DNA of 64,000 nt. Source: Sialis fuliginosa (taxonomy: Eukaryota > Arthropoda > Insecta > Megaloptera > Sialidae). Below are positions 1 to 64,000 of the stretch, one piece after another. A model generated the notes under the pieces. That model searched no databases and was not told where the DNA came from. It saw nothing but the letters and a program-made list of their open reading frames with translations. Position 1 is the first letter of the stretch. Every line of letters starts with the position of its first letter. The position numbers and the translations under genes are program-made. The stretch spans positions 13,180,761 to 13,244,760 of the forward strand of contig OY540818.1 of the NCBI GenBank assembly GCA_961205875.1, in the 5' to 3' direction.

Positions 1-1387
1 TATTAAGTTATTAAATTAACAGAATGACATCAATATATTTTGATTCTGTTTGAAGAAATATAAAAATAAATGTACTATTTATAATATCCATTTAAAAAAA
101 TCAATAACATACATAGTACATTCATGTTTATTATGTTTCTATAGCCTGTGATATTTGTTTATTGTTAAATGTAATAATTATTTACAATATACTTTTATCA
201 GTTTGAGGGCATTCAAATATTGCATAAGTAGGCTTAAGGGGGTGGGGGGTTAAGTTTATTTTATTACTTTTGCTGGCATAGAGAATTGGGGGGGGGGGGG
301 GGGGGAGACGAAAAATCATACATAATCTAAAAACTACAATATAATGAATATTTAAAAAATAATATCGGTTATTTAAAATTAATAAAATTTATTTTTTTAC
401 TTCCATACTTTTATTTACATATTCTTTATAAGAAAAAAACATGCGTTCCGAGAATTACCCTTATCACTAATTATGAAACATAATAAACAATAAATAATGA
501 TCAATATTTTGTTGAATTTTATGTATTTTTTTCACAACAATTATGATAAAATATTAATTAATTTACAATTATATTGAAATAAAGATTTATATACATATTT
601 ATACACACGATACATATATCCATAATAAAATTTATAACAGCATAATTTTCTACAAATGCATTAAGTAAAACGTCTGCCATAAAACATGACAAAATGCAAA
701 TAAAAATGAGTGTATGTCAAACATAAAAAGAAATTTATAATTTTTATTCCTATATTTGAATATAAAAAATTATACTATGTAAGTATGTAAGTAATTATCT
801 ATAGATCTTTTACATACTGATGCACTAATAAATTAAAATGCATATAGGACATTTTTACATCAATATAATGGTATAATACAATATCTTAAATTGATTGGCC
901 ACCGGTATTAATAAAATTAAATTTTATGATCAATATTATCAAATGTTAACAAATTTGATATGGTTGAATTTACATAGAGAAATGTTGGAATCTAGATGTA
1001 TGCATTGGCGTTATCTGTTGAAATAAATAGGGTATATTTACTCTTTTTAATTATTCATTTATTATTATTTAATCTTGATTTTATACTGTGATAAAATAAA
1101 GAATAATATAAAAGCAAGTTAATCAAAAATAAAATTTTTGTTTTTAAGACTATACATTTTCTTATAGGCCATATTTTTTTAGTTCTTATTGTCTGTTTAT
1201 TCCGATTTGATTCAAAAACTATTACAGAAATGATTTCAGTTTAACTTTATTTTATTTTGATTTTAATTATTTTTAAGTTTATTTTAACAAACAGTTGATA
1301 ATTTTTATAAAAAAAGAAGATTCAAGGTATGTTGAAATGACAAAAAGAAATTAAAAGTAGTTATAATGTAAATGTAATAAAATCATC
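1..1387. other. AT-rich non-coding stretch with G tracts
   Basis: No gene-like frame or RNA gene is seen. The only marked structures are a G-rich patch near 238-250 and the homopolymer at 288-305; the rest is A/T runs and short inverted AT words. Confidence 0.7.
288..305 (+). repeat. G18 homopolymer tract
   Basis: Eighteen consecutive G residues stand in DNA that is otherwise about three quarters A+T. A tract of identical length occurs at 29083-29100 and a G13 tract lies inside a hAT-type element at 10343-10355. Such tracts may arise by slippage, can form G-quadruplex structures and are sequencing-error prone, so the exact length is uncertain. Confidence 0.9.
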
Positions 1388-1717
1388 ATCATGTTGTGCT
1401 TATGTTTTTACGTTTTTTTTTTAATTTATAGGTATGTTCTTTGCTCAGGTTTTAGTATATATTTTGTTATATTAGGTAACAAAAAATAAATAATAAATCA
1501 AGTTGGAAAAAAGTTTGCCACCAGCGCACTCTTTCTGCTTAAACCATTAAATATTGAACAATATAATGCAGTAAAGAATTGTGTAGAGTAACAAGATCTT
1601 AAATAAACTCCGAGATACCATATATATAACTTTTATATCTACGCCACAGTGACTGCTTTTATGTTATAAGAAAATTAAAAAGATTTAAAGTAGGAGCGAA
1701 GCCGCGGGCACACCTAG
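1388..1717 (+). mobile_element. Non-autonomous Helitron, copy 1 (5' end degraded)
   Basis: This is a plus-strand copy of the family best seen at 3257-3630. It ends in GCCGCGGGCACACCTAG followed by T, which fits the Helitron rule of a short GC-rich hairpin region about ten bases before CTAG and insertion before a T. The interior (GGTATGTTCTTTGCTCAGG, then GTTTGCCACC, then AAACCATTAAATATTGAAC) aligns with the other copies. The 5' end cannot be placed exactly. There is no coding capacity; movement would need a Rep/helicase from elsewhere. Confidence 0.7.
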
Positions 1718-3256
1718 TTTAATATATGAATAAACAAAATTTTAAGAAAAAAATAAAGTTTTACTTATATGAATTTAATATTGGCATCCACTGCATACCG
1801 GTATCTAAATCTAACACTGTTTTTATGTGATATAAGATTATTGAAAATGTTAATAGACACTAAAGATATACAAATTATATTGAAACTCATATCGTAAATT
1901 AAGTTGGTCCAAAACTGAATCTGAAGAAACTGCTTTTGTAGATATTTTGAGTAAAATGTTATTTCAGTAATTTTAATTTCATTTGAGGTGACGAAGTAAA
2001 ATATGTAATGTCTTTTCAGCGACAATGAATGGTGTCGTGTTTTATTTAATGTGTTTTTAAAAATTATTTTAGTCGTTTCTAGTTTTGGTTTTCCGGATAT
2101 TGCTAACATGTGTGTATATTTAGATTTGATGCAATTTTAGAATAGTTACTATTTTATGGATTGTTTTTGAAGTTGAGAGACAAGTGAATTGAAACTCGAT
2201 AGATTTTAAATAGAATGACTTCGACAGTTTTTAATATTCAACACGTTTTAAAAATGAAACGCTAAGGAGAGTGTGGCATATGCGAGAGTAGATATATGAG
2301 AGAAACATGCATATAAGTCACTTTACGTCGGTTATGTGTGAGAGAGATGAGTAAATGTATATGAAAAAAATTGTTATTTCTTTAACAAAATACAAAATTT
2401 ATTGTTTTTGTACGGGGCTCTTTATAATTATAATTTACATAATTTTTCGTTTGATAAAAAAGAACAATTATGAAAAATGAATATTGACGATAACATATTT
2501 CGGTTATGTCAAAAACTGCTTTAATGATTATATTCAGGGCTTGACAATGTTTTCAGCTGACAAGTAGTTAGTAATAATAAAATATTAAATAACTTTATTA
2601 TAATAGAGCATATATATAATATATATTTTATCTAATAAACCGTATTATAAAAAACTATTGTGTTATTGTTATTATCTGGAATTTTTATGTCGATATTATT
2701 TGTCGAACCCTGTTTATATTAACAAAAAAGGTGTTTGTTCAAAATTAAACAGCTATTTAAAACGCCATTAAATTTAATACGAGAATCAAGTTTAAGGCTA
2801 TACATTCCTGGGTTAAAATAAAATAATAACATAATTTTTTTAGAACATTGACACAGTTCAGTAAGACAAATGGAGTTTTAAGATGAGGAAAAGAGAATAA
2901 TTATAATGCAATTTACCGCTATGTATAATAGTAAAAAATTTCATAATTACAATTTTATGCTTGCACTGTCATTAATGTGTAAAGAACACGTGGACGTGCA
3001 TTTATCAAATTCTTCTTTTTTACAATTATGAAACCAGTTATATATGCGGTTTTTTTACAAAAACCTAGGTTTAATGATTTAATTCGTCAGCAAAGTGAAA
3101 TAAACAACATTATACATTAATATATTATATATTATATATGTACATACTACAGTAGTAAAATAATGACGTAATGAGAATAGCATATAATGTATGCTTTTTT
3201 TGTAATTAACTAAATTTATGTTTTTCAATTTGTTATCATGATATTTATGTATTATA
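1718..3256. other. AT-rich non-coding stretch; one chance-like frame
   Basis: A minus-strand ATG frame of 114 codons (1765-2109) lies here. At this base composition one frame of that length is expected by chance in a window this size, its codons simply mirror the AT content, and no domain is recognisable. The rest is simple AT words, including a TATATAATATAT block near 2610. Confidence 0.5.
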
Positions 3257-3630
3257 CTAGTTGTACCCGCGGATTTGCTCGCGTGGAATTATTGTTTAGG
3301 GTTTTTGCCAATATAGTTGAATTATTTTAGATCTTTTTATTCTATTCTACTCAGTTCTTTACTATACATTATATTATTCAATATTTAATGGTTTAGGCAG
3401 CGTATTGCAAAAGAGCGCGCAGGTGGCAAACTTTTTCCCAACTTGATTTACTATTATCGTCACTGCTTATTCCTTATGTTACCTAAAGTAACGATATATA
3501 TACTAAAACCTGGGTAAAGAACATATTTATGAATTAAAAAAACACGTAAATCGGATAAGTGGTTATCGAGTTATAAGCGCACTAACGGACAGACAGATAG
3601 ACAGATTTTGCGTTTTATAATATGTAAGGA
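3257..3630 (-). mobile_element. Non-autonomous Helitron, copy 2 (complete ends)
   Basis: Read on the minus strand, the element begins TCCTTACATATTATAAAACG directly after an A. It carries GTCTGTCTGTCCGTTAGTGC and a TTACGTGTTTTTTTAATTC segment, and ends with CGCGAGCAAATCCGCGGG, then TACAACTAG, followed by T. TC start, a CGCG...CGCG hairpin just before CTAG, and insertion between A and T without target duplication are the Helitron hallmarks. Length is 374 bp with no open frame. The same family occurs at 1388-1717, 17392-17560, 40905-41459 and 47668-48446. I infer relation to the Lep1-type Helitrons of Lepidoptera from the 3' terminus. Confidence 0.8.
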
Positions 3631-3830
3631 TATAGATGAACAGAAAAGGCACCTACCTGAAAAAATAATCGATTTTCAAAATGATGACAAATTTTTGTTT
3701 GAAGCAGAACTCAACTCGATTTTGTTTACTTTTTAAATGCATGCGTCGATTCGGCAACACACTGTATATTGATTTTTCAGATATACTGAAACCAAAAAAT
3801 ACTTAACTCATCAATTCAATAATTATCTTC

Positions 3831-4045
3831 GATCAGCTACCGGTAGTGTTTTTTCGTAACGACTGAGAAGTTCGTGTAGCGGAATTTAAGAAGCCGATGC
3901 CGAATTCCATTTGCGATGTTCTAGAATGTCCCATAGCTAGTTCAGTTGTGAAATATCGCGTTGCCTCTTCCTTCACACAATCACACGTCGTAAATCTTGA
4001 ATCGTGGAAGCTGTTACAGGGATTGACATTCACGAAACCGGCTCA
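3831..4045. other. G+C island with a 66-codon minus frame
   Basis: This segment is visibly richer in G+C than its surroundings. On the minus strand a 66-codon ATG frame (4033 to 3833) reads hydrophilic and Ser/Thr-rich, with TCDCVKEEATRYF in the middle, but has no recognisable domain or clear splice signals. It may be an exon, a decayed retroposon or a regulatory island. Confidence 0.2.
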
Positions 4046-4616
4046 AATGTAAATTTATGTAAATCGGCCGTAATTTATTTCGATAATTTGATGTCATATC
4101 TAAAATGTGTCAAATGTGTTCGCTTCAAATTTTACACTTTTTCTTTTTATTCTTGACGTTCATTAGTATGCTAAGATGATCGGACGTATTAAAGGATTTA
4201 ATCGAATATGTATGTCTGTTGCTATTCGCATGGGTGTTTCTGAAAACATCATTTTGCTCTTCCGTGTATCGAATGTTAGAATAATTAACTAGCACAGAAT
4301 GAATTCATTATTTCTATGGTATAAATAAAACTTCAAACTGTCATTTAGAAATATAATTCGGTCTGTTTAAGTGCATACCATTTATGAATATATTATTATA
4401 TGTATAAATAATATTATGTATTAATTATCTGTTAAATGATTGTTTATATCAAGCTGCTAACCATATAGGTTATAGTTTTTTAGAGAGTCATTTAGATATG
4501 ATGAATAAGTTTGGTTGTTTTCAAGTTTGAATACACCAGTGGTTTTGATCTTTCAAATTTTGTCGACTCAATGTTTTTAGGCGAACCCTTTTCCATTTTT
4601 TTTTAAATTACAGGTA

Positions 4617-4890
4617 GCCGACGAGAATTGGTTACTGCCTTGACGATGGGCTCAAGTTTGCCCCAATATTGGATTGCCAGTGTTGCTTTTTTGATATTGG
4701 TCTCAGTCTAGGCTAACCTTTAGATACCGAGCTTCGGGTTACCTATTCTTTACTTAAGATTGGACCAACTCTGGGCCAGCCTTGGTACGACAAGCCTTGG
4801 ACGAGTCTTGAACGAAGTTATCATATGTATATCTTGGTTCAGTATTGGCTAGCATTGGCGTAAACTTGGGCGAATCGTGGCCCCTTTGTA
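4617..4890 (+). repeat. Degenerate TTGG-cored tandem region
   Basis: The stretch is full of the core TTGG or CTTGG at irregular spacing of about 10-20 bases (TTTGCCCCAATATTGG, GCCTTGGTACGACAAGCC, CTTGGACGAGTCTTG, TATTGGCTAGCATTGG, AACTTGGGCG). Units are too diverged to align as exact copies. It looks like an old minisatellite or a decayed repeat array. It is distinctly richer in G+C than the flanks. Confidence 0.45.
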
Positions 4891-5544
4891 ATTCCCTATA
4901 GGAGTAGCTATAATAGCAGAAAAACTCACATATAATTATTCAAATATAACTAAATGTATCATTATATTTTTTAGTTAATAAACTCTAATCAACTACTGTA
5001 AATACTTTATAATTAAAAAAAATAAATTATTTTGACCCGCGGAACCCCAAGGTTCAGCGGAGCACAATTTGAAGAGCACTGGAATAAACTAATGATCAGT
5101 TTCAATAAACAAATAGTTTTATTATTTTGCAATAAATAACATTATGTCACTATTTATTTTACTAAAGAAAACTGTTTAAATTCTTGGTTATTTTTATTTG
5201 TACCGGTTAGATATTTATCTCTATTAAGTTGATTTGCATTAAAATAAATAGCTATAAATTCATCATTGTTGTATGTACATATATGGTCTATATGTTGAAT
5301 GATTATTATTATTTTCAATTCATGATTTATCATTATCTACTTGATTCTTGTCACATTCGGTAAGTGCCAATTAGAATGTAAAAAAATATATGATTTTTTC
5401 ACAGAGATATACTTGTTTGAAAATAATGTGATATATTATTTAGCCTATGTACTTTTATATGTAAAATATCATATCTTCAAATAAGTATGAAAAAAATATC
5501 GTGAAATGTAAAGTTCATTTTAAACAAGAAAGAAAGCAAGGAAG
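4891..5544. other. AT-rich non-coding stretch
   Basis: No frame, hairpin or repeat above background is seen here. Confidence 0.7.
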
Positions 5545-5690
5545 ATACGCAATAAAACGGACAATGTCTGTTCCATAGAAACTATCCAAATGAATGAATT
5601 CACATTATTTTGTTAGTAGATATCACTAAACTCCATAGACTACACCATAAAAATGGCATTTACCTAGTGCTATGGGGTGCCATCGGGATC
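5545..5690 (+). repeat. Dispersed repeat R1, uninterrupted copy
   Basis: GATACGCAATAAAACGGACA, then TGTTCCATAGAAAC, then CTCCATAGACTACACCA recur at 31163-31194 plus 31863-31960, where a hAT element splits the copy, and in part on the minus strand at 32374-32412. This copy shows the target site before insertion (CGGACAATGTCTGTTCC). No terminal inverted repeats or tail were found, so its class is unknown. Confidence 0.7.
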
Positions 5691-5817
5691 GCCTATTCAA
5701 GTCTCCCCAACATAACAAAAGTATTTTTTGTTGTCTAATGTTACTTGATGATAACTTAGGCATAATCTATCTTCACCTTATATTATTTTGCTATCGAAAT
5801 CTATAAAGATTTTGCAT

Positions 5818-6048
5818 TTCCAAAACTCCTTCATTCATTTTTTTTAAATTGCGATGTCAATGGGTTCTGAAAGGACTTTTGGCACTATTTCATATGGTAA
5901 TATCAGTTTTGAGCAAAACTTACTCAGTCATAATATGATTGAGTGAGTTTTGCTCAAAACTGACATTACCATATGAAAAAATGCCAATTTTTTTTGCAAA
6001 ATTTACTGACACCTCGATTTTTTTTAAATGCACGAACGAGTTTTGGAA
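5818..6048. mobile_element. Foldback (palindromic) MITE
   Basis: Two arms of about 113 bp face each other around position 5933. The inner 45 bases each side pair almost perfectly (CATATGGTAATATCAGTTTT against its complement, then GAGCAAAACTTACTCA). The outer parts (CCAAAACTCCTTCATTCATT; GCGATGTCAATGGG) pair with gaps. There is no coding frame. This is a non-autonomous DNA element or foldback; its superfamily is not assigned because no target duplication is clear. Confidence 0.75.
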
Positions 6049-6968
6049 CTCTCCTCCCATATGTACGTATGTATATATTTCAACTTATATAATATAAATA
6101 ATATCGAATACAAACTATAGCCTTACTTACACACAGAAAAAAATATTAATTATTTTCATTGCATATACGAGAAAGCGATCCAAAGAATTCAGATTTGATA
6201 TTATTTAAATTAATTCAACTCTTAATAATATGATGTCAAACTGTTAACAGCTATAATTACTATCTGTACTGAATGACACAGTTATAAAATTAATGTAAGT
6301 ACATACATTAAGTTAATGCAAGAAGATATGTAACACTTGTTTACCACTAAATTAAAATCTACTTTACATTTGTGTTAATATTTCACAATATATATTCATA
6401 CGTTATCGTGCACTGTGCATAAAATTATTAGAAATTAATTTTAATTGTTAAATAAGTGACGTATTTTCCTAATTTTAATATATTTCTGGTTTTCATCTAT
6501 TATATATTTCATTTAGTATGCAAGTGAAAAAAATTTGGTTTAATTTATAGCAAAAAATACTTACTCTTTCAGGTAAATATTACAAAATAATCAGTGATTT
6601 ATCTTAAACATGTTTAACTGTAAAGAATGAAAATAAAATCACAGTACAATAAATATTAATTACTTAATAATATTACACAAGAGTAGTTTGCAATAAGAAA
6701 ACTTAGAAATAATTACATATATAAAATATAAAACTACCGGGTGGATAAATAAGAACATCTTCTGTTTGCCGATATATTTCTTACATTTATATTTGATATA
6801 TTATGAGCAATTTAAAAAATATTTTCCCTTCTGTCGCAAAATAATATTTACATAAGTAAGCCATTTCTAGGTTGATTTTTATTTTATAATTATTTTTGAG
6901 TTTGCAATATCGAAAGAGTAGTATCTATGTAAATTATTTTTGGAGACGGTTTTTTATAAGTAAATTAT
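6049..6968. other. AT-rich non-coding stretch
   Basis: Nothing gene-like is seen. CACACAGAAAAAAATATTAA near 6131 resembles the CACTGAAAAAAATA terminus of the TA-flanked MITE at 18576-18766 and may be a solo end. Confidence 0.6.
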
Positions 6969-7047
6969 GCAGGGTAATTCAAGATCGAAAATGTTAATTT
7001 AAGTAAATTTTCGGGAAATTCTTTATGAGAAAGTTACAACCCCCTAA
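6969..7047 (+). repeat. Dispersed repeat R2, single arm
   Basis: GCAGGGTAATTCA followed by TTCTTTATGAGAAAGTTACA is a diverged copy of the arm that occurs as an inverted pair at 7531-7765. No coding content. Confidence 0.5.
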
Positions 7048-7530
7048 AAATTATACCATATACAGGATTTAGTATTAATAAATGTTATCGATTTTCAGTA
7101 TTAACCGATAATTACTTACAATTAGACCAGAGTTATATGGAGTCAGTGAGCTTTTCAATTTTGATCTTTTTTTATGAAAATATTATAAAAATAACGCATT
7201 ACGGTATATACACAATAAAGGACTGCAAAATTTTATGTAATACGGATGCTTCAAATTACACAAAATAATCTGATATTACAGTTCTAAGATTAAAAAAAAA
7301 AATAATTAAAAGTTAGTATAAATATACCCTTTTTGAACTAAACTGGCTACGTACATTTTTAAAGAAAGAAACTAAAAATGGTTATGTCAATAAGGACATG
7401 CATTTTACTTAATAAAAAAACATTCGTATTAAGTAAAATTCTACAATGCTTTCGTTTATATCGATATATACTTCTTGTAACGGTTGGTCAATCGACAAGT
7501 ATCTTTTTGCGTACTTTTTGTTAAATCATA

Positions 7531-7765
7531 TACAGAATGATTTACAACTAATGTAAACAAATTTTAACAGTAGATCAAGGATATTATTTTAAACAAAAAA
7601 CTTGAACATGTGTCCAATTCCTCATGAGGGAGCTACAGCCATCCAAAGATTTTGCTCAAAATTAGTATTTATTTATATAATATGTTTATTTAATAACTAG
7701 GAAGGCTGTAGCTCCCTCACAAAGAACTGTAAATTTTTTTTACACTAGTTATTAATCATCCTGTA
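7531..7765. mobile_element. Inverted-repeat element of the R2 family
   Basis: The left arm starts TACAGAATGATTTACAACTA and ends TGAGGGAGCTACAGCC. The right arm is its reverse complement (GGCTGTAGCTCCCTCA ... AATCATCCTGTA), with about 60 bp of AT-rich DNA between. The innermost 16 bases pair perfectly. It has no frame. It looks like a MITE or an inverted dimer; its superfamily is not clear. Confidence 0.65.
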
Positions 7766-8914
7766 TAAGTGCCCAATACTCCTTTACTAACAACATCTCT
7801 GGGGTAACAATTACCGGTTAATACTAAATCAACCTGTATGTATATAAATTATAATATGTATATAAGGAAAAATATTTACATAGAAGATTGCGAACGTCTT
7901 TGCAATAGTAAAGAAAATAATTGCATCTCGTTTATTAAGAACACTGATGAGTTTATAACTTCTCCAACACCCTAAGGTTAAACGGAATAAAAGGAAATTA
8001 GAAAATAAAGACTTCATCACTCATAATCGTCTTGTTCACGCCATATGGACCGCAAGTTCATGTCTTCGTAATAATTAACTCACGACGTCTAGAAGAAGTG
8101 CGTTCTTCGGTGAAAACAAAAAAATCAATTTATTTTAGTCTGACATGTTATGAGTGGTTGCCAAATATGGCAACGCTGTAGCGCAACGCGTTGATACCTC
8201 GATAGATAATAGCTCTAGATGGACATGCTCTAGTAGAATCCGCCAAGCTAATTCAATAACTTTGATTCTATTGTAGATAGCCATTAATTGTGTACACTTT
8301 GCTATATTTTTATTAGATTAATTAATAGAAACTTTCCACGACTGTGGACACGTACGTGAACAAAGACACAGTGTGACTAGAAAACTAGAAATGAAGTAGA
8401 TTAACCCGTAAAATAGAATTCTGTAGTAATAAAATTAAGAATAATAGCGTTCCGCATGGAAGAGCAATTCAAAATCATTATTTTTATTTTATTTATTGTT
8501 ATAAACACTAAAACATATATAAATGAAAATAAATAAAAGCCGATGAGGTAGCTTTTGCAAGCTTTATAACCTATAACATTTTAATTAGTAGGTAATATAT
8601 TTTATGATAAATGAGTGTTGTTTAAAAAATAAAAATTATGTTTATTAAAAAATAAATATTTTTTATAACGTATATGAGTAATTACTTTGAAATTATGAAG
8701 GATTTTCTAAAAATATTCAAATTTATGACTTACTTTCTACATTATATAAAATGTCCTCTTTCCGAAATATGAGTACAAATAAATTAAAAATTTCCAACTG
8801 ATATTTAAATTACCAAATGATTTCTTTACTCTGATTGTAATTAGCAAAAACACAGCGTGACAGTGAACCTGTTAATTTTTCACGCCAAGAAAACAACAAC
8901 AATTTAACAAAAGT
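7766..8914. other. Non-coding stretch with small G+C patch
   Basis: A minus-strand ATG frame of 63 codons (8020-7829) starts MMKSLFSNFLLFRLTL, which resembles a signal peptide, but hydrophobic N-termini are common by chance in AT-rich DNA. Near 8080 the minus strand has a GTGAGT donor-like site. A perfect hairpin GTTGCCA-AATA-TGGCAAC sits at 8157-8174. No convincing gene can be assembled. Confidence 0.4.
8157..8174. promoter_or_regulatory. Perfect 18-bp dyad GTTGCCAAATATGGCAAC
   Basis: A 7-bp perfect inverted repeat with an AATA spacer lies in a local G+C patch. TTGCCAA-type words also occur at 14738 and 16170. It could be a binding site for a dimeric factor; this is inference from symmetry only. 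Confidence 0.3.
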
Positions 8915-9185
8915 GCTTAAGACACGGAAAGGCGCATAAGTTAGCGCGTGAAGAAGTGGTTATGTGTGCTTTCCCTTTCTGTCTGTCCATCCCTGGCGTA
9001 ATGCGGGCAGTTGTCAGCGGGCACCGCCGTGGCCCGGGGCGACAGTGAAAGGAAGGGCGACCACTACGTGTTGTTACAGATTGCGGTAGCCTCTGGGTGG
9101 AGCCGTTAAGGCAACATCTCTCTCTCAACGTGGCTTCTGATTTAGCCTCGCCCGAACGGTCGCTTCCGTTAAAAAAAAAACAACG
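8915..9185. other. G+C island, function unknown
   Basis: About 250 bp of balanced or GC-rich sequence (CACCGCCGTGGCCCGGGGCG near 9022) stands in AT-rich DNA. An imperfect inverted repeat pairs GTGGTTATGTGTGCTTTCCC with GGAAGGGCGACCACTAC. The 74-codon minus frame here relies on a TTG start, so it is not evidence for a gene. Possibilities are a non-coding first exon, a regulatory island, or an eroded GC-rich transposon. Confidence 0.35.
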
Positions 9186-9225
9186 TAAGAATACGTCGCG
9201 TTGCTTCTATGTCAGCCTAATCGCT

Positions 9226-9277
9226 ATATAATTACTTGGTAGCTGTAACCTTCGATTTGTTTGGGACTACTGTTATG
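9226..9277 (+). repeat. Direct repeat R3, first copy
   Basis: ACCTTCGATTTGTTTGGGAC followed by TACTGTTAT matches ACCTTCGATTTATTTAGGAC followed by TACTATATTAT at 10617-10662, 1.4 kb downstream. About 80-85% identity over roughly 45 bases. Confidence 0.6.
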
Positions 9278-9984
9278 TTTAATAAGTATGTTAGATTTTG
9301 TTTTTTAACACATATAAAAATTACGGATGAATATTAACTTTAGCGGAAATTAAAAATTTAATTGAATTAAAATTGTTAGGTTAAGAAACATTTATGACAC
9401 ATTTATTGACACGAAATGAGAAGATTGATTATTTTTAAGATATAATCAGTAGTTTCTAATGCATAGTTAATTACATTCATTGTCAGAAAGTTTGATGTTT
9501 AGTTTATTATTTAAGGATACATATAATTAAAAAAATATATTGGGGGTAATTCAACAATTTTAAAATTAAGATTTTTAATATATTTTATATTTAGAATATT
9601 AGTCTATATTAAGATTTGACATGAAAATTAATTAATCAATTTTGATGGGGCCTTCACTTAGCCAAAGCCTCTAGAATAAGATTAGGGTGTAAGATAATTT
9701 AATTAAGTCGAAAACTTACAACTGATATTTAAATTATAAAAATACCAACTTGATATGAAAACTACTGAAGCGATTTTGATATTCATTGTTCGAAGGCTAG
9801 AAATAGTTCAGTCTATGTTGAACTACTAAAACGAAAAAAATATGTTGACTAATTGTTGATATTTTCTAATAATAAAGTATCTTCATAAAAATAACTGGAA
9901 TTTATATAAATGACCATTTTTGTAAATTCTATAAATAGGCTAATTTAATAATGTAAAACATGCCTTTATATTATATTACTTGTT

Positions 9985-10060
9985 AGAAATTGATGAAGAC
10001 TAATAAAGGTCGAAACGTTTAAACTAAATAAAAAATGTAATATTTTTTATTAAATAAATG
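9985..10060 (+). mobile_element. Penelope-like element tail, truncated
   Basis: TTGATGAAGACTAATAAAGG followed by TCGAAACGTTT has the arrangement TGATGA, a short GAC...GTC stem, then GAAAC. That is how the hammerhead-like core in Penelope-like retroelement ends is usually recognised. No reverse transcriptase or GIY-YIG coding is found upstream, so only the tail is present. A related inverted pair lies at 24886-25064. The assignment is by motif memory. Confidence 0.4.
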
Positions 10061-10204
10061 ACCTAACCTCGATACATAACTTTATACAATATAAAAATAA
10101 CATGGGCGTATTTTTAATGTTATTACAAAAAATTATAAAAAATAAACTAAAACAGTTTTCTTTATTGTTGTTCAGTCTAGAGTAAAAATTGTAATGAATT
10201 AGGT

Positions 10205-10406
10205 CAGTAGTGAGGCGGGGGTAAAGGGGGCGGCCGCTCCGAATGGCATTTTGCTAGGGGCGGCAAATTTTGAAATGAAAAATTAAATATATATAAATAT
10301 AAAAAAGGTCTTCAATTTTCATATTTATCATTTACTATAGGAGGGGGGGGGGGGGCGATAAATTAGCAATCTACCCCGGGCGGCAGAAATCTACGGTACG
10401 CCACTG
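10205..10406. mobile_element. hAT-type MITE, 202 bp
   Basis: The right end, read inward, is CAGTGGCGTACCGTAG, a typical hAT terminus. The left end is CAGTAGTGAGGCGGGGG. Eight bases flank each side: AATTAGGT (10197-10204) and AATTAACT (10407-10414), an imperfect 8-bp target duplication. The interior contains GGGGGCGGCCGCTCCGAATG, a G13 tract (10343-10355) and no frame. Confidence 0.75.
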
Positions 10407-10616
10407 AATTAACTATATTTATCTCATAATCATTACATAACTTCAACGTAGAATCTCAGAAATTTCCCCATTATAATTAAATCTATAAATCTCGATTGTA
10501 AGTAAAAAAGAATATTGGTAGGTACATATAAACACAATTAAATACTTAAAACGCCAACGAAATTTTGAAGAAGAGAAAAAACTAGCTTATTATAATCCAG
10601 CGTAATATATCTCCAC

Positions 10617-10662
10617 CTATATAGTAGCAGCAACCTTCGATTTATTTAGGACTACTATATTA
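10617..10662 (+). repeat. Direct repeat R3, second copy
   Basis: This is the partner of 9226-9277. The two copies flank the Penelope-like tail and the hAT MITE, so it could be an old local duplication or a short unrecognised dispersed repeat. Confidence 0.6.
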
Positions 10663-11387
10663 TAAAATCGCGTATCATAATTAGTTTACGTTTTTGAATA
10701 ATTTATAGAATAAATTTAGATTGTTTGGGATTTAATTGAGGCCACAGTACGATACATATACTATTGTCAGTAGGTAATTATTGACCAGTTAATACGATTT
10801 TAAATATAAAAACTCTACACTTTTGTATAAATTTTAATAAATTAAGTCAATAATATCCTTAAATGATATCAATTATTGACGGATAACATAATTATGCGTT
10901 TAATTAAAATTAAATAATAGTAATTAGAATATACCTAATAATATGTATGTAAATACAAAGTATATATTTTTTTTACTGGAATGGAATGAAACATTTATAA
11001 GTAGCTCCGAAATTAATAATAATTGTTTTTCTAACAAATGTCATAGTAAATAATAAATACAGTCATAAACTGTTTTTATTATTGTGAAATATTTTTGATA
11101 AGAAGACAAATTTGTATGATTTATATTAGACTCTAGAATGCGGCCCGAGGCCCAAAACTTGTTCAGAATTTTTTTAATTTTGTTAATGTTGACAGCGTTA
11201 TTCACAGCATTCTGACACCAGATTCATATTTAGTAACCTCTAAAACCTTTAAACTGAAATCCTAATATGAACGGTTTTAAAAATCTTTTGTACAAGAAAC
11301 AAAACAAAAATTATATTCTTCTTTTTTTTACTTACTTTATCTAAAATTACTTTTACTTAATTTTTTTTTAAATTAACAAAAAAGTTA

Positions 11388-11434
11388 CGAAAAGGCTATT
11401 CATTAGTCTATTCGACTAATGAATAGCCTCTTCG
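11388..11434. repeat. Clean 21-bp stem, 5-base loop hairpin
   Basis: CGAAAAGGCTATTCATTAGT, C, loop TATTC, then the complement through CTTCG gives 20 of 21 pairs. It is shorter than an animal pre-miRNA (usually about 60 nt or more). It may be the core of a MITE, an extruding palindrome or a small RNA fold. Neighbouring sequence does not extend the stem. Confidence 0.8.
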
Positions 11435-12125
11435 TATATCGAAAATGATGACATTTACCCGCGTGACACAATTGTCCCCTAAAACTACTCGCCGGCGACT
11501 AAGTTAGCACGAGAAATCAACGCGATACGTAGTTAGAAAGATAGAGCAACAAATGTTCGCTTTGTTAGTCAAAACGACGTTTAGGGTTAATTAAGAAATT
11601 CAATATTAATCAGAGTTAATTAAGAGTTAAAAGGAAATAAATATTAATGTGCCAAATAAGTCATTAAATATATTCGTGACTACTGTTATAAATTATATTC
11701 AGTGTGTATAATAGGTAGCAGATTCAATTAGAATGTAAGTAACAAAATTGAAATATGATTGAACACATGTACGTATTTATGTTATAAAGAAGAAGTATTA
11801 TTATAATGTTCAAGGAGAGGTTTATCTTGAATCTAATAATTACATTGGAATTTCAATAAGTTTCCAATTACACCGTTGTACGTATCAATGTTAATATATC
11901 ATATATTTTTTTCTTATTATAACATTACATCATCGTGGAGCTTAAGGTGTGAAATATTTTATTTAATTTTTTTTACTATTTTTAATTATTTAGGACAATT
12001 ATTTATTCATTTCGCAATTATTAGTAGTTGATATTAAAGTAAAATGATAAATTATAGTATAGGTATGTTTTACTGATCGCTTAATTTTGATATCAGAATA
12101 GTTGATTGGTAAAGAAGGCATGAAC

Positions 12126-12175
12126 TTTAGACAAGGGAAGATAAAGGACAAATAAAACATTACCTAGCGTTGTTA
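12126..12175 (-). repeat. Dispersed repeat R4, copy 1
   Basis: Read on plus, AGACAAGGGAAGATAAAGGA, CAAATAAAACATTACC, TAGCGTTGTTA recurs with about 95% identity at 60082-60131. On the minus strand both copies keep one open frame (TTLGNVLFVLYLPLSK here, TTLGNVLFVLYLSLSK in the other), so it may be a coding fragment of an unrecognised element. The strand given is that of the shared frame. Confidence 0.6.
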
Positions 12176-13411
12176 ACCAATTATTAATTAAAGCAAAAAA
12201 TTAATTTTCCTCTGTTCCGTTTTAAAAATAATAATTAAAATTTTTAGAAAATCAGTGGTTTTAGAAATATAGGCTTACACAAGCTAAGAAGTCTGACAAC
12301 GTTGCATAGTTTCCACATATATCTATGATCTATGCGTGGATCGCTACAATAAAACTACATACTTATCAAGCCTGTTGCCACGATTTCAGTACGAACTATA
12401 TTAGAAACAAAAATATTGTGAAGCAGAAGATGGTGTTATAATGTTTTATTTATGATGGAAAATAATATTGTTATACATTTTTTAAACGACCATCGTATTT
12501 TCTTCAATAAAAATGTTGTTTCTGAGTAATTGGTTATCATCACTAAATGCACATATAAGTATAGACGATCCCTTCTTACCGCCTGCCCCTTAAAGACTGT
12601 AACCAGCTTCCTTGATAGTAAAATATCAAAATTTTATTTTGTAAACTCTAAAAGTTAATATAAAAATTGGGTTCTCTAGGAAAATATTTATGTTTTAAAC
12701 GTGTGTGGAATTGAACGGAGCAAAAAGATTAAACTAACAGTCATGATTAAAAAAAATAAAGTATCTAAAACTAATCTAATAATTTTGTCTGGCGCAAATT
12801 TTGATTTCATCAGGAAAGTTCAATAAGATACTCATTCGAACCTAGTAATTAAGCTATCATCGACAATTATAGAATCAAGTAATAACCGTTGGGAAACTTA
12901 AGTTTGAAAATTAATCCAAATTTCTAATTTCAGATGTCGATAATTTCATAATTATAGAGAAAAAAATATGAAAATATGATATATGTCATAATTAGTGTGT
13001 AAGTAAATGTTGGTGCTTTCTCATCAAAATATACATATCAATAATTATAGACTATGTCAAACATTTAATTGCAGTTAATTGTGTCTTGTACTTTATTATA
13101 TAATCGTTATTTTTTAAACGGATTTAATTTCAGATAAATTAAGATGCGTTTGTAATTTAATCAGAAAATATATACAAATACGAATTATTTTAAGCATAAG
13201 AGTGACTTACTCATAAGTTTATGATTTCTCAAAGATCACCAATAAAGCTAATAATATTTTTTTTGTAAAAATTATTTAATATATTTTTTACAATTATGAT
13301 ATAGTTTGTAGGTATACAATATACATACAGTTTTGTTAAAAGAGTTGAAACAAATGTTAAATACATTAATTATAAAATTTACATCTCTACACGATCACAA
13401 TTTTCTACTTA

Positions 13412-13480
13412 AGGCCTCTATACACCGCACAATTTGACATCCAATCTGCTGATTGGGTCGTGTATAGGCAAGTCGGGGCC
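13412..13480 (+). mobile_element. PIF/Harbinger-like left end
   Basis: Directly after TTA (13409-13411) the sequence AGGCCTCTATACACCGCAC starts, with a subterminal reverse match GTCGTGTATAGGCA about 40 bases in. Two other sites share the layout TTA followed by GRCC..TACACAC (15336 and 27166). A 3-bp TTA/TAA duplication and a GGCC-rich terminus fit the PIF/Harbinger superfamily, but no matching right end was found, so this is tentative. Confidence 0.35.
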
Positions 13481-13481
13481 A

Positions 13482-13492
13482 TTATATATAAA
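13482..13492 (+). promoter_or_regulatory. TATA-like box upstream of 13592 frame
   Basis: TATATATAAAA lies in a locally less AT-rich stretch, about 100 bases before the ATG. In this base composition such words are frequent, so position is the only support. Confidence 0.25.
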
Positions 13493-13591
13493 AAACACTA
13501 CTTACTATAACAGTACCCGATTTACCCCCACTCTATCTTCCTACAAATCGGCTCTGCAGTATTTTGTTTTAGTGTTATACAAAAAGCTTTC

Positions 13592-13703
13592 ATGGATTAT
13601 AATTCGTCTACATTCAACAATAATTCGTCTACATTAACAGAATATATACAAGATGGTCCGGTTTGGGATACAGATATTTTAAGAGCTGATTCCTTGGCTC
13701 ATC
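13592..13703 (+). CDS. Candidate 5' coding exon, product unknown
   Basis: ATG at 13592 in the context TTTCATGG opens a frame that reads MDYNSSTFNNNSSTL, then EYIQDGPVWDTDILRADSLA, then HR. It reaches the donor C/GTGAGT at 13704. Unspliced, it would end at TAA 13709-13711 after 39 residues. An Asn/Ser-rich start followed by an acidic, Trp-containing stretch looks like real protein. A TATATATAAAA box lies at about 13482, about 110 bases upstream. The phase at the donor is 1. No partner exon was identified. Because a Harbinger-like end lies 180 bp upstream, it could be the first exon of a transposon gene rather than a host gene. Confidence 0.4.
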
Positions 13704-13711
13704 GTGAGTAA

Positions 13712-14613
13712 AAAATTGTACAGAAAAGAGGGGTCTATCTTCAACACCCTCTGAGTTACAGGGTGTTTAAAAACTTCCTTCAAAGTAGTACTTACAAACA
13801 AAGATTATTTCAAAAGTAACGCAACTAGAGCAACCACGAGTCAGTTTCATAGGTAATTAACCAACGTATTTTTCAGTATTAGAATTATTAATATTTAGAA
13901 AAAATTACGATTAGTATATTATTCTTTAAATAAATAATTAAATTAAAATATATAAAATTCATTATATTTTAAAATTTATTTGTTAATTACATCAGATTGA
14001 ATCGAAAAATATTATTTTAGAAAAAAAATCACTCGTCTTGTTTCGTATTTATTGGTAGTCCTACACAAAATTGTAATATTTACATATTTTTAAATAGGTA
14101 GAGTCGTATGCAGAAGTGGACGATCAGTTTTCATTTAAATTCGCTTATCACAAACTTAGTAGGCTCCATTTGATTATTATAATATTTAAATTATTTCTCC
14201 AAGTACCAAACAAAGACAAATATTTATGTTGATTTTGTGGCAATAAATATAAATGATGTTTGTATTAATATTTTTGAATCCGTTGTAAGCGATTATGATC
14301 TTTACGGTGGCAGACGACTTCTGAAGCCCATAATATTTAGTATAAGGTTTGTAATCAAAAACATTTTTGTTTTCTTAAATTTTTTTCTCTTTTATAGAGT
14401 TTAACATCATTATTTTTATCGTTGTTGATCCAATATATTAAAAAGAAAAAGTCAAATTATCTTAATATAACAACGGTGAGAGTCAATCTGGCCATAAAAA
14501 AATCAATCAACACTTTGACCATCCTACAACACAGTCCAACCAAATACGTAACTAAAGTAGAGCACTTTTGCCTACTGGATTTCTAATTAAGTTACCATCT
14601 GATCGTTACAGCT
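13712..14613. other. AT-rich stretch with one small hairpin
   Basis: ACACCCTCTGAGTTACAGGGTGT at about 13739-13761 forms a 7-bp stem. Nothing else gene-like is seen. Confidence 0.5.
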
Positions 14614-14703
14614 ATGGAGAGAAAAATTCGCAACGCGGAAAGTGACGGGGGCACCTTAGTAGTGCGGGTGGCGGACGCCTGGAGCTTGGGTGCGGTCAAG
14701 TAG
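14614..14703 (+). CDS. Small ORF in a G+C island (29 aa), doubtful
   Basis: After TTACAGCT an ATG opens MERKIRNAESDGGTLVVRVA, then DAWSLGAVK and stop. The base composition (over half G+C) is far from the flanks. The length is not significant at that composition. TTACAG before it could be an acceptor. Alternatives are a non-coding first exon or a regulatory island; the island ends with GCAGTGTTGCCAACCTGCTG. Confidence 0.2.
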   Translation: MERKIRNAESDGGTLVVRVADAWSLGAVK

Positions 14704-15332
14704 CGTATTGCTGACCAGCGGTACCATTCTATGCAGTGTTGCCAACCTGCTGTGAGACACAAATTACTAGAACGGTTTTGTATTTAAAAGAAATTGATTT
14801 TATATCTCTTTTGTAATTGACATATTCAAGGTTCTTTGAAGTATGACGGGTTCAACTCAGAAGCGCAGAATTATGTAACAGTAGTAAATTATAACTCTTA
14901 ATTAAACAATGTATTGATTTATTTATTTATTTAGTATTGATATCGAAGAAAAAACTCTTGTGATTTAAGTTTTACTTATATTCTACAAATATTTTTTTAT
15001 ATAAATATTTGTTTTTGAGTATTTATTTATCAGAGCTGTGTACAAGTATAAAAAATGTACTTAAGTACATCGGTACTTAAACAGAAGTACAATTACTCAA
15101 AAAACAAACAATGTACATTGTACATACATATAATTCTAGTTTCTTTAAAATTTGTGAATATTTCTAACATATTTATATAGGTATAATAATAAAGGACACC
15201 CTATATATTTTCGGAGAATATCACTAAATTGGAAATGTTTACTTTTGCAAAATTTTTAATATCTAAAACGATGCGTATTATACATATATATTTTTAAATA
15301 AAACTCGTAGATTATACTATATTTGCGTTGTA
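14704..15332. other. AT-rich non-coding stretch
   Basis: Short AT inverted words only, such as AAGTACAT repeats near 15058-15125. No exon-like frame. Confidence 0.6.
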
Positions 15333-15335
15333 TTA

Positions 15336-15737
15336 GACCCCTTACACACTTGCGACTTTTGGCAGCGCGATTTAACAGTGCAACTATCACGTTCATTCAT
15401 TTTATATTGTTTTATATGTAGATCGCAAAAGTTATACACATTGGCGACTTAGTCGCGCGATCGCGTGTGTAGCAGCTTGTCCTCACGACAAAACGCAGCG
15501 ATTCAATCACAGTTGTCTATACACACTATGTGATTTACCCGCGTGATTTCACCCCCGCTCTTCTCATCTGTCATCAATCATTTTCGTTCAGTATTGTTTC
15601 AATTGCGCATGTGCACTGTTGTGTTTTTACATATCATGAGATTTAGTCGCGATGTTAAATTACATGCCTTGCGATTTAGCAGCGCGATTCAAACACATAC
15701 TGTGCGATTCAGCAGCGCGGCTAAATCGTTCTGCTGA
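15336..15737 (+). mobile_element. Harbinger-like element with reiterated GCGATTTAGCAGCGCG
   Basis: TTA (15333-15335) is followed by GACCCCTTACACACTTGCGA. The next 400 bases repeat variants of TGCGATTTAGCAGCGCGATT at least seven times (15348, 15443, 15499, 15530, 15640, 15668, 15703). Reiterated subterminal motifs are usual transposase-binding regions of DNA transposons. The apparent 64-codon frame at 15543-15737, with its repeated RFSSA, is simply this motif translated. The right end was not identified. Confidence 0.5.
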
Positions 15738-15806
15738 ATTAGTTTGATTTAGTTTTATACATATATGTTGATATCTATTGTAAATAATAACAGCTTAATT
15801 GCGTAA

Positions 15807-15920
15807 ACGTTATTTAAGAAAAAGTAATTGCGAGCTTTCGATTCATAAAAGCATCAATAGGTTTGATGATTCTATGAATCAAAAGTTCGCATTTACTTTT
15901 TTATTAAATAAATTCTAACG
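15807..15920. mobile_element. Short foldback element
   Basis: CGTTATTTAAGAAAAAGTAA, TTGCGAGCTTTCGATTCATA pairs with TATGAATCAAAAGTTCGCA, TTTACTTTTTTATTAAATAA. The arms are about 50 bp around a short AT loop. No frame and no clear target duplication. Confidence 0.6.
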
Positions 15921-16175
15921 TTTAGTAGTAATATAAAAACAAAAAATTAACATTTTTGCATTTATAGTATAATTTTAAACTAGCAATTTTATTTTTATTT
16001 TTATTGAAACGCCATTTTTTAAAGATGAATATTTTTTCGGTATAACGAACCGTTATTGTAGATAATGCATGAAGAATATCTTTGGTAGCCACATCAGTGT
16101 TTCATCATATAATGCAGTTTAAGCATTGATACAGGTCAACATATGATTTATTGAAAACTGATTAAAATGTTGGCA

Positions 16176-16345
16176 ACAGTGTGTGCAACCCCCGCTTCAT
16201 CCCGCACGGTTGGCGCTCTTGGTAGATAACAACTCTTAAACGTCTTTGATGTCGTTCAACACACTTTCGAAATACGTGTACGTAATATTGAATAGACAAC
16301 AGCGGCACGCCGCGCCGATTGTAATAGATTATCGCGCATGTTTAT
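16176..16345. other. G+C island
   Basis: GTGTGCAACCCCCGCTTCAT, GCACGGTTGGCGCTCTTGG and CAGCGGCACGCCGCGCCGAT mark an isolated GC-richer patch. A 20-codon ATG frame at its start is too short to support a gene. Regulatory island or non-coding exon are both possible. Confidence 0.3.
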
Positions 16346-16623
16346 TTGGATTGGGTTTTATGTAACGGAATTGTTTGTGGTGGTATGCGTCTGTTATATG
16401 TTGTATGTATCAACATGTGTAGGTTGGTATGTTTGGGGATATTTGTTATTTTGTTGCAGGATAGTGTTCAGGGCTAAAGAAACTATTGTTTTTATTTTGT
16501 ACTGATTCAGTATTTCTATATTGATATATAGCATAGACTGTATATCTGATTCGAAAATCGTTTCTTCACAAAAAAAGAGATAGAGTATAGAGTGTAGTGG
16601 GTCTATGCTCTTTATCTATATCT

Positions 16624-17389
16624 ATTAGGGTGGGCCAAATAGTATGGAAGACATTTTACCGATCTCGGCTAACCCCCTACGTGAAAGTACTTTCAAGTTC
16701 GCTGCAGTTTTGATTGAAAATTTTATGTTGTATGTATGTGAATATACATGAAAATTTACAATTTTTCATTGATTTTTTTAAGCAAAACACCAACCCAAGG
16801 GTTTTCGGGTACGAAGATTCCGAATTTGACATCCATTTTTATTTTGAGCGCCACCTGGCGTCAGTTTTGGAAACAAACTTCAGAGTTTATTTTTATTTTA
16901 CCCAAACAAAATACCAGCCTATGCGTTTTCGGCACGATAATTCCGAATCTGATGTTCATTTTAAATTTTGATTTCATCGAGTATATAGAAATTCTTCCCT
17001 ATACATTTTTCTTTTTTTAAAAATTATATTGCATTATAGGTATGCAGATTCGGAATTATCGTGCCGAAAAAAGCATAGGTCGGTATTTTGTTTCCAAAAC
17101 TGGCGTCAGGTGGCGTTCAAGAAAAAAATGGATGTCAAATTCGGAATCCTCGTACCCAAAAACCCTTGGGTTGGTGTTTTACTAAAAAAAATCAATGAAA
17201 AATTATAAATTTTCATGTATTTTAACATACATACATATTGAATTCAAGGGACACAAACTAAAAATTTTCAATAAAAAATGCTAAAGTTGAATGTAGAGGT
17301 TTAATTCCATGGGCGTTTTTCCTTAGAATTGAGAGTACTTTCACGTAGGGGGGTAGCCGAGGTCGGTTGGAAAATTGGCCCACCCTAAT
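16624..17389. mobile_element. Near-complete 766-bp palindrome (foldback element)
   Basis: The ends are ATTAGGGTGGGCCAA and TTGGCCCACCCTAAT. Inward, both arms carry CCTACGTGAAAGTACT, then AACACCAACCCAAGGG, GTACGAAGATTCCGAATTTG and GGCACGATAATTCCGAATCT. The arms of about 380 bp meet near 17005 with only a short poly-T/poly-A centre. The two overlapping 85-90-codon frames in the left arm have mirror-image counterparts in the right arm and look like no known transposase. It is a foldback or long-TIR MITE, possibly TA-flanked. Confidence 0.85.
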
Positions 17390-17391
17390 AT

Positions 17392-17560
17392 TTATGTATT
17401 ATATTATAAAACGAAACGTCTCTCTGTCTGTCTGTCCGTTCGGGCGCTTATCACTCGAGAACTACTTCCGATTTACGTATTTTTTTATTAATTCATAGAT
17501 ATGTTCTCTGGCCAAGAGTTACATTAGGAATATAAGGAATAAACGGTGACGATAATAGTA
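17392..17560 (+). mobile_element. Helitron 5' fragment, copy 3
   Basis: ATTATATTATAAAACG, CTGTCTGTCTGTCCGTTCGG, GCGCTTATCACTCGAGAAC, TTACGTATTTTTTTATTAAT and GATATGTTCTCTGG match the 5' half of the Helitron family. No CTAG end follows. The fragment starts where the 766-bp palindrome ends, so the palindrome probably inserted at or near this Helitron. Confidence 0.6.
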
Positions 17561-18298
17561 AATCGAGTTGGAAAAATCGTAAATATCTCGGCTCTTATGC
17601 GAGGTTGGGGGTTGTTTTCCCTATTTTAATATTATTAAGTTGTTAACCATTGACTATTTGGATAAAAAACTTTAAGTACTCGGCGATTCAGAAAATACTA
17701 ATATAGTAATTTAACTGCATGGAAATGTCTGTTTGTATATCTCATAAAACTAGGATTTAGTTTCTATCGATTGTTTCCATGATTAATGCATTCCATTTTG
17801 ATCTTGTGTAGAAGTTAAATCGAACTCATTGCTAATCGATACTTAATAAATATTATATATAATTACATAAAGGATACGGTATATCGTTTGGCCATTTCAC
17901 AAACTGATACAAATCTGAACAAAGTAGGCTTACGTTCTAATACATATAATAAGAATATCTAGCATGTCCACATGGGGCTATAATCATTGGACTTTTTACC
18001 GTTACAACATAACAACAAGCGGTAGAAACATTTATCTATAATAATTTCGCATCGGCGTAGCTGAACATGCAGATATCTCTGCGCGCGCAGTTATTATAGA
18101 ACTAATATGTGAAATTACAGAAGGGGGCTCTTAATAATCAGATAGTGGCAGTTAATCAAGCGGCTGACCTCTGCAATCAGTGGTATTCAATCTGTGGTCT
18201 ATAGGTTCTACTTAAATACTAACTACCGACTCATTGGGATATCAGATTAAAAACCATATATAGTAGAAATATAATGTAGTAAAAATTAAAATTATTAT
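17561..18298. other. Non-coding stretch
   Basis: Mixed AT-rich DNA with a weak G+C patch at 17920-18170. No frame with exon signals is seen. Confidence 0.5.
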
Positions 18299-18300
18299 AA

Positions 18301-18903
18301 GGTACTGACACCAGTTATGGCCGCTATAAGGGCAAAATTTACTGTTTTTGTGATTAATGGGCTTCTTTTCTGTAATTCTCATGAACTCATGTTCCAAATA
18401 AAACAAGTAACTCTTTATTTAATCAATTTAATTACCAAAGTCCACAAATATAGTTTGTTTTTTAAATTGTAGCCTTTTATGTTTATGTTTTTACTCTAGT
18501 AATGGATAAAGCAAAATCAGTAATGAGCACGCAGTGATGGACAACAAAATGATAAGTACTATGACACAAAAGATACACTGAAAGAAATATCGTTCATTAA
18601 TATTATGAAACGCATTCAACAACCATGAATTCATAGTAATAATGAATAAATACTTCATATTAAAGTAAAAATTTATTAAAAGAATAAAAGTATTTCTTCA
18701 TTATTACTATGAATTCATGGTTGTTAAATGCGTTTCATAATATAAATGAACGATATTTTTTCAGTGTATAAAAGAAAGAATCGTCAAATTTGAAACAATG
18801 TAAAACAGTTGCTCGATAATATTAAAATTAATTAATAAATTATACTAATAATTATTTTAAATGTCCACCATTTTGACACATATTGGCCGATTGTCATCAA
18901 GAA
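18301..18903 (+). mobile_element. TIR element R5, copy A (3' truncated, carries nested MITE)
   Basis: It starts GGTACTGACACCAGTTATGG and is homologous to copies at 33889-34450, 43656-44183 and 56728-57198. Intact copies are about 470 bp and bear imperfect 20-bp inverted ends (GGTACTGRYACCAGTTATGG against GGTATTGGCACCAGTTTTGG). Flanks of the form TA-AGGTACTG...CAGTACCT-TA suggest a TA target. There is no coding frame. This copy loses its 3' end after GCCGATTGTCATCAA and is interrupted at 18576-18766. Confidence 0.75.
18576..18766. mobile_element. 191-bp TA-flanked MITE nested in R5
   Basis: The ends are CACTGAAAGAAATATCGTTC and its complement, and the element is a long palindrome (arms about 80 bp, with CAACCATGAATTCATAGTAA in each). 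TA flanks both sides (18574-18575 and 18767-18768). The paralogous R5 copy at 34160 reads AAGATATAAAAG with a single TA, so the empty site is seen directly. CAC ends plus TA duplication fit the Tc1/mariner superfamily. Confidence 0.9.
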
Positions 18904-19016
18904 ATTATTATATTATTGCAGTTTCAGAGAGTAAATTATTATATTTGTTCGCTTACTATCCGGGATAGACAGGAAAAACTGTAAATCTTTCAGTATATTT
19001 TTTTCTGTGTAGCCCT

Positions 19017-19105
19017 TTCTGAGAAAAGGGTCTTGACGATAATACAGATAGGCAATATTAGGGTTCCGTTTTTTTATTTTGAAGTACAGAACCTTAAAAA
19101 AATCT
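19017..19105 (+). mobile_element. SINE-like retroposon R6, 3' fragment
   Basis: GAGAAAAGGGTCTTGACGAT, then TTAGGGTTCCGTTTTTTTA, TTTTGAAGTACAGAACC, TTAAAAAAA. This is the tail of a family widespread in Lepidoptera and present here in at least six copies. It is non-coding. Confidence 0.6.
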
Positions 19106-19913
19106 GTACTGTAAACTGAAAAAGAATAATGTAATGTAATGAAATATTATATGAAAATATGCAAATTCGTATTTAATATATAAATCAAAATAATAAAATG
19201 CATGATTCAGGGAACAATTTACATAACTATCTGTGATTATTTCTGATTGTGAGTACCTATGTATATTGTGCATTAAATCTCAAATAAATGATCTACTACA
19301 ATATGTAAGGAAACGCAAGCTGTATTGTAGCCAATAGATGCATCGATACATTATTATCTATTTTATATTCTCTGAATTATAAATATATACTAGTACATAA
19401 AAGTAAAAATATTGAGAAGCACTATTGTAAGCTACTCAATGCGGGCTACTTGAGGCTATTTTACTTGCAACACCCACAATTAAAGTTGATGGCGATCCGC
19501 CAAAGGCATCTAACTTTGACCACTCCTTGTAAATCGTTATAAACAAAAGACGATGGATTGTGATTTTAATTATACCTTGTTAATTGTATTGGCCTGTTTG
19601 AATCGATCTATTGCAATCTTATGTGTGTGATTATTGTTATTCGATTAGCTGTTCTTTTTATTTTGTGTAAATTTTGATTAAATGTTTAGGCAATAATTAT
19701 TATTAGGCATTGTATTGGACTCAACGCGAAAGTTGCCGGTCTTGATTTTAATTGGTGAAAATATATAAATCAAATATGCTTATAGTATAGTAATAAGATG
19801 TAGAGCAAAATTTTATTTATGCTTAATAATATTTATCTAATATGGGTTTTAAAAATTTCTTATATACATTTATAAATGTGATGTACTTGACCTCAAATGT
19901 AAATTATACACGT

Positions 19914-20055
19914 GAGAAGATGTGCTTCTCAATTGTTGAGGAAAAATGCCCCCGAGATACTTACTCGATATGCATAGTTCTGAAAAAATAATACAGTTTT
20001 AAGTATATAAAACAAACTTCCCGAAGGTATTTTTCCTTATTAATTGAGTCTTCTC
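19914..20055. mobile_element. Imperfect foldback element
   Basis: GAGAAGATGTGCTTCTCAAT, TGTTGAGGAAAAATGCC pairs imperfectly with GGTATTTTTCCTTATTAATT, GAGTCTTCTC. The inner arms also pair (ATACTTACTCG ... AAACTTCCCG). Non-coding. On the minus strand a strong acceptor (TTTTTTCAG) and donor (GTAAGTAT) lie only 15 bases apart inside it, which is probably accidental. Confidence 0.45.
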
Positions 20056-21875
20056 GTTTGTAGATTTTTGTTTAGAAGTCATGTATGATATATCATAATT
20101 ATAAAAAAAAAATAGAAACATAAATGGTATGCACTCTTTTTATAAGTTATATTGGTTTATATATTCAAAATGAATATTACTGTATTTTTGAAGTGTTTGA
20201 ATTTATTACAATTTTTGAAGTAGTGTACAATTTTTTTACATAAACATTTCCAATATTGTATATTCTGTCTTGTCTTCTATTTAAATATCGTAATAGGTAC
20301 ACATTTATTTTGAAATTAGGATTTCTAAATATTTTGACCACAATTGAAAATAGAGTGGCGGCGCATTTTATTTACCCCAGCGATTCGAGGTTAATGTATG
20401 TTTAAATTAATAAATACAGTGCAGTACCATAATAGTGATTTATATTGAAAATAAAATAAAATAAATAAAATTTACAACATTGGTTTTAATAAGAAAATGG
20501 CAAACTGCTTCGATTATATTGAAAAATAGAATATACTCTGGTATTGCACTTACCCTACTTTACCCTATGTAAAACTTTATTAGTTAGTGTAGTTACATAT
20601 AATATAAAAATGTTTATAAATATTTTATCTTTTTTAACTTAAATAAAGTCGGTTCTATAGTAAATTCCAAATAAACTGTGTGTGTAAAATATACAAGAGT
20701 AATATTATAAATTATAATATTATTTAATGATATTTATTAAACGTCGATTATTTATTCCACTACCAACATCAAAAGCGGTGAATGAGGAACAAAAAATTCA
20801 ATAACTGAAAATGCTTGATCCAATTTGGTGTACATTTTTTGCTAAAATAAACTATAGCAATCGAATTTCGACACGTAACAATCACGAAAATTCAACGACG
20901 TAAATAGCATCAGTAAACATAAATCGTCTGCAAAAATGTACCCGAACCCAATGTTTAAATTTCTCCATAATTTGACTCTAAATTTGTCAATTTGTTCAGA
21001 GCAGTTAAACGTCTGTAATTACATACAAAAACTTTGGTCAATTTAAACTGTAATACATCTGCATCCAGTGACGGTTCCTGCTGTAAAATTATGAGGGGTC
21101 GTAAATAATTTAAAAAAAAATGACTTTCTGTATGTAAATATACCTACATGAACGATAAGAAATTATATATTGAATAAAAAATTACATTTATATGTTAAGT
21201 AAATTGTAATTTTTGGAACAGTTTGTAGCAATGAAAATTTAAAAGAAGAAAGACCGGAATAAATTTAAATATGCAAATCCTTTTTTTCCTTAACAACACG
21301 TCAGATAGTTGGATTATTTATATTTGCAGTTATATTTTTTTTATTGTTAATGAATTATACGTAAAAAAATAATATATAATCTGTAAAATTAATTGTTTTT
21401 TTTTATATCATTAATATAATTTATTGGAGGAAATAATTTCGGAAAAGAGAAAATTCAGTCCATATAATACATTACATTTCATAAAATATGATATAAAATA
21501 TACATTCAAGAAGGAAAATTTAATTTACGGTATTATGTAATAAAACATTAATTATTAATTAATTAATTGAAAGATATTAAAAATGCGTGTTGGGTTCCGT
21601 AGCCATTCTCACTAACATTATCTTCAACTAACATTTTCCACTTGATAATATGAATCAAGAGATATTTCATGTTGACGATAGATATTATTATTATACAAAA
21701 ATTATATTTTTTTTCATAAATTATTTTTGCTACAGTATTCGTTATAATTTTCATTAAGAGTACCAATAAAAATAATTCTGGATTTTTTTCAGATTTTTTG
21801 CATTGATAGTTCAGATATTAGAGGGGGACGCGCTTTGAAAGCACATTCCGTGACTGAAGGGTTAAAATCTATCTA
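20056..21875. other. AT-rich non-coding stretch
   Basis: No supported feature. A 36-codon plus frame (20936-21046) and a 67-codon minus frame (21563-21766) are within chance expectation. Confidence 0.6.
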
Positions 21876-22010
21876 CGACCGTATACCAAATTTCATCTTA
21901 ATAGGTAGGTATATAAATGAGAGAATGTTCCGTCTGTCTGTATGTCACAGACAGACGGACAGAATGAAACCATAAGAGTTCCTAATTTTCTACGGAACTC
22001 TTATAGATAA
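21876..22010 (+). mobile_element. Retroposon R6-like variant
   Basis: GTATACCAAATTTCATCTTA, ATAGGTA, CAGACAGACGGACAGAATGA, ATAAGAGTTCCTAATTTTCT, ACGGAACTCTTATAG. The same order of blocks occurs at 38446-38578. The tail resembles R6. Confidence 0.6.
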
Positions 22011-22644
22011 ATAACTTACTTGAAATATAAACAATTTTGTGATTGTTATATTGACTTAAAAATGCCTTAACTAAAAAAGTAAAGTATCATTGAAAAGTTT
22101 TGAAATTGTGCCATTTAGGGGGTTCCAGATCTATCTTATCTATTCCCGTAACTAATTTTATTTAATTTAAATACGTCTGCATAATTAAATGCATCATTTA
22201 CTTGAAATATTTCTTTTATGTCTAAAGAGATGTTGTTTTTCAATTTGCCTTTTTTCTCTTATACATAATCCGCCTCTGTGTGCAATGTTATGCAGCTTGG
22301 CTACTTTTTTATCATTCTTAAAGTAAAATAAATCATGACCATGGGGAACTTTACAACATTTAATTATTACTTGTAAATGCTATAAGTGGTGATATTATTA
22401 AATTATATGTACAACACATACGTTTATACTTATCTGTTTGGATATTTACAGTGGGAAAAGACATAATCATGTGAAATACCTGAAGAGCTTTCATTTATTT
22501 AAATGTGCACGCGTAGTCTTAAATATTAACTAATTTGAAAGCATTTCAGGGTAGGTATTTAATTATATTTCATTTTCTTCTTTTATGTTGTATACAGTTT
22601 ATATGTAAAGTATATAAAAAATTATACATAATATACATCTATTA

Positions 22645-22745
22645 TGTTCGGTATTATAAAGGAGCTAGCAAAATTTGATAGTTAGCAAGCACTTTCAAAT
22701 GGGGTATCAAACTTATATGACAGTTTTATTGGAGTTTTTGGACAA
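22645..22745 (+). mobile_element. TIR element R7, solo left end
   Basis: TGTTCGGTATTATAAAGGAG matches the terminus of the complete R7 element at 32768-33099. It is followed by a short TAGCAAAATTTG/TTAGCAAGC stretch. No right end was found. Confidence 0.45.
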
Positions 22746-23241
22746 ATAATTTCATGCATAGGAAGCAAAATTAAAGATATGTAAAGTATGTTTACTAATG
22801 TGCATTTACTGCGCTTGCAAATATCTGTTAAAAACTCAAAGAATAGTCATAACTAATCGGGTTTATTTATGCTATTCCTCTTGGTCGACGAGAATAGCAT
22901 AACATAAGTAAATCGGAATAGAGCAGGAATAAAAATGCGTGTAAACTGCATGGACATAGTTATACCTATTTAGCCAACCTCAAAAAATTAAGTATCTACG
23001 GAGTATAGGGATTTCATCGTAATGCATTTCGCAATTAACATTTGAAAAAGCGTCGTCAGTTAAAATATGGTTAAAACACCTGAGACGAAGAGATGGAAAA
23101 CAAAAGACATAAAAGAGACGAAATATTTTTGAGATTTCTTGTTGGTACACCATCGAACTTATAGCGTATTTCAAATCGGAATTATAATTCCAGCTGACGT
23201 CACTTATTCTCGTATGTGTAAACAGCACCACTTGAAACGGT
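22746..23241. other. Non-coding stretch with a small hairpin
   Basis: TATGCTATTC...GAATAGCATA at about 22868-22901 forms a 10-bp stem. The overlapping frames around 22980-23333 run across the piggyBac boundary and are not genes. Confidence 0.5.
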
Positions 23242-23851
23242 TTAACACTAGAAAGACGGGAAAATCTACCTATACCTACAAAGACGGCGACCGGTCAAAT
23301 GACTACAAATTTAGTAAATATCTTTTTTTATGAGTGGCGAAAAAAATTTAAAGTAAAGAAATAAAACAAGATCTAATGTATGATTAATTTTAATATTCAC
23401 ACACAATTTTTACATTTCATCTTTGGGTATATTTTGCAAAATAGAAAGTATTTCGTTATCTCGAAGCTCTCGAGACATTTCTTCACAATAATATCGATCC
23501 ACAATTACAGGCGGTCAAAACTATATTGACCCTCCTTTGACTGATAAAATAAAAGCAATTTATATACGTATTTATTGTTGTGCCCTCTCAACAACAATTA
23601 AAAACATACAACAATTAAAAACATTTATCAGATCATAACCGTCAAAAGACCGCCGCCGTCTTTGTCGGTATATCAATATTTTAAACAATAAAGAAAAGAT
23701 ATGTGAATTATTTTGATACATAGTATCATTTAACTACTAGTATTAATAAAAGACACAAAGTCTCAGTACGGTAAGTCAAATAGTTTTTGAAGTATTCAAT
23801 ATTGAAATTGAAATTACCGTCAAATGACTGCTCCCGTCTTTCTAGTGTTAA
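23242..23851. mobile_element. piggyBac-like element with TTAA target duplications, 602 bp
   Basis: TTAA (23242-23245), then CACTAGAAAGACGGGAAAAT; at the other end ACTGCTCCCGTCTTTCTAGTG, then TTAA (23848-23851). The end motif CACTAGAAAGA and strict TTAA flanks are the signature of piggyBac. Subterminal blocks AAGACGGCGACCGGTC and GACCGCCGCCGTCTTTG are inverted partners. The flanks give the empty site GAAACGGTTTAACTACATCG. The element is an internal-deletion derivative and keeps a small piece of the transposase frame (see 23410-23478). Confidence 0.9.
23410..23478 (-). pseudogene. N-terminal remnant of piggyBac-like transposase
   Basis: The minus strand encodes MSRELRDNEILSILQNIPK, then DEM and a stop. 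Start methionine, a short basic/acidic lead, and an [E/D]-x-I-L-x-I-L helix followed by acidic residues are how piggyBac-family transposases commonly begin (family knowledge, not searched). Full-length enzymes are about 500-600 residues; only 22 remain, with no DDD catalytic core. It is inside the TTAA-flanked element and on its minus strand. Confidence 0.5.
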
Positions 23852-24019
23852 CTACATCGGTTATAATAACACCGGAATAACGGCGCTGTGTAAACGTACT
23901 CATATACACTTAAATATAAACCTTCGGGTGTTATGTATAGGTATATGAGTGTGCGTATACATCAATCAGTTGCATCATGTGGGTGACAACGTCAGCTTCG
24001 ATGCGTAACACCGATTGCA

Positions 24020-24213
24020 CAAATTTCATCACCCGCCACCACTAATAGTACAGGTAACTTACAACAGAATATCGCACAGAACCAGATCGGCCGGGGTGTG
24101 GTCGATCTAGTTTCAATAACCCCATGGATATCCAGTTCGTGCCGACGAGAGTTCCGGAATATCTCTCTACTTACACATGGGCGGCTTCAAATTTAAATAT
24201 ATGTGGGATTTAA
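24020..24213 (+). CDS. G+C island with a 29-codon ATG frame, doubtful
   Basis: ATG at 24124 opens MDIQFVPTRVPEYLSTYTWA, then ASNLNICGI and stop at 24211-24213. The first 20 residues look protein-like and the codons are GC-balanced. After residue 21 the DNA becomes AT-rich, so an exon could end there, but no GT donor fits well. A palindrome AGATCGGCC...GGTCGATCT lies just upstream (about 24085-24108). It could be a first exon or a regulatory island; no function can be named. Confidence 0.25.
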
Positions 24214-24317
24214 ATTAAGTATTGAAGGAAGAATTTTTTTTATAACAGTTCAGTTCTAAATTTTTTCTCTGATGGACGATTTTAAATAGGGTTATATATA
24301 ATTGCATTAAAAATTTG

Positions 24318-24423
24318 ATAGTGTGGTTAGGTTGAATTTACCTATCATAGTTAAATTCAATCAAAATTTTGGTTCAATTTAATTATGATAGGTAAATTCA
24401 ACCAATTATTTTTTTCAGTGTGT
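24318..24423. mobile_element. Short inverted-repeat MITE
   Basis: GGTTGAATTTACCTATCATA...TATGATAGGTAAATTCAACC with an A/T centre; the right terminus, read inward, is CACACTGAAAAAAATAATTG, similar to the CACTGAAAAAA end of the nested MITE at 18576. The left end has diverged. Confidence 0.6.
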
Positions 24424-24885
24424 ATTTTGTACATTCTAGCATAAATATTAATACATTGTACTAAATTTTATCTCGTATTGAAGAATATGCCGGTATGGCG
24501 TCACAATTGTCAAAAATCACGTATATACATAGTTATTCAGAATAAAGTTGATACCCTAATAATATACACGTTAACTGTCTTTGGTTAGGGAAATTTATTG
24601 AAGTGAATGGAGGTTTTGGTTTAGTGCAAAGTATTAAAATTTATGTTCGAGAGTACAAAGTGTATGTTATCAAATTTTTAGTAAAATGATTTTATAAAAA
24701 GTGCATTTAAATACAAGCCTTTTAATTATAAACATAATGGGTAAAATTTATTATTAAGTTCAATTAAAGGTATTTTGGCTGTATGCGATCTACCGTTGTT
24801 TATATTAAAGGTATTATTCACAGCAATCAAATATGTTTGTACAATGAAAATATTTTTCATGTTGAAAAATAATATTTAATCGATT

Positions 24886-25064
24886 TTGATTGTTGAATTT
24901 GATTTTTGGGCTCTTGTCCACATTGTCGCGTTTATTCTTTTAACGTTTTGAGTCTCATATTGGAGTCTTCTACAGAAATGTTCTAAAACACTTCTGAAGA
25001 AGACTCCAACGGTCGTAACGTCAAGAGAAAAACGCGACAGCATATACGACAGTTCAGAAATCAA
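24886..25064. mobile_element. Head-to-head pair of Penelope-like tails
   Basis: Plus strand: TTCTGAAGAAGACTCCAACG, GTCGTAACGTCAAGAG, AAAAACGCGACAGC. Minus strand: TTCTGTAGAAGACTCCAATA, CTCAAAACGTTAAAAGAA, TAAACGCGACAATG. Both run outward from a common centre near 24985. CTGAAGA followed by a short stem and (G)AAACGT resembles the hammerhead-like core of Penelope-like retroelements. The 64-codon frame over the minus arm has no independent support. Confidence 0.45.
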
Positions 25065-27044
25065 GTTCATATTTAGATAACAGCCACGAAAACTTATACA
25101 GAAAAAAAAGGTTTTGATGGTTTAAAAAAAATTATCTGTTTGTTTGTTAAATATGACTTAACACGAAAACTACTGAATCAATTGTGAAGTTCGTTTAAAA
25201 CTCTAAAATTATTTTAGGTTTTATGACAAAATTGATTATAATCGATAATTATCGACAGCTTTAAAAAGTAATATTAAAATTTGACTTTTTAGTAAAGAAA
25301 ATATATAAATGGAAGGCTACAGTCTCCATAGTGCTCTGCCACTGTGCAAACAAATCTACAATATACGAGTACGTGCGAGATGGGGTCGTGAGTGGGCACA
25401 GCGATCGATCACAGTGAAATTTTTTTATATATTTCTCAGATCTAGTTTTAGTTGCCCATACTCTTATTGTTATATTAAGTTTTATGTGTGTGTCAAATCT
25501 ATGAAAGTAGTATTTTTTAAATGTTGTTTAGGAATGGAAGCGAATTATATTTTTGATCATTCGACTTGAACAGTAAAAGTAGAAAAAAAATTGTGTACAT
25601 ATAAGCTACTCATTTTGAAGAAATATATTTGACAACTTTTTTGAAGCTTTAATATAGAATATAGAAAAATTTAATTCAATGAAGTTCTCACTTTTACGAG
25701 ATAATTAGTTAGTATTTGCTCATAAATTGGACGCGATTTCTGCATACAGATATTTTAGGAGGATATTTTAGTTATTCTTCTCATTTTTTATTCCACATTT
25801 GGTTTGACTTTAAAGTTAATTGTTCTATTAACTAAATTAGGTTAACGCGTTGTATAAATTCAAATTTCGACCGAATTTCAATTTGGTAACATTCTAAATA
25901 GCCTGATGTATTGGTAAAGTGAATATATATATATACAATAACATGAGAAATATGAAACGAATACCTACTATTACTTGTTTCCTAAAAAAACACTAAAAAC
26001 GTTGTTAGAGGAAGCCAATATTATAAAAACATATATTTAATGGAGAAATATTGTCCGTATTTTATATATGTATGTTGATCACATATATATTTTCGTAGAA
26101 ATTTTTATTTTATTTTGCGTAGTGCATGCATTGAATATTCAGAATTGATTAATTACACCACTGGTCAATTAGCAAGTGTTATATTTGCATATATAATTAT
26201 AAATTATTTCGTAAAATAAAAATGTAGTAATATAGAAGATAGCATTTTATTAAAATAAATTATAAACTTAATTATATTACCGTCCGAATTAAGAAATGAT
26301 GTATTTACAATTTAAATACAAATTGGATCAGTTCATATAAGCATATACATAATACTAAACATTATTAGTAGATGTTCAGCAAGTATTTAATTCAAAACAA
26401 ATTTTGCAACTTGTACTATATGATGAATATCAATATAAGATTTACATGCATTGATATTCGACTTAATTAAAAAATAATCTACAACATTTCACATGCGTGC
26501 TCAAATTATGGCAGTTTAATTTAAAATAAATTGAGAGTCATTCATCTTATTTCAATCGTTTCGCTTTCTTTTACAGATCTTGTCCCATTCACCATTACCT
26601 TGTCATTTTTATCCTACAGCTTATTAGTTCTATATATTACATATATAATAATATTGTTAATTATTGTTTATATAGTATATTATATAGTAATTATAAATAT
26701 TGAGTATCATTACTACATATTATAGAATATATATGCATATACATACAATATACATATGTGATGTAGAGTAGAAAATAATATTGGTAGATATTAATTTATT
26801 TGATAGAAATATAAATAATATCCATAATTTATATGTCAATTTTATTATTTTTATGAGAAAAATGAATATTATAATGTATTCCTTTAATGTAGGTATAGCT
26901 TTGAAAAAATAAGATAACTATTTCAAAAACTTCAAATATAGCTTTTATATATTTTTAATATTTGTAAATTTAAATTTGTTTAGTCCTTACATTTTTGAAT
27001 TTTAATATTCAATTAGTATTACAGTTTATTTTAAGTGTAAGGGT
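25065..27044. other. Long AT-rich stretch, no supported gene
   Basis: An 86-codon ATG frame (25309-25569, plus) begins MEGYSLHSALPLCKQIYNIR and has a GTGAGT donor-like site at 25388, 80 bases in; only that first part is GC-balanced. It might be an exon but nothing is recognised. The ACACGAAAACTACTGAATCA segment near 25158 is a fragment of a Helitron-type repeat. The rest is simple AT sequence. Confidence 0.35.
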
Positions 27045-27262
27045 CGATCCAGAATATCGTGCCGGTCGCGCTCCAATCAAATATAAATATACAATAAACA
27101 ATAAAATCATTCAAAATATAGGTATCGTGCCAGTCTCGATCCAATCACGCTCCGTTACAGTATTAGGGCCAATCCACACTATCCCGGTTCGGTCTTGCTC
27201 CAGTCAAATATTCAGTATAGTAAATACTGTATTGGAGTGTGACTGGAGCGAGAACATTTTAA
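27045..27262. mobile_element. Harbinger-like MITE cluster with repeated GATCCAAT units
   Basis: Units such as TCGATCCAGAATATCGTGCC, GGTATCGTGCCAGTCTCGAT and GGGCCAATCCACACTATCCC recur. TTA (27163-27165) precedes GGGCCAATCCACACT. TTCAGTATAGTAAATACTG is an internal palindrome, followed by TGACTGGAGCGAGAAC, the complement of GTCTTGCTCCAGTCAAATA. It appears to be two overlapping or nested copies of one DNA element. Confidence 0.4.
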
Positions 27263-27297
27263 ACAAGATATTGAATATATAAAATAAAATTAAAATA

Positions 27298-27456
27298 ATA
27301 TAATACAAGTGTCTTGAGGCTTCTGCGATGATCTTGATATGGATCTTGGCTTCTGAGTGCAAGCCGGGTCGATTTGGTTATATTATTGACCGATAACACG
27401 ACCTAAATGACGCGGCTTACACCCAGAAGCCAAGATCTATAATACAAGGGTGTCTT
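27298..27456. mobile_element. Foldback between direct repeats
   Basis: GGATCTTGGCTTCTGAGTGC, AAGCCGGGTCG (27341) pairs with CGGCTTACACCCAGAAGCC, AAGATC (to 27437). Near-identical direct repeats ATAATACAAGTGTCTTGA and ATAATACAAGGGTGTCTTCA flank the palindrome and could be a long target duplication or part of the element ends. Confidence 0.5.
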
Positions 27457-27494
27457 CATCTTAAAATGTTTAAGAATTACTTCATTGTCTGGAA

Positions 27495-27695
27495 CAGGGG
27501 TTCTTAAACTAAAGCCCGGAGCCATTTTTAAAAATGGAAACTTTTGCGATCCATTCGACTTGTGAGAGGAATGGAAAAAGGTCGCTTTGTGTTTTTTCAG
27601 TTTTTTGTTTAATTCATTTAATTAAAATATATTAATAAAATTTTTCTCGCGATCCACCAAAACTCTGTCTGTGACCCACACTTTGAGAACCTCTA
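27495..27695. mobile_element. hAT-type MITE, 201 bp
   Basis: The left end is CAGGGGTTCTTAAACT; the right end read inward is TAGAGGTTCTCAAAGT. The 8-bp flanks are GTCTGGAA (27487-27494) and GTCTAGAA (27696-27703), one mismatch. Short CA/TA-starting inverted ends and an 8-bp duplication define hAT elements. Non-coding. Confidence 0.85.
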
Positions 27696-27703
27696 GTCTA
27701 GAA

Positions 27704-29082
27704 TATATCTATTTTTGTGGTAGATTTAAATAAATCGAAATATAATTATAATAATAAAAATTATGTATTTAAAACAATATAGATGATTTTAGATGTAATA
27801 ATAACATGATCTATTTTAAACTTGTACTAATTAAATAAATGTGCCGGTAATTTTATTACGACAAAATTCAGATATAGCAAGACATTAATATGTCATTTAT
27901 CTTATGATGTTTGCATTTATATTTTAATAACATTATTTACACTTGTACATTCATCAAAACAAAATGATCCAGTCTGTGATTCACGAAGCTGTCACGAGTG
28001 GAGCCACTTGCGTTCTCCCATCATTAACAACCCTGCGGTCAGACCACTGAATTATTCACTGAATAATTTCAGTGCTTGAATAAAAAATGCACGTACTTGA
28101 TTTTTGTTTTATACTTAAATATTTAATAATATAGTTCTTCTACATTATAATATGTTATTAATATAAAGTAGTTGAAAAAATGAAAATGAAATTTCGTTGT
28201 TATGAAATTAAATCTCGTGCCAGTTTTTAATATAATTTTAATTTGAATATACTTTACATACAGTTGCGTATGTAGTCAAAAGATCTGAGGGTTTATTAAT
28301 ATTATTATTATATTTATTTCATATTAATTGTGTTATCCCATTGAAACAGATTGGAGTTTTTAGCGAAATATTTTAAATTCACAATCAGTTAAGTATACTT
28401 AAAGTAATAAAATACCTTTTTATTAATATCATAAATGATTTATGATCTTATTTATGTACTTGTATCAAATAATATTGCTTATAATATTGTTTAAGATATT
28501 TATAAAATAGTATACTATAATTTATTAAGGATGGTTCATTTGCCCAGGGGCGAAATTTTATGATATTTTGGTTATTATTTCTAACTTTATTACGCATAAA
28601 TAATGAGCATTGCTTCAAGCCAAGAACCAGTAAAATAAGAATTTACAATTAGCTACGTATTTATACTTGCGAATAAACACAGTGGTTCTAAAAATTTTAT
28701 AATGGAATACTTAAGACAATGTAACATCAGTAACTAATACTAGAATTTGTGTGTGAATTAGGGTTGCACACTGACAATGAGACAAGAAGACGTTTCGAGA
28801 CGAAAGAACCTTAAATTCGAACGATACGAGATTAAGACGAGTCTGTCTGAAATTTTGACGAGACGAGATCGAGAGTTTATTTTTATTTTTTATAAGACTC
28901 TATTTTTCTCTTTTGCATAAAAAAGGGAGCAAGGAGAGCCGAATTAGTTGCATTTTTTAACACAAAGTTTATTTTTTTGGACAACAAAAGACTTTTCATT
29001 GAACATCTACTGATGCTAATTTTCATAATATGTTTTTGTACGCATTATTTTAACTTATACCTATCATCAGGTCCAGATAGAT
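27704..29082. other. Non-coding stretch with GAGACGAG words
   Basis: TAGGGTTGCACACTGACAAT at 28761 followed by repeated GAGACGA words (to about 28870) looks like one end of another hAT-type element; AACGAGACAAAATTTAGGTC, GGTCTCGTCTCAAG at 52865-52903 is similar. No complete element or gene is seen. Confidence 0.4.
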
Positions 29083-29100
29083 GGGGGGGGGGGGGGGGGG
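29083..29100 (+). repeat. G18 homopolymer tract
   Basis: A second eighteen-base G tract, followed by CTAAGAGGGCCATATGGTCT, CGGGGGCCTCGGCTC. The GC-rich flank suggests it lies inside a decayed hAT-like element, as the G13 tract at 10343 does. Confidence 0.9.
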
Positions 29101-29170
29101 CTAAGAGGGCCATATGGTCTCGGGGGCCTCGGCTCATTGAGAATTTTGTTTTACATATAATATAAGATAT

Positions 29171-29638
29171 GTGTATATAAGATGTGTGTATTTATTTTGT
29201 TTGAGAATCACTCGTATTGAACTGTCGATTATTTTTAAAATTTTAATTGTCGTTCTTTTAAAAAGTGTCTGCGATCGTGGCCGAAAGCGTCGAACCGATT
29301 TCGTTCAGATAAGAATCCAACAGTTCGAGTATCTACCGTTTAATTGTCGGTATGTGTATCAAATAATTAACGGCAGGGTCTCGGCACTTTGCTGCAGCCC
29401 AAGTTACGCAGATACTGCTTTACATACGAGGCTATCAATTTTCTGGTCCAACTCGGAAGCTGTAATTACAAAGTCTCGGACCTTTCTTTACAACGTACTA
29501 TGTATGATAATCATTTTTGATAAATTGCCTTGGTTTGGTAAACCAATGCAAAAAAGAGACATCTTAATACACATATATTTATTTGTATGTAACTGTAGAA
29601 AATTTCTCTTCCGCTTTTGTTTGTTGTATTTCTTTTAA
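29171..29638 (+). CDS. Longest open frame of the window (155 codons), doubtful
   Basis: The frame is open for 155 codons but has a GTG, not ATG, start; the first ATG is near the C-terminal third. The middle (CDRGRKRRTDFVQIRIQQFE ... YVYQIINGRVSALCCSPSYA) is encoded by DNA richer in G+C. Rough arithmetic at this composition makes an open run of this length unlikely but not impossible in 64 kb. A GTATGT donor-like site lies at about 29350 and TTCGTTCAG at about 29310. It could be an internal exon, the antisense of an old coding region, or chance. No domain is recognised. Confidence 0.2.
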   Translation: MYIRCVYLFCLRITRIELSIIFKILIVVLLKSVCDRGRKRRTDFVQIRIQQFEYLPFNCRYVYQIINGRVSALCCSPSYADTALHTRLSIFWSNSEAVITKSRTFLYNVLCMIIIFDKLPWFGKPMQKRDILIHIYLFVCNCRKFLFRFCLLYFF

Positions 29639-30007
29639 CGACGTTTTGGAATTGGTAATTGGAAATTGTCTTTATGGGGATTTTATGCGCTTTATAATTT
29701 GAACGTTTATTGTAGGCTATTACATTTAAATACAATCGGTTTTATAATCCCTTGTTGTTTTATAGTTATAAGAAAAACAGGCGAGTTTTAAAATACCGTT
29801 AAATATACAGTAAGAAAAGATACGAATATTTCAAATAAGTAATACAATATTTATATAAGATTGTTTACTTGAAAACATTACATTTCTAGCATGAATAATG
29901 TTATGGTTCAATATACCTACATACTTAAGTAGACTCAAGGAAAATTTTCATGAAAATAGTGCGTTTGAGTATATTTATGATTGGTTTAGAAGTTATATTG
30001 TATAGGG

Positions 30008-30042
30008 CAGTGTTCTTAAAACTTTATCGACTCATGGAACCC
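30008..30042 (+). mobile_element. hAT-like terminus remnant
   Basis: CAGTGTTCTTAAAACTTTAT, CGACTCATGGAACCC resembles a hAT left end (CAGTGTTTCTCAAAC type). It abuts the palindrome at 30043 and no right partner was found. Confidence 0.35.
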
Positions 30043-30685
30043 TTCACTGCAGGAAATTTTACTAAAAAATTTCAAATTTTTGATTTCGTTAAAATTATGT
30101 TTATTGTATAGAAAATGACGTGAAAAGTTGTCTGTTTTAAACCGCAGGTCAGTATCTCAAACCGTTCTCGAGATATAGTCTCTCAAAGTTTTAGTTTTTT
30201 CAAATTTTTGGAGAAAAAAGGCCATAACTTTTGAACGCGTGGTCGGAATTGATTTTAGTTGACGGATTTGGAATCAGCGTGTTAAAATCTATATAATGAC
30301 ATGTATAATACCTTAAAACTCGAAAAAAAAAAATTCGCGAAAAATCGAAAAAATTCAAAGGGGTATATCTTAAAAAAATGTCGATTTTTGACGAAAATTT
30401 TTTTGTCAGATTTTAAAGTATTATACATGTCATTATATAGATTTTGACACGCTGATTTCAAATCCGTCAATTAAAATCAATTCCGACCACACGTTCAAAA
30501 GTTATGACCTTTTTTCTCCAAAAATTTGAAAAAACTAAAACTTCGAGAGGCTATATCTCGAGAACGGTTTGAGATACAGACCTGCGGTTTGAAACAAACA
30601 ACTTTTCACGTAATTTTCTATACAATAAACATACTTTCAACGAAATCAAAAATTTGAAATTTTTTAGTGAAATTTCCTGCAGTGA
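30043..30685. mobile_element. 643-bp near-perfect palindrome (foldback element)
   Basis: The ends are TTCACTGCAGGAAATTT and AAATTTCCTGCAGTGAA. Both arms contain AAACCGCAGGTCAGTATCTC / GAGATACAGACCTGCGGTTT, TCTCGAGATATAG / CTATATCTCGAGA, and TCTATATAATGACATGTATA / TATACATGTCATTATATAGA. Arms are about 300 bp with an A-rich centre near 30340. It has no transposase frame; the 62-codon minus frame is in the centre and unsupported. Confidence 0.85.
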
Positions 30686-30919
30686 ACTTCAGCTGGTCAT
30701 ACAAATATCGACTAAAAAACAAGAAAATAAGACGTAGAAGTATTATAGTTTTATAATTGAGCGTGTAAATTAATATTAAATGCTATTTTTGTTTTTTGGT
30801 TTAAATGTTTGAGTTGCGTATAAAGATGAATATTCTAATAATATTTTTAAATTATTTAATTGATAAATTATAAAGCTCAAAATTGTATACAAATATAAAA
30901 AAAAATCACAACACACGAA

Positions 30920-31085
30920 CCATCTGAGTACTGCTAACATACGCATCGGATAGGTAATATTGTCAACGGAAATAATTTATTTGAATCGTGGATATCGCTA
31001 ACGCGCGGCTGAAGATGAATGTGTCACCTGGCTGAACCCTCAAGTTCTGTGCCGCGCTAAACGTTTTAATACATGTGGACACTCG
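30920..31085. other. Small G+C patch
   Basis: ATCGCTAACGCGCGGCTGAA and GTGTCACCTGGCTGAACCCT make an island of about 110 bp. No frame or splice signal is convincing. Confidence 0.25.
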
Positions 31086-31162
31086 CTGTGTTCCGTACGA
31101 TCATCTGTTTTATGTCTATACGTACCGATATCTATTATATTTCCATTGTAGTTCAAATGTAT

Positions 31163-31960
31163 GTAGGGGAGATCCGCAATAAAACGGACATGGTCAGTGC
31201 CGGATTAAGCAAGCGCGGGGCCCGTAGCAAATGTTATAAAGAGGCCCTTGGTAATGGCGCCCCCCTACCCACCCCCTAACTACGCCGCTGACTGACTTGA
31301 TTTAGAATATACAATCCTTCAAAAAATTGATAAGTTAATAAAAAATTAAGGAATATTTTTTTGAACTCTTTTAACCCTTGGCAAAGAACGGAAAGGGATG
31401 ATAAAATTTGTTGAAATTTTTACTCAAAAATTAGAAAGCGCAAACTTTTAAATGTGCTTTGGAACACGCAAATCAAATGAATTTTCGCGGAAATATAACT
31501 GTTTGAAAATTAGAATTTTTTTTTTAATTATACCTTAATTTTTTTGAGGTGTGTATAATAAAACACCACTATTACAAACAAAATTTTCTTGATTTGATTT
31601 GAGCAAATTTAGAAAAATCGATTAAAAAAATCAAAGATCGGAGATTCAAAAATCAATTTTTCGATTAAATCGAATCGAGATCGGAAACCCTAAATTTAAA
31701 TTATTAATTACTGTAGATTTGGACACCCCGTATCAACCATTGGACGGTAAGTGATAAATCCAATAAGAGATATTTTTCCGCAAAGTCGCGGGGCCCCCAG
31801 AGACGCGGGGCCCGTAGCATTTGCTACTCCTGCTACGTTGTTAATCCGGCCCTGGACATAGTGTGTTCCATCGAAAATATCCGAACGTATGAATTCAAAT
31901 TTTGTTGTTAGTACTTCTAAGCTCCATAGACTACACCACGACGATGACATTTGCTAGTTC
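31163..31960 (+). repeat. Dispersed repeat R1, copy split by a hAT
   Basis: GTAGGGGAGATCCGCAATAA, AACGGACAT precedes the insertion and AGTGTGTTCCATCG ... AGCTCCATAGACTACACCA follows it. The uninterrupted relative at 5545-5690 gives the pre-insertion sequence. Confidence 0.75.
31195..31854. mobile_element. hAT-type element, 660 bp, nested in R1
   Basis: The left end is CAGTGCCGGATTAAGCAAGC; the right end read inward is CAGGGCCGGATTAACAACG. The 8-bp flanks are GACATGGT (31187-31194) and GACATAGT (31855-31862), one mismatch. Subterminal blocks GCGCGGGGCCCGTAGCAAAT and its inverted relative near 31803 are shared by both ends. The interior is AT-rich and codes for nothing recognisable, so it is non-autonomous. 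Confidence 0.9.
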
Positions 31961-32373
31961 TATATATATTAAATATATATGTTATGCTAATGTTGGCAAT
32001 ATAAAACACTGAAAATGTTTCCAAATGTGAGATAGGTACTACATTATATTTGTTATGTTTTGTGTAATACTGCATATATTTATGTCAAACATTAATGGTA
32101 TGTTATTTTTCAGATATTATTGAGTATTTATGTACTTAGTAATAATACAAATACCAAATTAAAAATTATTATAGATCTCAATAAGTACCACCAATGTGGC
32201 CCAGTCCCTTAAATCAGTCCCACTGTCCTTTTCGGACAGAAATGACTTTTTAAATCATGTTATTTAACTATTTTTGAGTCAAAAAAAAGATTAAGTTAAT
32301 GAAACTTACTTAAAAGAAGTTTCTTTGTTGATTTTGTTATAAATATAATGTTTGTAATTTTAATAAAAATTGC

Positions 32374-32412
32374 ATCAATCTCAAATGTCCGTTTCATTAC
32401 GAATCTCCCCTA
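32374..32412 (-). repeat. Dispersed repeat R1, short fragment
   Basis: On the minus strand GTAGGTAGGGGAGATTCGTA, ATGAAACGGACATTTG matches the start of R1. The rest of the repeat is not present here. Confidence 0.6.
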
Positions 32413-32767
32413 CCTACGAGTATGTACGTATGTAAAAGTGTTGATAAAATATTGGTTTGTATGTTTTATAGTTTTTTACTTTTTATACAGACATGAAATG
32501 TATTACTGTATAATAAAGTATAGTTACTCAAGATTTCAACGGAATTATATATTTTGAGGATCTCTGAATCGATTACTACTATTATCTCAACGACCATGAC
32601 GTTTATGTATCATCCAAAACGATGAAACCTATTAATATGAAATTTTAAAATTAAAGTTCATGTATACAATTAATGTTCATTTCTTTTTTAAGAACATTAT
32701 CATTACCGGAAATGGGTGTTTATTCTTTTCAATTTTTGAATTTTCCTAATTATTATTGAAACACTTG

Positions 32768-33099
32768 TGCTCGGTATTATAAAGAATTTGCACGCAAATT
32801 AACTTCCAGCTAACGCTATCTGCTAGGTATTAAATATAAATGACAACACATTCACAGATATAGCGAATGAAAACGTACATATCATAACCTTGACGCATGC
32901 GCGATAAGTACAATCAGTGATTTAAAATAAATGCTGCCAAGTGTACCTCATAAAATGCATAGCATTTCCATTACTATACATTTATTACCACTGATTTAAA
33001 ATATCGAGCAATTTTATAACAATTTGATACATAGCAGATAGCGTTAGCTGGGAGCAAATTTGTTTTTGCACTCAAGCAAATTCTTTATAATACCGGGCA
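32768..33099. mobile_element. TIR element R7, complete, 332 bp
   Basis: The left end is TGCTCGGTATTATAAAGAAT; the right end read inward is TGCCCGGTATTATAAAGAAT. A second inverted block, CCAGCTAACGCTATCTGCTA, occurs in both arms. Non-coding. The target duplication is unclear, so superfamily is not assigned. A solo end lies at 22645. Confidence 0.8.
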
Positions 33100-33249
33100 T
33101 AGATAATACATTTTTTAATACAAAAAAGTATTGTGATCACAATAGTTAATCTGGTTTTGTTTAAAGCCAAACTAATAAAAAATAAAAAAATTAGTACTTT
33201 TGCATATTGCATTCATAATAATAATTCATATATGATACACATATGAAAA

Positions 33250-33531
33250 TCATGAATAAATAAAGCAAAAATCAAATAAATAATAATTAAACGTTAGGTC
33301 TTTATAAAGAAAAAACAAGTAATTGTTTAATGGAAATAAGGACATCATTGTTAAATAGAGAGAAAACAACCTGTAACTATTATAAGAGGTACGAATAAGA
33401 TTATTGTTTCTAATAATAAATCTCTTAACGTCTTTTCCTAACATCCAATAGCATTTCCTTATAGACGTGAAATACGTCTGTATCGCAGTGTAACACGCAG
33501 TTAGCGTTACACTACAAGAAAGTTGAAACAT
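33250..33531 (-). CDS. 93-codon minus frame, doubtful
   Basis: ATG at 33531 opens MFQLSCSVTLTACYTAIQTY and later WMLGKDVKRFIIRNNNLIRT, SYNSYR; the last third is AT-driven and hydrophobic. The first 55 residues are basic and Tyr/Cys-containing with mixed codons. An inverted repeat GTGTAACGCTAACTGCGTGT TACAC lies over codons 8-16. No domain is recognised; chance is the simplest explanation. Confidence 0.15.
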   Translation of the reverse strand: MFQLSCSVTLTACYTAIQTYFTSIRKCYWMLGKDVKRFIIRNNNLIRTSYNSYRLFSLYLTMMSLFPLNNYLFFLYKDLTFNYYLFDFCFIYS

Positions 33532-33888
33532 TATAAAAATCTGTAAGCTATTACTCCAGATGCAGAGTCCTCTTCAATACAAAAAGTACAGTAACAGAAT
33601 GTACTAGTAATTTAGCGTTAATAAATGATTTGATAGCAGAAATTTTAAAATTGTTTTTCTACTTTTATTAATTAAAAATGTCCATATTTTTACTGATGAA
33701 ATAACCAAAACTTGATAAACCAAAAACTGAATTTTACATAATGAACCCAAACCATATATAATTTCAGGTTCAAGTCCTTTCATGACTTGTATTAATTGTA
33801 TGACATTTGAGTTAATAAATTATACTATAATTCATATCTTCCTGAAATTGATATAAATCTAAAAATTTGTTTTAACTAATTTATCTAT

Positions 33889-34450
33889 AAATTATAGCCG
33901 CTATAAGAGCAAGGTAAACTGTTTTTGTGATTGACGGGATTCTTTTTTGTAATTCTCATGAACTCATGTTACTAATAAAACAAGTAACTCTTTATTTAAT
34001 CAATTAAATTACCAAAGTCCGCAAATATAGTTTGTTTTTTTAAATTATAGCCTTTTATTTTGTTTATGTTTTTTCTCCAGTAATGAATAAAGTAAAACCA
34101 GTAATGAGCACGCAAGGATGGACACTTGCTAATGATTACAAAATGATAAGTACTACGATACAAAAGATATAAAAGAAAGAATCATCTTTGAAACAATGTA
34201 AAGCAGTTGCTATGATAATATAATAATTAATAAATAAATTATACTAATAATTAGTTTGAATATCCTCCATTTTGACACCTATTGGCCGATTGTCATCAAA
34301 TCACGCTGTAAGACAGTTAAATGTATATGTATATGTAGATTAATATTCAGAAATGGTAGTAATCAAATATCAACAAATATTTCTAATTCAGTACATTTAA
34401 TTAAAAAATAGCCATTACTGGGGTCATATCCAAAACTGGTGCCAATACCT
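33889..34450 (+). mobile_element. TIR element R5, copy B (5' end diverged)
   Basis: The body GCCGCTATAAGAGCAAGGTA ... AGTAATGAGCACGCAAGGAT ... TTGGCCGATTGTCATCAAAT, CACGCTGTAAGACAG matches the family. It ends GGGGTCATATCCAAAACTGG, TGCCAATACCT. It provides the empty target (AAGATATAAAAG) of the MITE nested in copy A. Confidence 0.8.
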
Positions 34451-34665
34451 TATCTTATTAGATACAAGATTTCCCCATTTACTTTATATACAACACATAA
34501 AACCTAGTTTAAAGCTACACAAACACACTTATAGATTTCACAGAATCTGTAAATACAAACCTATCCAAGTATATCACATATATAGACACAAAACATTCAT
34601 AGACTGTGTATAAAACTTCAATTTATATACCATGCAATCCTAACATGGTACAACTTTACGTGTTA

Positions 34666-34812
34666 TTACACGTTTAAAATACAATCATGGTTTGTATGGG
34701 CGATCACATTTGAATATTGCGCGTCGTTGTGGGTGGCGACCTCTTTGGATCGATATTGTAAACCATGTTCGTAATTGATAGATGAATTGTGCACTTTAGC
34801 GAACGCTCTCAT
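34666..34812 (-). CDS. 48-codon ATG frame in a G+C patch, doubtful
   Basis: Minus strand: MRAFAKVHNSSINYEHGLQY, RSKEVATHNDAQYSNVIAHT, NHDCILNV, stop. The hydrophilic His/Asn/Ser-rich composition and balanced codons are better than most frames here. In DNA of this local composition an open run of 48 codons is only mildly unusual. No domain, no clear splice sites and no named product. Confidence 0.25.
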   Translation of the reverse strand: MRAFAKVHNSSINYEHGLQYRSKEVATHNDAQYSNVIAHTNHDCILNV

Positions 34813-35847
34813 TACTCTAAATTGATGTGAATCGTGTATTTACACACATTATCATACTAGATATTATACACGTATGCTTCGGTGCACATTGTATATATAT
34901 ATACATTATACATATGTAACCTACGACGCGACATGTAGAAATATTTTAATAATGGTGTAATTGTATCACTATAGGAAATCTATTTAGCTTATTATTGACA
35001 GTATATATTTGTTTGATATTGTGAATGTTGCATACCTTGATTGTCCGAGAATAAATTGGTCTAATATTAGTATGGTTACATTAGCGTTGTACACTTAATG
35101 AAAATTAGAGTGATTTTACTTTTGGGAAAATGTTTTTATAATTGTTTTCCAAATTTAAAATTTACTGTTATTTTGTTTAAATAAATAAGTGTGTTATCAT
35201 TTTTATTTTAAACTATTAATTGAAATATGTCCTTCATAAATCTAGGAATAAAAAATTTGTGGTGCCCTATAAGTACCTTATGACATTAGTGATGATGCCA
35301 AGTCAATAGTTATATTAAATAGTTAATAATGGCACAAACCGATTAATTATTTTTAAAATAACAGATATTTTAACCTAACTATTATTAGTTAATAGTTTTT
35401 ATCAGTTACAAAAGTTTTTAATTTTTTACGTATTATAATGTCATAATTAGAGTTGAACACGTGACTAATTGTAAGAACTGTCTGCGCATAGTTCTAGCAA
35501 TTATGTTACTATAGCGGTTTTTTTTTGGAAATTTTGAATGACCATTAATTAATGCGCCATGAATACGTAAGTAAAATTTAAAAAAAGTTGTCTAATTAGG
35601 ATATTTAAAATTATCTTTTTATGCATTGCAAAATCTATAATACAGATTAATTTAAATGTTCGGAATAGAACTTTTTTTATATTTTCCTACTTATGAAAAT
35701 GATCAGTCAAAATTTATATTTAATTTTTTGGTCGTGAAAATTCTCGTGTCCAACTCATAAAACGGTGATTTTACACCAACAAGATAAAACATATACGAAC
35801 TGTTTTAAAAACACTGCATTTGTATTTTTTCTTTTTGCTCTAAAATT
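34813..35847. other. AT-rich non-coding stretch
   Basis: A TATATATATATA run near 34891 and ordinary AT-rich DNA. No exon-like frame. Confidence 0.65.
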
Positions 35848-36090
35848 AGGGTGCGAAATTATCAAGATAAATATCGAATAATTATCAGATAATTATCCAA
35901 CAACATGGGTCTAATTCTTGAAAGTAAAAACACCTTTTATATTCTTAAATTTTTATTACTTAATAACTAAAATAATACCCAAAGAGTTTACACAATGAAA
36001 CAAAATGACTGAACTGTCATAATCAAAATTATGGAAACAGTTAATTCCTTGCAGTATGGTCGGGGAAATCTCGTAAAACCTTTACATAGA
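35848..36090 (+). repeat. Dispersed repeat R8, copy 1
   Basis: AGGGTGCGAAATTATC, then TTATTACTTAATAACTAAAA, GAGTTTACACAATGAAACAA, TTCCTTGCAGTATGGTCGGG, AAATCTCGTAA. The same order occurs at 42318-42525. Non-coding; class unknown. Confidence 0.65.
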
Positions 36091-38445
36091 AAATCAGCGC
36101 GATACTTTTTCAGCAATATTTTCATAAATTATAAAAAAATCACTATGAATAAGAACTGCAACCAAGAATAATCTTACCCCCCTCTCAATTATTTAAAGAA
36201 AAAAATCCGTTGGGTACGTGATACTTGGCGTCTTATGACTTTATGACTGCCTTAAATTAAATGTTTGACTACAAATATTGAATTAAAATATAAACATGAA
36301 CATTTAAAGCATTATCGATATAATTATATGCATATTTCAATTGCATATGTTCTTATAAAAATAATACAATAATTTTAGTTAGTGACTATATAATTTGGAA
36401 CTTCATACAAAATACCTACATTTGTATCTAAAAATACATTCACATGAAGGCAGTGCGATATTTTGTTCATATAATTATTTGTAACAAAAAATAAAACTGC
36501 CATATACATTGCATCACAAATTATAACTGTATATAACATACAAAACTCAAATGGTACATGTTACCAATAATTTAAATTTATTAAATGATGTATTAGTTAC
36601 ACTGAATCATGTTAACCATACTTAAGTGTATTTTACTATTATAGTAGTATATTATTAGAACAATTGGGCGTTACTTGAAATCCTTGAAAAAAATAAAACT
36701 AAAAAGTTCAAATTGTGATATTTATCTTATAATTTCTTCTTTTTGCAAACTAAGAAAGTGTGTTTCAAATGTATGCTTTTATTGATACACATAAATTTTG
36801 TATTTCATTATATTTATTTTATCATAATATGTTCACAACGAAACCTGCTTATTGAATATTTAAATCAAATTTAAACTTTTTTGTTTAATTAAGTTATTAT
36901 TTATGATTCGCGTACCAAAATATTTTTTTTCTTAGTTTTAATGCCCCTGATATATGGCTGTGGAATGATGTAATAATGTCAAATTACTATAATTTGTGTA
37001 CTTAACGATGTAAAAACTATATCACAAACTAATGGTTTTATTACTTTCAAATTTTTAATATATGGGTGGCCAGCGTTCACTTTCCTTATTTATATTATAT
37101 TATATTATAATTTTCTTCTAGTGATTTCGTTGAAAAATATTCTGAATTTTAATTGGAGAGTATATTTTATCTAGACCCATGTAAAATATGTTTTAACTAT
37201 TTTGCTCGTAGCTAAAATTTACATATACATCCATCATCTACACGATAAATAAATATAGGGTACATATAACCACTTTATTTTCACATGTTAGGTATGAAAT
37301 TTACAGGACAATTATTATAGGTACATGAATAAAAAAATAAAGTTTATCGAGTGATTGTTTACATTCACTCTTGTACAAAAAACTGTCATTTTACACCCTA
37401 GTTACACAAATAACTATTATTGATTATTATTAATTATCCTTCGACTAATATTAATATTACAATAATTAAATAGCATATAATAAATTAAAATCTATGTAAT
37501 AACATGCTTTACAGCAAAATAAAAATATATATACATAAATTAACTAATACACATGCATCATATGTATATTTTATATTTATTCAGAAATATACATACAATT
37601 AAATCCTACTAATAAATAAATAATCTTCATCCTTCTAAACAATCATCTACTTATGCATATATCAGGGGCATGTGTTCAGGGTGTGCTAGGTATGTATGTG
37701 TCGCATGTTTATTTAAAATCAGCATCAAATTACCTTATCGTATATGTAAATAATAAGTGTTACTGCATTAAAGCTTCCGTATTGGTTTCTAGTTTCAGTT
37801 GAGCGTAAGATACCATTGCAACCAGATTGTTTGTAGGGGAGAACGGGTCTCGTTATTACATCTTTAGATATGGTAGTTTTATAACTGAATTTAATCTTTC
37901 GTAGTTATATAATAAAAAATATCTGCCATGGTAGCCTCGGGACTTTCTTATACGTAATCCTGACAATGAACAGTGAACGTCATTCTTATTTTATTAAAAG
38001 ATATTTCTGACAAACTAATAAAAGATAGAATAAAATGAATGGGACATAAACTATAGATAATATTATTCTCTACAATATGTATCAAATTTTTTTGAACGTA
38101 ATAACTTAACCGAAAACGGATGTTAACTCTTGTCAATTTAAATAAGAAAAAAATGTTTTAGATAAAAATTGTCGGGTATTCATTCCCCGTACTTTTTTTT
38201 CTGCATTTATGAGAATTTTTTAAAATAATTATTTAGAATCATCCACAGCCACACTGTTTAGTTCAGGTACCTATAGCAAACACGCACACTGTTCAATCTC
38301 TGTAATACGTATAAGAAAGCCCCATGACATAGATCATAAATTATAGATAATAATATTACCTACAATTTTTAACAATTCAGTGTGTGGAAATATTTTTTTC
38401 AAAAATCTCATCACTTCTTTTTTTGGTTCATTAATCTACGTGTCT
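36091..38445. other. Long AT-rich non-coding stretch
   Basis: No exon-like frame, RNA gene or transposon end is seen. A G+C patch at 37785-37860 contains GTAGGGGAGAACGGGTCTCG, which begins like repeat R1 but diverges at once. Confidence 0.6.
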
Positions 38446-38578
38446 ACGTCCGTATGCCAAATTTCATCTTAATAGGTAAATGAGATAATGGGAGGGCTGT
38501 AACATACATACAAACAGACAGATGGACGTTCGGATAGACCGAAACTATAAGGGTTCCTAGTTGGCTTCGAGACTCTAA
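38446..38578 (+). mobile_element. Retroposon R6-like variant
   Basis: CGTATGCCAAATTTCATCTT, AATAGGTAAATGAGA, AACAGACAGATGGACGTTCG, AACTATAAGGGTTCCTAGTT, GGCTTCGAGACTCTAAAAA. Same block order as 21876-22010. Confidence 0.6.
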
Positions 38579-40331
38579 AAATATAATATTCAAATACTAC
38601 GAAAAAAATACTATTATATGAAATTATATAAAAAAACATACTTCAAAAGAAGTTATTTTAATAGCAATGTACAATTTGGAACAATACCTATCTAAAAATA
38701 TATTTTTAAATTAATAAAATCTGTCATGTGATTAATTTAGGCGATTTTAACTATACTGATGTCTTGATACGGACGAGCACCTGATGTTCTTTTATTCTCT
38801 CTACTATAAAAATATACATTTCAGATTTAAATCATACATCATATTCAATACATATGTATTTTATTCATACACTCACACATGAAGAAATCAAATAATCACA
38901 TATCCGTGTAATCTTGATACGTGGACGTATTTGTTGTCAAGTTATCATACAAAATAGGACGTAGGTTTAATCTTAAGGTCATTGTTGCGCCGATCCAAGA
39001 TGTGTCCGTAATTAACAGATTACAAGCAAGAGAGTCCACTAGTTATAGTGGCTGATCCAGTTTCTATAATAAAGCATTGGGCGTGGTAAGATTCGCTTCT
39101 ACAAGGTGTGGCACTTCTACTACCGCTGGATCACCTTTGAGTATGTATTTTTTATAATCATTCACAGATTATAGTTTACGTTCTCTATTAGAAGTAATCT
39201 GCATATTGTATGTATATGTTTTATAAACTTGGCATGCTTTTAGATACAATCTTTTTATGTTTTTAATTATTGCGATCAATAATTTTATTAAGTATTTATT
39301 TATTTTGTTAGGTATTTTTTGTTCATGTTTTTATTATTAAAACTTAATGTCATTTTAATGATAATATTATTTATTATAGCAATTCTTCAAAACACAGCTT
39401 TATATATAAACAAAACTATTAATTTACTAAAAAGGTTGCACTTTATAATAAATAATAGAAATTATGAATCCTAAAAATCTTTACAATTAGGTAATTTTTA
39501 AAAGAAACATACATTATTCTTTTCAAAGTTGATTAAAATTAATAACGTTTAATCTAAAAAAGACTTTTACAAATAACATGGCTTCTTGTTTTGAAATTCG
39601 TGAATTTTTTGCAAATAGAATTATCAACTCAATCTTAAATAATCAATTTACTGAAATAATGAGCGATTATTTAGCATGTTTTGAATTTTTTGTGATATAT
39701 TTGTTTCTATTTTATGATAAATATATGATTGAGTTTACGATGGCCTTGATGTGATGAATTACCATTTATATTTTGACCTTTATATGGTATTAAAATATAA
39801 ACTTCTACAATTATGTAGATAGATAGTATTTAAATTTAAATAATTTTATTGTTAGTATGGAATGTATCAAATATACACTTACGTACATTAACATTCTTTA
39901 ATGTTTTTATTTTATAGATACTGTATATTATAATAAGTATTTTTATATAGATTAATATATTCTTATATTTATTAGAAAATATTTAATGTTCACCATTAAC
40001 GTATGTTTTTTTCAAAACTATCTTATTATAAGTTAAAATAAATGACAATTTAATTATATCTGAACAAATAAGGTATTCACCAAAATTTCAAATTGTTCTT
40101 CTAGGAATTTATATTTTTACAGTTATCATTACGATCTAAGACCATCGATATGTATATTTCTTGTAATTGTATGCGATTTATTTATGTTGCAATTGCATTT
40201 TTACATATATAAGACTAGTTTTATAAATTTATTAACCACCAAAAAAGAATATAAACTTTTTTAATGCGAAAAAAAATATTAGCAATCAAAAGCCGTGATA
40301 CATAAAATAACATGAAATATTTTGTAGACTC
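38579..40331. other. AT-rich non-coding stretch with a small G+C patch
   Basis: The patch 38940-39140 ends in CTACCGCTGGATCACCTTTG and contains ATTGGGCGTGGTAAGATTCG. No frame of note. A regulatory island is possible but unsupported. Confidence 0.5.
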
Positions 40332-40376
40332 ATGAAATTGCGACCTAATTAATTATTAATAAGGCCACAATTTCAT
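40332..40376. repeat. 45-base hairpin
   Basis: ATGAAATTGCGACCTA, an A/T loop of 13, then AAGGCCACAATTTCAT: 13-14 of 16 pairs. Too short for an insect pre-miRNA as drawn; arms are not extended by flanks. Confidence 0.5.
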
Positions 40377-40623
40377 ATAATAATAATACAATACTTTGTA
40401 CCAAACAGCAGTTTGGTATAAATTATTATTTTTTTATATATTTATTATATAATAATATAAGCAATATCTTGAAAGCTTAATAATTATTGTAACTATAATT
40501 TGTGTATATTATTTTTATCCTTTATTAAATATTTGTGTTTCCTACAGTTGATATTTTATTATTTAAATTTTATTAAGCGTTATCTGAGTATCTTATAAAC
40601 ATTTGACTCGTTCACTGTTACAG

Positions 40624-40654
40624 TTGTTGTTGGCTGGTGCATCTGTACAAGCAC
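40624..40654 (+). CDS. Candidate 31-base exon coding a signal-peptide-like segment
   Basis: CTCGTTCACTGTTACAG precedes TTGTTGTTGGCTGGTGCATC, TGTACAAGCAC, and GTAAGTC follows: textbook acceptor and donor. In the frame LLLAGASVQA + 1 base it reads like the h-region and an A-x-A cleavage site of a secreted protein. Internal signal-peptide exons flanked by long introns are common in insect cell-surface genes. Neither an upstream ATG exon nor a downstream exon was identified. The G+C-rich DNA right after the donor (40670-40760) is unusual for an intron here. Confidence 0.3.
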
Positions 40655-40659
40655 GTAAG

Positions 40660-40775
40660 TCAAAGGAGATCACAATAACGGGATCCCAAGGTCCCGCGCG
40701 CCGCTCAGAGTGACTGACAGCGGCCCCGCCGTGCCCCCGGGCGAACACTTTTCCTCCTCAACAAAAATCGCGCAC
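40660..40775. other. G+C island
   Basis: GGATCCCAAGGTCCCGCGCG, CGCTCAGAGTGACTGACAGC, GGCCCCGCCGTGCCCCCGGG make the most GC-rich 100 bp of the window. It sits directly after the candidate donor at 40655. It may be a regulatory island of that gene or part of a longer exon. Confidence 0.4.
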
Positions 40776-40904
40776 CACTCACAAAAACAAGAAATAGCTG
40801 CATAAAACACACTGCTCCGATTTGTTATTTGTATGTGTTCGTTGATGAATGCGCTTATAATTATATGAGAGTATAATTTGCGTTGATTATTATTGGTTGC
40901 TTTT

Positions 40905-41459
40905 TCTATTACCTAAACCGTTCAATATTGAACAAAATAATGTATTAAAGAATTGTGTATCTAACTTTTATATTTAAGCTACAATGACTGATTTTATGTT
41001 ACAAAGAAATTTAAAATTAATTGTTTAGTTCTGTTTACTTGGACTTATGACCTGCAAAACATTAATTCTTGTCGAAATAAACGATTTTGTCGTCATAAGT
41101 ACTTAATGTAGATAAATTTTGCCTTTTACAGCATCCAATTTGATCTTATCTTGAAATATATATACCGTACCATATTATTCGCGTGAAGTAAAGAAGACCC
41201 GTGTCGAGGCATGGGGCAGGAGGGAGTGATTCTCATGCGTTCGGCCGGCATTCGGACTCATTCGATCCTTTGATCGTTAATGTTTATTTTGTTCTCAAAA
41301 ATTAGCTTTTAAATTTACAATTATTTGTAATTTTTTTCTAATTCGTTTTTTTGGGTAATTTATGTATTGATAACTTATTATTATAATAATTTTGTACTTA
41401 ATTCAACTATATTTTTCAAAAATTAAAATTCCGTAATATACGCAAGCGGGCACAGTTAG
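40905..41459 (+). mobile_element. Non-autonomous Helitron, copy 4 (long form, 5' truncated)
   Basis: It shares with 47668-48446 the long-form block ACTTATGACCTGCAAAACAT, TAATTCTTGTCGAAATAAAC and the GC-rich core CATGGGGCAGGAGGGAGTGA, TCATGCGTTCGGCC. It ends ACGCAAGCGGGCACAGTTAG, a degraded form of the CTAG terminus. No Rep/helicase frame. Confidence 0.7.
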
Positions 41460-41742
41460 TATTTATATAAATTAGATTTTTCAACTACTTTTGAAGTTAA
41501 TATTTGATCTGATTTATGAAAGAACGTATCTATCAGTCAATGTGTTTTCACAATTAATTTCTTCAGAGTTACCATGAGTCTATGAATTTCGGCTTCCATT
41601 TTAACAAGGTCACACCAACGACCACTACACGATCTTTTTACGTTATCTTCAGAACACGTCGACGTGCATGTATGAGTGTACATATATACATACTTTCCTA
41701 CATATAACTTATAATAATGCGAATGTATATTAACAACTCCTT

Positions 41743-41748
41743 TTTATT
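41743..41748 (-). terminator. AATAAA polyadenylation signal
   Basis: On the minus strand GGACAATAAAAAGGAGTTG lies about 105 bases beyond the stop of the 41851-42089 frame and is followed by a GT/T-containing stretch (GAGTTGTTAATATA). In AT-rich DNA AATAAA is frequent; spacing to the stop is what makes this one plausible. Confidence 0.4.
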
Positions 41749-41850
41749 GTCCTGACACGTGATAATATAGTGAGCACGTAATTTGTACCAAAGATTTTTA
41801 TCTTGTACAAGAAACACCGCAATGTTGATTTATAATTGAGTAACAATGGA

Positions 41851-42089
41851 TTATTGATTAGAAGTTACGCTATCTGGAGATCTCTCAGATACTTTTACCT
41901 CATTGTTGTTGCTGTTGTCTCGTCGACCGACTGCTGGTGGCCTCAAGAATTGCTCTAAAATACCAATAATCTGCTTATTTTGTAACATCGATTTGCTACG
42001 ATCAATATTAATAATCTTTTCTATTGTTTTTGAATTGGTACAAGCGTTTATATGCTTGATTTCGGTTTTATATTTTCTGTGACCACATT
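41851..42089 (-). CDS. Candidate 3'-terminal coding exon, product unknown
   Basis: On the minus strand the acceptor TTTCTTCATCTCGTTCAG precedes a frame that reads CGHRKYKTEIKHINACTNSK, TIEKIINIDRSKSMLQNKQI, IGILEQFLRPPAVGRRDNSN, NNEVKVSERSPDSVTSNQ, then TAA at 41853-41851. That is 78 residues after a split codon (two bases of the codon lie in the exon). The same frame stays open upstream to 42192. The composition is hydrophilic, with a short helix-like IIGILEQFL and an Asn/Ser-rich, charged tail; DNA is visibly less AT-rich than the flanks. An AATAAA follows at 41748. I do not recognise the protein, and no upstream exon was found within the window. Confidence 0.5.
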
Positions 42090-42317
42090 CTGAACGAGAT
42101 GAAGAAATTTTCTTTTGTTTTAACGTAAAATTTGTTCCTATAGCTTTAGGATATATGATATATTTTAATATATTATGTATATGGTTATATAATTATTATT
42201 ATCCATTTATGATAAATTTATTTTTTTCACGACACATACAAAAATAGTGGGTTATAACTTATGCAATATTTAAAAACATGGAATCTCTATGTAACGAATT
42301 TACTTTATGTGTATAAA

Positions 42318-42525
42318 AGCAGGGTACGAATTTTCTATTATAATTTTTATATGGAACTGAGTAAGTTGTTATCTTTTTATTACTTAATAACTAAAACAAA
42401 GCCAAAAGAGTTCACACAATGAAACAAAAGTGACCTGATTACCAAACTGTTATAATAAAAACTGTGAACAGATGATTTCCGTATAATGTATCAAACACAG
42501 ATGGTCAAGGAAATCCCGTAATAGC
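42318..42525 (+). repeat. Dispersed repeat R8, copy 2
   Basis: AGGGTACGAATTTTC, TTATTACTTAATAACTAAAA, GAGTTCACACAATGAAACAA, GATGGTCAAGGAAATCCCGT. The match to 35848-36090 runs over about 200 bases with gaps. Confidence 0.65.
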
Positions 42526-43655
42526 TGAGTAAGTTAAGTTCAGGGCCTCCATATGAAGGGGTTTGACTGGACTCTAGTATAGGTCCAGTTTGGTGGGTAA
42601 AAAAAATTCAGTGATAAAAACCTAAAAAGAAGTTTAGGTAAGATTAGAAAAAACTTAAAAAAAGATTCTTAAGAGGTAGAGTGCTAGGAATTTCACTTTT
42701 TCACTATTATCATTTCACACCCTGTATAAAAGTAGATATATAAATTGACAGGTATTTGTCTTCTGGACCTAATATGTAATATATCTAAATACATATAATC
42801 AATTTGTATATTTTTTGTGAATGAAATAATTATATACATTTAGTAACAAATAGTATTTTTAATTGCTTTGACTAGGGTACCATGGTTCTTCATAGGTCAT
42901 TTGCAATTTACGTAATGACAAAGATTTGGTTTATGTGTAAGTTCCAGGAATGGGTGATAACTAATATATTATGTACATTATTCAAGTAAAATAAATGAAT
43001 AGAAATTTTCGGATCCATGAAGAATTAACCATAAAAATTTCAAATTGCAATGACTTAATAACTTTTTTTGTTCTACTCTATAATCGATAAATTCTTCGAA
43101 ACAATGTTAATAGTTTTTTTTGTCCAGGTAGAAGTTACTGCTGAAACAATTATAGCATTACAAATATGTGAAATTCTAATTAAAAACGAATTAAATACTT
43201 TCTATTTGAATATTTCGACAAAGTTTTTATTGAGATTCATTTAAAATTTCAATCCCACCCTGGCACTGGGTTAGTGAGTCAATTGACTTAAAACTGAGCA
43301 ATTCTGACAAAGGTTTTACATTTAAACTTTCCAAGTAACTCAAACAAAAAAGATTCAATTAAAATTACAATTTGTGTTACAAAAAATATTATTTTAATTT
43401 CGTACCGTGGAGAATGACAACAACCTTAGACCACGTATAGATAGATCTTCATTGTTGAATATGTTTTTTATATAATAATATTTACTTACTATTTATTTTT
43501 TCTAATTTTAAATATGTATGTATATAAAAAAACACAGATTAGTTTATAATATTATTCTTTCTGGTATCCTTACTAAGAATGTATTTGTATAAAACAATGG
43601 ACTACTTTATAAGTTAAACATAATTTTTCAGTTATTTAAAAATTGTATTAATATA
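42526..43655. other. AT-rich non-coding stretch
   Basis: No supported feature; A-rich and mixed DNA without long frames. Confidence 0.65.
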
Positions 43656-44183
43656 AGTTGTGGCCGCTATAAGAGCAAAGTTTACTGTTTTTGTAATTGA
43701 CGAGTATCTTTTTTGTAATTCTCATGAACTTATGTTACTAATAAAACAAGTAACTCTTTATTTATTCAATTTATCAAATATAATTTGTTTTTTTAAATTA
43801 TAGCCTTTTATTTTGTTTATGTTTTATCTCCAGTAATGGATAAAGTTATACCATTAATGAGCACGCAGTGATGGACACTTGTTAATGATTACAAAATGAT
43901 AAGTACTATACGACACAAAAGATATAATAGAAAGAATCGTCAAATTTGAAAGAATGTAAAACAGTTGCTATTATAATAATACTATAGTAAATAAATAAAT
44001 TATACTAATAATTAGTTTAAATGTCCACCATTTTGAAACCTATTGGCCGATTGTTATCAAATCACGCTGTAAGACATTTAAATGTATATAGATCAATATG
44101 GTAGTGATCAAATATTTCTAATTCAGTACATTTAATTAAAAAATAGCCATTACTGGGGTCATATCCAAGACTGATGCCAGTAG
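43656..44183 (+). mobile_element. TIR element R5, copy C
   Basis: GTGGCCGCTATAAGAGCAAA ... TAATGAGCACGCAGTGATGG ... GGTCATATCCAAGACTGATG, CCAGTA. Internally it differs from copy B by small deletions. The terminal GGTACTG/CAGTACC bases are eroded on both sides. Confidence 0.75.
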
Positions 44184-44651
44184 TTTTGTATTTTATGTCT
44201 TCTAAGAATAATCATTTCATAAAGGTATAAAAAACGTATCTAAACATCATTTATTTTTGTGTGTGTTGGATTCGTTACCCAGAATCGAATTAATTAATCG
44301 ATTATGGTCTAAGAAAAGGACCTTATGAAACCACCGCATTGATTATACTTCAAAATGAACCAATGAATCATCATAAATGAAGTAAATTAAAATTAAAGTA
44401 TGTACTTATTGAACACAGATGCAAGTGGCAGTGGCACTCTGTCCGTAACGTTACATAAGTAGGTCGATTTCGTTGTATTATATACGTATTGACAATCGAA
44501 ATGCATGAAATCACAAATTCGTTAACCGAAACGATTCTGGTCTTCAGTGGCGCTCCAACCGCAAATGTACAGTTATATGTTATATAATAGAGAAAACGGA
44601 TTTGAAAAGTCTTATTTTTTATTATTTTCTACAAATTTTTAGACAAAATAT

Positions 44652-44779
44652 TAGGGGTGTACTGATTTTGCTGTTTATTTATTTATTTAATTGTTATTAT
44701 TAATAAGAAGATATTTTTGTGAATTCCGGTAATTCCGGTTCCGGCTGAAATTGAAAATTACAGTTCCGGTACACCCCTA
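44652..44779. mobile_element. 128-bp hAT MITE with perfect 8-bp duplication
   Basis: The left end is TAGGGGTGTACTGATTTTG; the right end read inward is TAGGGGTGTACCGGAACTG. CAAAATAT flanks both sides exactly (44644-44651 and 44780-44787). The perfect duplication suggests a relatively recent insertion. The interior holds GAATTCCGGTAATTCCGG and no frame. Confidence 0.95.
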
Positions 44780-44787
44780 CAAAATAT

Positions 44788-47339
44788 CAACATTTTCAGA
44801 TTCCTAATAATAATTTATTGTTCATGTCTTGGATTATTTGTATCAGAATAGTAGAGGCGCCTGGTAATTTGGTAATACAGCTAGTTTTTTTACTAATTAA
44901 AATTTGAATTATAATGTACGCTGGTCGTAATTTATATAATAAATATTACTATCAGTTTCCAATAAAAATTTACTATATGCAATTAATTTAACAAATAGTT
45001 ATCTCTTTAAAATAAAAATATGAGGTATAGGTACAAACTTTAACTGTTTAATTAATATTATTTATTAAATATTAATAATGAATTATATCTCAATTAGTGT
45101 TAGTTATTAATAACTAATTTTAAATATTATTATTTTCTAATTAATAACTGAACAATAAATATTAATTATAATGTCATACTACTTTTTATTTGCTGCCACT
45201 GTCATAATTTTCTGTAGATCAGATCAGAGCAAAAGTTACGCGAGAAAAAAGAACAACTACAATTGATTGAAATCGTAAAAGAGATTGAATACTAAAAGTC
45301 GTGCAGGATAATTTGTCATGCAGATATTGCTACCATTCGTTAAATAAATGAAGAAATGAGGGCAAAGTTGACACTGATAAGAAAGAAACATTTTATTTAA
45401 AAAAAAATCGTGAGCAAAATATATTATAATTTGTGACATAAAGTGTAATTGATTAACCCTTTACACTGTTGTAATTTAATGCAGCTTTTTGTACTATTAA
45501 TTTTTATTCTTATAATACTTTCTCATGTTATGCCACAAAATTAGATTTTAAAATTTTCTTTTCATATAAATTCAAAAATTGTTATTTAATTTTAATTTCA
45601 GAACATATTAGTTATTATTCTTATTATGATTGTTGCTAACCTATTTATTTATTTATTTTTGATTTTCATACAAATTCTAAGACGAAACCTGCTGTTTCTT
45701 GGGAGTGTGAAAATATAATTTTAAAGTTTAGGTGAACTGTGTTGTGGGCATGTTGGGTGGGCATGATTACTTTATGCTTAATTGAATTAATATCCCCGTG
45801 TAACACCGGATCAAAAGTGCTAGTTTATTATGTATAGTGTATATTATTTATTAAAAATAAAATGTTTTAAAATTGATCACCAATTTTTAAATCTATATTT
45901 TTCTAATACAAGTCGGTAACTTTGTTAGACTACATATATTGATTGTTGTTTACTTAAAGTACACATCAAATTACGTTTAATAATGATGTTTGTACATACG
46001 TGGTGTGGTCATGTAAGGATGACTGGACGTTTTTGTCAAATATTTTGCATCTAAATACGATACACATCTTACAAATTGAAGTCTGTAAAATTGATTGAAT
46101 CTATTGTACTCGGATGCCGACCTTGGCTGTATTTCACAACGGGAGATCGCTTTATGCAGTTTTGTTATGAAAGCTTTATGTAGATTAATGTTATTTATTT
46201 TTATCGTTTTCATCAAAAGGATGATCAAACTTATTAAAATTAAATTTGGTTGTGAGGTGGAATATAATATGTTGGTTCAGGTTTTGGTTGTATGAGATAT
46301 TTTAGCTTCTCATTCTTATAGTACATTTTCTTAGATGTTTTGATTAATACTCCGTTATCTTAGAAATTTTGATTGTAATGTTGACTAACGACATACAATT
46401 TTTTGAAACATCATTGAAGAGATTAAATTTGCAATACATAATATTGAAAAGGTCTAGAATTTCATTACGGTATATAAAAAATAAATTACAAAAATGTGGC
46501 TTATAATTTTTTTTATGTTTCTACTAAAGCTGGCAAAGTTTTGAATGTACTTTTTTTAAACTTTTGAGTATGGTTATAGGAAGGTACAGTGGAGATTAAT
46601 ACCCAAATTTTGAACTAGCGTCTGCACAAGCTGAAAAATGGATAAGTTTAAAAAAATAGATATCCGGTTTTGTTCCATTACAAGTTAGATTTATCCACAT
46701 TTAAACCACAGATACATCATAGTCGTGTAATGGAAAAAAGTTGTATGTGAAAGAAAACAATAATAATAATAATAAATAAATTTTAACGTAGGTAATAATT
46801 AAATTAATAATTAATTATAATGGATTTATTAGCTTTTGTTCCGAGACACGTTTTTAAAGTAATTTTTAAAGGGGTTTTTAGCAATATTTGATCCGTGATC
46901 TTTGATGATTAAAAATACCGAATCGAAAAAAAATCACTTCAGTTCAAAATGAATTTATCCGATTTTATTCTGCTGCTCTTTATGTAACTTTATTATACTA
47001 TTATAGCATATGCATTTAAACAGGTTTTATCAAAATAGCCCCAGTTTATGGTACCCTCATAACTTATTTTTTAGTTGTGATTAAGAGTTTCTGTTCCGGT
47101 TTTATAATTTAAGTGAGGTTCTCGGGTTTTCTGATTCGGCTTTTGTATCTACATCTTTAGTAACTAGAAAGATGTTAACAACATTATGAATACTACATGC
47201 ACTCACGGTTGTTGTTTATGTTCATCAATGTATTATTAAACACAGTTTCATTTCACAACAAACCAGTGGAGTTATGAACGTGCAGATATTAATTACACAC
47301 ACACACATAGAGTTTAAGTAGGTACTACGTATCAGTCTA
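44788..47339. other. AT-rich stretch with unsupported short frames
   Basis: The 60-, 83- and 66-codon frames near 45257-45439 and 45977-46295 have no domain or matching splice sites; the last two overlap on opposite strands across a mild G+C patch (46105-46160). A short AC run lies near 47297. No gene is supported. Confidence 0.5.
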
Positions 47340-47485
47340 CACTAGTTCACGGTTGACAGGATGTTGGATGGGTCGGCATTGCTACGACGCAGGGCAGGCG
47401 ATGGGTGGTCCGGCTGTCGTCGCCACTGTGTACTCGACCATCATTTATATCTACCTGCATAGTGCATACGTGGTAGCAGCAATTA
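47340..47485. other. G+C island with frames on both strands
   Basis: GGATGTTGGATGGGTCGGCA, GCAGGGCAGGCGATGGGTGG, CCGGCTGTCGTCGCCACTGT. Open frames on both strands (78 codons plus, 69 codons minus) reflect the local lack of stops, not two genes; both depend on TTG/ATG choices and neither resembles a known family. Possibly a regulatory island or an old exon. Confidence 0.3.
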
Positions 47486-47667
47486 AAATATTCACTGTCA
47501 TAAAGTATAATAGCAATAATGGAAAACGTGCACTGCTGGAGAATCACGTTATGCACTTTTGGTTTATAGATCGGCGGTGGTTTGCTTAGAAATCATTGTC
47601 GGGGGATATATTTTATGTTTGTTTTAGATGCCGCGCCGGTAATTTATTTAATATTTATTAAGTAACT

Positions 47668-48446
47668 ATAGCTGTGCCCGCGCGGTTTTCACTCGCGTGG
47701 ACTAGGGAGTTATTGTTTAGGATTTTTGAAAAATATAGTTGAATTAAGTATAAACACGATTAGTTATTATTGTGATAATAACTAATCAAAAAGCACAAAT
47801 AATTTTTGTTCTGTTAAAATTTAAAAGTTAATTACTGAAAACAAACAAACAATTGACGATCAAAACACAACAGCCGATCCGAGGGAATCCGAATACCGTC
47901 CGAACGCATGCAAATCGTTCCTTCAGCCCCGCTACGACGCGGAACTTCGTAGTTCACGCGTTATTAATAATATTTTAACGTATATAACTTATTTAAAGTT
48001 ATTTCCTAAACTTGAAGACCAAATTGGATACTTATATCTACATTAGGAAGTACTTATGGCGATGAAATCATTTATTTCGATAAGGATTAATGTTTTGCAG
48101 GTCATAAGTCCACGTAAACAAAACCCAAACATTTAAAAAAAATTTTGTAATATAAAAGCAGTCATTGTGACTTAAATTTAAAAGTTAGACACATGGTATC
48201 GCGGACTTTTAGATCTTTCGATTCTACATAGTTCTTTACTACATTATTTTGTTCAATATTTAACGGTTTAGGTAGCTTATTCCTTATGTTACCTAACGTA
48301 ACAAAATATATCCTATTACCTGGTCAGAGAACATATCAATGAAAAAAAAAACACGTAAATCGAATAAGTGGTTCTCGAGTAATAAGCGCACTAACGGACA
48401 GACAGACAGACATACAGACGTTGAGCTTTATATTTATTAAGAATGA
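47668..48446 (-). mobile_element. Non-autonomous Helitron, copy 5 (longest, about 780 bp)
   Basis: Read on minus it starts TCATTCTTAATAAATATAAA, has TGTCTGTCTGTCTGTCCGTT, AGTGCGCTTATTACTCGAGA, the long-form block shared with copy 4 (CTTATGACCTGCAAAACATT; CGTTCGGACGGTATTCGG), and ends ACGCGAGTGAAAACCGCGCG, GGCACAGCTAT, with CTAG changed to CTAT. No open frame of note. Confidence 0.75.
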
Positions 48447-49434
48447 AAAATATTGTTGTTATAGATGAAAAGCAACCACGTTATTAAATTAATTTTTATA
48501 TATTAAAAAGGATTTCTACTAATTTAGTAGAAACGTTAGCTACAAACATGATAAAATTCAAAACAACTTACAAGTTTATAATTTCAAAAATTAAAATACT
48601 AAATATAATATCATCAAACATTAACTATATCATACATTCAAATTAAGTATCTATAAATAAGTTATACTTTGTTATTCTTATAATTATTATAAATTTATTT
48701 AAAGGTTTCAAGTTTTTATTATTATTATATCCCCATTATTAAAAATTTTCAATTAATTTTTGAATATCCGTACATGGATATGCTGATGACCTAATAAACT
48801 AGAAAAAAAGAAACAAAAAAAAAACAATAACATCTTATTAAATTATAAACACAAGAATTACCGAGGAAGTAATAATGACATAAAACCACATATTATCTAA
48901 AAACCTAGATATTATATGACGTATTATTTCATTCCAAATGAAGGCTAAGAAACTGCATCCTTATTTTAGGACTCCAGTAGCCTTGACAGTAATCACCGCA
49001 ACGAGTAAAATAAAAACCATAACAAACATAAGATTATTTATTTTTCCTGTACGAATCCGCATACGAAATACATTTCAACAACATGAAATATGCCATTAAA
49101 TTTCAAAACTGGTGGACATAAAAACCATTAACGTTACCACGCAATGGTATAAAGAATAAGTAAACCAGAGGTAGTCATTTTTTTTTATTTAGAATAATAA
49201 TGGAATTCCTCTAGTTGTCAAAACTGAGTGCTATTTTTTTATATGGGAGATTTTCCGGAAACTTTAATGTCATATAAAGTTAATATTGTTTTCTCTTAAA
49301 ACAACCCTGGGGGGTCTAAAATTGAATAAAATTTAAATTATAATGGCAGTAACAGTCTCTATCTGTACTACGTAAATTATTGAGTCTATGTAGGTATAGA
49401 TTTTCATTATCAGTCAGTTAAAATACGCACAAAA
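48447..49434. other. AT-rich non-coding stretch
   Basis: No supported feature. CTGGTGGACATAAAAACC near 49109 and a few G+C words do not form a frame or repeat seen elsewhere here. Confidence 0.6.
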
Positions 49435-49572
49435 AGGCCGTATCTTTGTAGTACATTGATATAGAAATTTGAATTTTTTACAGGACTATGAGGCTATAGA
49501 CTGTAGTATTTTATATTAATTTCAACTAGATATCTTTAACCGTTCCTGAGAAAAAGGGTCTTGACGATCAGA
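49435..49572 (+). mobile_element. SINE-like retroposon R6, cut by a hAT end
   Basis: AGGCCGTATCTTTGTAGTAC, TTTTTTACAGGACTATGAGG, CTATAGACTGTAGTATT, GAGAAAAAGGGTCTTGACGA match the family copy at 55975-56245. The sequence is lost where the hAT-like end starts at 49573. Confidence 0.65.
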
Positions 49573-49955
49573 CTAGAGCCGGCCTTAGCAAGTTTCGTGC
49601 CCTGGGCGAGATTTTTTGTGGTACAGAGCACGGAACCCAAAAAAATATCTTTTAAGAAATACAGAATACGTTATATTAAATCATAAAGAATGTGTATCTT
49701 GCTTTGTAGATAGATATCTTATAAGATCTTGAAATCAGACATTTTTAGGAGCACTGTGGAGTATATAGTAGCACGTATAAACAGTCGGCCATGACAATTA
49801 CAAAAATAATTAGAAAATAACACTTCTGAGTACAATTCCGAACACGTTTTTCAGACCCTATCATTTTGCAACAATATAGTGCAAAAAAAGCGTCGATAGT
49901 AGATATATACACAAAGCGTGCCAGCATCGCGGCAATTGGCGTGGCCGGCCCCATC
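49573..49955. mobile_element. hAT-like element, about 380 bp, ends imperfect
   Basis: The left end is TAGAGCCGGCCTTAGCAAGT; the right end read inward is TGGGGCCGGCCACGCCAATT. The left side interrupts retroposon R6. No 8-bp duplication could be confirmed, and the R6 tail does not resume on the right, so the right boundary may be deleted. The 79-codon minus frame inside (49745-49984) has no domain. Confidence 0.55.
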
Positions 49956-52098
49956 TGAGTGCGGCCGCTCGAGGTCGAGCTCATTCAAGCAAACAATTGA
50001 AAGTGAAAATTGGGCCACATCAGATGAAAACGTTCCGTGTTATTGGACATATTTGTATTGATGACAAAATGTGTATGTAGTGCGAATTATGCACGCCCAA
50101 ATATTAAATTCATTTCAGTTACAAAATTATCTGTAATGGTCACTACTTCGTGTAGGTAGGTGTACCCATATAAATGCTGGTTTCCAAAATTAATTTGATA
50201 CTTAAACCAGTTTTACTTAATTTTCTGAAAATAATATTTTTGTATAATCTGGAACACGTGTACGTATTTATGAAATATACAGACTGTCCCGTAAACATAC
50301 CGACAAACTTTCAAGAGTTGTATATAGGAAATTAAAACAATCGCTTTTTGTTAATAAACCAATGTCTGCCATAAATATCAAATTTCTCTTAATATGCGCC
50401 TTCATAATGATTTAATATAAATTATTTGTTATGCATATTATATAATATACTACAAGTTTAATCAAAATCGGTTCTGTAGTTTTCGTGTCTACTCGGAACA
50501 AACAAGGACAGATGAAATTTTTAAAGATATTAAAATGAATTATATTGATTGAATAACGACGTAGGTATAGATCAAAAAGAAATATCAAAATATTTACATT
50601 GTTTATGTTTTTATCATCACCTGCAGGAGTGCATTATAAAAGAATCATTTAATTATTTTTTATGAATTTTGAAATGTATAAATCAAATACATAGATACTA
50701 TTATAATCATATAACAATTACATTGTGCTTTTGTATTCCACATATTTTTAATGATTAATTTTAAACGAATAGGTATTAAGAAAAAAAAGATAAAAAATTG
50801 CTTATAATTAAATCAAAATTTAATAAGAACACCTATGTTTCTTACCGTTAATCAGTTTATATTTATATTCGAGCTATGTTCTAGAAATATTATCAAAAAA
50901 AATAAAATTTCCAAGGCTCTTCTTCAATTATAACATGACAGATAATTTATTGGTTTGACTCATTAATCTATAAAATATAAAAAGGATTCGTATAACCGAT
51001 GACATTTTCTGCACTAATAATTCTATCGTATGTAATTAATTCCCATGAAAAGCAATTACAACGCATTTCTTTGTAAATGTCAATTACATTACAAACGAAT
51101 ATTGCGTCTTGCAATTGTCCATCTAGTAGCAAAAACAGTTTTCATTGTAAACCCAGCTGTGTATTTGGTGAATCAACTGTGAAATGTGACATCGTTTAGA
51201 AGGTTGACTTTTTTTGTTTGGTTTTTGAAATAATTATATATAGAATTTATGCTAGATTGGTTAGTATTTTATCTCAAGGAAACTGAGAGCTATTGGATCA
51301 GTGGTTATCAATATATTGTTGTGTATGTCCTACTAAATGATTGAGGCCAATGTTAGATGTCTTTAGTGTATTGCAATAATCTGATTGTACGTTGCAAAAG
51401 ATATAAACTTAAGATTTTTGCATGAATGTTATTTTTATAGTTCTCATAATCAGAATCGATATAACAATATATGCAGATTGTAGATAATAAGATAAAAATA
51501 TAGGTACACTTTTAAAGTTTAGAAACAAAAACTGAAAAGTTGTTACCTTCTCTTGTGATTAAAATATTTTAATTAATCATATTAGGTTAAACTAGTATGA
51601 TAATTGTTGACAGTATCTTTACGACAAGAATATTATGCAAAAATTAAACTATTTTCAGTAAATATGAACTAGTTATGAATTATGTTGGATTGTGACATCT
51701 GGCCTAGCTACTTCATAGTTTCTGCAACGGATCCAGTGGCACTTCAACCATTACGAAACATTTATACTTGTGGTTGAAAAATAATTATAGAAAACGTGAA
51801 CGTTTGTATATTATATTTTTTTACCTTGTGCAATTGTTATTAAAAATAAAAATTATTATAGAATGGATTAATATATTATTGTATTATGGTATTGAAAATA
51901 TAAATATTAAATGCAATGTCCTTAAAAAATACAAGGATACTATTTTATTGTTTCATGTTGTTTACGAACCAAAGCGACTTTTCTTAAAAGAAAAATCATA
52001 TAATTACAAGATAATATAAAATCGCTTCATTGCTTGGACAGTGACATAACCACATAAAAAATCTCTATTTTAAATTTTTGTATAAATATACTCTAGAA
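49956..52098. other. Non-coding stretch with a Helitron/retroposon fragment
   Basis: CAAGTTTAATCAAAATCGGT, TCTGTAGTTTTCGTGT at 50455-50491 is a fragment of a repeat common in insects. CAGACTGTCCCGTAAACATA at 50280 resembles a transposon end but no partner is seen. The 51020-51180 segment is enriched in CAATTAC/TAATTG words. No gene is supported. Confidence 0.45.
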
Positions 52099-52652
52099 TA
52101 GAGATCCCCACACATTCTAGATTATCGATAATAAAAATCGCGATTTTGATATGGATACTCAGGCGTCTCTCACGCTTAAACTAAAAAAGTTAGATATACA
52201 TATGTCCTAGCCGACTTTTTGATAGGAAATTTTGTGATCTACAAAAAAGGTTCTGAGACATTTTTTTCATTTATTGTTTACTTCTTTCTACGTATGAAGC
52301 GACAGGTAAAAATACTATTCGTTAAACTTTGATCATTGTTTATTTGTTGTTTAAACAATTTGCATAAATGTTTTTTAATACCTTTATAATTCGTGATTTT
52401 TGTAATTGCATTGGTCTATACGACTTAAGTACGGTGCGTTTAAAATTGAGAAACGAAATCATGTAAAAATTATATATTTATAGACAAATAATCATTTTTA
52501 ATCAAATTTCTCAAAAAATTACACATTTTTTACATTTAACATTTTATTGAAAATTGAAATAATTTTGTATTGTTGTCGCTCAGCAGTGGGTACATGTAAA
52601 ACGGTAGGCGAGCGCCATGATGCCCGCGGGCATAGGGTTGGGGACCCCTGCA
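52099..52652. mobile_element. hAT-type element, about 554 bp
   Basis: The left end is TAGAGATCCCCACACATTC; the right end read inward is TGCAGGGGTCCCCAACCCTA, TGCCCGCGGGC. Flanks are CTCTAGAA (52091-52098) and GTCTAGAG (52653-52660), an imperfect duplication around TCTAGA, as in the hAT at 27495. The overlapping 67-codon frames across the right end are not genes. Confidence 0.7.
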
Positions 52653-52660
52653 GTCTAGAG

Positions 52661-54093
52661 GTACAATATTTTTATCATGTAAACGGCACATTAGTTTTAC
52701 TCCAAAGAGTAGAGATAAATTCTTACCAACAGTATTCAAAAACCTACTAGAAAATACATATTATCATAAAATTCTTCTTCTGTAAAGTTCGTACCACTAT
52801 GACAGCAAATAAGCTATTTGTGAAATGACAATGGAGCATTTATAATGTTCGGGTTCTTTCTGTAACGAGACAAAATTTAGGTCGGTCTCGTCTCAAGAAA
52901 AATCTTAGTGGATATCTTTAAGATCTTCGAAAGTATTCTTACTTATTACGGGATTGGACATCCCGGGTATATCAATGTTTTGAAATTCATTTTATAAAAA
53001 TGTTAACAATAGCTAATGGATCTGATAAAGCTACTATTATGTACACACACTCATTGTAATAAAGATTCTGTATTGTAATTTTCAAAAGCTATAATCAATC
53101 AGATGATGACTAGTTTTAATAACCACCTTTCAACACATGTAAAATACGTATTCTTAATTTTCATGAGTCATCTCGCGTATCACCATATACATATATGTGG
53201 CACTGTGCAAATATCAATAAATACATAAGTTACATCTATACAAATGGAATTGTCTCAATATGTAATACCAAAATTGTTTATGATTCATCGAATGTATCGT
53301 CATGTATACATTGTATAGCGAAAAACATAAAGTTTAATATTTTGAATATATAATTTATTCAGAAATAATGTTGAAGTATTATTATTGACATGCATCTTTA
53401 GCTCTTATAAACATATATTATAATATGAGGTTATATGTAGAAATTTCTCAGTAATTAACACGGTTTCCTCTTGTTAATTAATTGATTAATTGCGTTCTTA
53501 TAAACATTATAGCCTCATTTGTTGTCAATCTTGTTAGTGAGTCGTCAATTTTCAATATAGGCCATGTCCAAAAGTATAAAAAATGAAGATATTACCAGTT
53601 TATGTGTAGAAACTATTACATGTCCATTATAAAATGTGTACGTAATTTGGAACTGTGTTTTTTAATTCCAGATTTAATCTTGCCAATAAAAAATAAAACG
53701 GAACAGTATATTATATACCTTTTAGGTCCACACAACCAACTTTCCAACATGGTATGACTATAGTTTGTATGAATATTTTTTTAATATGTATATGAAAAAT
53801 TTTAATAGAATTTGTCAGAAATAAAACTCATTTTTTTGCGCCTATGCACAGTTTTTCACTTTGGCTAAATAAGAAGATTGCCGTTTAAATAAGTGTTATG
53901 AAAAACGTTAATTTATCTTAAAACCTTTTTTTTGAAAAATGAAAATAAGTAATAAAGATGTAATGTAAGATACCTTTATATACAAAAGAAAATTATTATT
54001 GTGAGTGTTGCCAAAATATGTAATTTTTATGATTCACCAGACATGTGTTTGCTGTTTTATGTAAATACATAAATAAGGTGAAGATATTTGCAG
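52661..54093. other. AT-rich non-coding stretch
   Basis: A GAGACGAG-type word cluster at 52865-52903 resembles 28761-28870. No gene or RNA is supported. Confidence 0.55.
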
Positions 54094-54246
54094 GAAAAAG
54101 TAAATCTGTCTGGAATATCTTGGCGTCTCCAAGGTGACAAGTTGGTAGCGACAGATGTGTTTATTGTGACATCTTCGCCAGGGAATGCGAATCTTGTCGC
54201 TTCCTCAATTGGCCTGGGTGACAATTACACTATGCCAGTGTTGTAG
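54094..54246 (+). CDS. Candidate terminal exon or conserved island (50 codons)
   Basis: After ATATTTGCAG the frame reads EKVNLSGISWRLQGDKLVAT, DVFIVTSSPGNANLVASSIG, LGDNYTMPVL and stops at TAG 54244-54246. It has no start codon of its own, so it can only be an exon. DNA is near 45% G+C in a 25% background and the predicted peptide has a balanced, globular composition. The pyrimidine tract before CAG is poor. The same stretch contains TGACA-type words (GGTGACAAG, GCGACAGATG, GGTGACAATTAC), so a regulatory element is a real alternative. Product not recognised. Confidence 0.35.
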   Translation, partial: EKVNLSGISWRLQGDKLVATDVFIVTSSPGNANLVASSIGLGDNYTMPVL

Positions 54247-54856
54247 ATGGTTAGTAAAATAGGATCATTTGTGTTATATTACACTCAGTGTGTGTACTGT
54301 ATGTATGTAGATTGTTTATATAGATATATGTACATTATAATGTAGACTATTTACTTTAAAAATTATTTATTAAATAATAAAACTTGGGTTGTATTTCATT
54401 GTCCGAAAGATAATATATTACTTCATTATACTGTTTAAAAAATCCAGTATTTATAGAGTAAAATCTTATAAATTCTCGATTTCAGAAACTCCTTTTTTCG
54501 TACAAGAACTATAAATTTAAAATGCTCTACATTCTTTTTTATGTGTAAAAATAAGAAGAAATTCAAAATGTATACGTAACATTTTTTTGAAATCTTTCAG
54601 CCACTTGATTTATGAATACTTGTAAGCATTTCGGCAGCGCAAGGAGGTTGAAAAAACACATTTGTCGGTACAAAGTGAAAAATATCTCTTTATACCTTAT
54701 TGACACATCCGTTACTTAAACTCGCGGCGTAAAGTTGTTACAATAAAAACTCGCTTACCTATACATGATCATGAAAATAAATGAAAAAAAAAACTATCCT
54801 GTGCGTTGTAGTATTTTGTCTGAAATGTTAAAAATATATTTTGATATGTTTATAAG
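54247..54856. other. AT-rich non-coding stretch
   Basis: No supported feature. Confidence 0.6.
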
Positions 54857-54945
54857 GTGATTTTTTTAGCGTTCCGTATCGAAATCGGAAAATAGAACAC
54901 GTATGGAATCAATAATCAATATCCGTCCGTCAAATGAATGCTTGC
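54857..54945 (-). mobile_element. SINE-like retroposon R6, fragment
   Basis: On the plus strand TTTTTTTAGCGTTCCGTATC, GAAATCGGAAAATAGAACAC, then ATATCCGTCCGTC is the reverse complement of the R6 tail. Confidence 0.55.
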
Positions 54946-55974
54946 AATTGGGATTTAAATATGTAAATAAGCGTTTTATTATTATTAAAATAAAAAAATC
55001 GTAAAATGTTTTTCTATGTCCATGTCTTCGAAACTATAAGTGGGTAAAATTGAAAATATAAAAACAGTACCATTGCACTTTTTTGAAAATAATTCAAAAT
55101 TAGAATCTAGGTAAAATGTAAAATATTTTGTCCTGCGACCTTTTCAATAGTTTTTAAACTAATCTAAAGTGGTTTTTAATTTTGCGAAATGTTTTAGTTG
55201 GTAAGCTAATCATTTAATTACCTATATATAATTATAAAGGAATCAAGTTTCAGTGCCTATTACATTAGAAAATATAAATACGGAAAGTAATTATAATATA
55301 ATGACTACATCCATATTTAACTTTTCTCGATTATACCTAAAAAGGTACTTAATTTAATTAGTGCAGTACTTTCAGAATAACAAACAGTACCTATCTAATT
55401 AAATTATACTTGTCAGATATCTGTTTACAGAAAAACTGTTTTTCTCGTATTTCTGATAAAGTTTTCTTTAATATTCATATTAGTTTTTATAATACATAAG
55501 TATATTAATAAATTTTCGTAGTATTTACTGTGTTACAAAATCATTAATACTTCGACAGCAGAAAATGCAAAGACCCAAAATTTATTGACCCAATAACGGG
55601 ATATTAAAAAATTAATAATCTACGTAGGATGTTTGATATTTATTTCTTTTGTTTTTAATTATATATCTTAGTATGTCCATGTACAAAAGTCTGCTAGATT
55701 TTTTTTAAATTTAACACCATATAATTATAATAATTATTATTACAGGTGAGAGACCTTTTTCACTTTACCTCTTTTTGTGGTTAATGCCAATGTCCTTTCT
55801 TAGTCAAAAAAAAACTTTTTCGTTTTCTCCGAAAAATAACTAGGTAATATGTGGCATTCCTCCCTGAAAAGAAAACAAAAAAAATACATTATGATGAATC
55901 CGATTGCCATAGCATTAGAATTAGAAATTAAAGATTTTTCGGATTTTTTTCTTTACTGCTATGTGACCTTCCTT

Positions 55975-56245
55975 CATGCAAAATTTCAAGATTCTAAATC
56001 AACGGGAAGTACCAATAAATTTTGATGATCGGTGAGTCAGTCTGTCAGTTACCAAATACGCTTTTAAAGGCCGTATCTTTTTGTTGCACTGACAATGAGT
56101 CAGAAACTTTAATTTTTTACAAGACTATGATGCTGTAGACCATAGTGTTTGATATCAATTTAAACTTGACACATCTAGGATATTGACGGAAAGGTAGACA
56201 GACGGACAACAAAGTGATCTTATAAGGGATCTGTTTTTTCATTAA
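55975..56245 (+). mobile_element. SINE-like retroposon R6, best copy
   Basis: CATGCAAAATTTCAAGATTC, AAAGGCCGTATCTTTTTGTT, GACTATGATGCTGTAGACCA, GACAGACGGACAACAAAGTG, ATCTTATAAGGGATCTGTTT, then AAAAAAAG. It is about 270 bp and noncoding, with the tail that typifies a widespread lepidopteran retroposon. I saw no clear tRNA-derived A/B boxes, so whether it is a SINE or the 3' end of a LINE is open. Confidence 0.65.
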
Positions 56246-56514
56246 AAAAAGAAGTGAGCTAAATAATAATTAATAAATAAAATATTATATTAACTTTAAA
56301 ATATAAGGATATTCAACTCGATGAGAGTTTTTTTTTTCAATTTTTAAAATAATTATTTTTATTTAAATTATAAATATAGGTACAATTGGGATTGTTCAAA
56401 ATAAGATATAGCGGTAACTACATATGTTACATATAAACAACTCGAGATCACGAAAACAAAAGACAGAAATACTTTTGTTTTGTTGTGTAGTAGTATTTTG
56501 TCGGAATTAACAAT

Positions 56515-56724
56515 TCAACAAGATCGGTAGCTGTTGCAGCTCACGATCAGCGGCGCTGAGGAATGTGTGTAGGAATTTGGAAACAAGTACGCGGAAATGT
56601 TGTATTTAGATAAACATGCACAGATGCCGCCGCTACTGGTGTTGAAAAAAAACACACAACATCCTAAGAAAATACCGTAAAAATTATATTCGATTGATCG
56701 TGATGGTTCTTGTAAAACATTCAT
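56515..56724 (-). CDS. 69-codon ATG frame beside an R5 element, doubtful
   Basis: Minus strand from ATG 56724: MNVLQEPSRSIEYNFYGIFL, GCCVFFFNTSSGGICACLSK, YNISAYLFPNSYTHSSAPLI, VSCNSYRSC. It has one hydrophobic stretch (FYGIFLGCCVFFF) and seven cysteines. DNA at 56520-56640 is less AT-rich than the flanks. It begins about 4 bases from the end of a transposon, so a 5' part may have been lost or the frame may be chance. Confidence 0.2.
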   Translation of the reverse strand: MNVLQEPSRSIEYNFYGIFLGCCVFFFNTSSGGICACLSKYNISAYLFPNSYTHSSAPLIVSCNSYRSC

Positions 56725-56727
56725 ATA

Positions 56728-57198
56728 ATGTACTGACACCAGTCTTGGATATGACCCCAGTAATTGCTATTTTTTTATTAAATGTATTGAATTTGAAATA
56801 TTTGTTGATATTTGATTACTACCATTTCTGAATAATAATCTATATACATTTAACTGTCTTACAGCGTGATTTGATGACAATCGCCCAATAGGTGTCAAAA
56901 TGGTGGACATTTAAACGAATTATTAGTATAATTTATTAATTAATTATTATATTATCATAGCAACTGCTTTATAAAATTTTCAAATTTGACGATTCTTTCT
57001 TTTATATATTTTATGTCGTACCTAGTACGTTAATCATCATTAGCAAGTGTCCATCACTGCATGCTCATTACTGGTTTTACTTTATCCATAACTTGTTTTA
57101 TTAGTAACATGAGTTCATAAGAATTACAAAAAAGAAGCCTCAATCACAAAAACAGTTAACCTTGCTCTTATAGCAGCCATAACTGATACCAGTACCTT
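56728..57198 (-). mobile_element. TIR element R5, copy D (both ends present)
   Basis: Read on plus it starts GTACTGACACCAGTCTTGGA, TATGACCCCAGTAA and ends CTCTTATAGCAGCCATAACT, GATACCAGTACCT, flanked by TA on the right. At 471 bp it is the best-preserved copy and defines the element ends. Confidence 0.8.
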
Positions 57199-58257
57199 AT
57201 ATCTTTAAGTGTTTTGGGTTTGTTTTGTTTGCATTAACTTAAATTGCGCATTAGATGAATTTCAGTGTAAATAAAATCGTAAAATCAAAAATAACAATTC
57301 ATTCTAAAAGGGAAATATAAAATTATTTGATGCTGTGAAAGAAAACTTTAGAAAAAATTGTATTCTTGGTAACATATTTACTTTCAATAGTATATCTCGA
57401 TAACTTAATATAATTGAGCAATTTTAGGGAACAGATTCGGTTTCAGTACGTCGAAAATCTATTCGGGATCGTTTATTCACGTATCGGAAACATTTTTTGG
57501 TTCACATGTGTTATCGCCACTCCTATTTTATGTTTCAATTTTTATAAGAAATAGGTTAAAGAAAATAACACGATTAAATTATAGTCAAGGAGCGTAAAAA
57601 TAGACAGTCATAATAGTGAAATATATTTTATGCATGAATAATGTATAGTTTAGAATCACAATCGTTCAACAGTATCAATAAGGTCATTAAAATTAACAAG
57701 AAATGATTTATTACTAGTACAATTAAAAAGTATAATAATTAGTGTGTATTTTAAATTAACTTTTTATAAAACAATTTGTCTGAAAATAATGCAGGCAACA
57801 GAATTTCAAATACATATGGTATGTAATAAATCCATCAAGGAAAGATTGAAAGGCTTATGTCAAAATGATCAAAAATGATATATAGAATATCCTGTGCCCT
57901 TGAAGCAATACAAATAACTAATGTATATTTAAAATTCTAAACAGTAATTTATTAAATTGCATTATTTCATGAAATTTTTTTATATGTTTTTGAAAATTGA
58001 TTTTAAAATACTATAATTATGTTAAGTGGTCTTTATGATAATAGTTTTTGGATTTTGTAAATGTCAATATGTATTTAAATTTCATTTTTTTTTATAATAG
58101 AAATCTATTAATTTTTTCTCGTAAACAAGTTTCAACCAATACTATTATTAAGATTTCAATTATTTGTGAGCATAAATTCAAAAGTATTAACATATGTACT
58201 GGGTGATAGATAAAAAAATATCTCCTGTTACACAGTGGGGATAAAACAAATTGAATT
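57199..58257. other. AT-rich non-coding stretch
   Basis: No supported feature. Confidence 0.65.
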
Positions 58258-58332
58258 TTGGTTTTTTAATGGGTAGAGCCTGCAATGGGAACCTTACGGC
58301 CCGTGAAGCAGTTTGGGTTGACCAGTACTGTT
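58258..58332 (-). mobile_element. hAT terminal remnant
   Basis: On the minus strand CAGTACTGGTCAACCCAAAC, TGCTTCACGGGCCGTAAGGT, TCCCATTGCAGGC resembles a hAT left end (CAGTGGTCCCCAACC type). The other end was not found. The 77-codon minus frame across it is not a gene. Confidence 0.5.
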
Positions 58333-59642
58333 TTAAACAAAAAAAAATCTTCCCCAGAATTAGCTCGGATAATCGATAGTATATTATAATCGAATTAATG
58401 GACTTAAAAGAGAGGAACATATTAGTATAAATATTATTTCGTGAAAAATAATTTTTGTTTAATAATCATAACTAAATACCTATTATAAATAATTTAAAAT
58501 CCAAAACTAGGAAATTTTAATTGGACGTTTATTTTATGTAACATTATTTGCGCTGTTCTGTACAGCTATTTGTCAATTGGAGAAATACAAGTACTTCTAT
58601 GTTACTAATAAGAAATTGTAAGCTGTAATCTCGATCGTAGGAAACCGATTTCAATCAGTAGGTAGATACTAATTAAAGGGTCACGTCATAAACAAACACC
58701 GATCTTAATAATAATATATCAACTAGTTTTATTTTTAACGATTGCTTGACTGATTTTATCTTGTTGTTAGGGCAGATGCACATGTTTACATCTGAGAGAT
58801 AAGATCTTCGACTTATTGTTAGTTCCTACGCATCATATGTATTCATATGTTTATTCTGAAACAACAAACTAAATATTTTTAAACTAGGTGAATATTAAAA
58901 AAGAAAATAGTAACAAATTCTCTGTATGTATTAATTTTCTACTGTTATTTGTTTACTTTTGATAACGTTAGTGATAACTGATAATCGATAAGTTACCTTG
59001 CTCAATTTTAATGAATTTTTACATTTCAAGATCCGTTTTTAGAAAACAAAAATCTGTCTGGTAAACTAGTCGAATACTTTCGAAAATAAAATTTGCTACA
59101 AATTTTTCTTGAAGTGGCCAGATGAAAAATTGCTATATGTTATTTTAATTGGACTCTCGGTTTTACCGGAAATAGATTTCTTTTATTTTTAAATACGAAT
59201 CAATACTTTGTTGTTAGAAATTGAAAATAATAATTAAAAGAAAGTATTATAATGTAAACAGAACTATCAGTTATCTTATCTATAAGACGTGCATTATTTA
59301 ATTATTTAATTTAGGAACATTAAACAATATTTTATACTTACAATTATGGTATGACAAATGAAATGCCATTCGTTACGAATACTTTATAAAGGATAATGAA
59401 GGAGATAAATACATAGAAAAAGAAGCTTGCACACATAATACAGTTTCTAGAAAATAAACAATAAATTCTCGAGATCACTAACTACTAGTGTTATGAAATA
59501 GTGCTTATTAAAAGTGATTATAATATTTTCATATCTACTATACATTATTACCTTCATGTTCTATGCAGATCCTTTTATGCATGGTTGCTTGATTTCACAT
59601 AAATCTATAAGTTGCTACTTTTATTAATTGCTTGTGTAATTC
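58333..59642. other. AT-rich non-coding stretch
   Basis: No supported feature. Confidence 0.6.
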
Positions 59643-59645
59643 CAG

Positions 59646-59758
59646 ATTACAAAGTTCTATATCCGCTTCTTTTGACAGCGTGTTTTATGCTATGTGGTAT
59701 GACTGTGACGTTTAATTTTTATGATATAGAGATTAAAAACATATATGCGCGAATATAA
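59646..59758 (+). CDS. Candidate terminal exon with a membrane segment, doubtful
   Basis: TTGTGTAATTCCAG precedes a frame (D)YKVLYPLLLTACFMLCGMT, VTFNFYDIEIKNIYARI, stop at 59756-59758; the frame is open upstream to 59608. It contains a hydrophobic stretch LYPLLLTACFMLCGMTVTF. Hydrophobic codons are TTN-rich and arise easily in AT-rich DNA, so this is weak evidence. Confidence 0.2.
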
Positions 59759-59984
59759 ATAGTTTTCAATTTTTGCTCTGACAGTTACTTACAGTTTGTA
59801 TTTAAATATCCTTATCTTATTTTCTTTCAATGATTCATTTCTATTTTTATGAATACATTATATTATAATTATAAATGATTTAGTGATTTTAATATACGAC
59901 TCATAGATATAATGACAATCTGAATAAGTGACTGATTTTGATTTTATAAAAAAATTATACCAACCTATAGTCTGTTTCATTTAA

Positions 59985-60131
59985 GATTGCAGCGACAGCT
60001 AACGTAGGAAGCATAATACGTGCTCCTGATTGAGCAAAACGCCATGTAGATTCACAATAATACAATTTTCACTGACGCAATCTTAGACAAGGAAAGATAA
60101 AGGACAAATAACACATTACCTAGCGTTGTTA
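59985..60131. mobile_element. Short inverted-end element plus repeat R4, copy 2
   Basis: TTTAAGATTGCAGCGACAGC and TTTTCACTGACGCAATCTTA are an imperfect inverted pair about 100 bp apart, as in a MITE. Directly after comes R4 (AGACAAGGAAAGATAAAGGA, CAAATAACACATTACC, TAGCGTTGTTA), nearly identical to 12126-12175. Confidence 0.45.
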
Positions 60132-61230
60132 CCATATCGCTCCATGAATCATTGGCAAAGTAAGTACAGTTCATTATCATGATTGTAATAAATATTATTT
60201 TATTTAACTTAGTTTTAAGTATCAATTTTATGAACATAATTAAAATTGAAGGTAGCGTAAAATTCTAAAGTAACGCTTTTTATAATAAAAAATGTAAAAA
60301 AAAATTATTGTGAACTTATTGAAAGCAATTGCATCAATGTATTCGAATATATGTTGAATTTTATTATTTCGTCATAAACATAAATATCAGCATTACTTTT
60401 ACATATAGATACCTATAACCATTGAAGTATAATATATATGTAAATTGTTTTATTTTATTTCTTATATTTAATTTATTAAAAACGTATCTATTTTTGTGGG
60501 GTATTAAATTAGTCGTTCAAAAATCAAAATGACAAGGTTTACATATCAGTCAAGAAAAATTATGTTCTATAGATATATTGACTTAACAACTAAATAATAG
60601 ATTAAATAATTGCTTTTATTGCTTCATTAATCAAAATCAACTGCGTGGTAAATGAATTTTGTCACATTGGCAATTAAGTGACTTATTTTTTTATTTTTTT
60701 TGTTTCATTTGAAATATTTTAAAAGTTTATAATGAAAAAAAAAATTTTTATGAGTAGGTACATTAACTCCAAAGCGATCGCGTCTTTAGCTATATTGTAA
60801 AATGTTATTACATGATACAAAAATTAATAATGGAATTATGTAGTAGTCGGTAGGGAGAAACTGAAAAACCGGTTCAATGATTTTTTACGGTAAATCACGA
60901 AAAATGCCCTTCAATTTTTATCGCAATATAAAATTAAGGACATAGTAGTAGGCGAATTCAATTTTATGCGGCTGAAAAAGTTTAAAAAAAAATACGTAAT
61001 GAAACAATTTCTATTGCTTCTTTTACGCGCTGTTTTTATGGAACTAGTTAACAGCGTAAATGGAGGGATTACTGTATTTACATTTCAAAGATATTATTGA
61101 TATATTTTAATGAAAATATTTTTATTATTATTTTTTTGGAATAACAAAATACATCAGATTTCTAATTCATGAATACATATCATTATACGCCCAAAAAATG
61201 AATAAATGTGACCCAGAAAACCTCTCGACT
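60132..61230. other. AT-rich non-coding stretch
   Basis: No supported feature. Confidence 0.65.
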
Positions 61231-61405
61231 TATATAGAAGAAGTGCGGCCCTGGTCTAGGACACATCATTCCCGCTCCAGTTATGGACAGGCGGACGCGT
61301 AGAGAAAGTGATCGCGGGCGTCGTCGTCCGTGCCAACCAGGCCACTGTTCTGTACAGGCATTGCGGTCGCCGGCGCTATCACGCGTTTTTGTATAAAATA
61401 CGTCT
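61231..61405. other. G+C island with a 37-codon frame
   Basis: GTGCGGCCCTGGTCTAGG, CAGGCGGACGCGTAGAGAA, ATCGCGGGCGTCGTCGTCCG, GCATTGCGGTCGCCGGCGCT. A plus ATG frame at 61283-61396 reads MDRRTRRESDRGRRRPCQPG, HCSVQALRSPALSRVFV after CTCCAGTT; the minus strand holds a 26-codon ATG frame. Arg-rich reading of CG-rich DNA is not evidence of coding. It is one of several similar isolated islands. Confidence 0.3.
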
Positions 61406-62589
61406 AGGAAAGTTTAACTCACTGACTGATGTTGAGCTACACTAATCTTGACATGACATATGCCTCGTTTTCAGGTGACTGAACTGCCTTAACGTATTTA
61501 TTGATTGAAATAAAAACATATATGAAGTGTTCAACTCGTAATATCGGAAATTATGTTGCAAAAATTTATTCACTGTATATACCTATGTAATACTTTCTTG
61601 TTATTGGTTTTTAAAGTTTACTTTGACAAGTGCTAATGAATTAAATACATTTTAACATTGAGTAAGTATCCAATAAAAAACTAATATAAACTGAACTGCC
61701 TTAACATATTATTTATTGATATTCAAATTTTAGTATCAAACGTTATGTTGCAAAAATATTATAGGTAATGTAGATTTTCTTGGTATCATTTTACGATGCT
61801 TACTTTGACTATGACAATGAATTAAATAGTTTAATATCAAGTAAACAAATTTATTAACGCATACCTAATAACTAGAAAATAGAAATGTTTCCATCAATAT
61901 TAATATATAATCTATATAATCTGCTGTACAATTATATTTTAGGGGATTTTTTGAGTCTATACGTCTATACGTTTAAGGCAATATAATCAGTCTGTATGTG
62001 TCTTTCTTTCATTCGATTTGACAGGAAAAATAAGACCATAGAATTAGTTAAGGCTATATTTTAATTAAAGTAGGTCAGACTAGAGATATGTAAAAAAATG
62101 TACATAGTAAATTGAAGTACAAACTGTACAATTTACTCTACAAAAATATTAGTACATATAAGTAAAAAGTTAAAGTAGTATGCCAAAAACTGTATTTAAG
62201 TACTTAAAATTTTTTTTTTAGGATTTCTTATTAAATTTAATAAACACAAGTCCTTGTAATTTTACTTAAATATTTTTTTCAAAAAAAGTTACTGTACTTC
62301 TACTTAAAAATATACTTTTAATTGCGTAACATAAAGTTGAATAATTAGTAGCTTAGCTTGGCGCGATCCTACAGATTCAGCCTTTGTTTTAAAATATAGT
62401 TTAAATCTTAATCTTTAAGATTATTAATTGCCATAAGAGCGTCGCGACCTCTTTTCTATATTATTAATTAAGTACATATACAGTTCTTGGCCAGGCTCGA
62501 ATTAGGGGAAATTTACAATTGATATTTTATATAATAATAATACCGCTATAAAAGTTAAAAATAGTTACGATGGTTAAAAAGTTTATATT
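61406..62589. other. AT-rich non-coding stretch
   Basis: Two similar segments, AACTGCCTTAACGTATTTAT, TGATTGAAATA (61483) and AACTGCCTTAACATATTATT, TATTGATATTC (61694), each followed by GTTATGTTGCAAAA and then TTACTTTGAC, form a direct repeat about 210 bp apart. No gene is supported. Confidence 0.5.
61480..61855 (+). repeat. Diverged direct duplication, unit about 210 bp
   Basis: Order-preserved matches: TGAACTGCCTTAAC, TATGTTGCAAAAAT, TTACTTTGAC, AATGAATTAAATA, TTTAA, AAGTA occur first at 61481-61668 and again at 61693-61850. This is a local tandem duplication that has since diverged. Confidence 0.6.
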
Positions 62590-62621
62590 TTGAAAAACAA
62601 AATTCCGCGGGGACCTGCTAG
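62590..62621 (+). mobile_element. Solo Helitron 3' end
   Basis: GAAAAACAAAATTCCGCGGG, GACCTGCTAG followed by T matches the Helitron 3' terminus (GC-rich CCGCGG, then CTAG). The body upstream is too diverged to bound. Confidence 0.5.
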
Positions 62622-62674
62622 TGTGTATAAGTAACAAATAGTAAAAAACAATATCTTTAAAAGTATAAATATTA

Positions 62675-62841
62675 TCCATACTTTTATAAATGCGAAAGTA
62701 ACTCTGTCTGTTTGTCTGTATATTTGTTACTATTTCACTTAACCGCTAAACTGATCTTTATGAAATTTTGTATCCCGAAAAACTGATTAGATTAAAAAAA
62801 AAAACGAATTCTACGTGGATGAAGCCAAAGGTAAAAGCTAG
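62675..62841 (+). mobile_element. Short non-autonomous Helitron, 167 bp
   Basis: After A (62674) it starts TCCATACTTTTATAAATGCG, AAAGTAACTCTGTCTGTTTG, passes ACCGCTAAACTGATCTTTAT, GAAATTTTGTAT, and ends CGTGGATGAAGCC, AAAGGTAAAAGCTAG before T. A-TC...CTAG-T is the Helitron layout. This is a different subfamily from copies 1-5, and the type most often met in lepidopteran DNA. Confidence 0.75.
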
Positions 62842-63560
62842 TATGTAATATAATGAAGATTATTAATAAGGTACATATACCTATACCTAATTAAATAATT
62901 AAATCAAAATAATATAGAAAGTAATGCCATTCTTGCAATTGACTTATTCGAATGCAAGTTATTGTTCGAAACTTAAGTAATTAAAGTGAATGACAAAGTT
63001 GCAAAAAATAAAATTATTTTTCCAATTTAAATTATCACGCTTTAGCCAATCATCTTTGTTACTGAGCAGTTTGACTCAATTTTAAAATAATGTGCATTTC
63101 GTAATACAGAACTTTCAAAATTATAAAAGTAGCTCTAATTTGCAAATGCAAATATTAAATTGATTTCAGTGCAAGCGTAATTGTCACACACGATGTTTTA
63201 TTGTACAAAAAATCGCTAAAATACATCTTTAACGATGCACACTTAAAAATAATTGCAAAGTGTTGAAAAGTACCGTACAATCAAGTTAGCAAATTAAACC
63301 TTTCCAACACCAAGTATGATTTATTTAATTATTTAAATTGCTTAATATTAAACACATAATTTAAAAAGACAGTAATCTAATGAAAACATAATAAAAAGTA
63401 CAATAAAAGTTAAAAATTACATATCATTACATCTTGAATAGTATACTTACCAACAAACGGCTAATATTGATCTATATCTAATTTGCTTTCACTTATTATA
63501 AAAAAAGACAATTAGATCAATCATCTGCATGACAAATAGAGACGATAATATAACAATGGT
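62842..63560. other. AT-rich non-coding stretch
   Basis: ATTGATCTATATCTAATTTG...GACAATTAGATCAAT (63467-63521) is an imperfect inverted repeat. No gene is supported. Confidence 0.55.
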
Positions 63561-63702
63561 ACTCGTTATACGCTAGCTATCTCTTTCTCAAACATACGCG
63601 CGACAATAGTGTGGTGATATGCTCTGTGTAAGCTAAGCTGATCAAAGGCAGTCATGCATAAATTAATGGATTGTATCAAGCAGTCGTCATAGAATATACA
63701 TA

Positions 63703-63749
63703 ATGTCTGTGCCAAACTGCCCCGGAGGATGTGAAGTGCAAGCTGGGTA
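63703..63749 (+). CDS. Candidate short first exon in a G+C patch, doubtful
   Basis: ATG at 63703 opens MSVPNCPGGCEVQAG; unspliced it stops at TAA 63748-63750. A donor-like GTAATT follows GCTGG at 63747. Surrounding 63560-63830 is less AT-rich than usual and may be a promoter or regulatory region. Cys and Gly spacing recalls small metal-binding or secreted peptides, but the match is too short to claim either. Confidence 0.2.
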
Positions 63750-63750
63750 A

Positions 63751-64000
63751 TTGCACACTTGTCAGATTCCGAGTTGTTCGAAATTGTTTGAATTTGAATA
63801 TTTGCGCACTTTGGTTACTGGAGAACACACTCTTGCATTTCCATTAGTTTTCTCAATTGTAATAGTACTTTTAGAAATTAAACTTTTAACTATACTACTA
63901 AAAGTTAATGAGTTATAAAATAGAAAAATAATTTAATTATATATCTTATTCATTAATGAATATTAATAGATTTGAGCAGAGCTTTGTTTGTTTTGTAACG
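63751..64000. other. Window end, AT-rich
   Basis: The G+C patch fades by about 63840; the remainder is AT-rich without a supported feature. Confidence 0.6.

Follow-up and report, generated by a model that had tools for sequence, protein, structure and literature searches.

The locus considered here raises the question of whether a short open frame on the minus strand, followed by a polyadenylation-like signal, is the last coding exon of a gene or a frame that stayed open by accident. The window, i.e. the whole stretch of DNA that was analyzed, is 64 kb long and has a GC content of 28%. In our judgement, the candidate is probably a chance frame in AT-rich, non-coding, repeat-laden DNA, and a real exon of some kind is unlikely. 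The weights that we attach to this reading and to its three rivals are based on such judgement and were not computed.

The candidate frame and its signals

On the minus strand, a stop-to-stop frame of 113 open codons runs from 42192 to 41851 and is closed by a TAA at 41853–41851. Inside this frame lies an acceptor-like pyrimidine stretch with its AG, TTTCTTCATCTCGTTCAG, at 42107–42090 (−). Downstream of this acceptor, from 42089, two bases complete a split codon and are followed by 78 full codons (42087–41854), which end in the C-terminal residues DNSNNNEVKVSERSPDSVTSNQ, such that the candidate terminal exon, putatively coding, spans 42089–41851 including the TAA. An AATAAA hexamer is found at 41748–41743 (−); its start lies 105 nt past the first base of the stop. 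The set of terminal-exon signals is thus complete and in the correct order, namely an acceptor, a frame open to its stop and an AATAAA downstream, and in this respect the candidate resembles the last coding exon of a protein-coding gene in an insect. The preliminary description of this DNA was therefore accurate in placing a 78-residue frame behind an acceptor and an AATAAA about 105 bases downstream, as it was in noting few methionines, with only one being found among the 78 residues. The same description had also called the acceptor excellent. An acceptor-like AG is indeed present, but its quality alone is not beyond chance, as 77 of the 5329 AG sites in the window, itself included, scored at least as high. 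It should be noted that neither the splice weight matrices nor the amino acid background frequencies used below were trained on this species.

Comparison with chance and coding statistics

Three frames of at least 113 codons, the candidate included, were observed in the window. An order-3 Markov simulation yielded a mean of 1.85 such frames, and 35 of the 40 windows simulated contained one or more; an order-1 simulation yielded a mean of 0.98, with one or more in 27 of 40 windows. The length of the frame is, accordingly, no more than chance for this composition. When an acceptor at least as good was combined with at least 78 open codons behind it, the candidate was the only such frame in the window, and the simulated windows contained a mean of 0.55, with 27 of 60 having one or more. 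The further addition of an AATAAA within 150 nt reduced this to 7 of 60 simulated windows, although the thresholds for these simulations were taken from the candidate itself, which tilts the comparison in its favour. Taken together, the exon features of the candidate are near chance for DNA of such composition.

Under the chance reading, stop codons would be absent over the 113 codons by luck, one of the many pyrimidine-rich AGs would happen to fall inside the frame, and one of the 377 AATAAA hexamers found on both strands of the window would happen to follow it. No protein would then be made from the frame, and we infer that neither transcription nor splicing takes place here. As with chance open frames in AT-rich intergenic DNA, the length of the candidate, the strength of its acceptor and its composition all lie within the simulated range. 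One feature that differs from such frames is the in-frame share of RNY codons, which is high.

The statistics related to coding did not all point in the same direction. The chi-square of base composition by codon position was 8.33, a value reached by 31% of 587 simulated 78-codon frames, and G occupied 21.8% of first codon positions, as was reached by 6% of the same simulated frames. For the amino acids, the 78 residues had a log-odds score of −0.15 bits relative to the noise of the window. The best sub-stretch of the frame, GILEQFLRPPAVGRRDNSNNNEVKVSERSPDSV, scored 10.7 bits and ranked 37 among 453 open segments of the window; this score is below the mean of 12.0 bits (range 9.8–17.6) for the best sub-stretch in each of 30 simulated windows. 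The chi-square and the amino acid composition of the candidate thus look like noise. Single-sequence structure prediction gave a poor fold (pLDDT 58.7, pTM 0.19), which says little either way.

RNY codons, on the other hand, made up 38.5% of the frame, as compared with 19.2% and 24.4% for the two remaining phases of the minus strand. This share is the highest among the 30 frames of at least 78 codons in the window and was matched by only 5 of the 587 simulated frames, yet it is one of several statistics that were tried and is uncorrected. Of 2126 stretches taken from the window, 62 showed a phase bias as strong as that of the candidate. The base composition also changes at the acceptor. Measured in 60-nt steps, GC rises from 10–23% just upstream of the AG to 23–48% after it. 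GC is, however, also 35–42% at 41601–41710, past the stop and outside any part claimed to be coding. The RNY excess and the GC step together offer a weak hint of coding that falls short of a demonstration. We count both against the chance reading, together with the low number of simulations in which the three signals co-occurred.

Relatives and partner exons

The strongest rival to a chance frame takes the candidate as the last coding exon of a minus-strand gene, spliced at 42090/42089, with 78 codons, polyadenylation after 41743 and upstream exons at higher coordinates. Besides the ordered signals, the RNY share and the composition step, this reading draws on the region 41461–42365, which matches elsewhere in the window only as pieces of at most 32 bases and is, therefore, not obviously a repeat. 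Against it stand the near-chance combination of signals, the noise-like amino acid composition and chi-square, and the search for partner exons. Within the window, we scanned for internal-exon-like intervals of 90–400 nt, a model restricted to internal exons of this length. For the minus strand, over 42201–64000, no interval was found under strict settings, as compared with a simulated mean of 0.1 (20 runs), and one under relaxed settings, as compared with 2.5 (30 runs). The plus strand gave no strict and two relaxed intervals. Partner internal exons at higher coordinates thus show no excess over chance.

Relatives were sought in several collections. The candidate frame had no match in Pfam, in the PDB or in the phage protein search. 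Among viral contigs, eight stretches fitted a pattern, none of which was confirmed as a relative, and the same was true of 128 stretches in prokaryote genomes. A search for phage DNA similarity hit 29 records; among the 20 matches listed, the best E value was 0.1 with query cover of 8–20%, and these were judged to be AT-rich chance similarities. Such missing homology is weak evidence, as the collections covered viruses, prokaryotes and curated libraries of domains and structures, with no insect genome or proteome among them. The lack of relatives in these collections and of partner exons beyond chance is where the candidate differs from the terminal coding exon of an insect gene.

For the window as a whole, 29 of the 453 open segments (at least 40 codons) were scanned against Pfam, and none scored above the curated cut-off. 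The hits with the lowest E values, to DUF1459 (E 0.023) and WIV_dom (E 0.046), both at 47311–47586 (+), and to DUF5903 (E 0.064) at 22983–23294 (−), did not reach their cut-offs, and we regarded them as chance matches. Neither Rfam, at gathering scores, nor ARAGORN, with the bacterial code, returned anything for the whole window. Of the seven tandem-repeat rows of the window, none falls within the candidate frame.

As the features are near chance for the composition and no homology was found, the terminal-exon interpretation leans to chance; given the weak in-frame RNY excess, it is not plainly refuted. We accordingly regard the last-exon reading as quite unlikely. Its more specific form, in which the exon would belong to a fast-evolving or lineage-restricted gene with no known domains, a disordered Asn/Ser-rich tail and a location in a gene-poor, repeat-laden stretch, is decidedly unlikely. 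Were the exon real, a gene-poor stretch would gain one unannotated gene. In its present state, the candidate serves as a useful example of a terminal-exon pattern that forms easily by chance at 28% GC.

Surrounding repeats and remaining readings

The candidate frame sits between two dispersed repeats, which we refer to as families A and B. On its downstream side, a family A copy occupies 40910–41460 (+), of which 40910–41423 was delimited by BLAST and the end at about 41460 was set by eye from the pairwise alignment. The second long copy of this family, at 47722–48274, is in the opposite orientation. On the upstream side, a family B copy occupies 42366–42524 (+), and its second copy lies near 35942–36084; BLAST pairs 35942–36046 with 42366–42477, and the further end of each copy was set by eye. 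The frame could thus represent the non-repeated interior of an old insertion between the two repeats, i.e. a piece of a decayed transposable element, and the abundance of dispersed and self-complementary repeats in the window fits such an origin. A weak inverted pair, 41375–41414 with 42422–42461 (40 nt, 70% complementary), also spans the frame, but as it is one of 19 inverted pairs in the same 3 kb of AT-rich sequence, it may be due to chance. Moreover, the 905-nt core between the repeats has no second long copy in the window, and tblastn of the 113 residues against the rest of the window returned only a 24-residue match (E 0.45). Pfam shows neither a transposase nor a reverse transcriptase in the frame. 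On balance, we consider an origin from a mobile element very unlikely.

An exon of some other structure is highly improbable, be it an internal minus-strand exon (42089–41899) that ends in GAG (41901–41899) before a donor-like GTAAAA (boundary 41899/41898), a site that ranks at the 97th percentile among the 6554 GT sites by weight matrix yet is only moderate as a donor, or a plus-strand exon in the hydrophobic 74-codon frame that is open across the candidate at 41858–42082 (+), which has a lower RNY share (25.7%) and no Pfam match. The opposite strand is commonly open as a by-product, and this was counted against a plus-strand exon. A chance frame remains our preferred reading.

Several other repeats were observed in the window. 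Copies of family A, partly overlapping and some of them joined in differing arrangements, were found at 1407–1680, 3285–3623, 17401–17576, 40910–41460 and 47706–48432. Another dispersed repeat has four copies in both orientations, at 18296–18900, 33886–34453, 43652–44182 and 56725–57201, with about 80–91% identity in the aligned pieces. Stretches that are self-reverse-complementary over their whole length, with 70–92% identity, were found at 30043–30686, 16729–17235, 18573–18769 and 5818–6048, and likewise at 24330–24403, 27338–27441, 24894–25069 and 11386–11436. The largest of these, at 30043–30686, covers 644 bases with 90% identity. These self-complementary stretches resemble long hairpin-forming or palindromic mobile elements.

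The window also contains GC-rich islands that peak at 54–59% GC, at 8851–9250, 14526–14800, 30951–31350, 40576–40850 and 61176–61475. Open frames from these islands, with the exception of 14526–14800, were scanned and contained no Pfam domain above the cut-off. These islands could be promoters or first exons.
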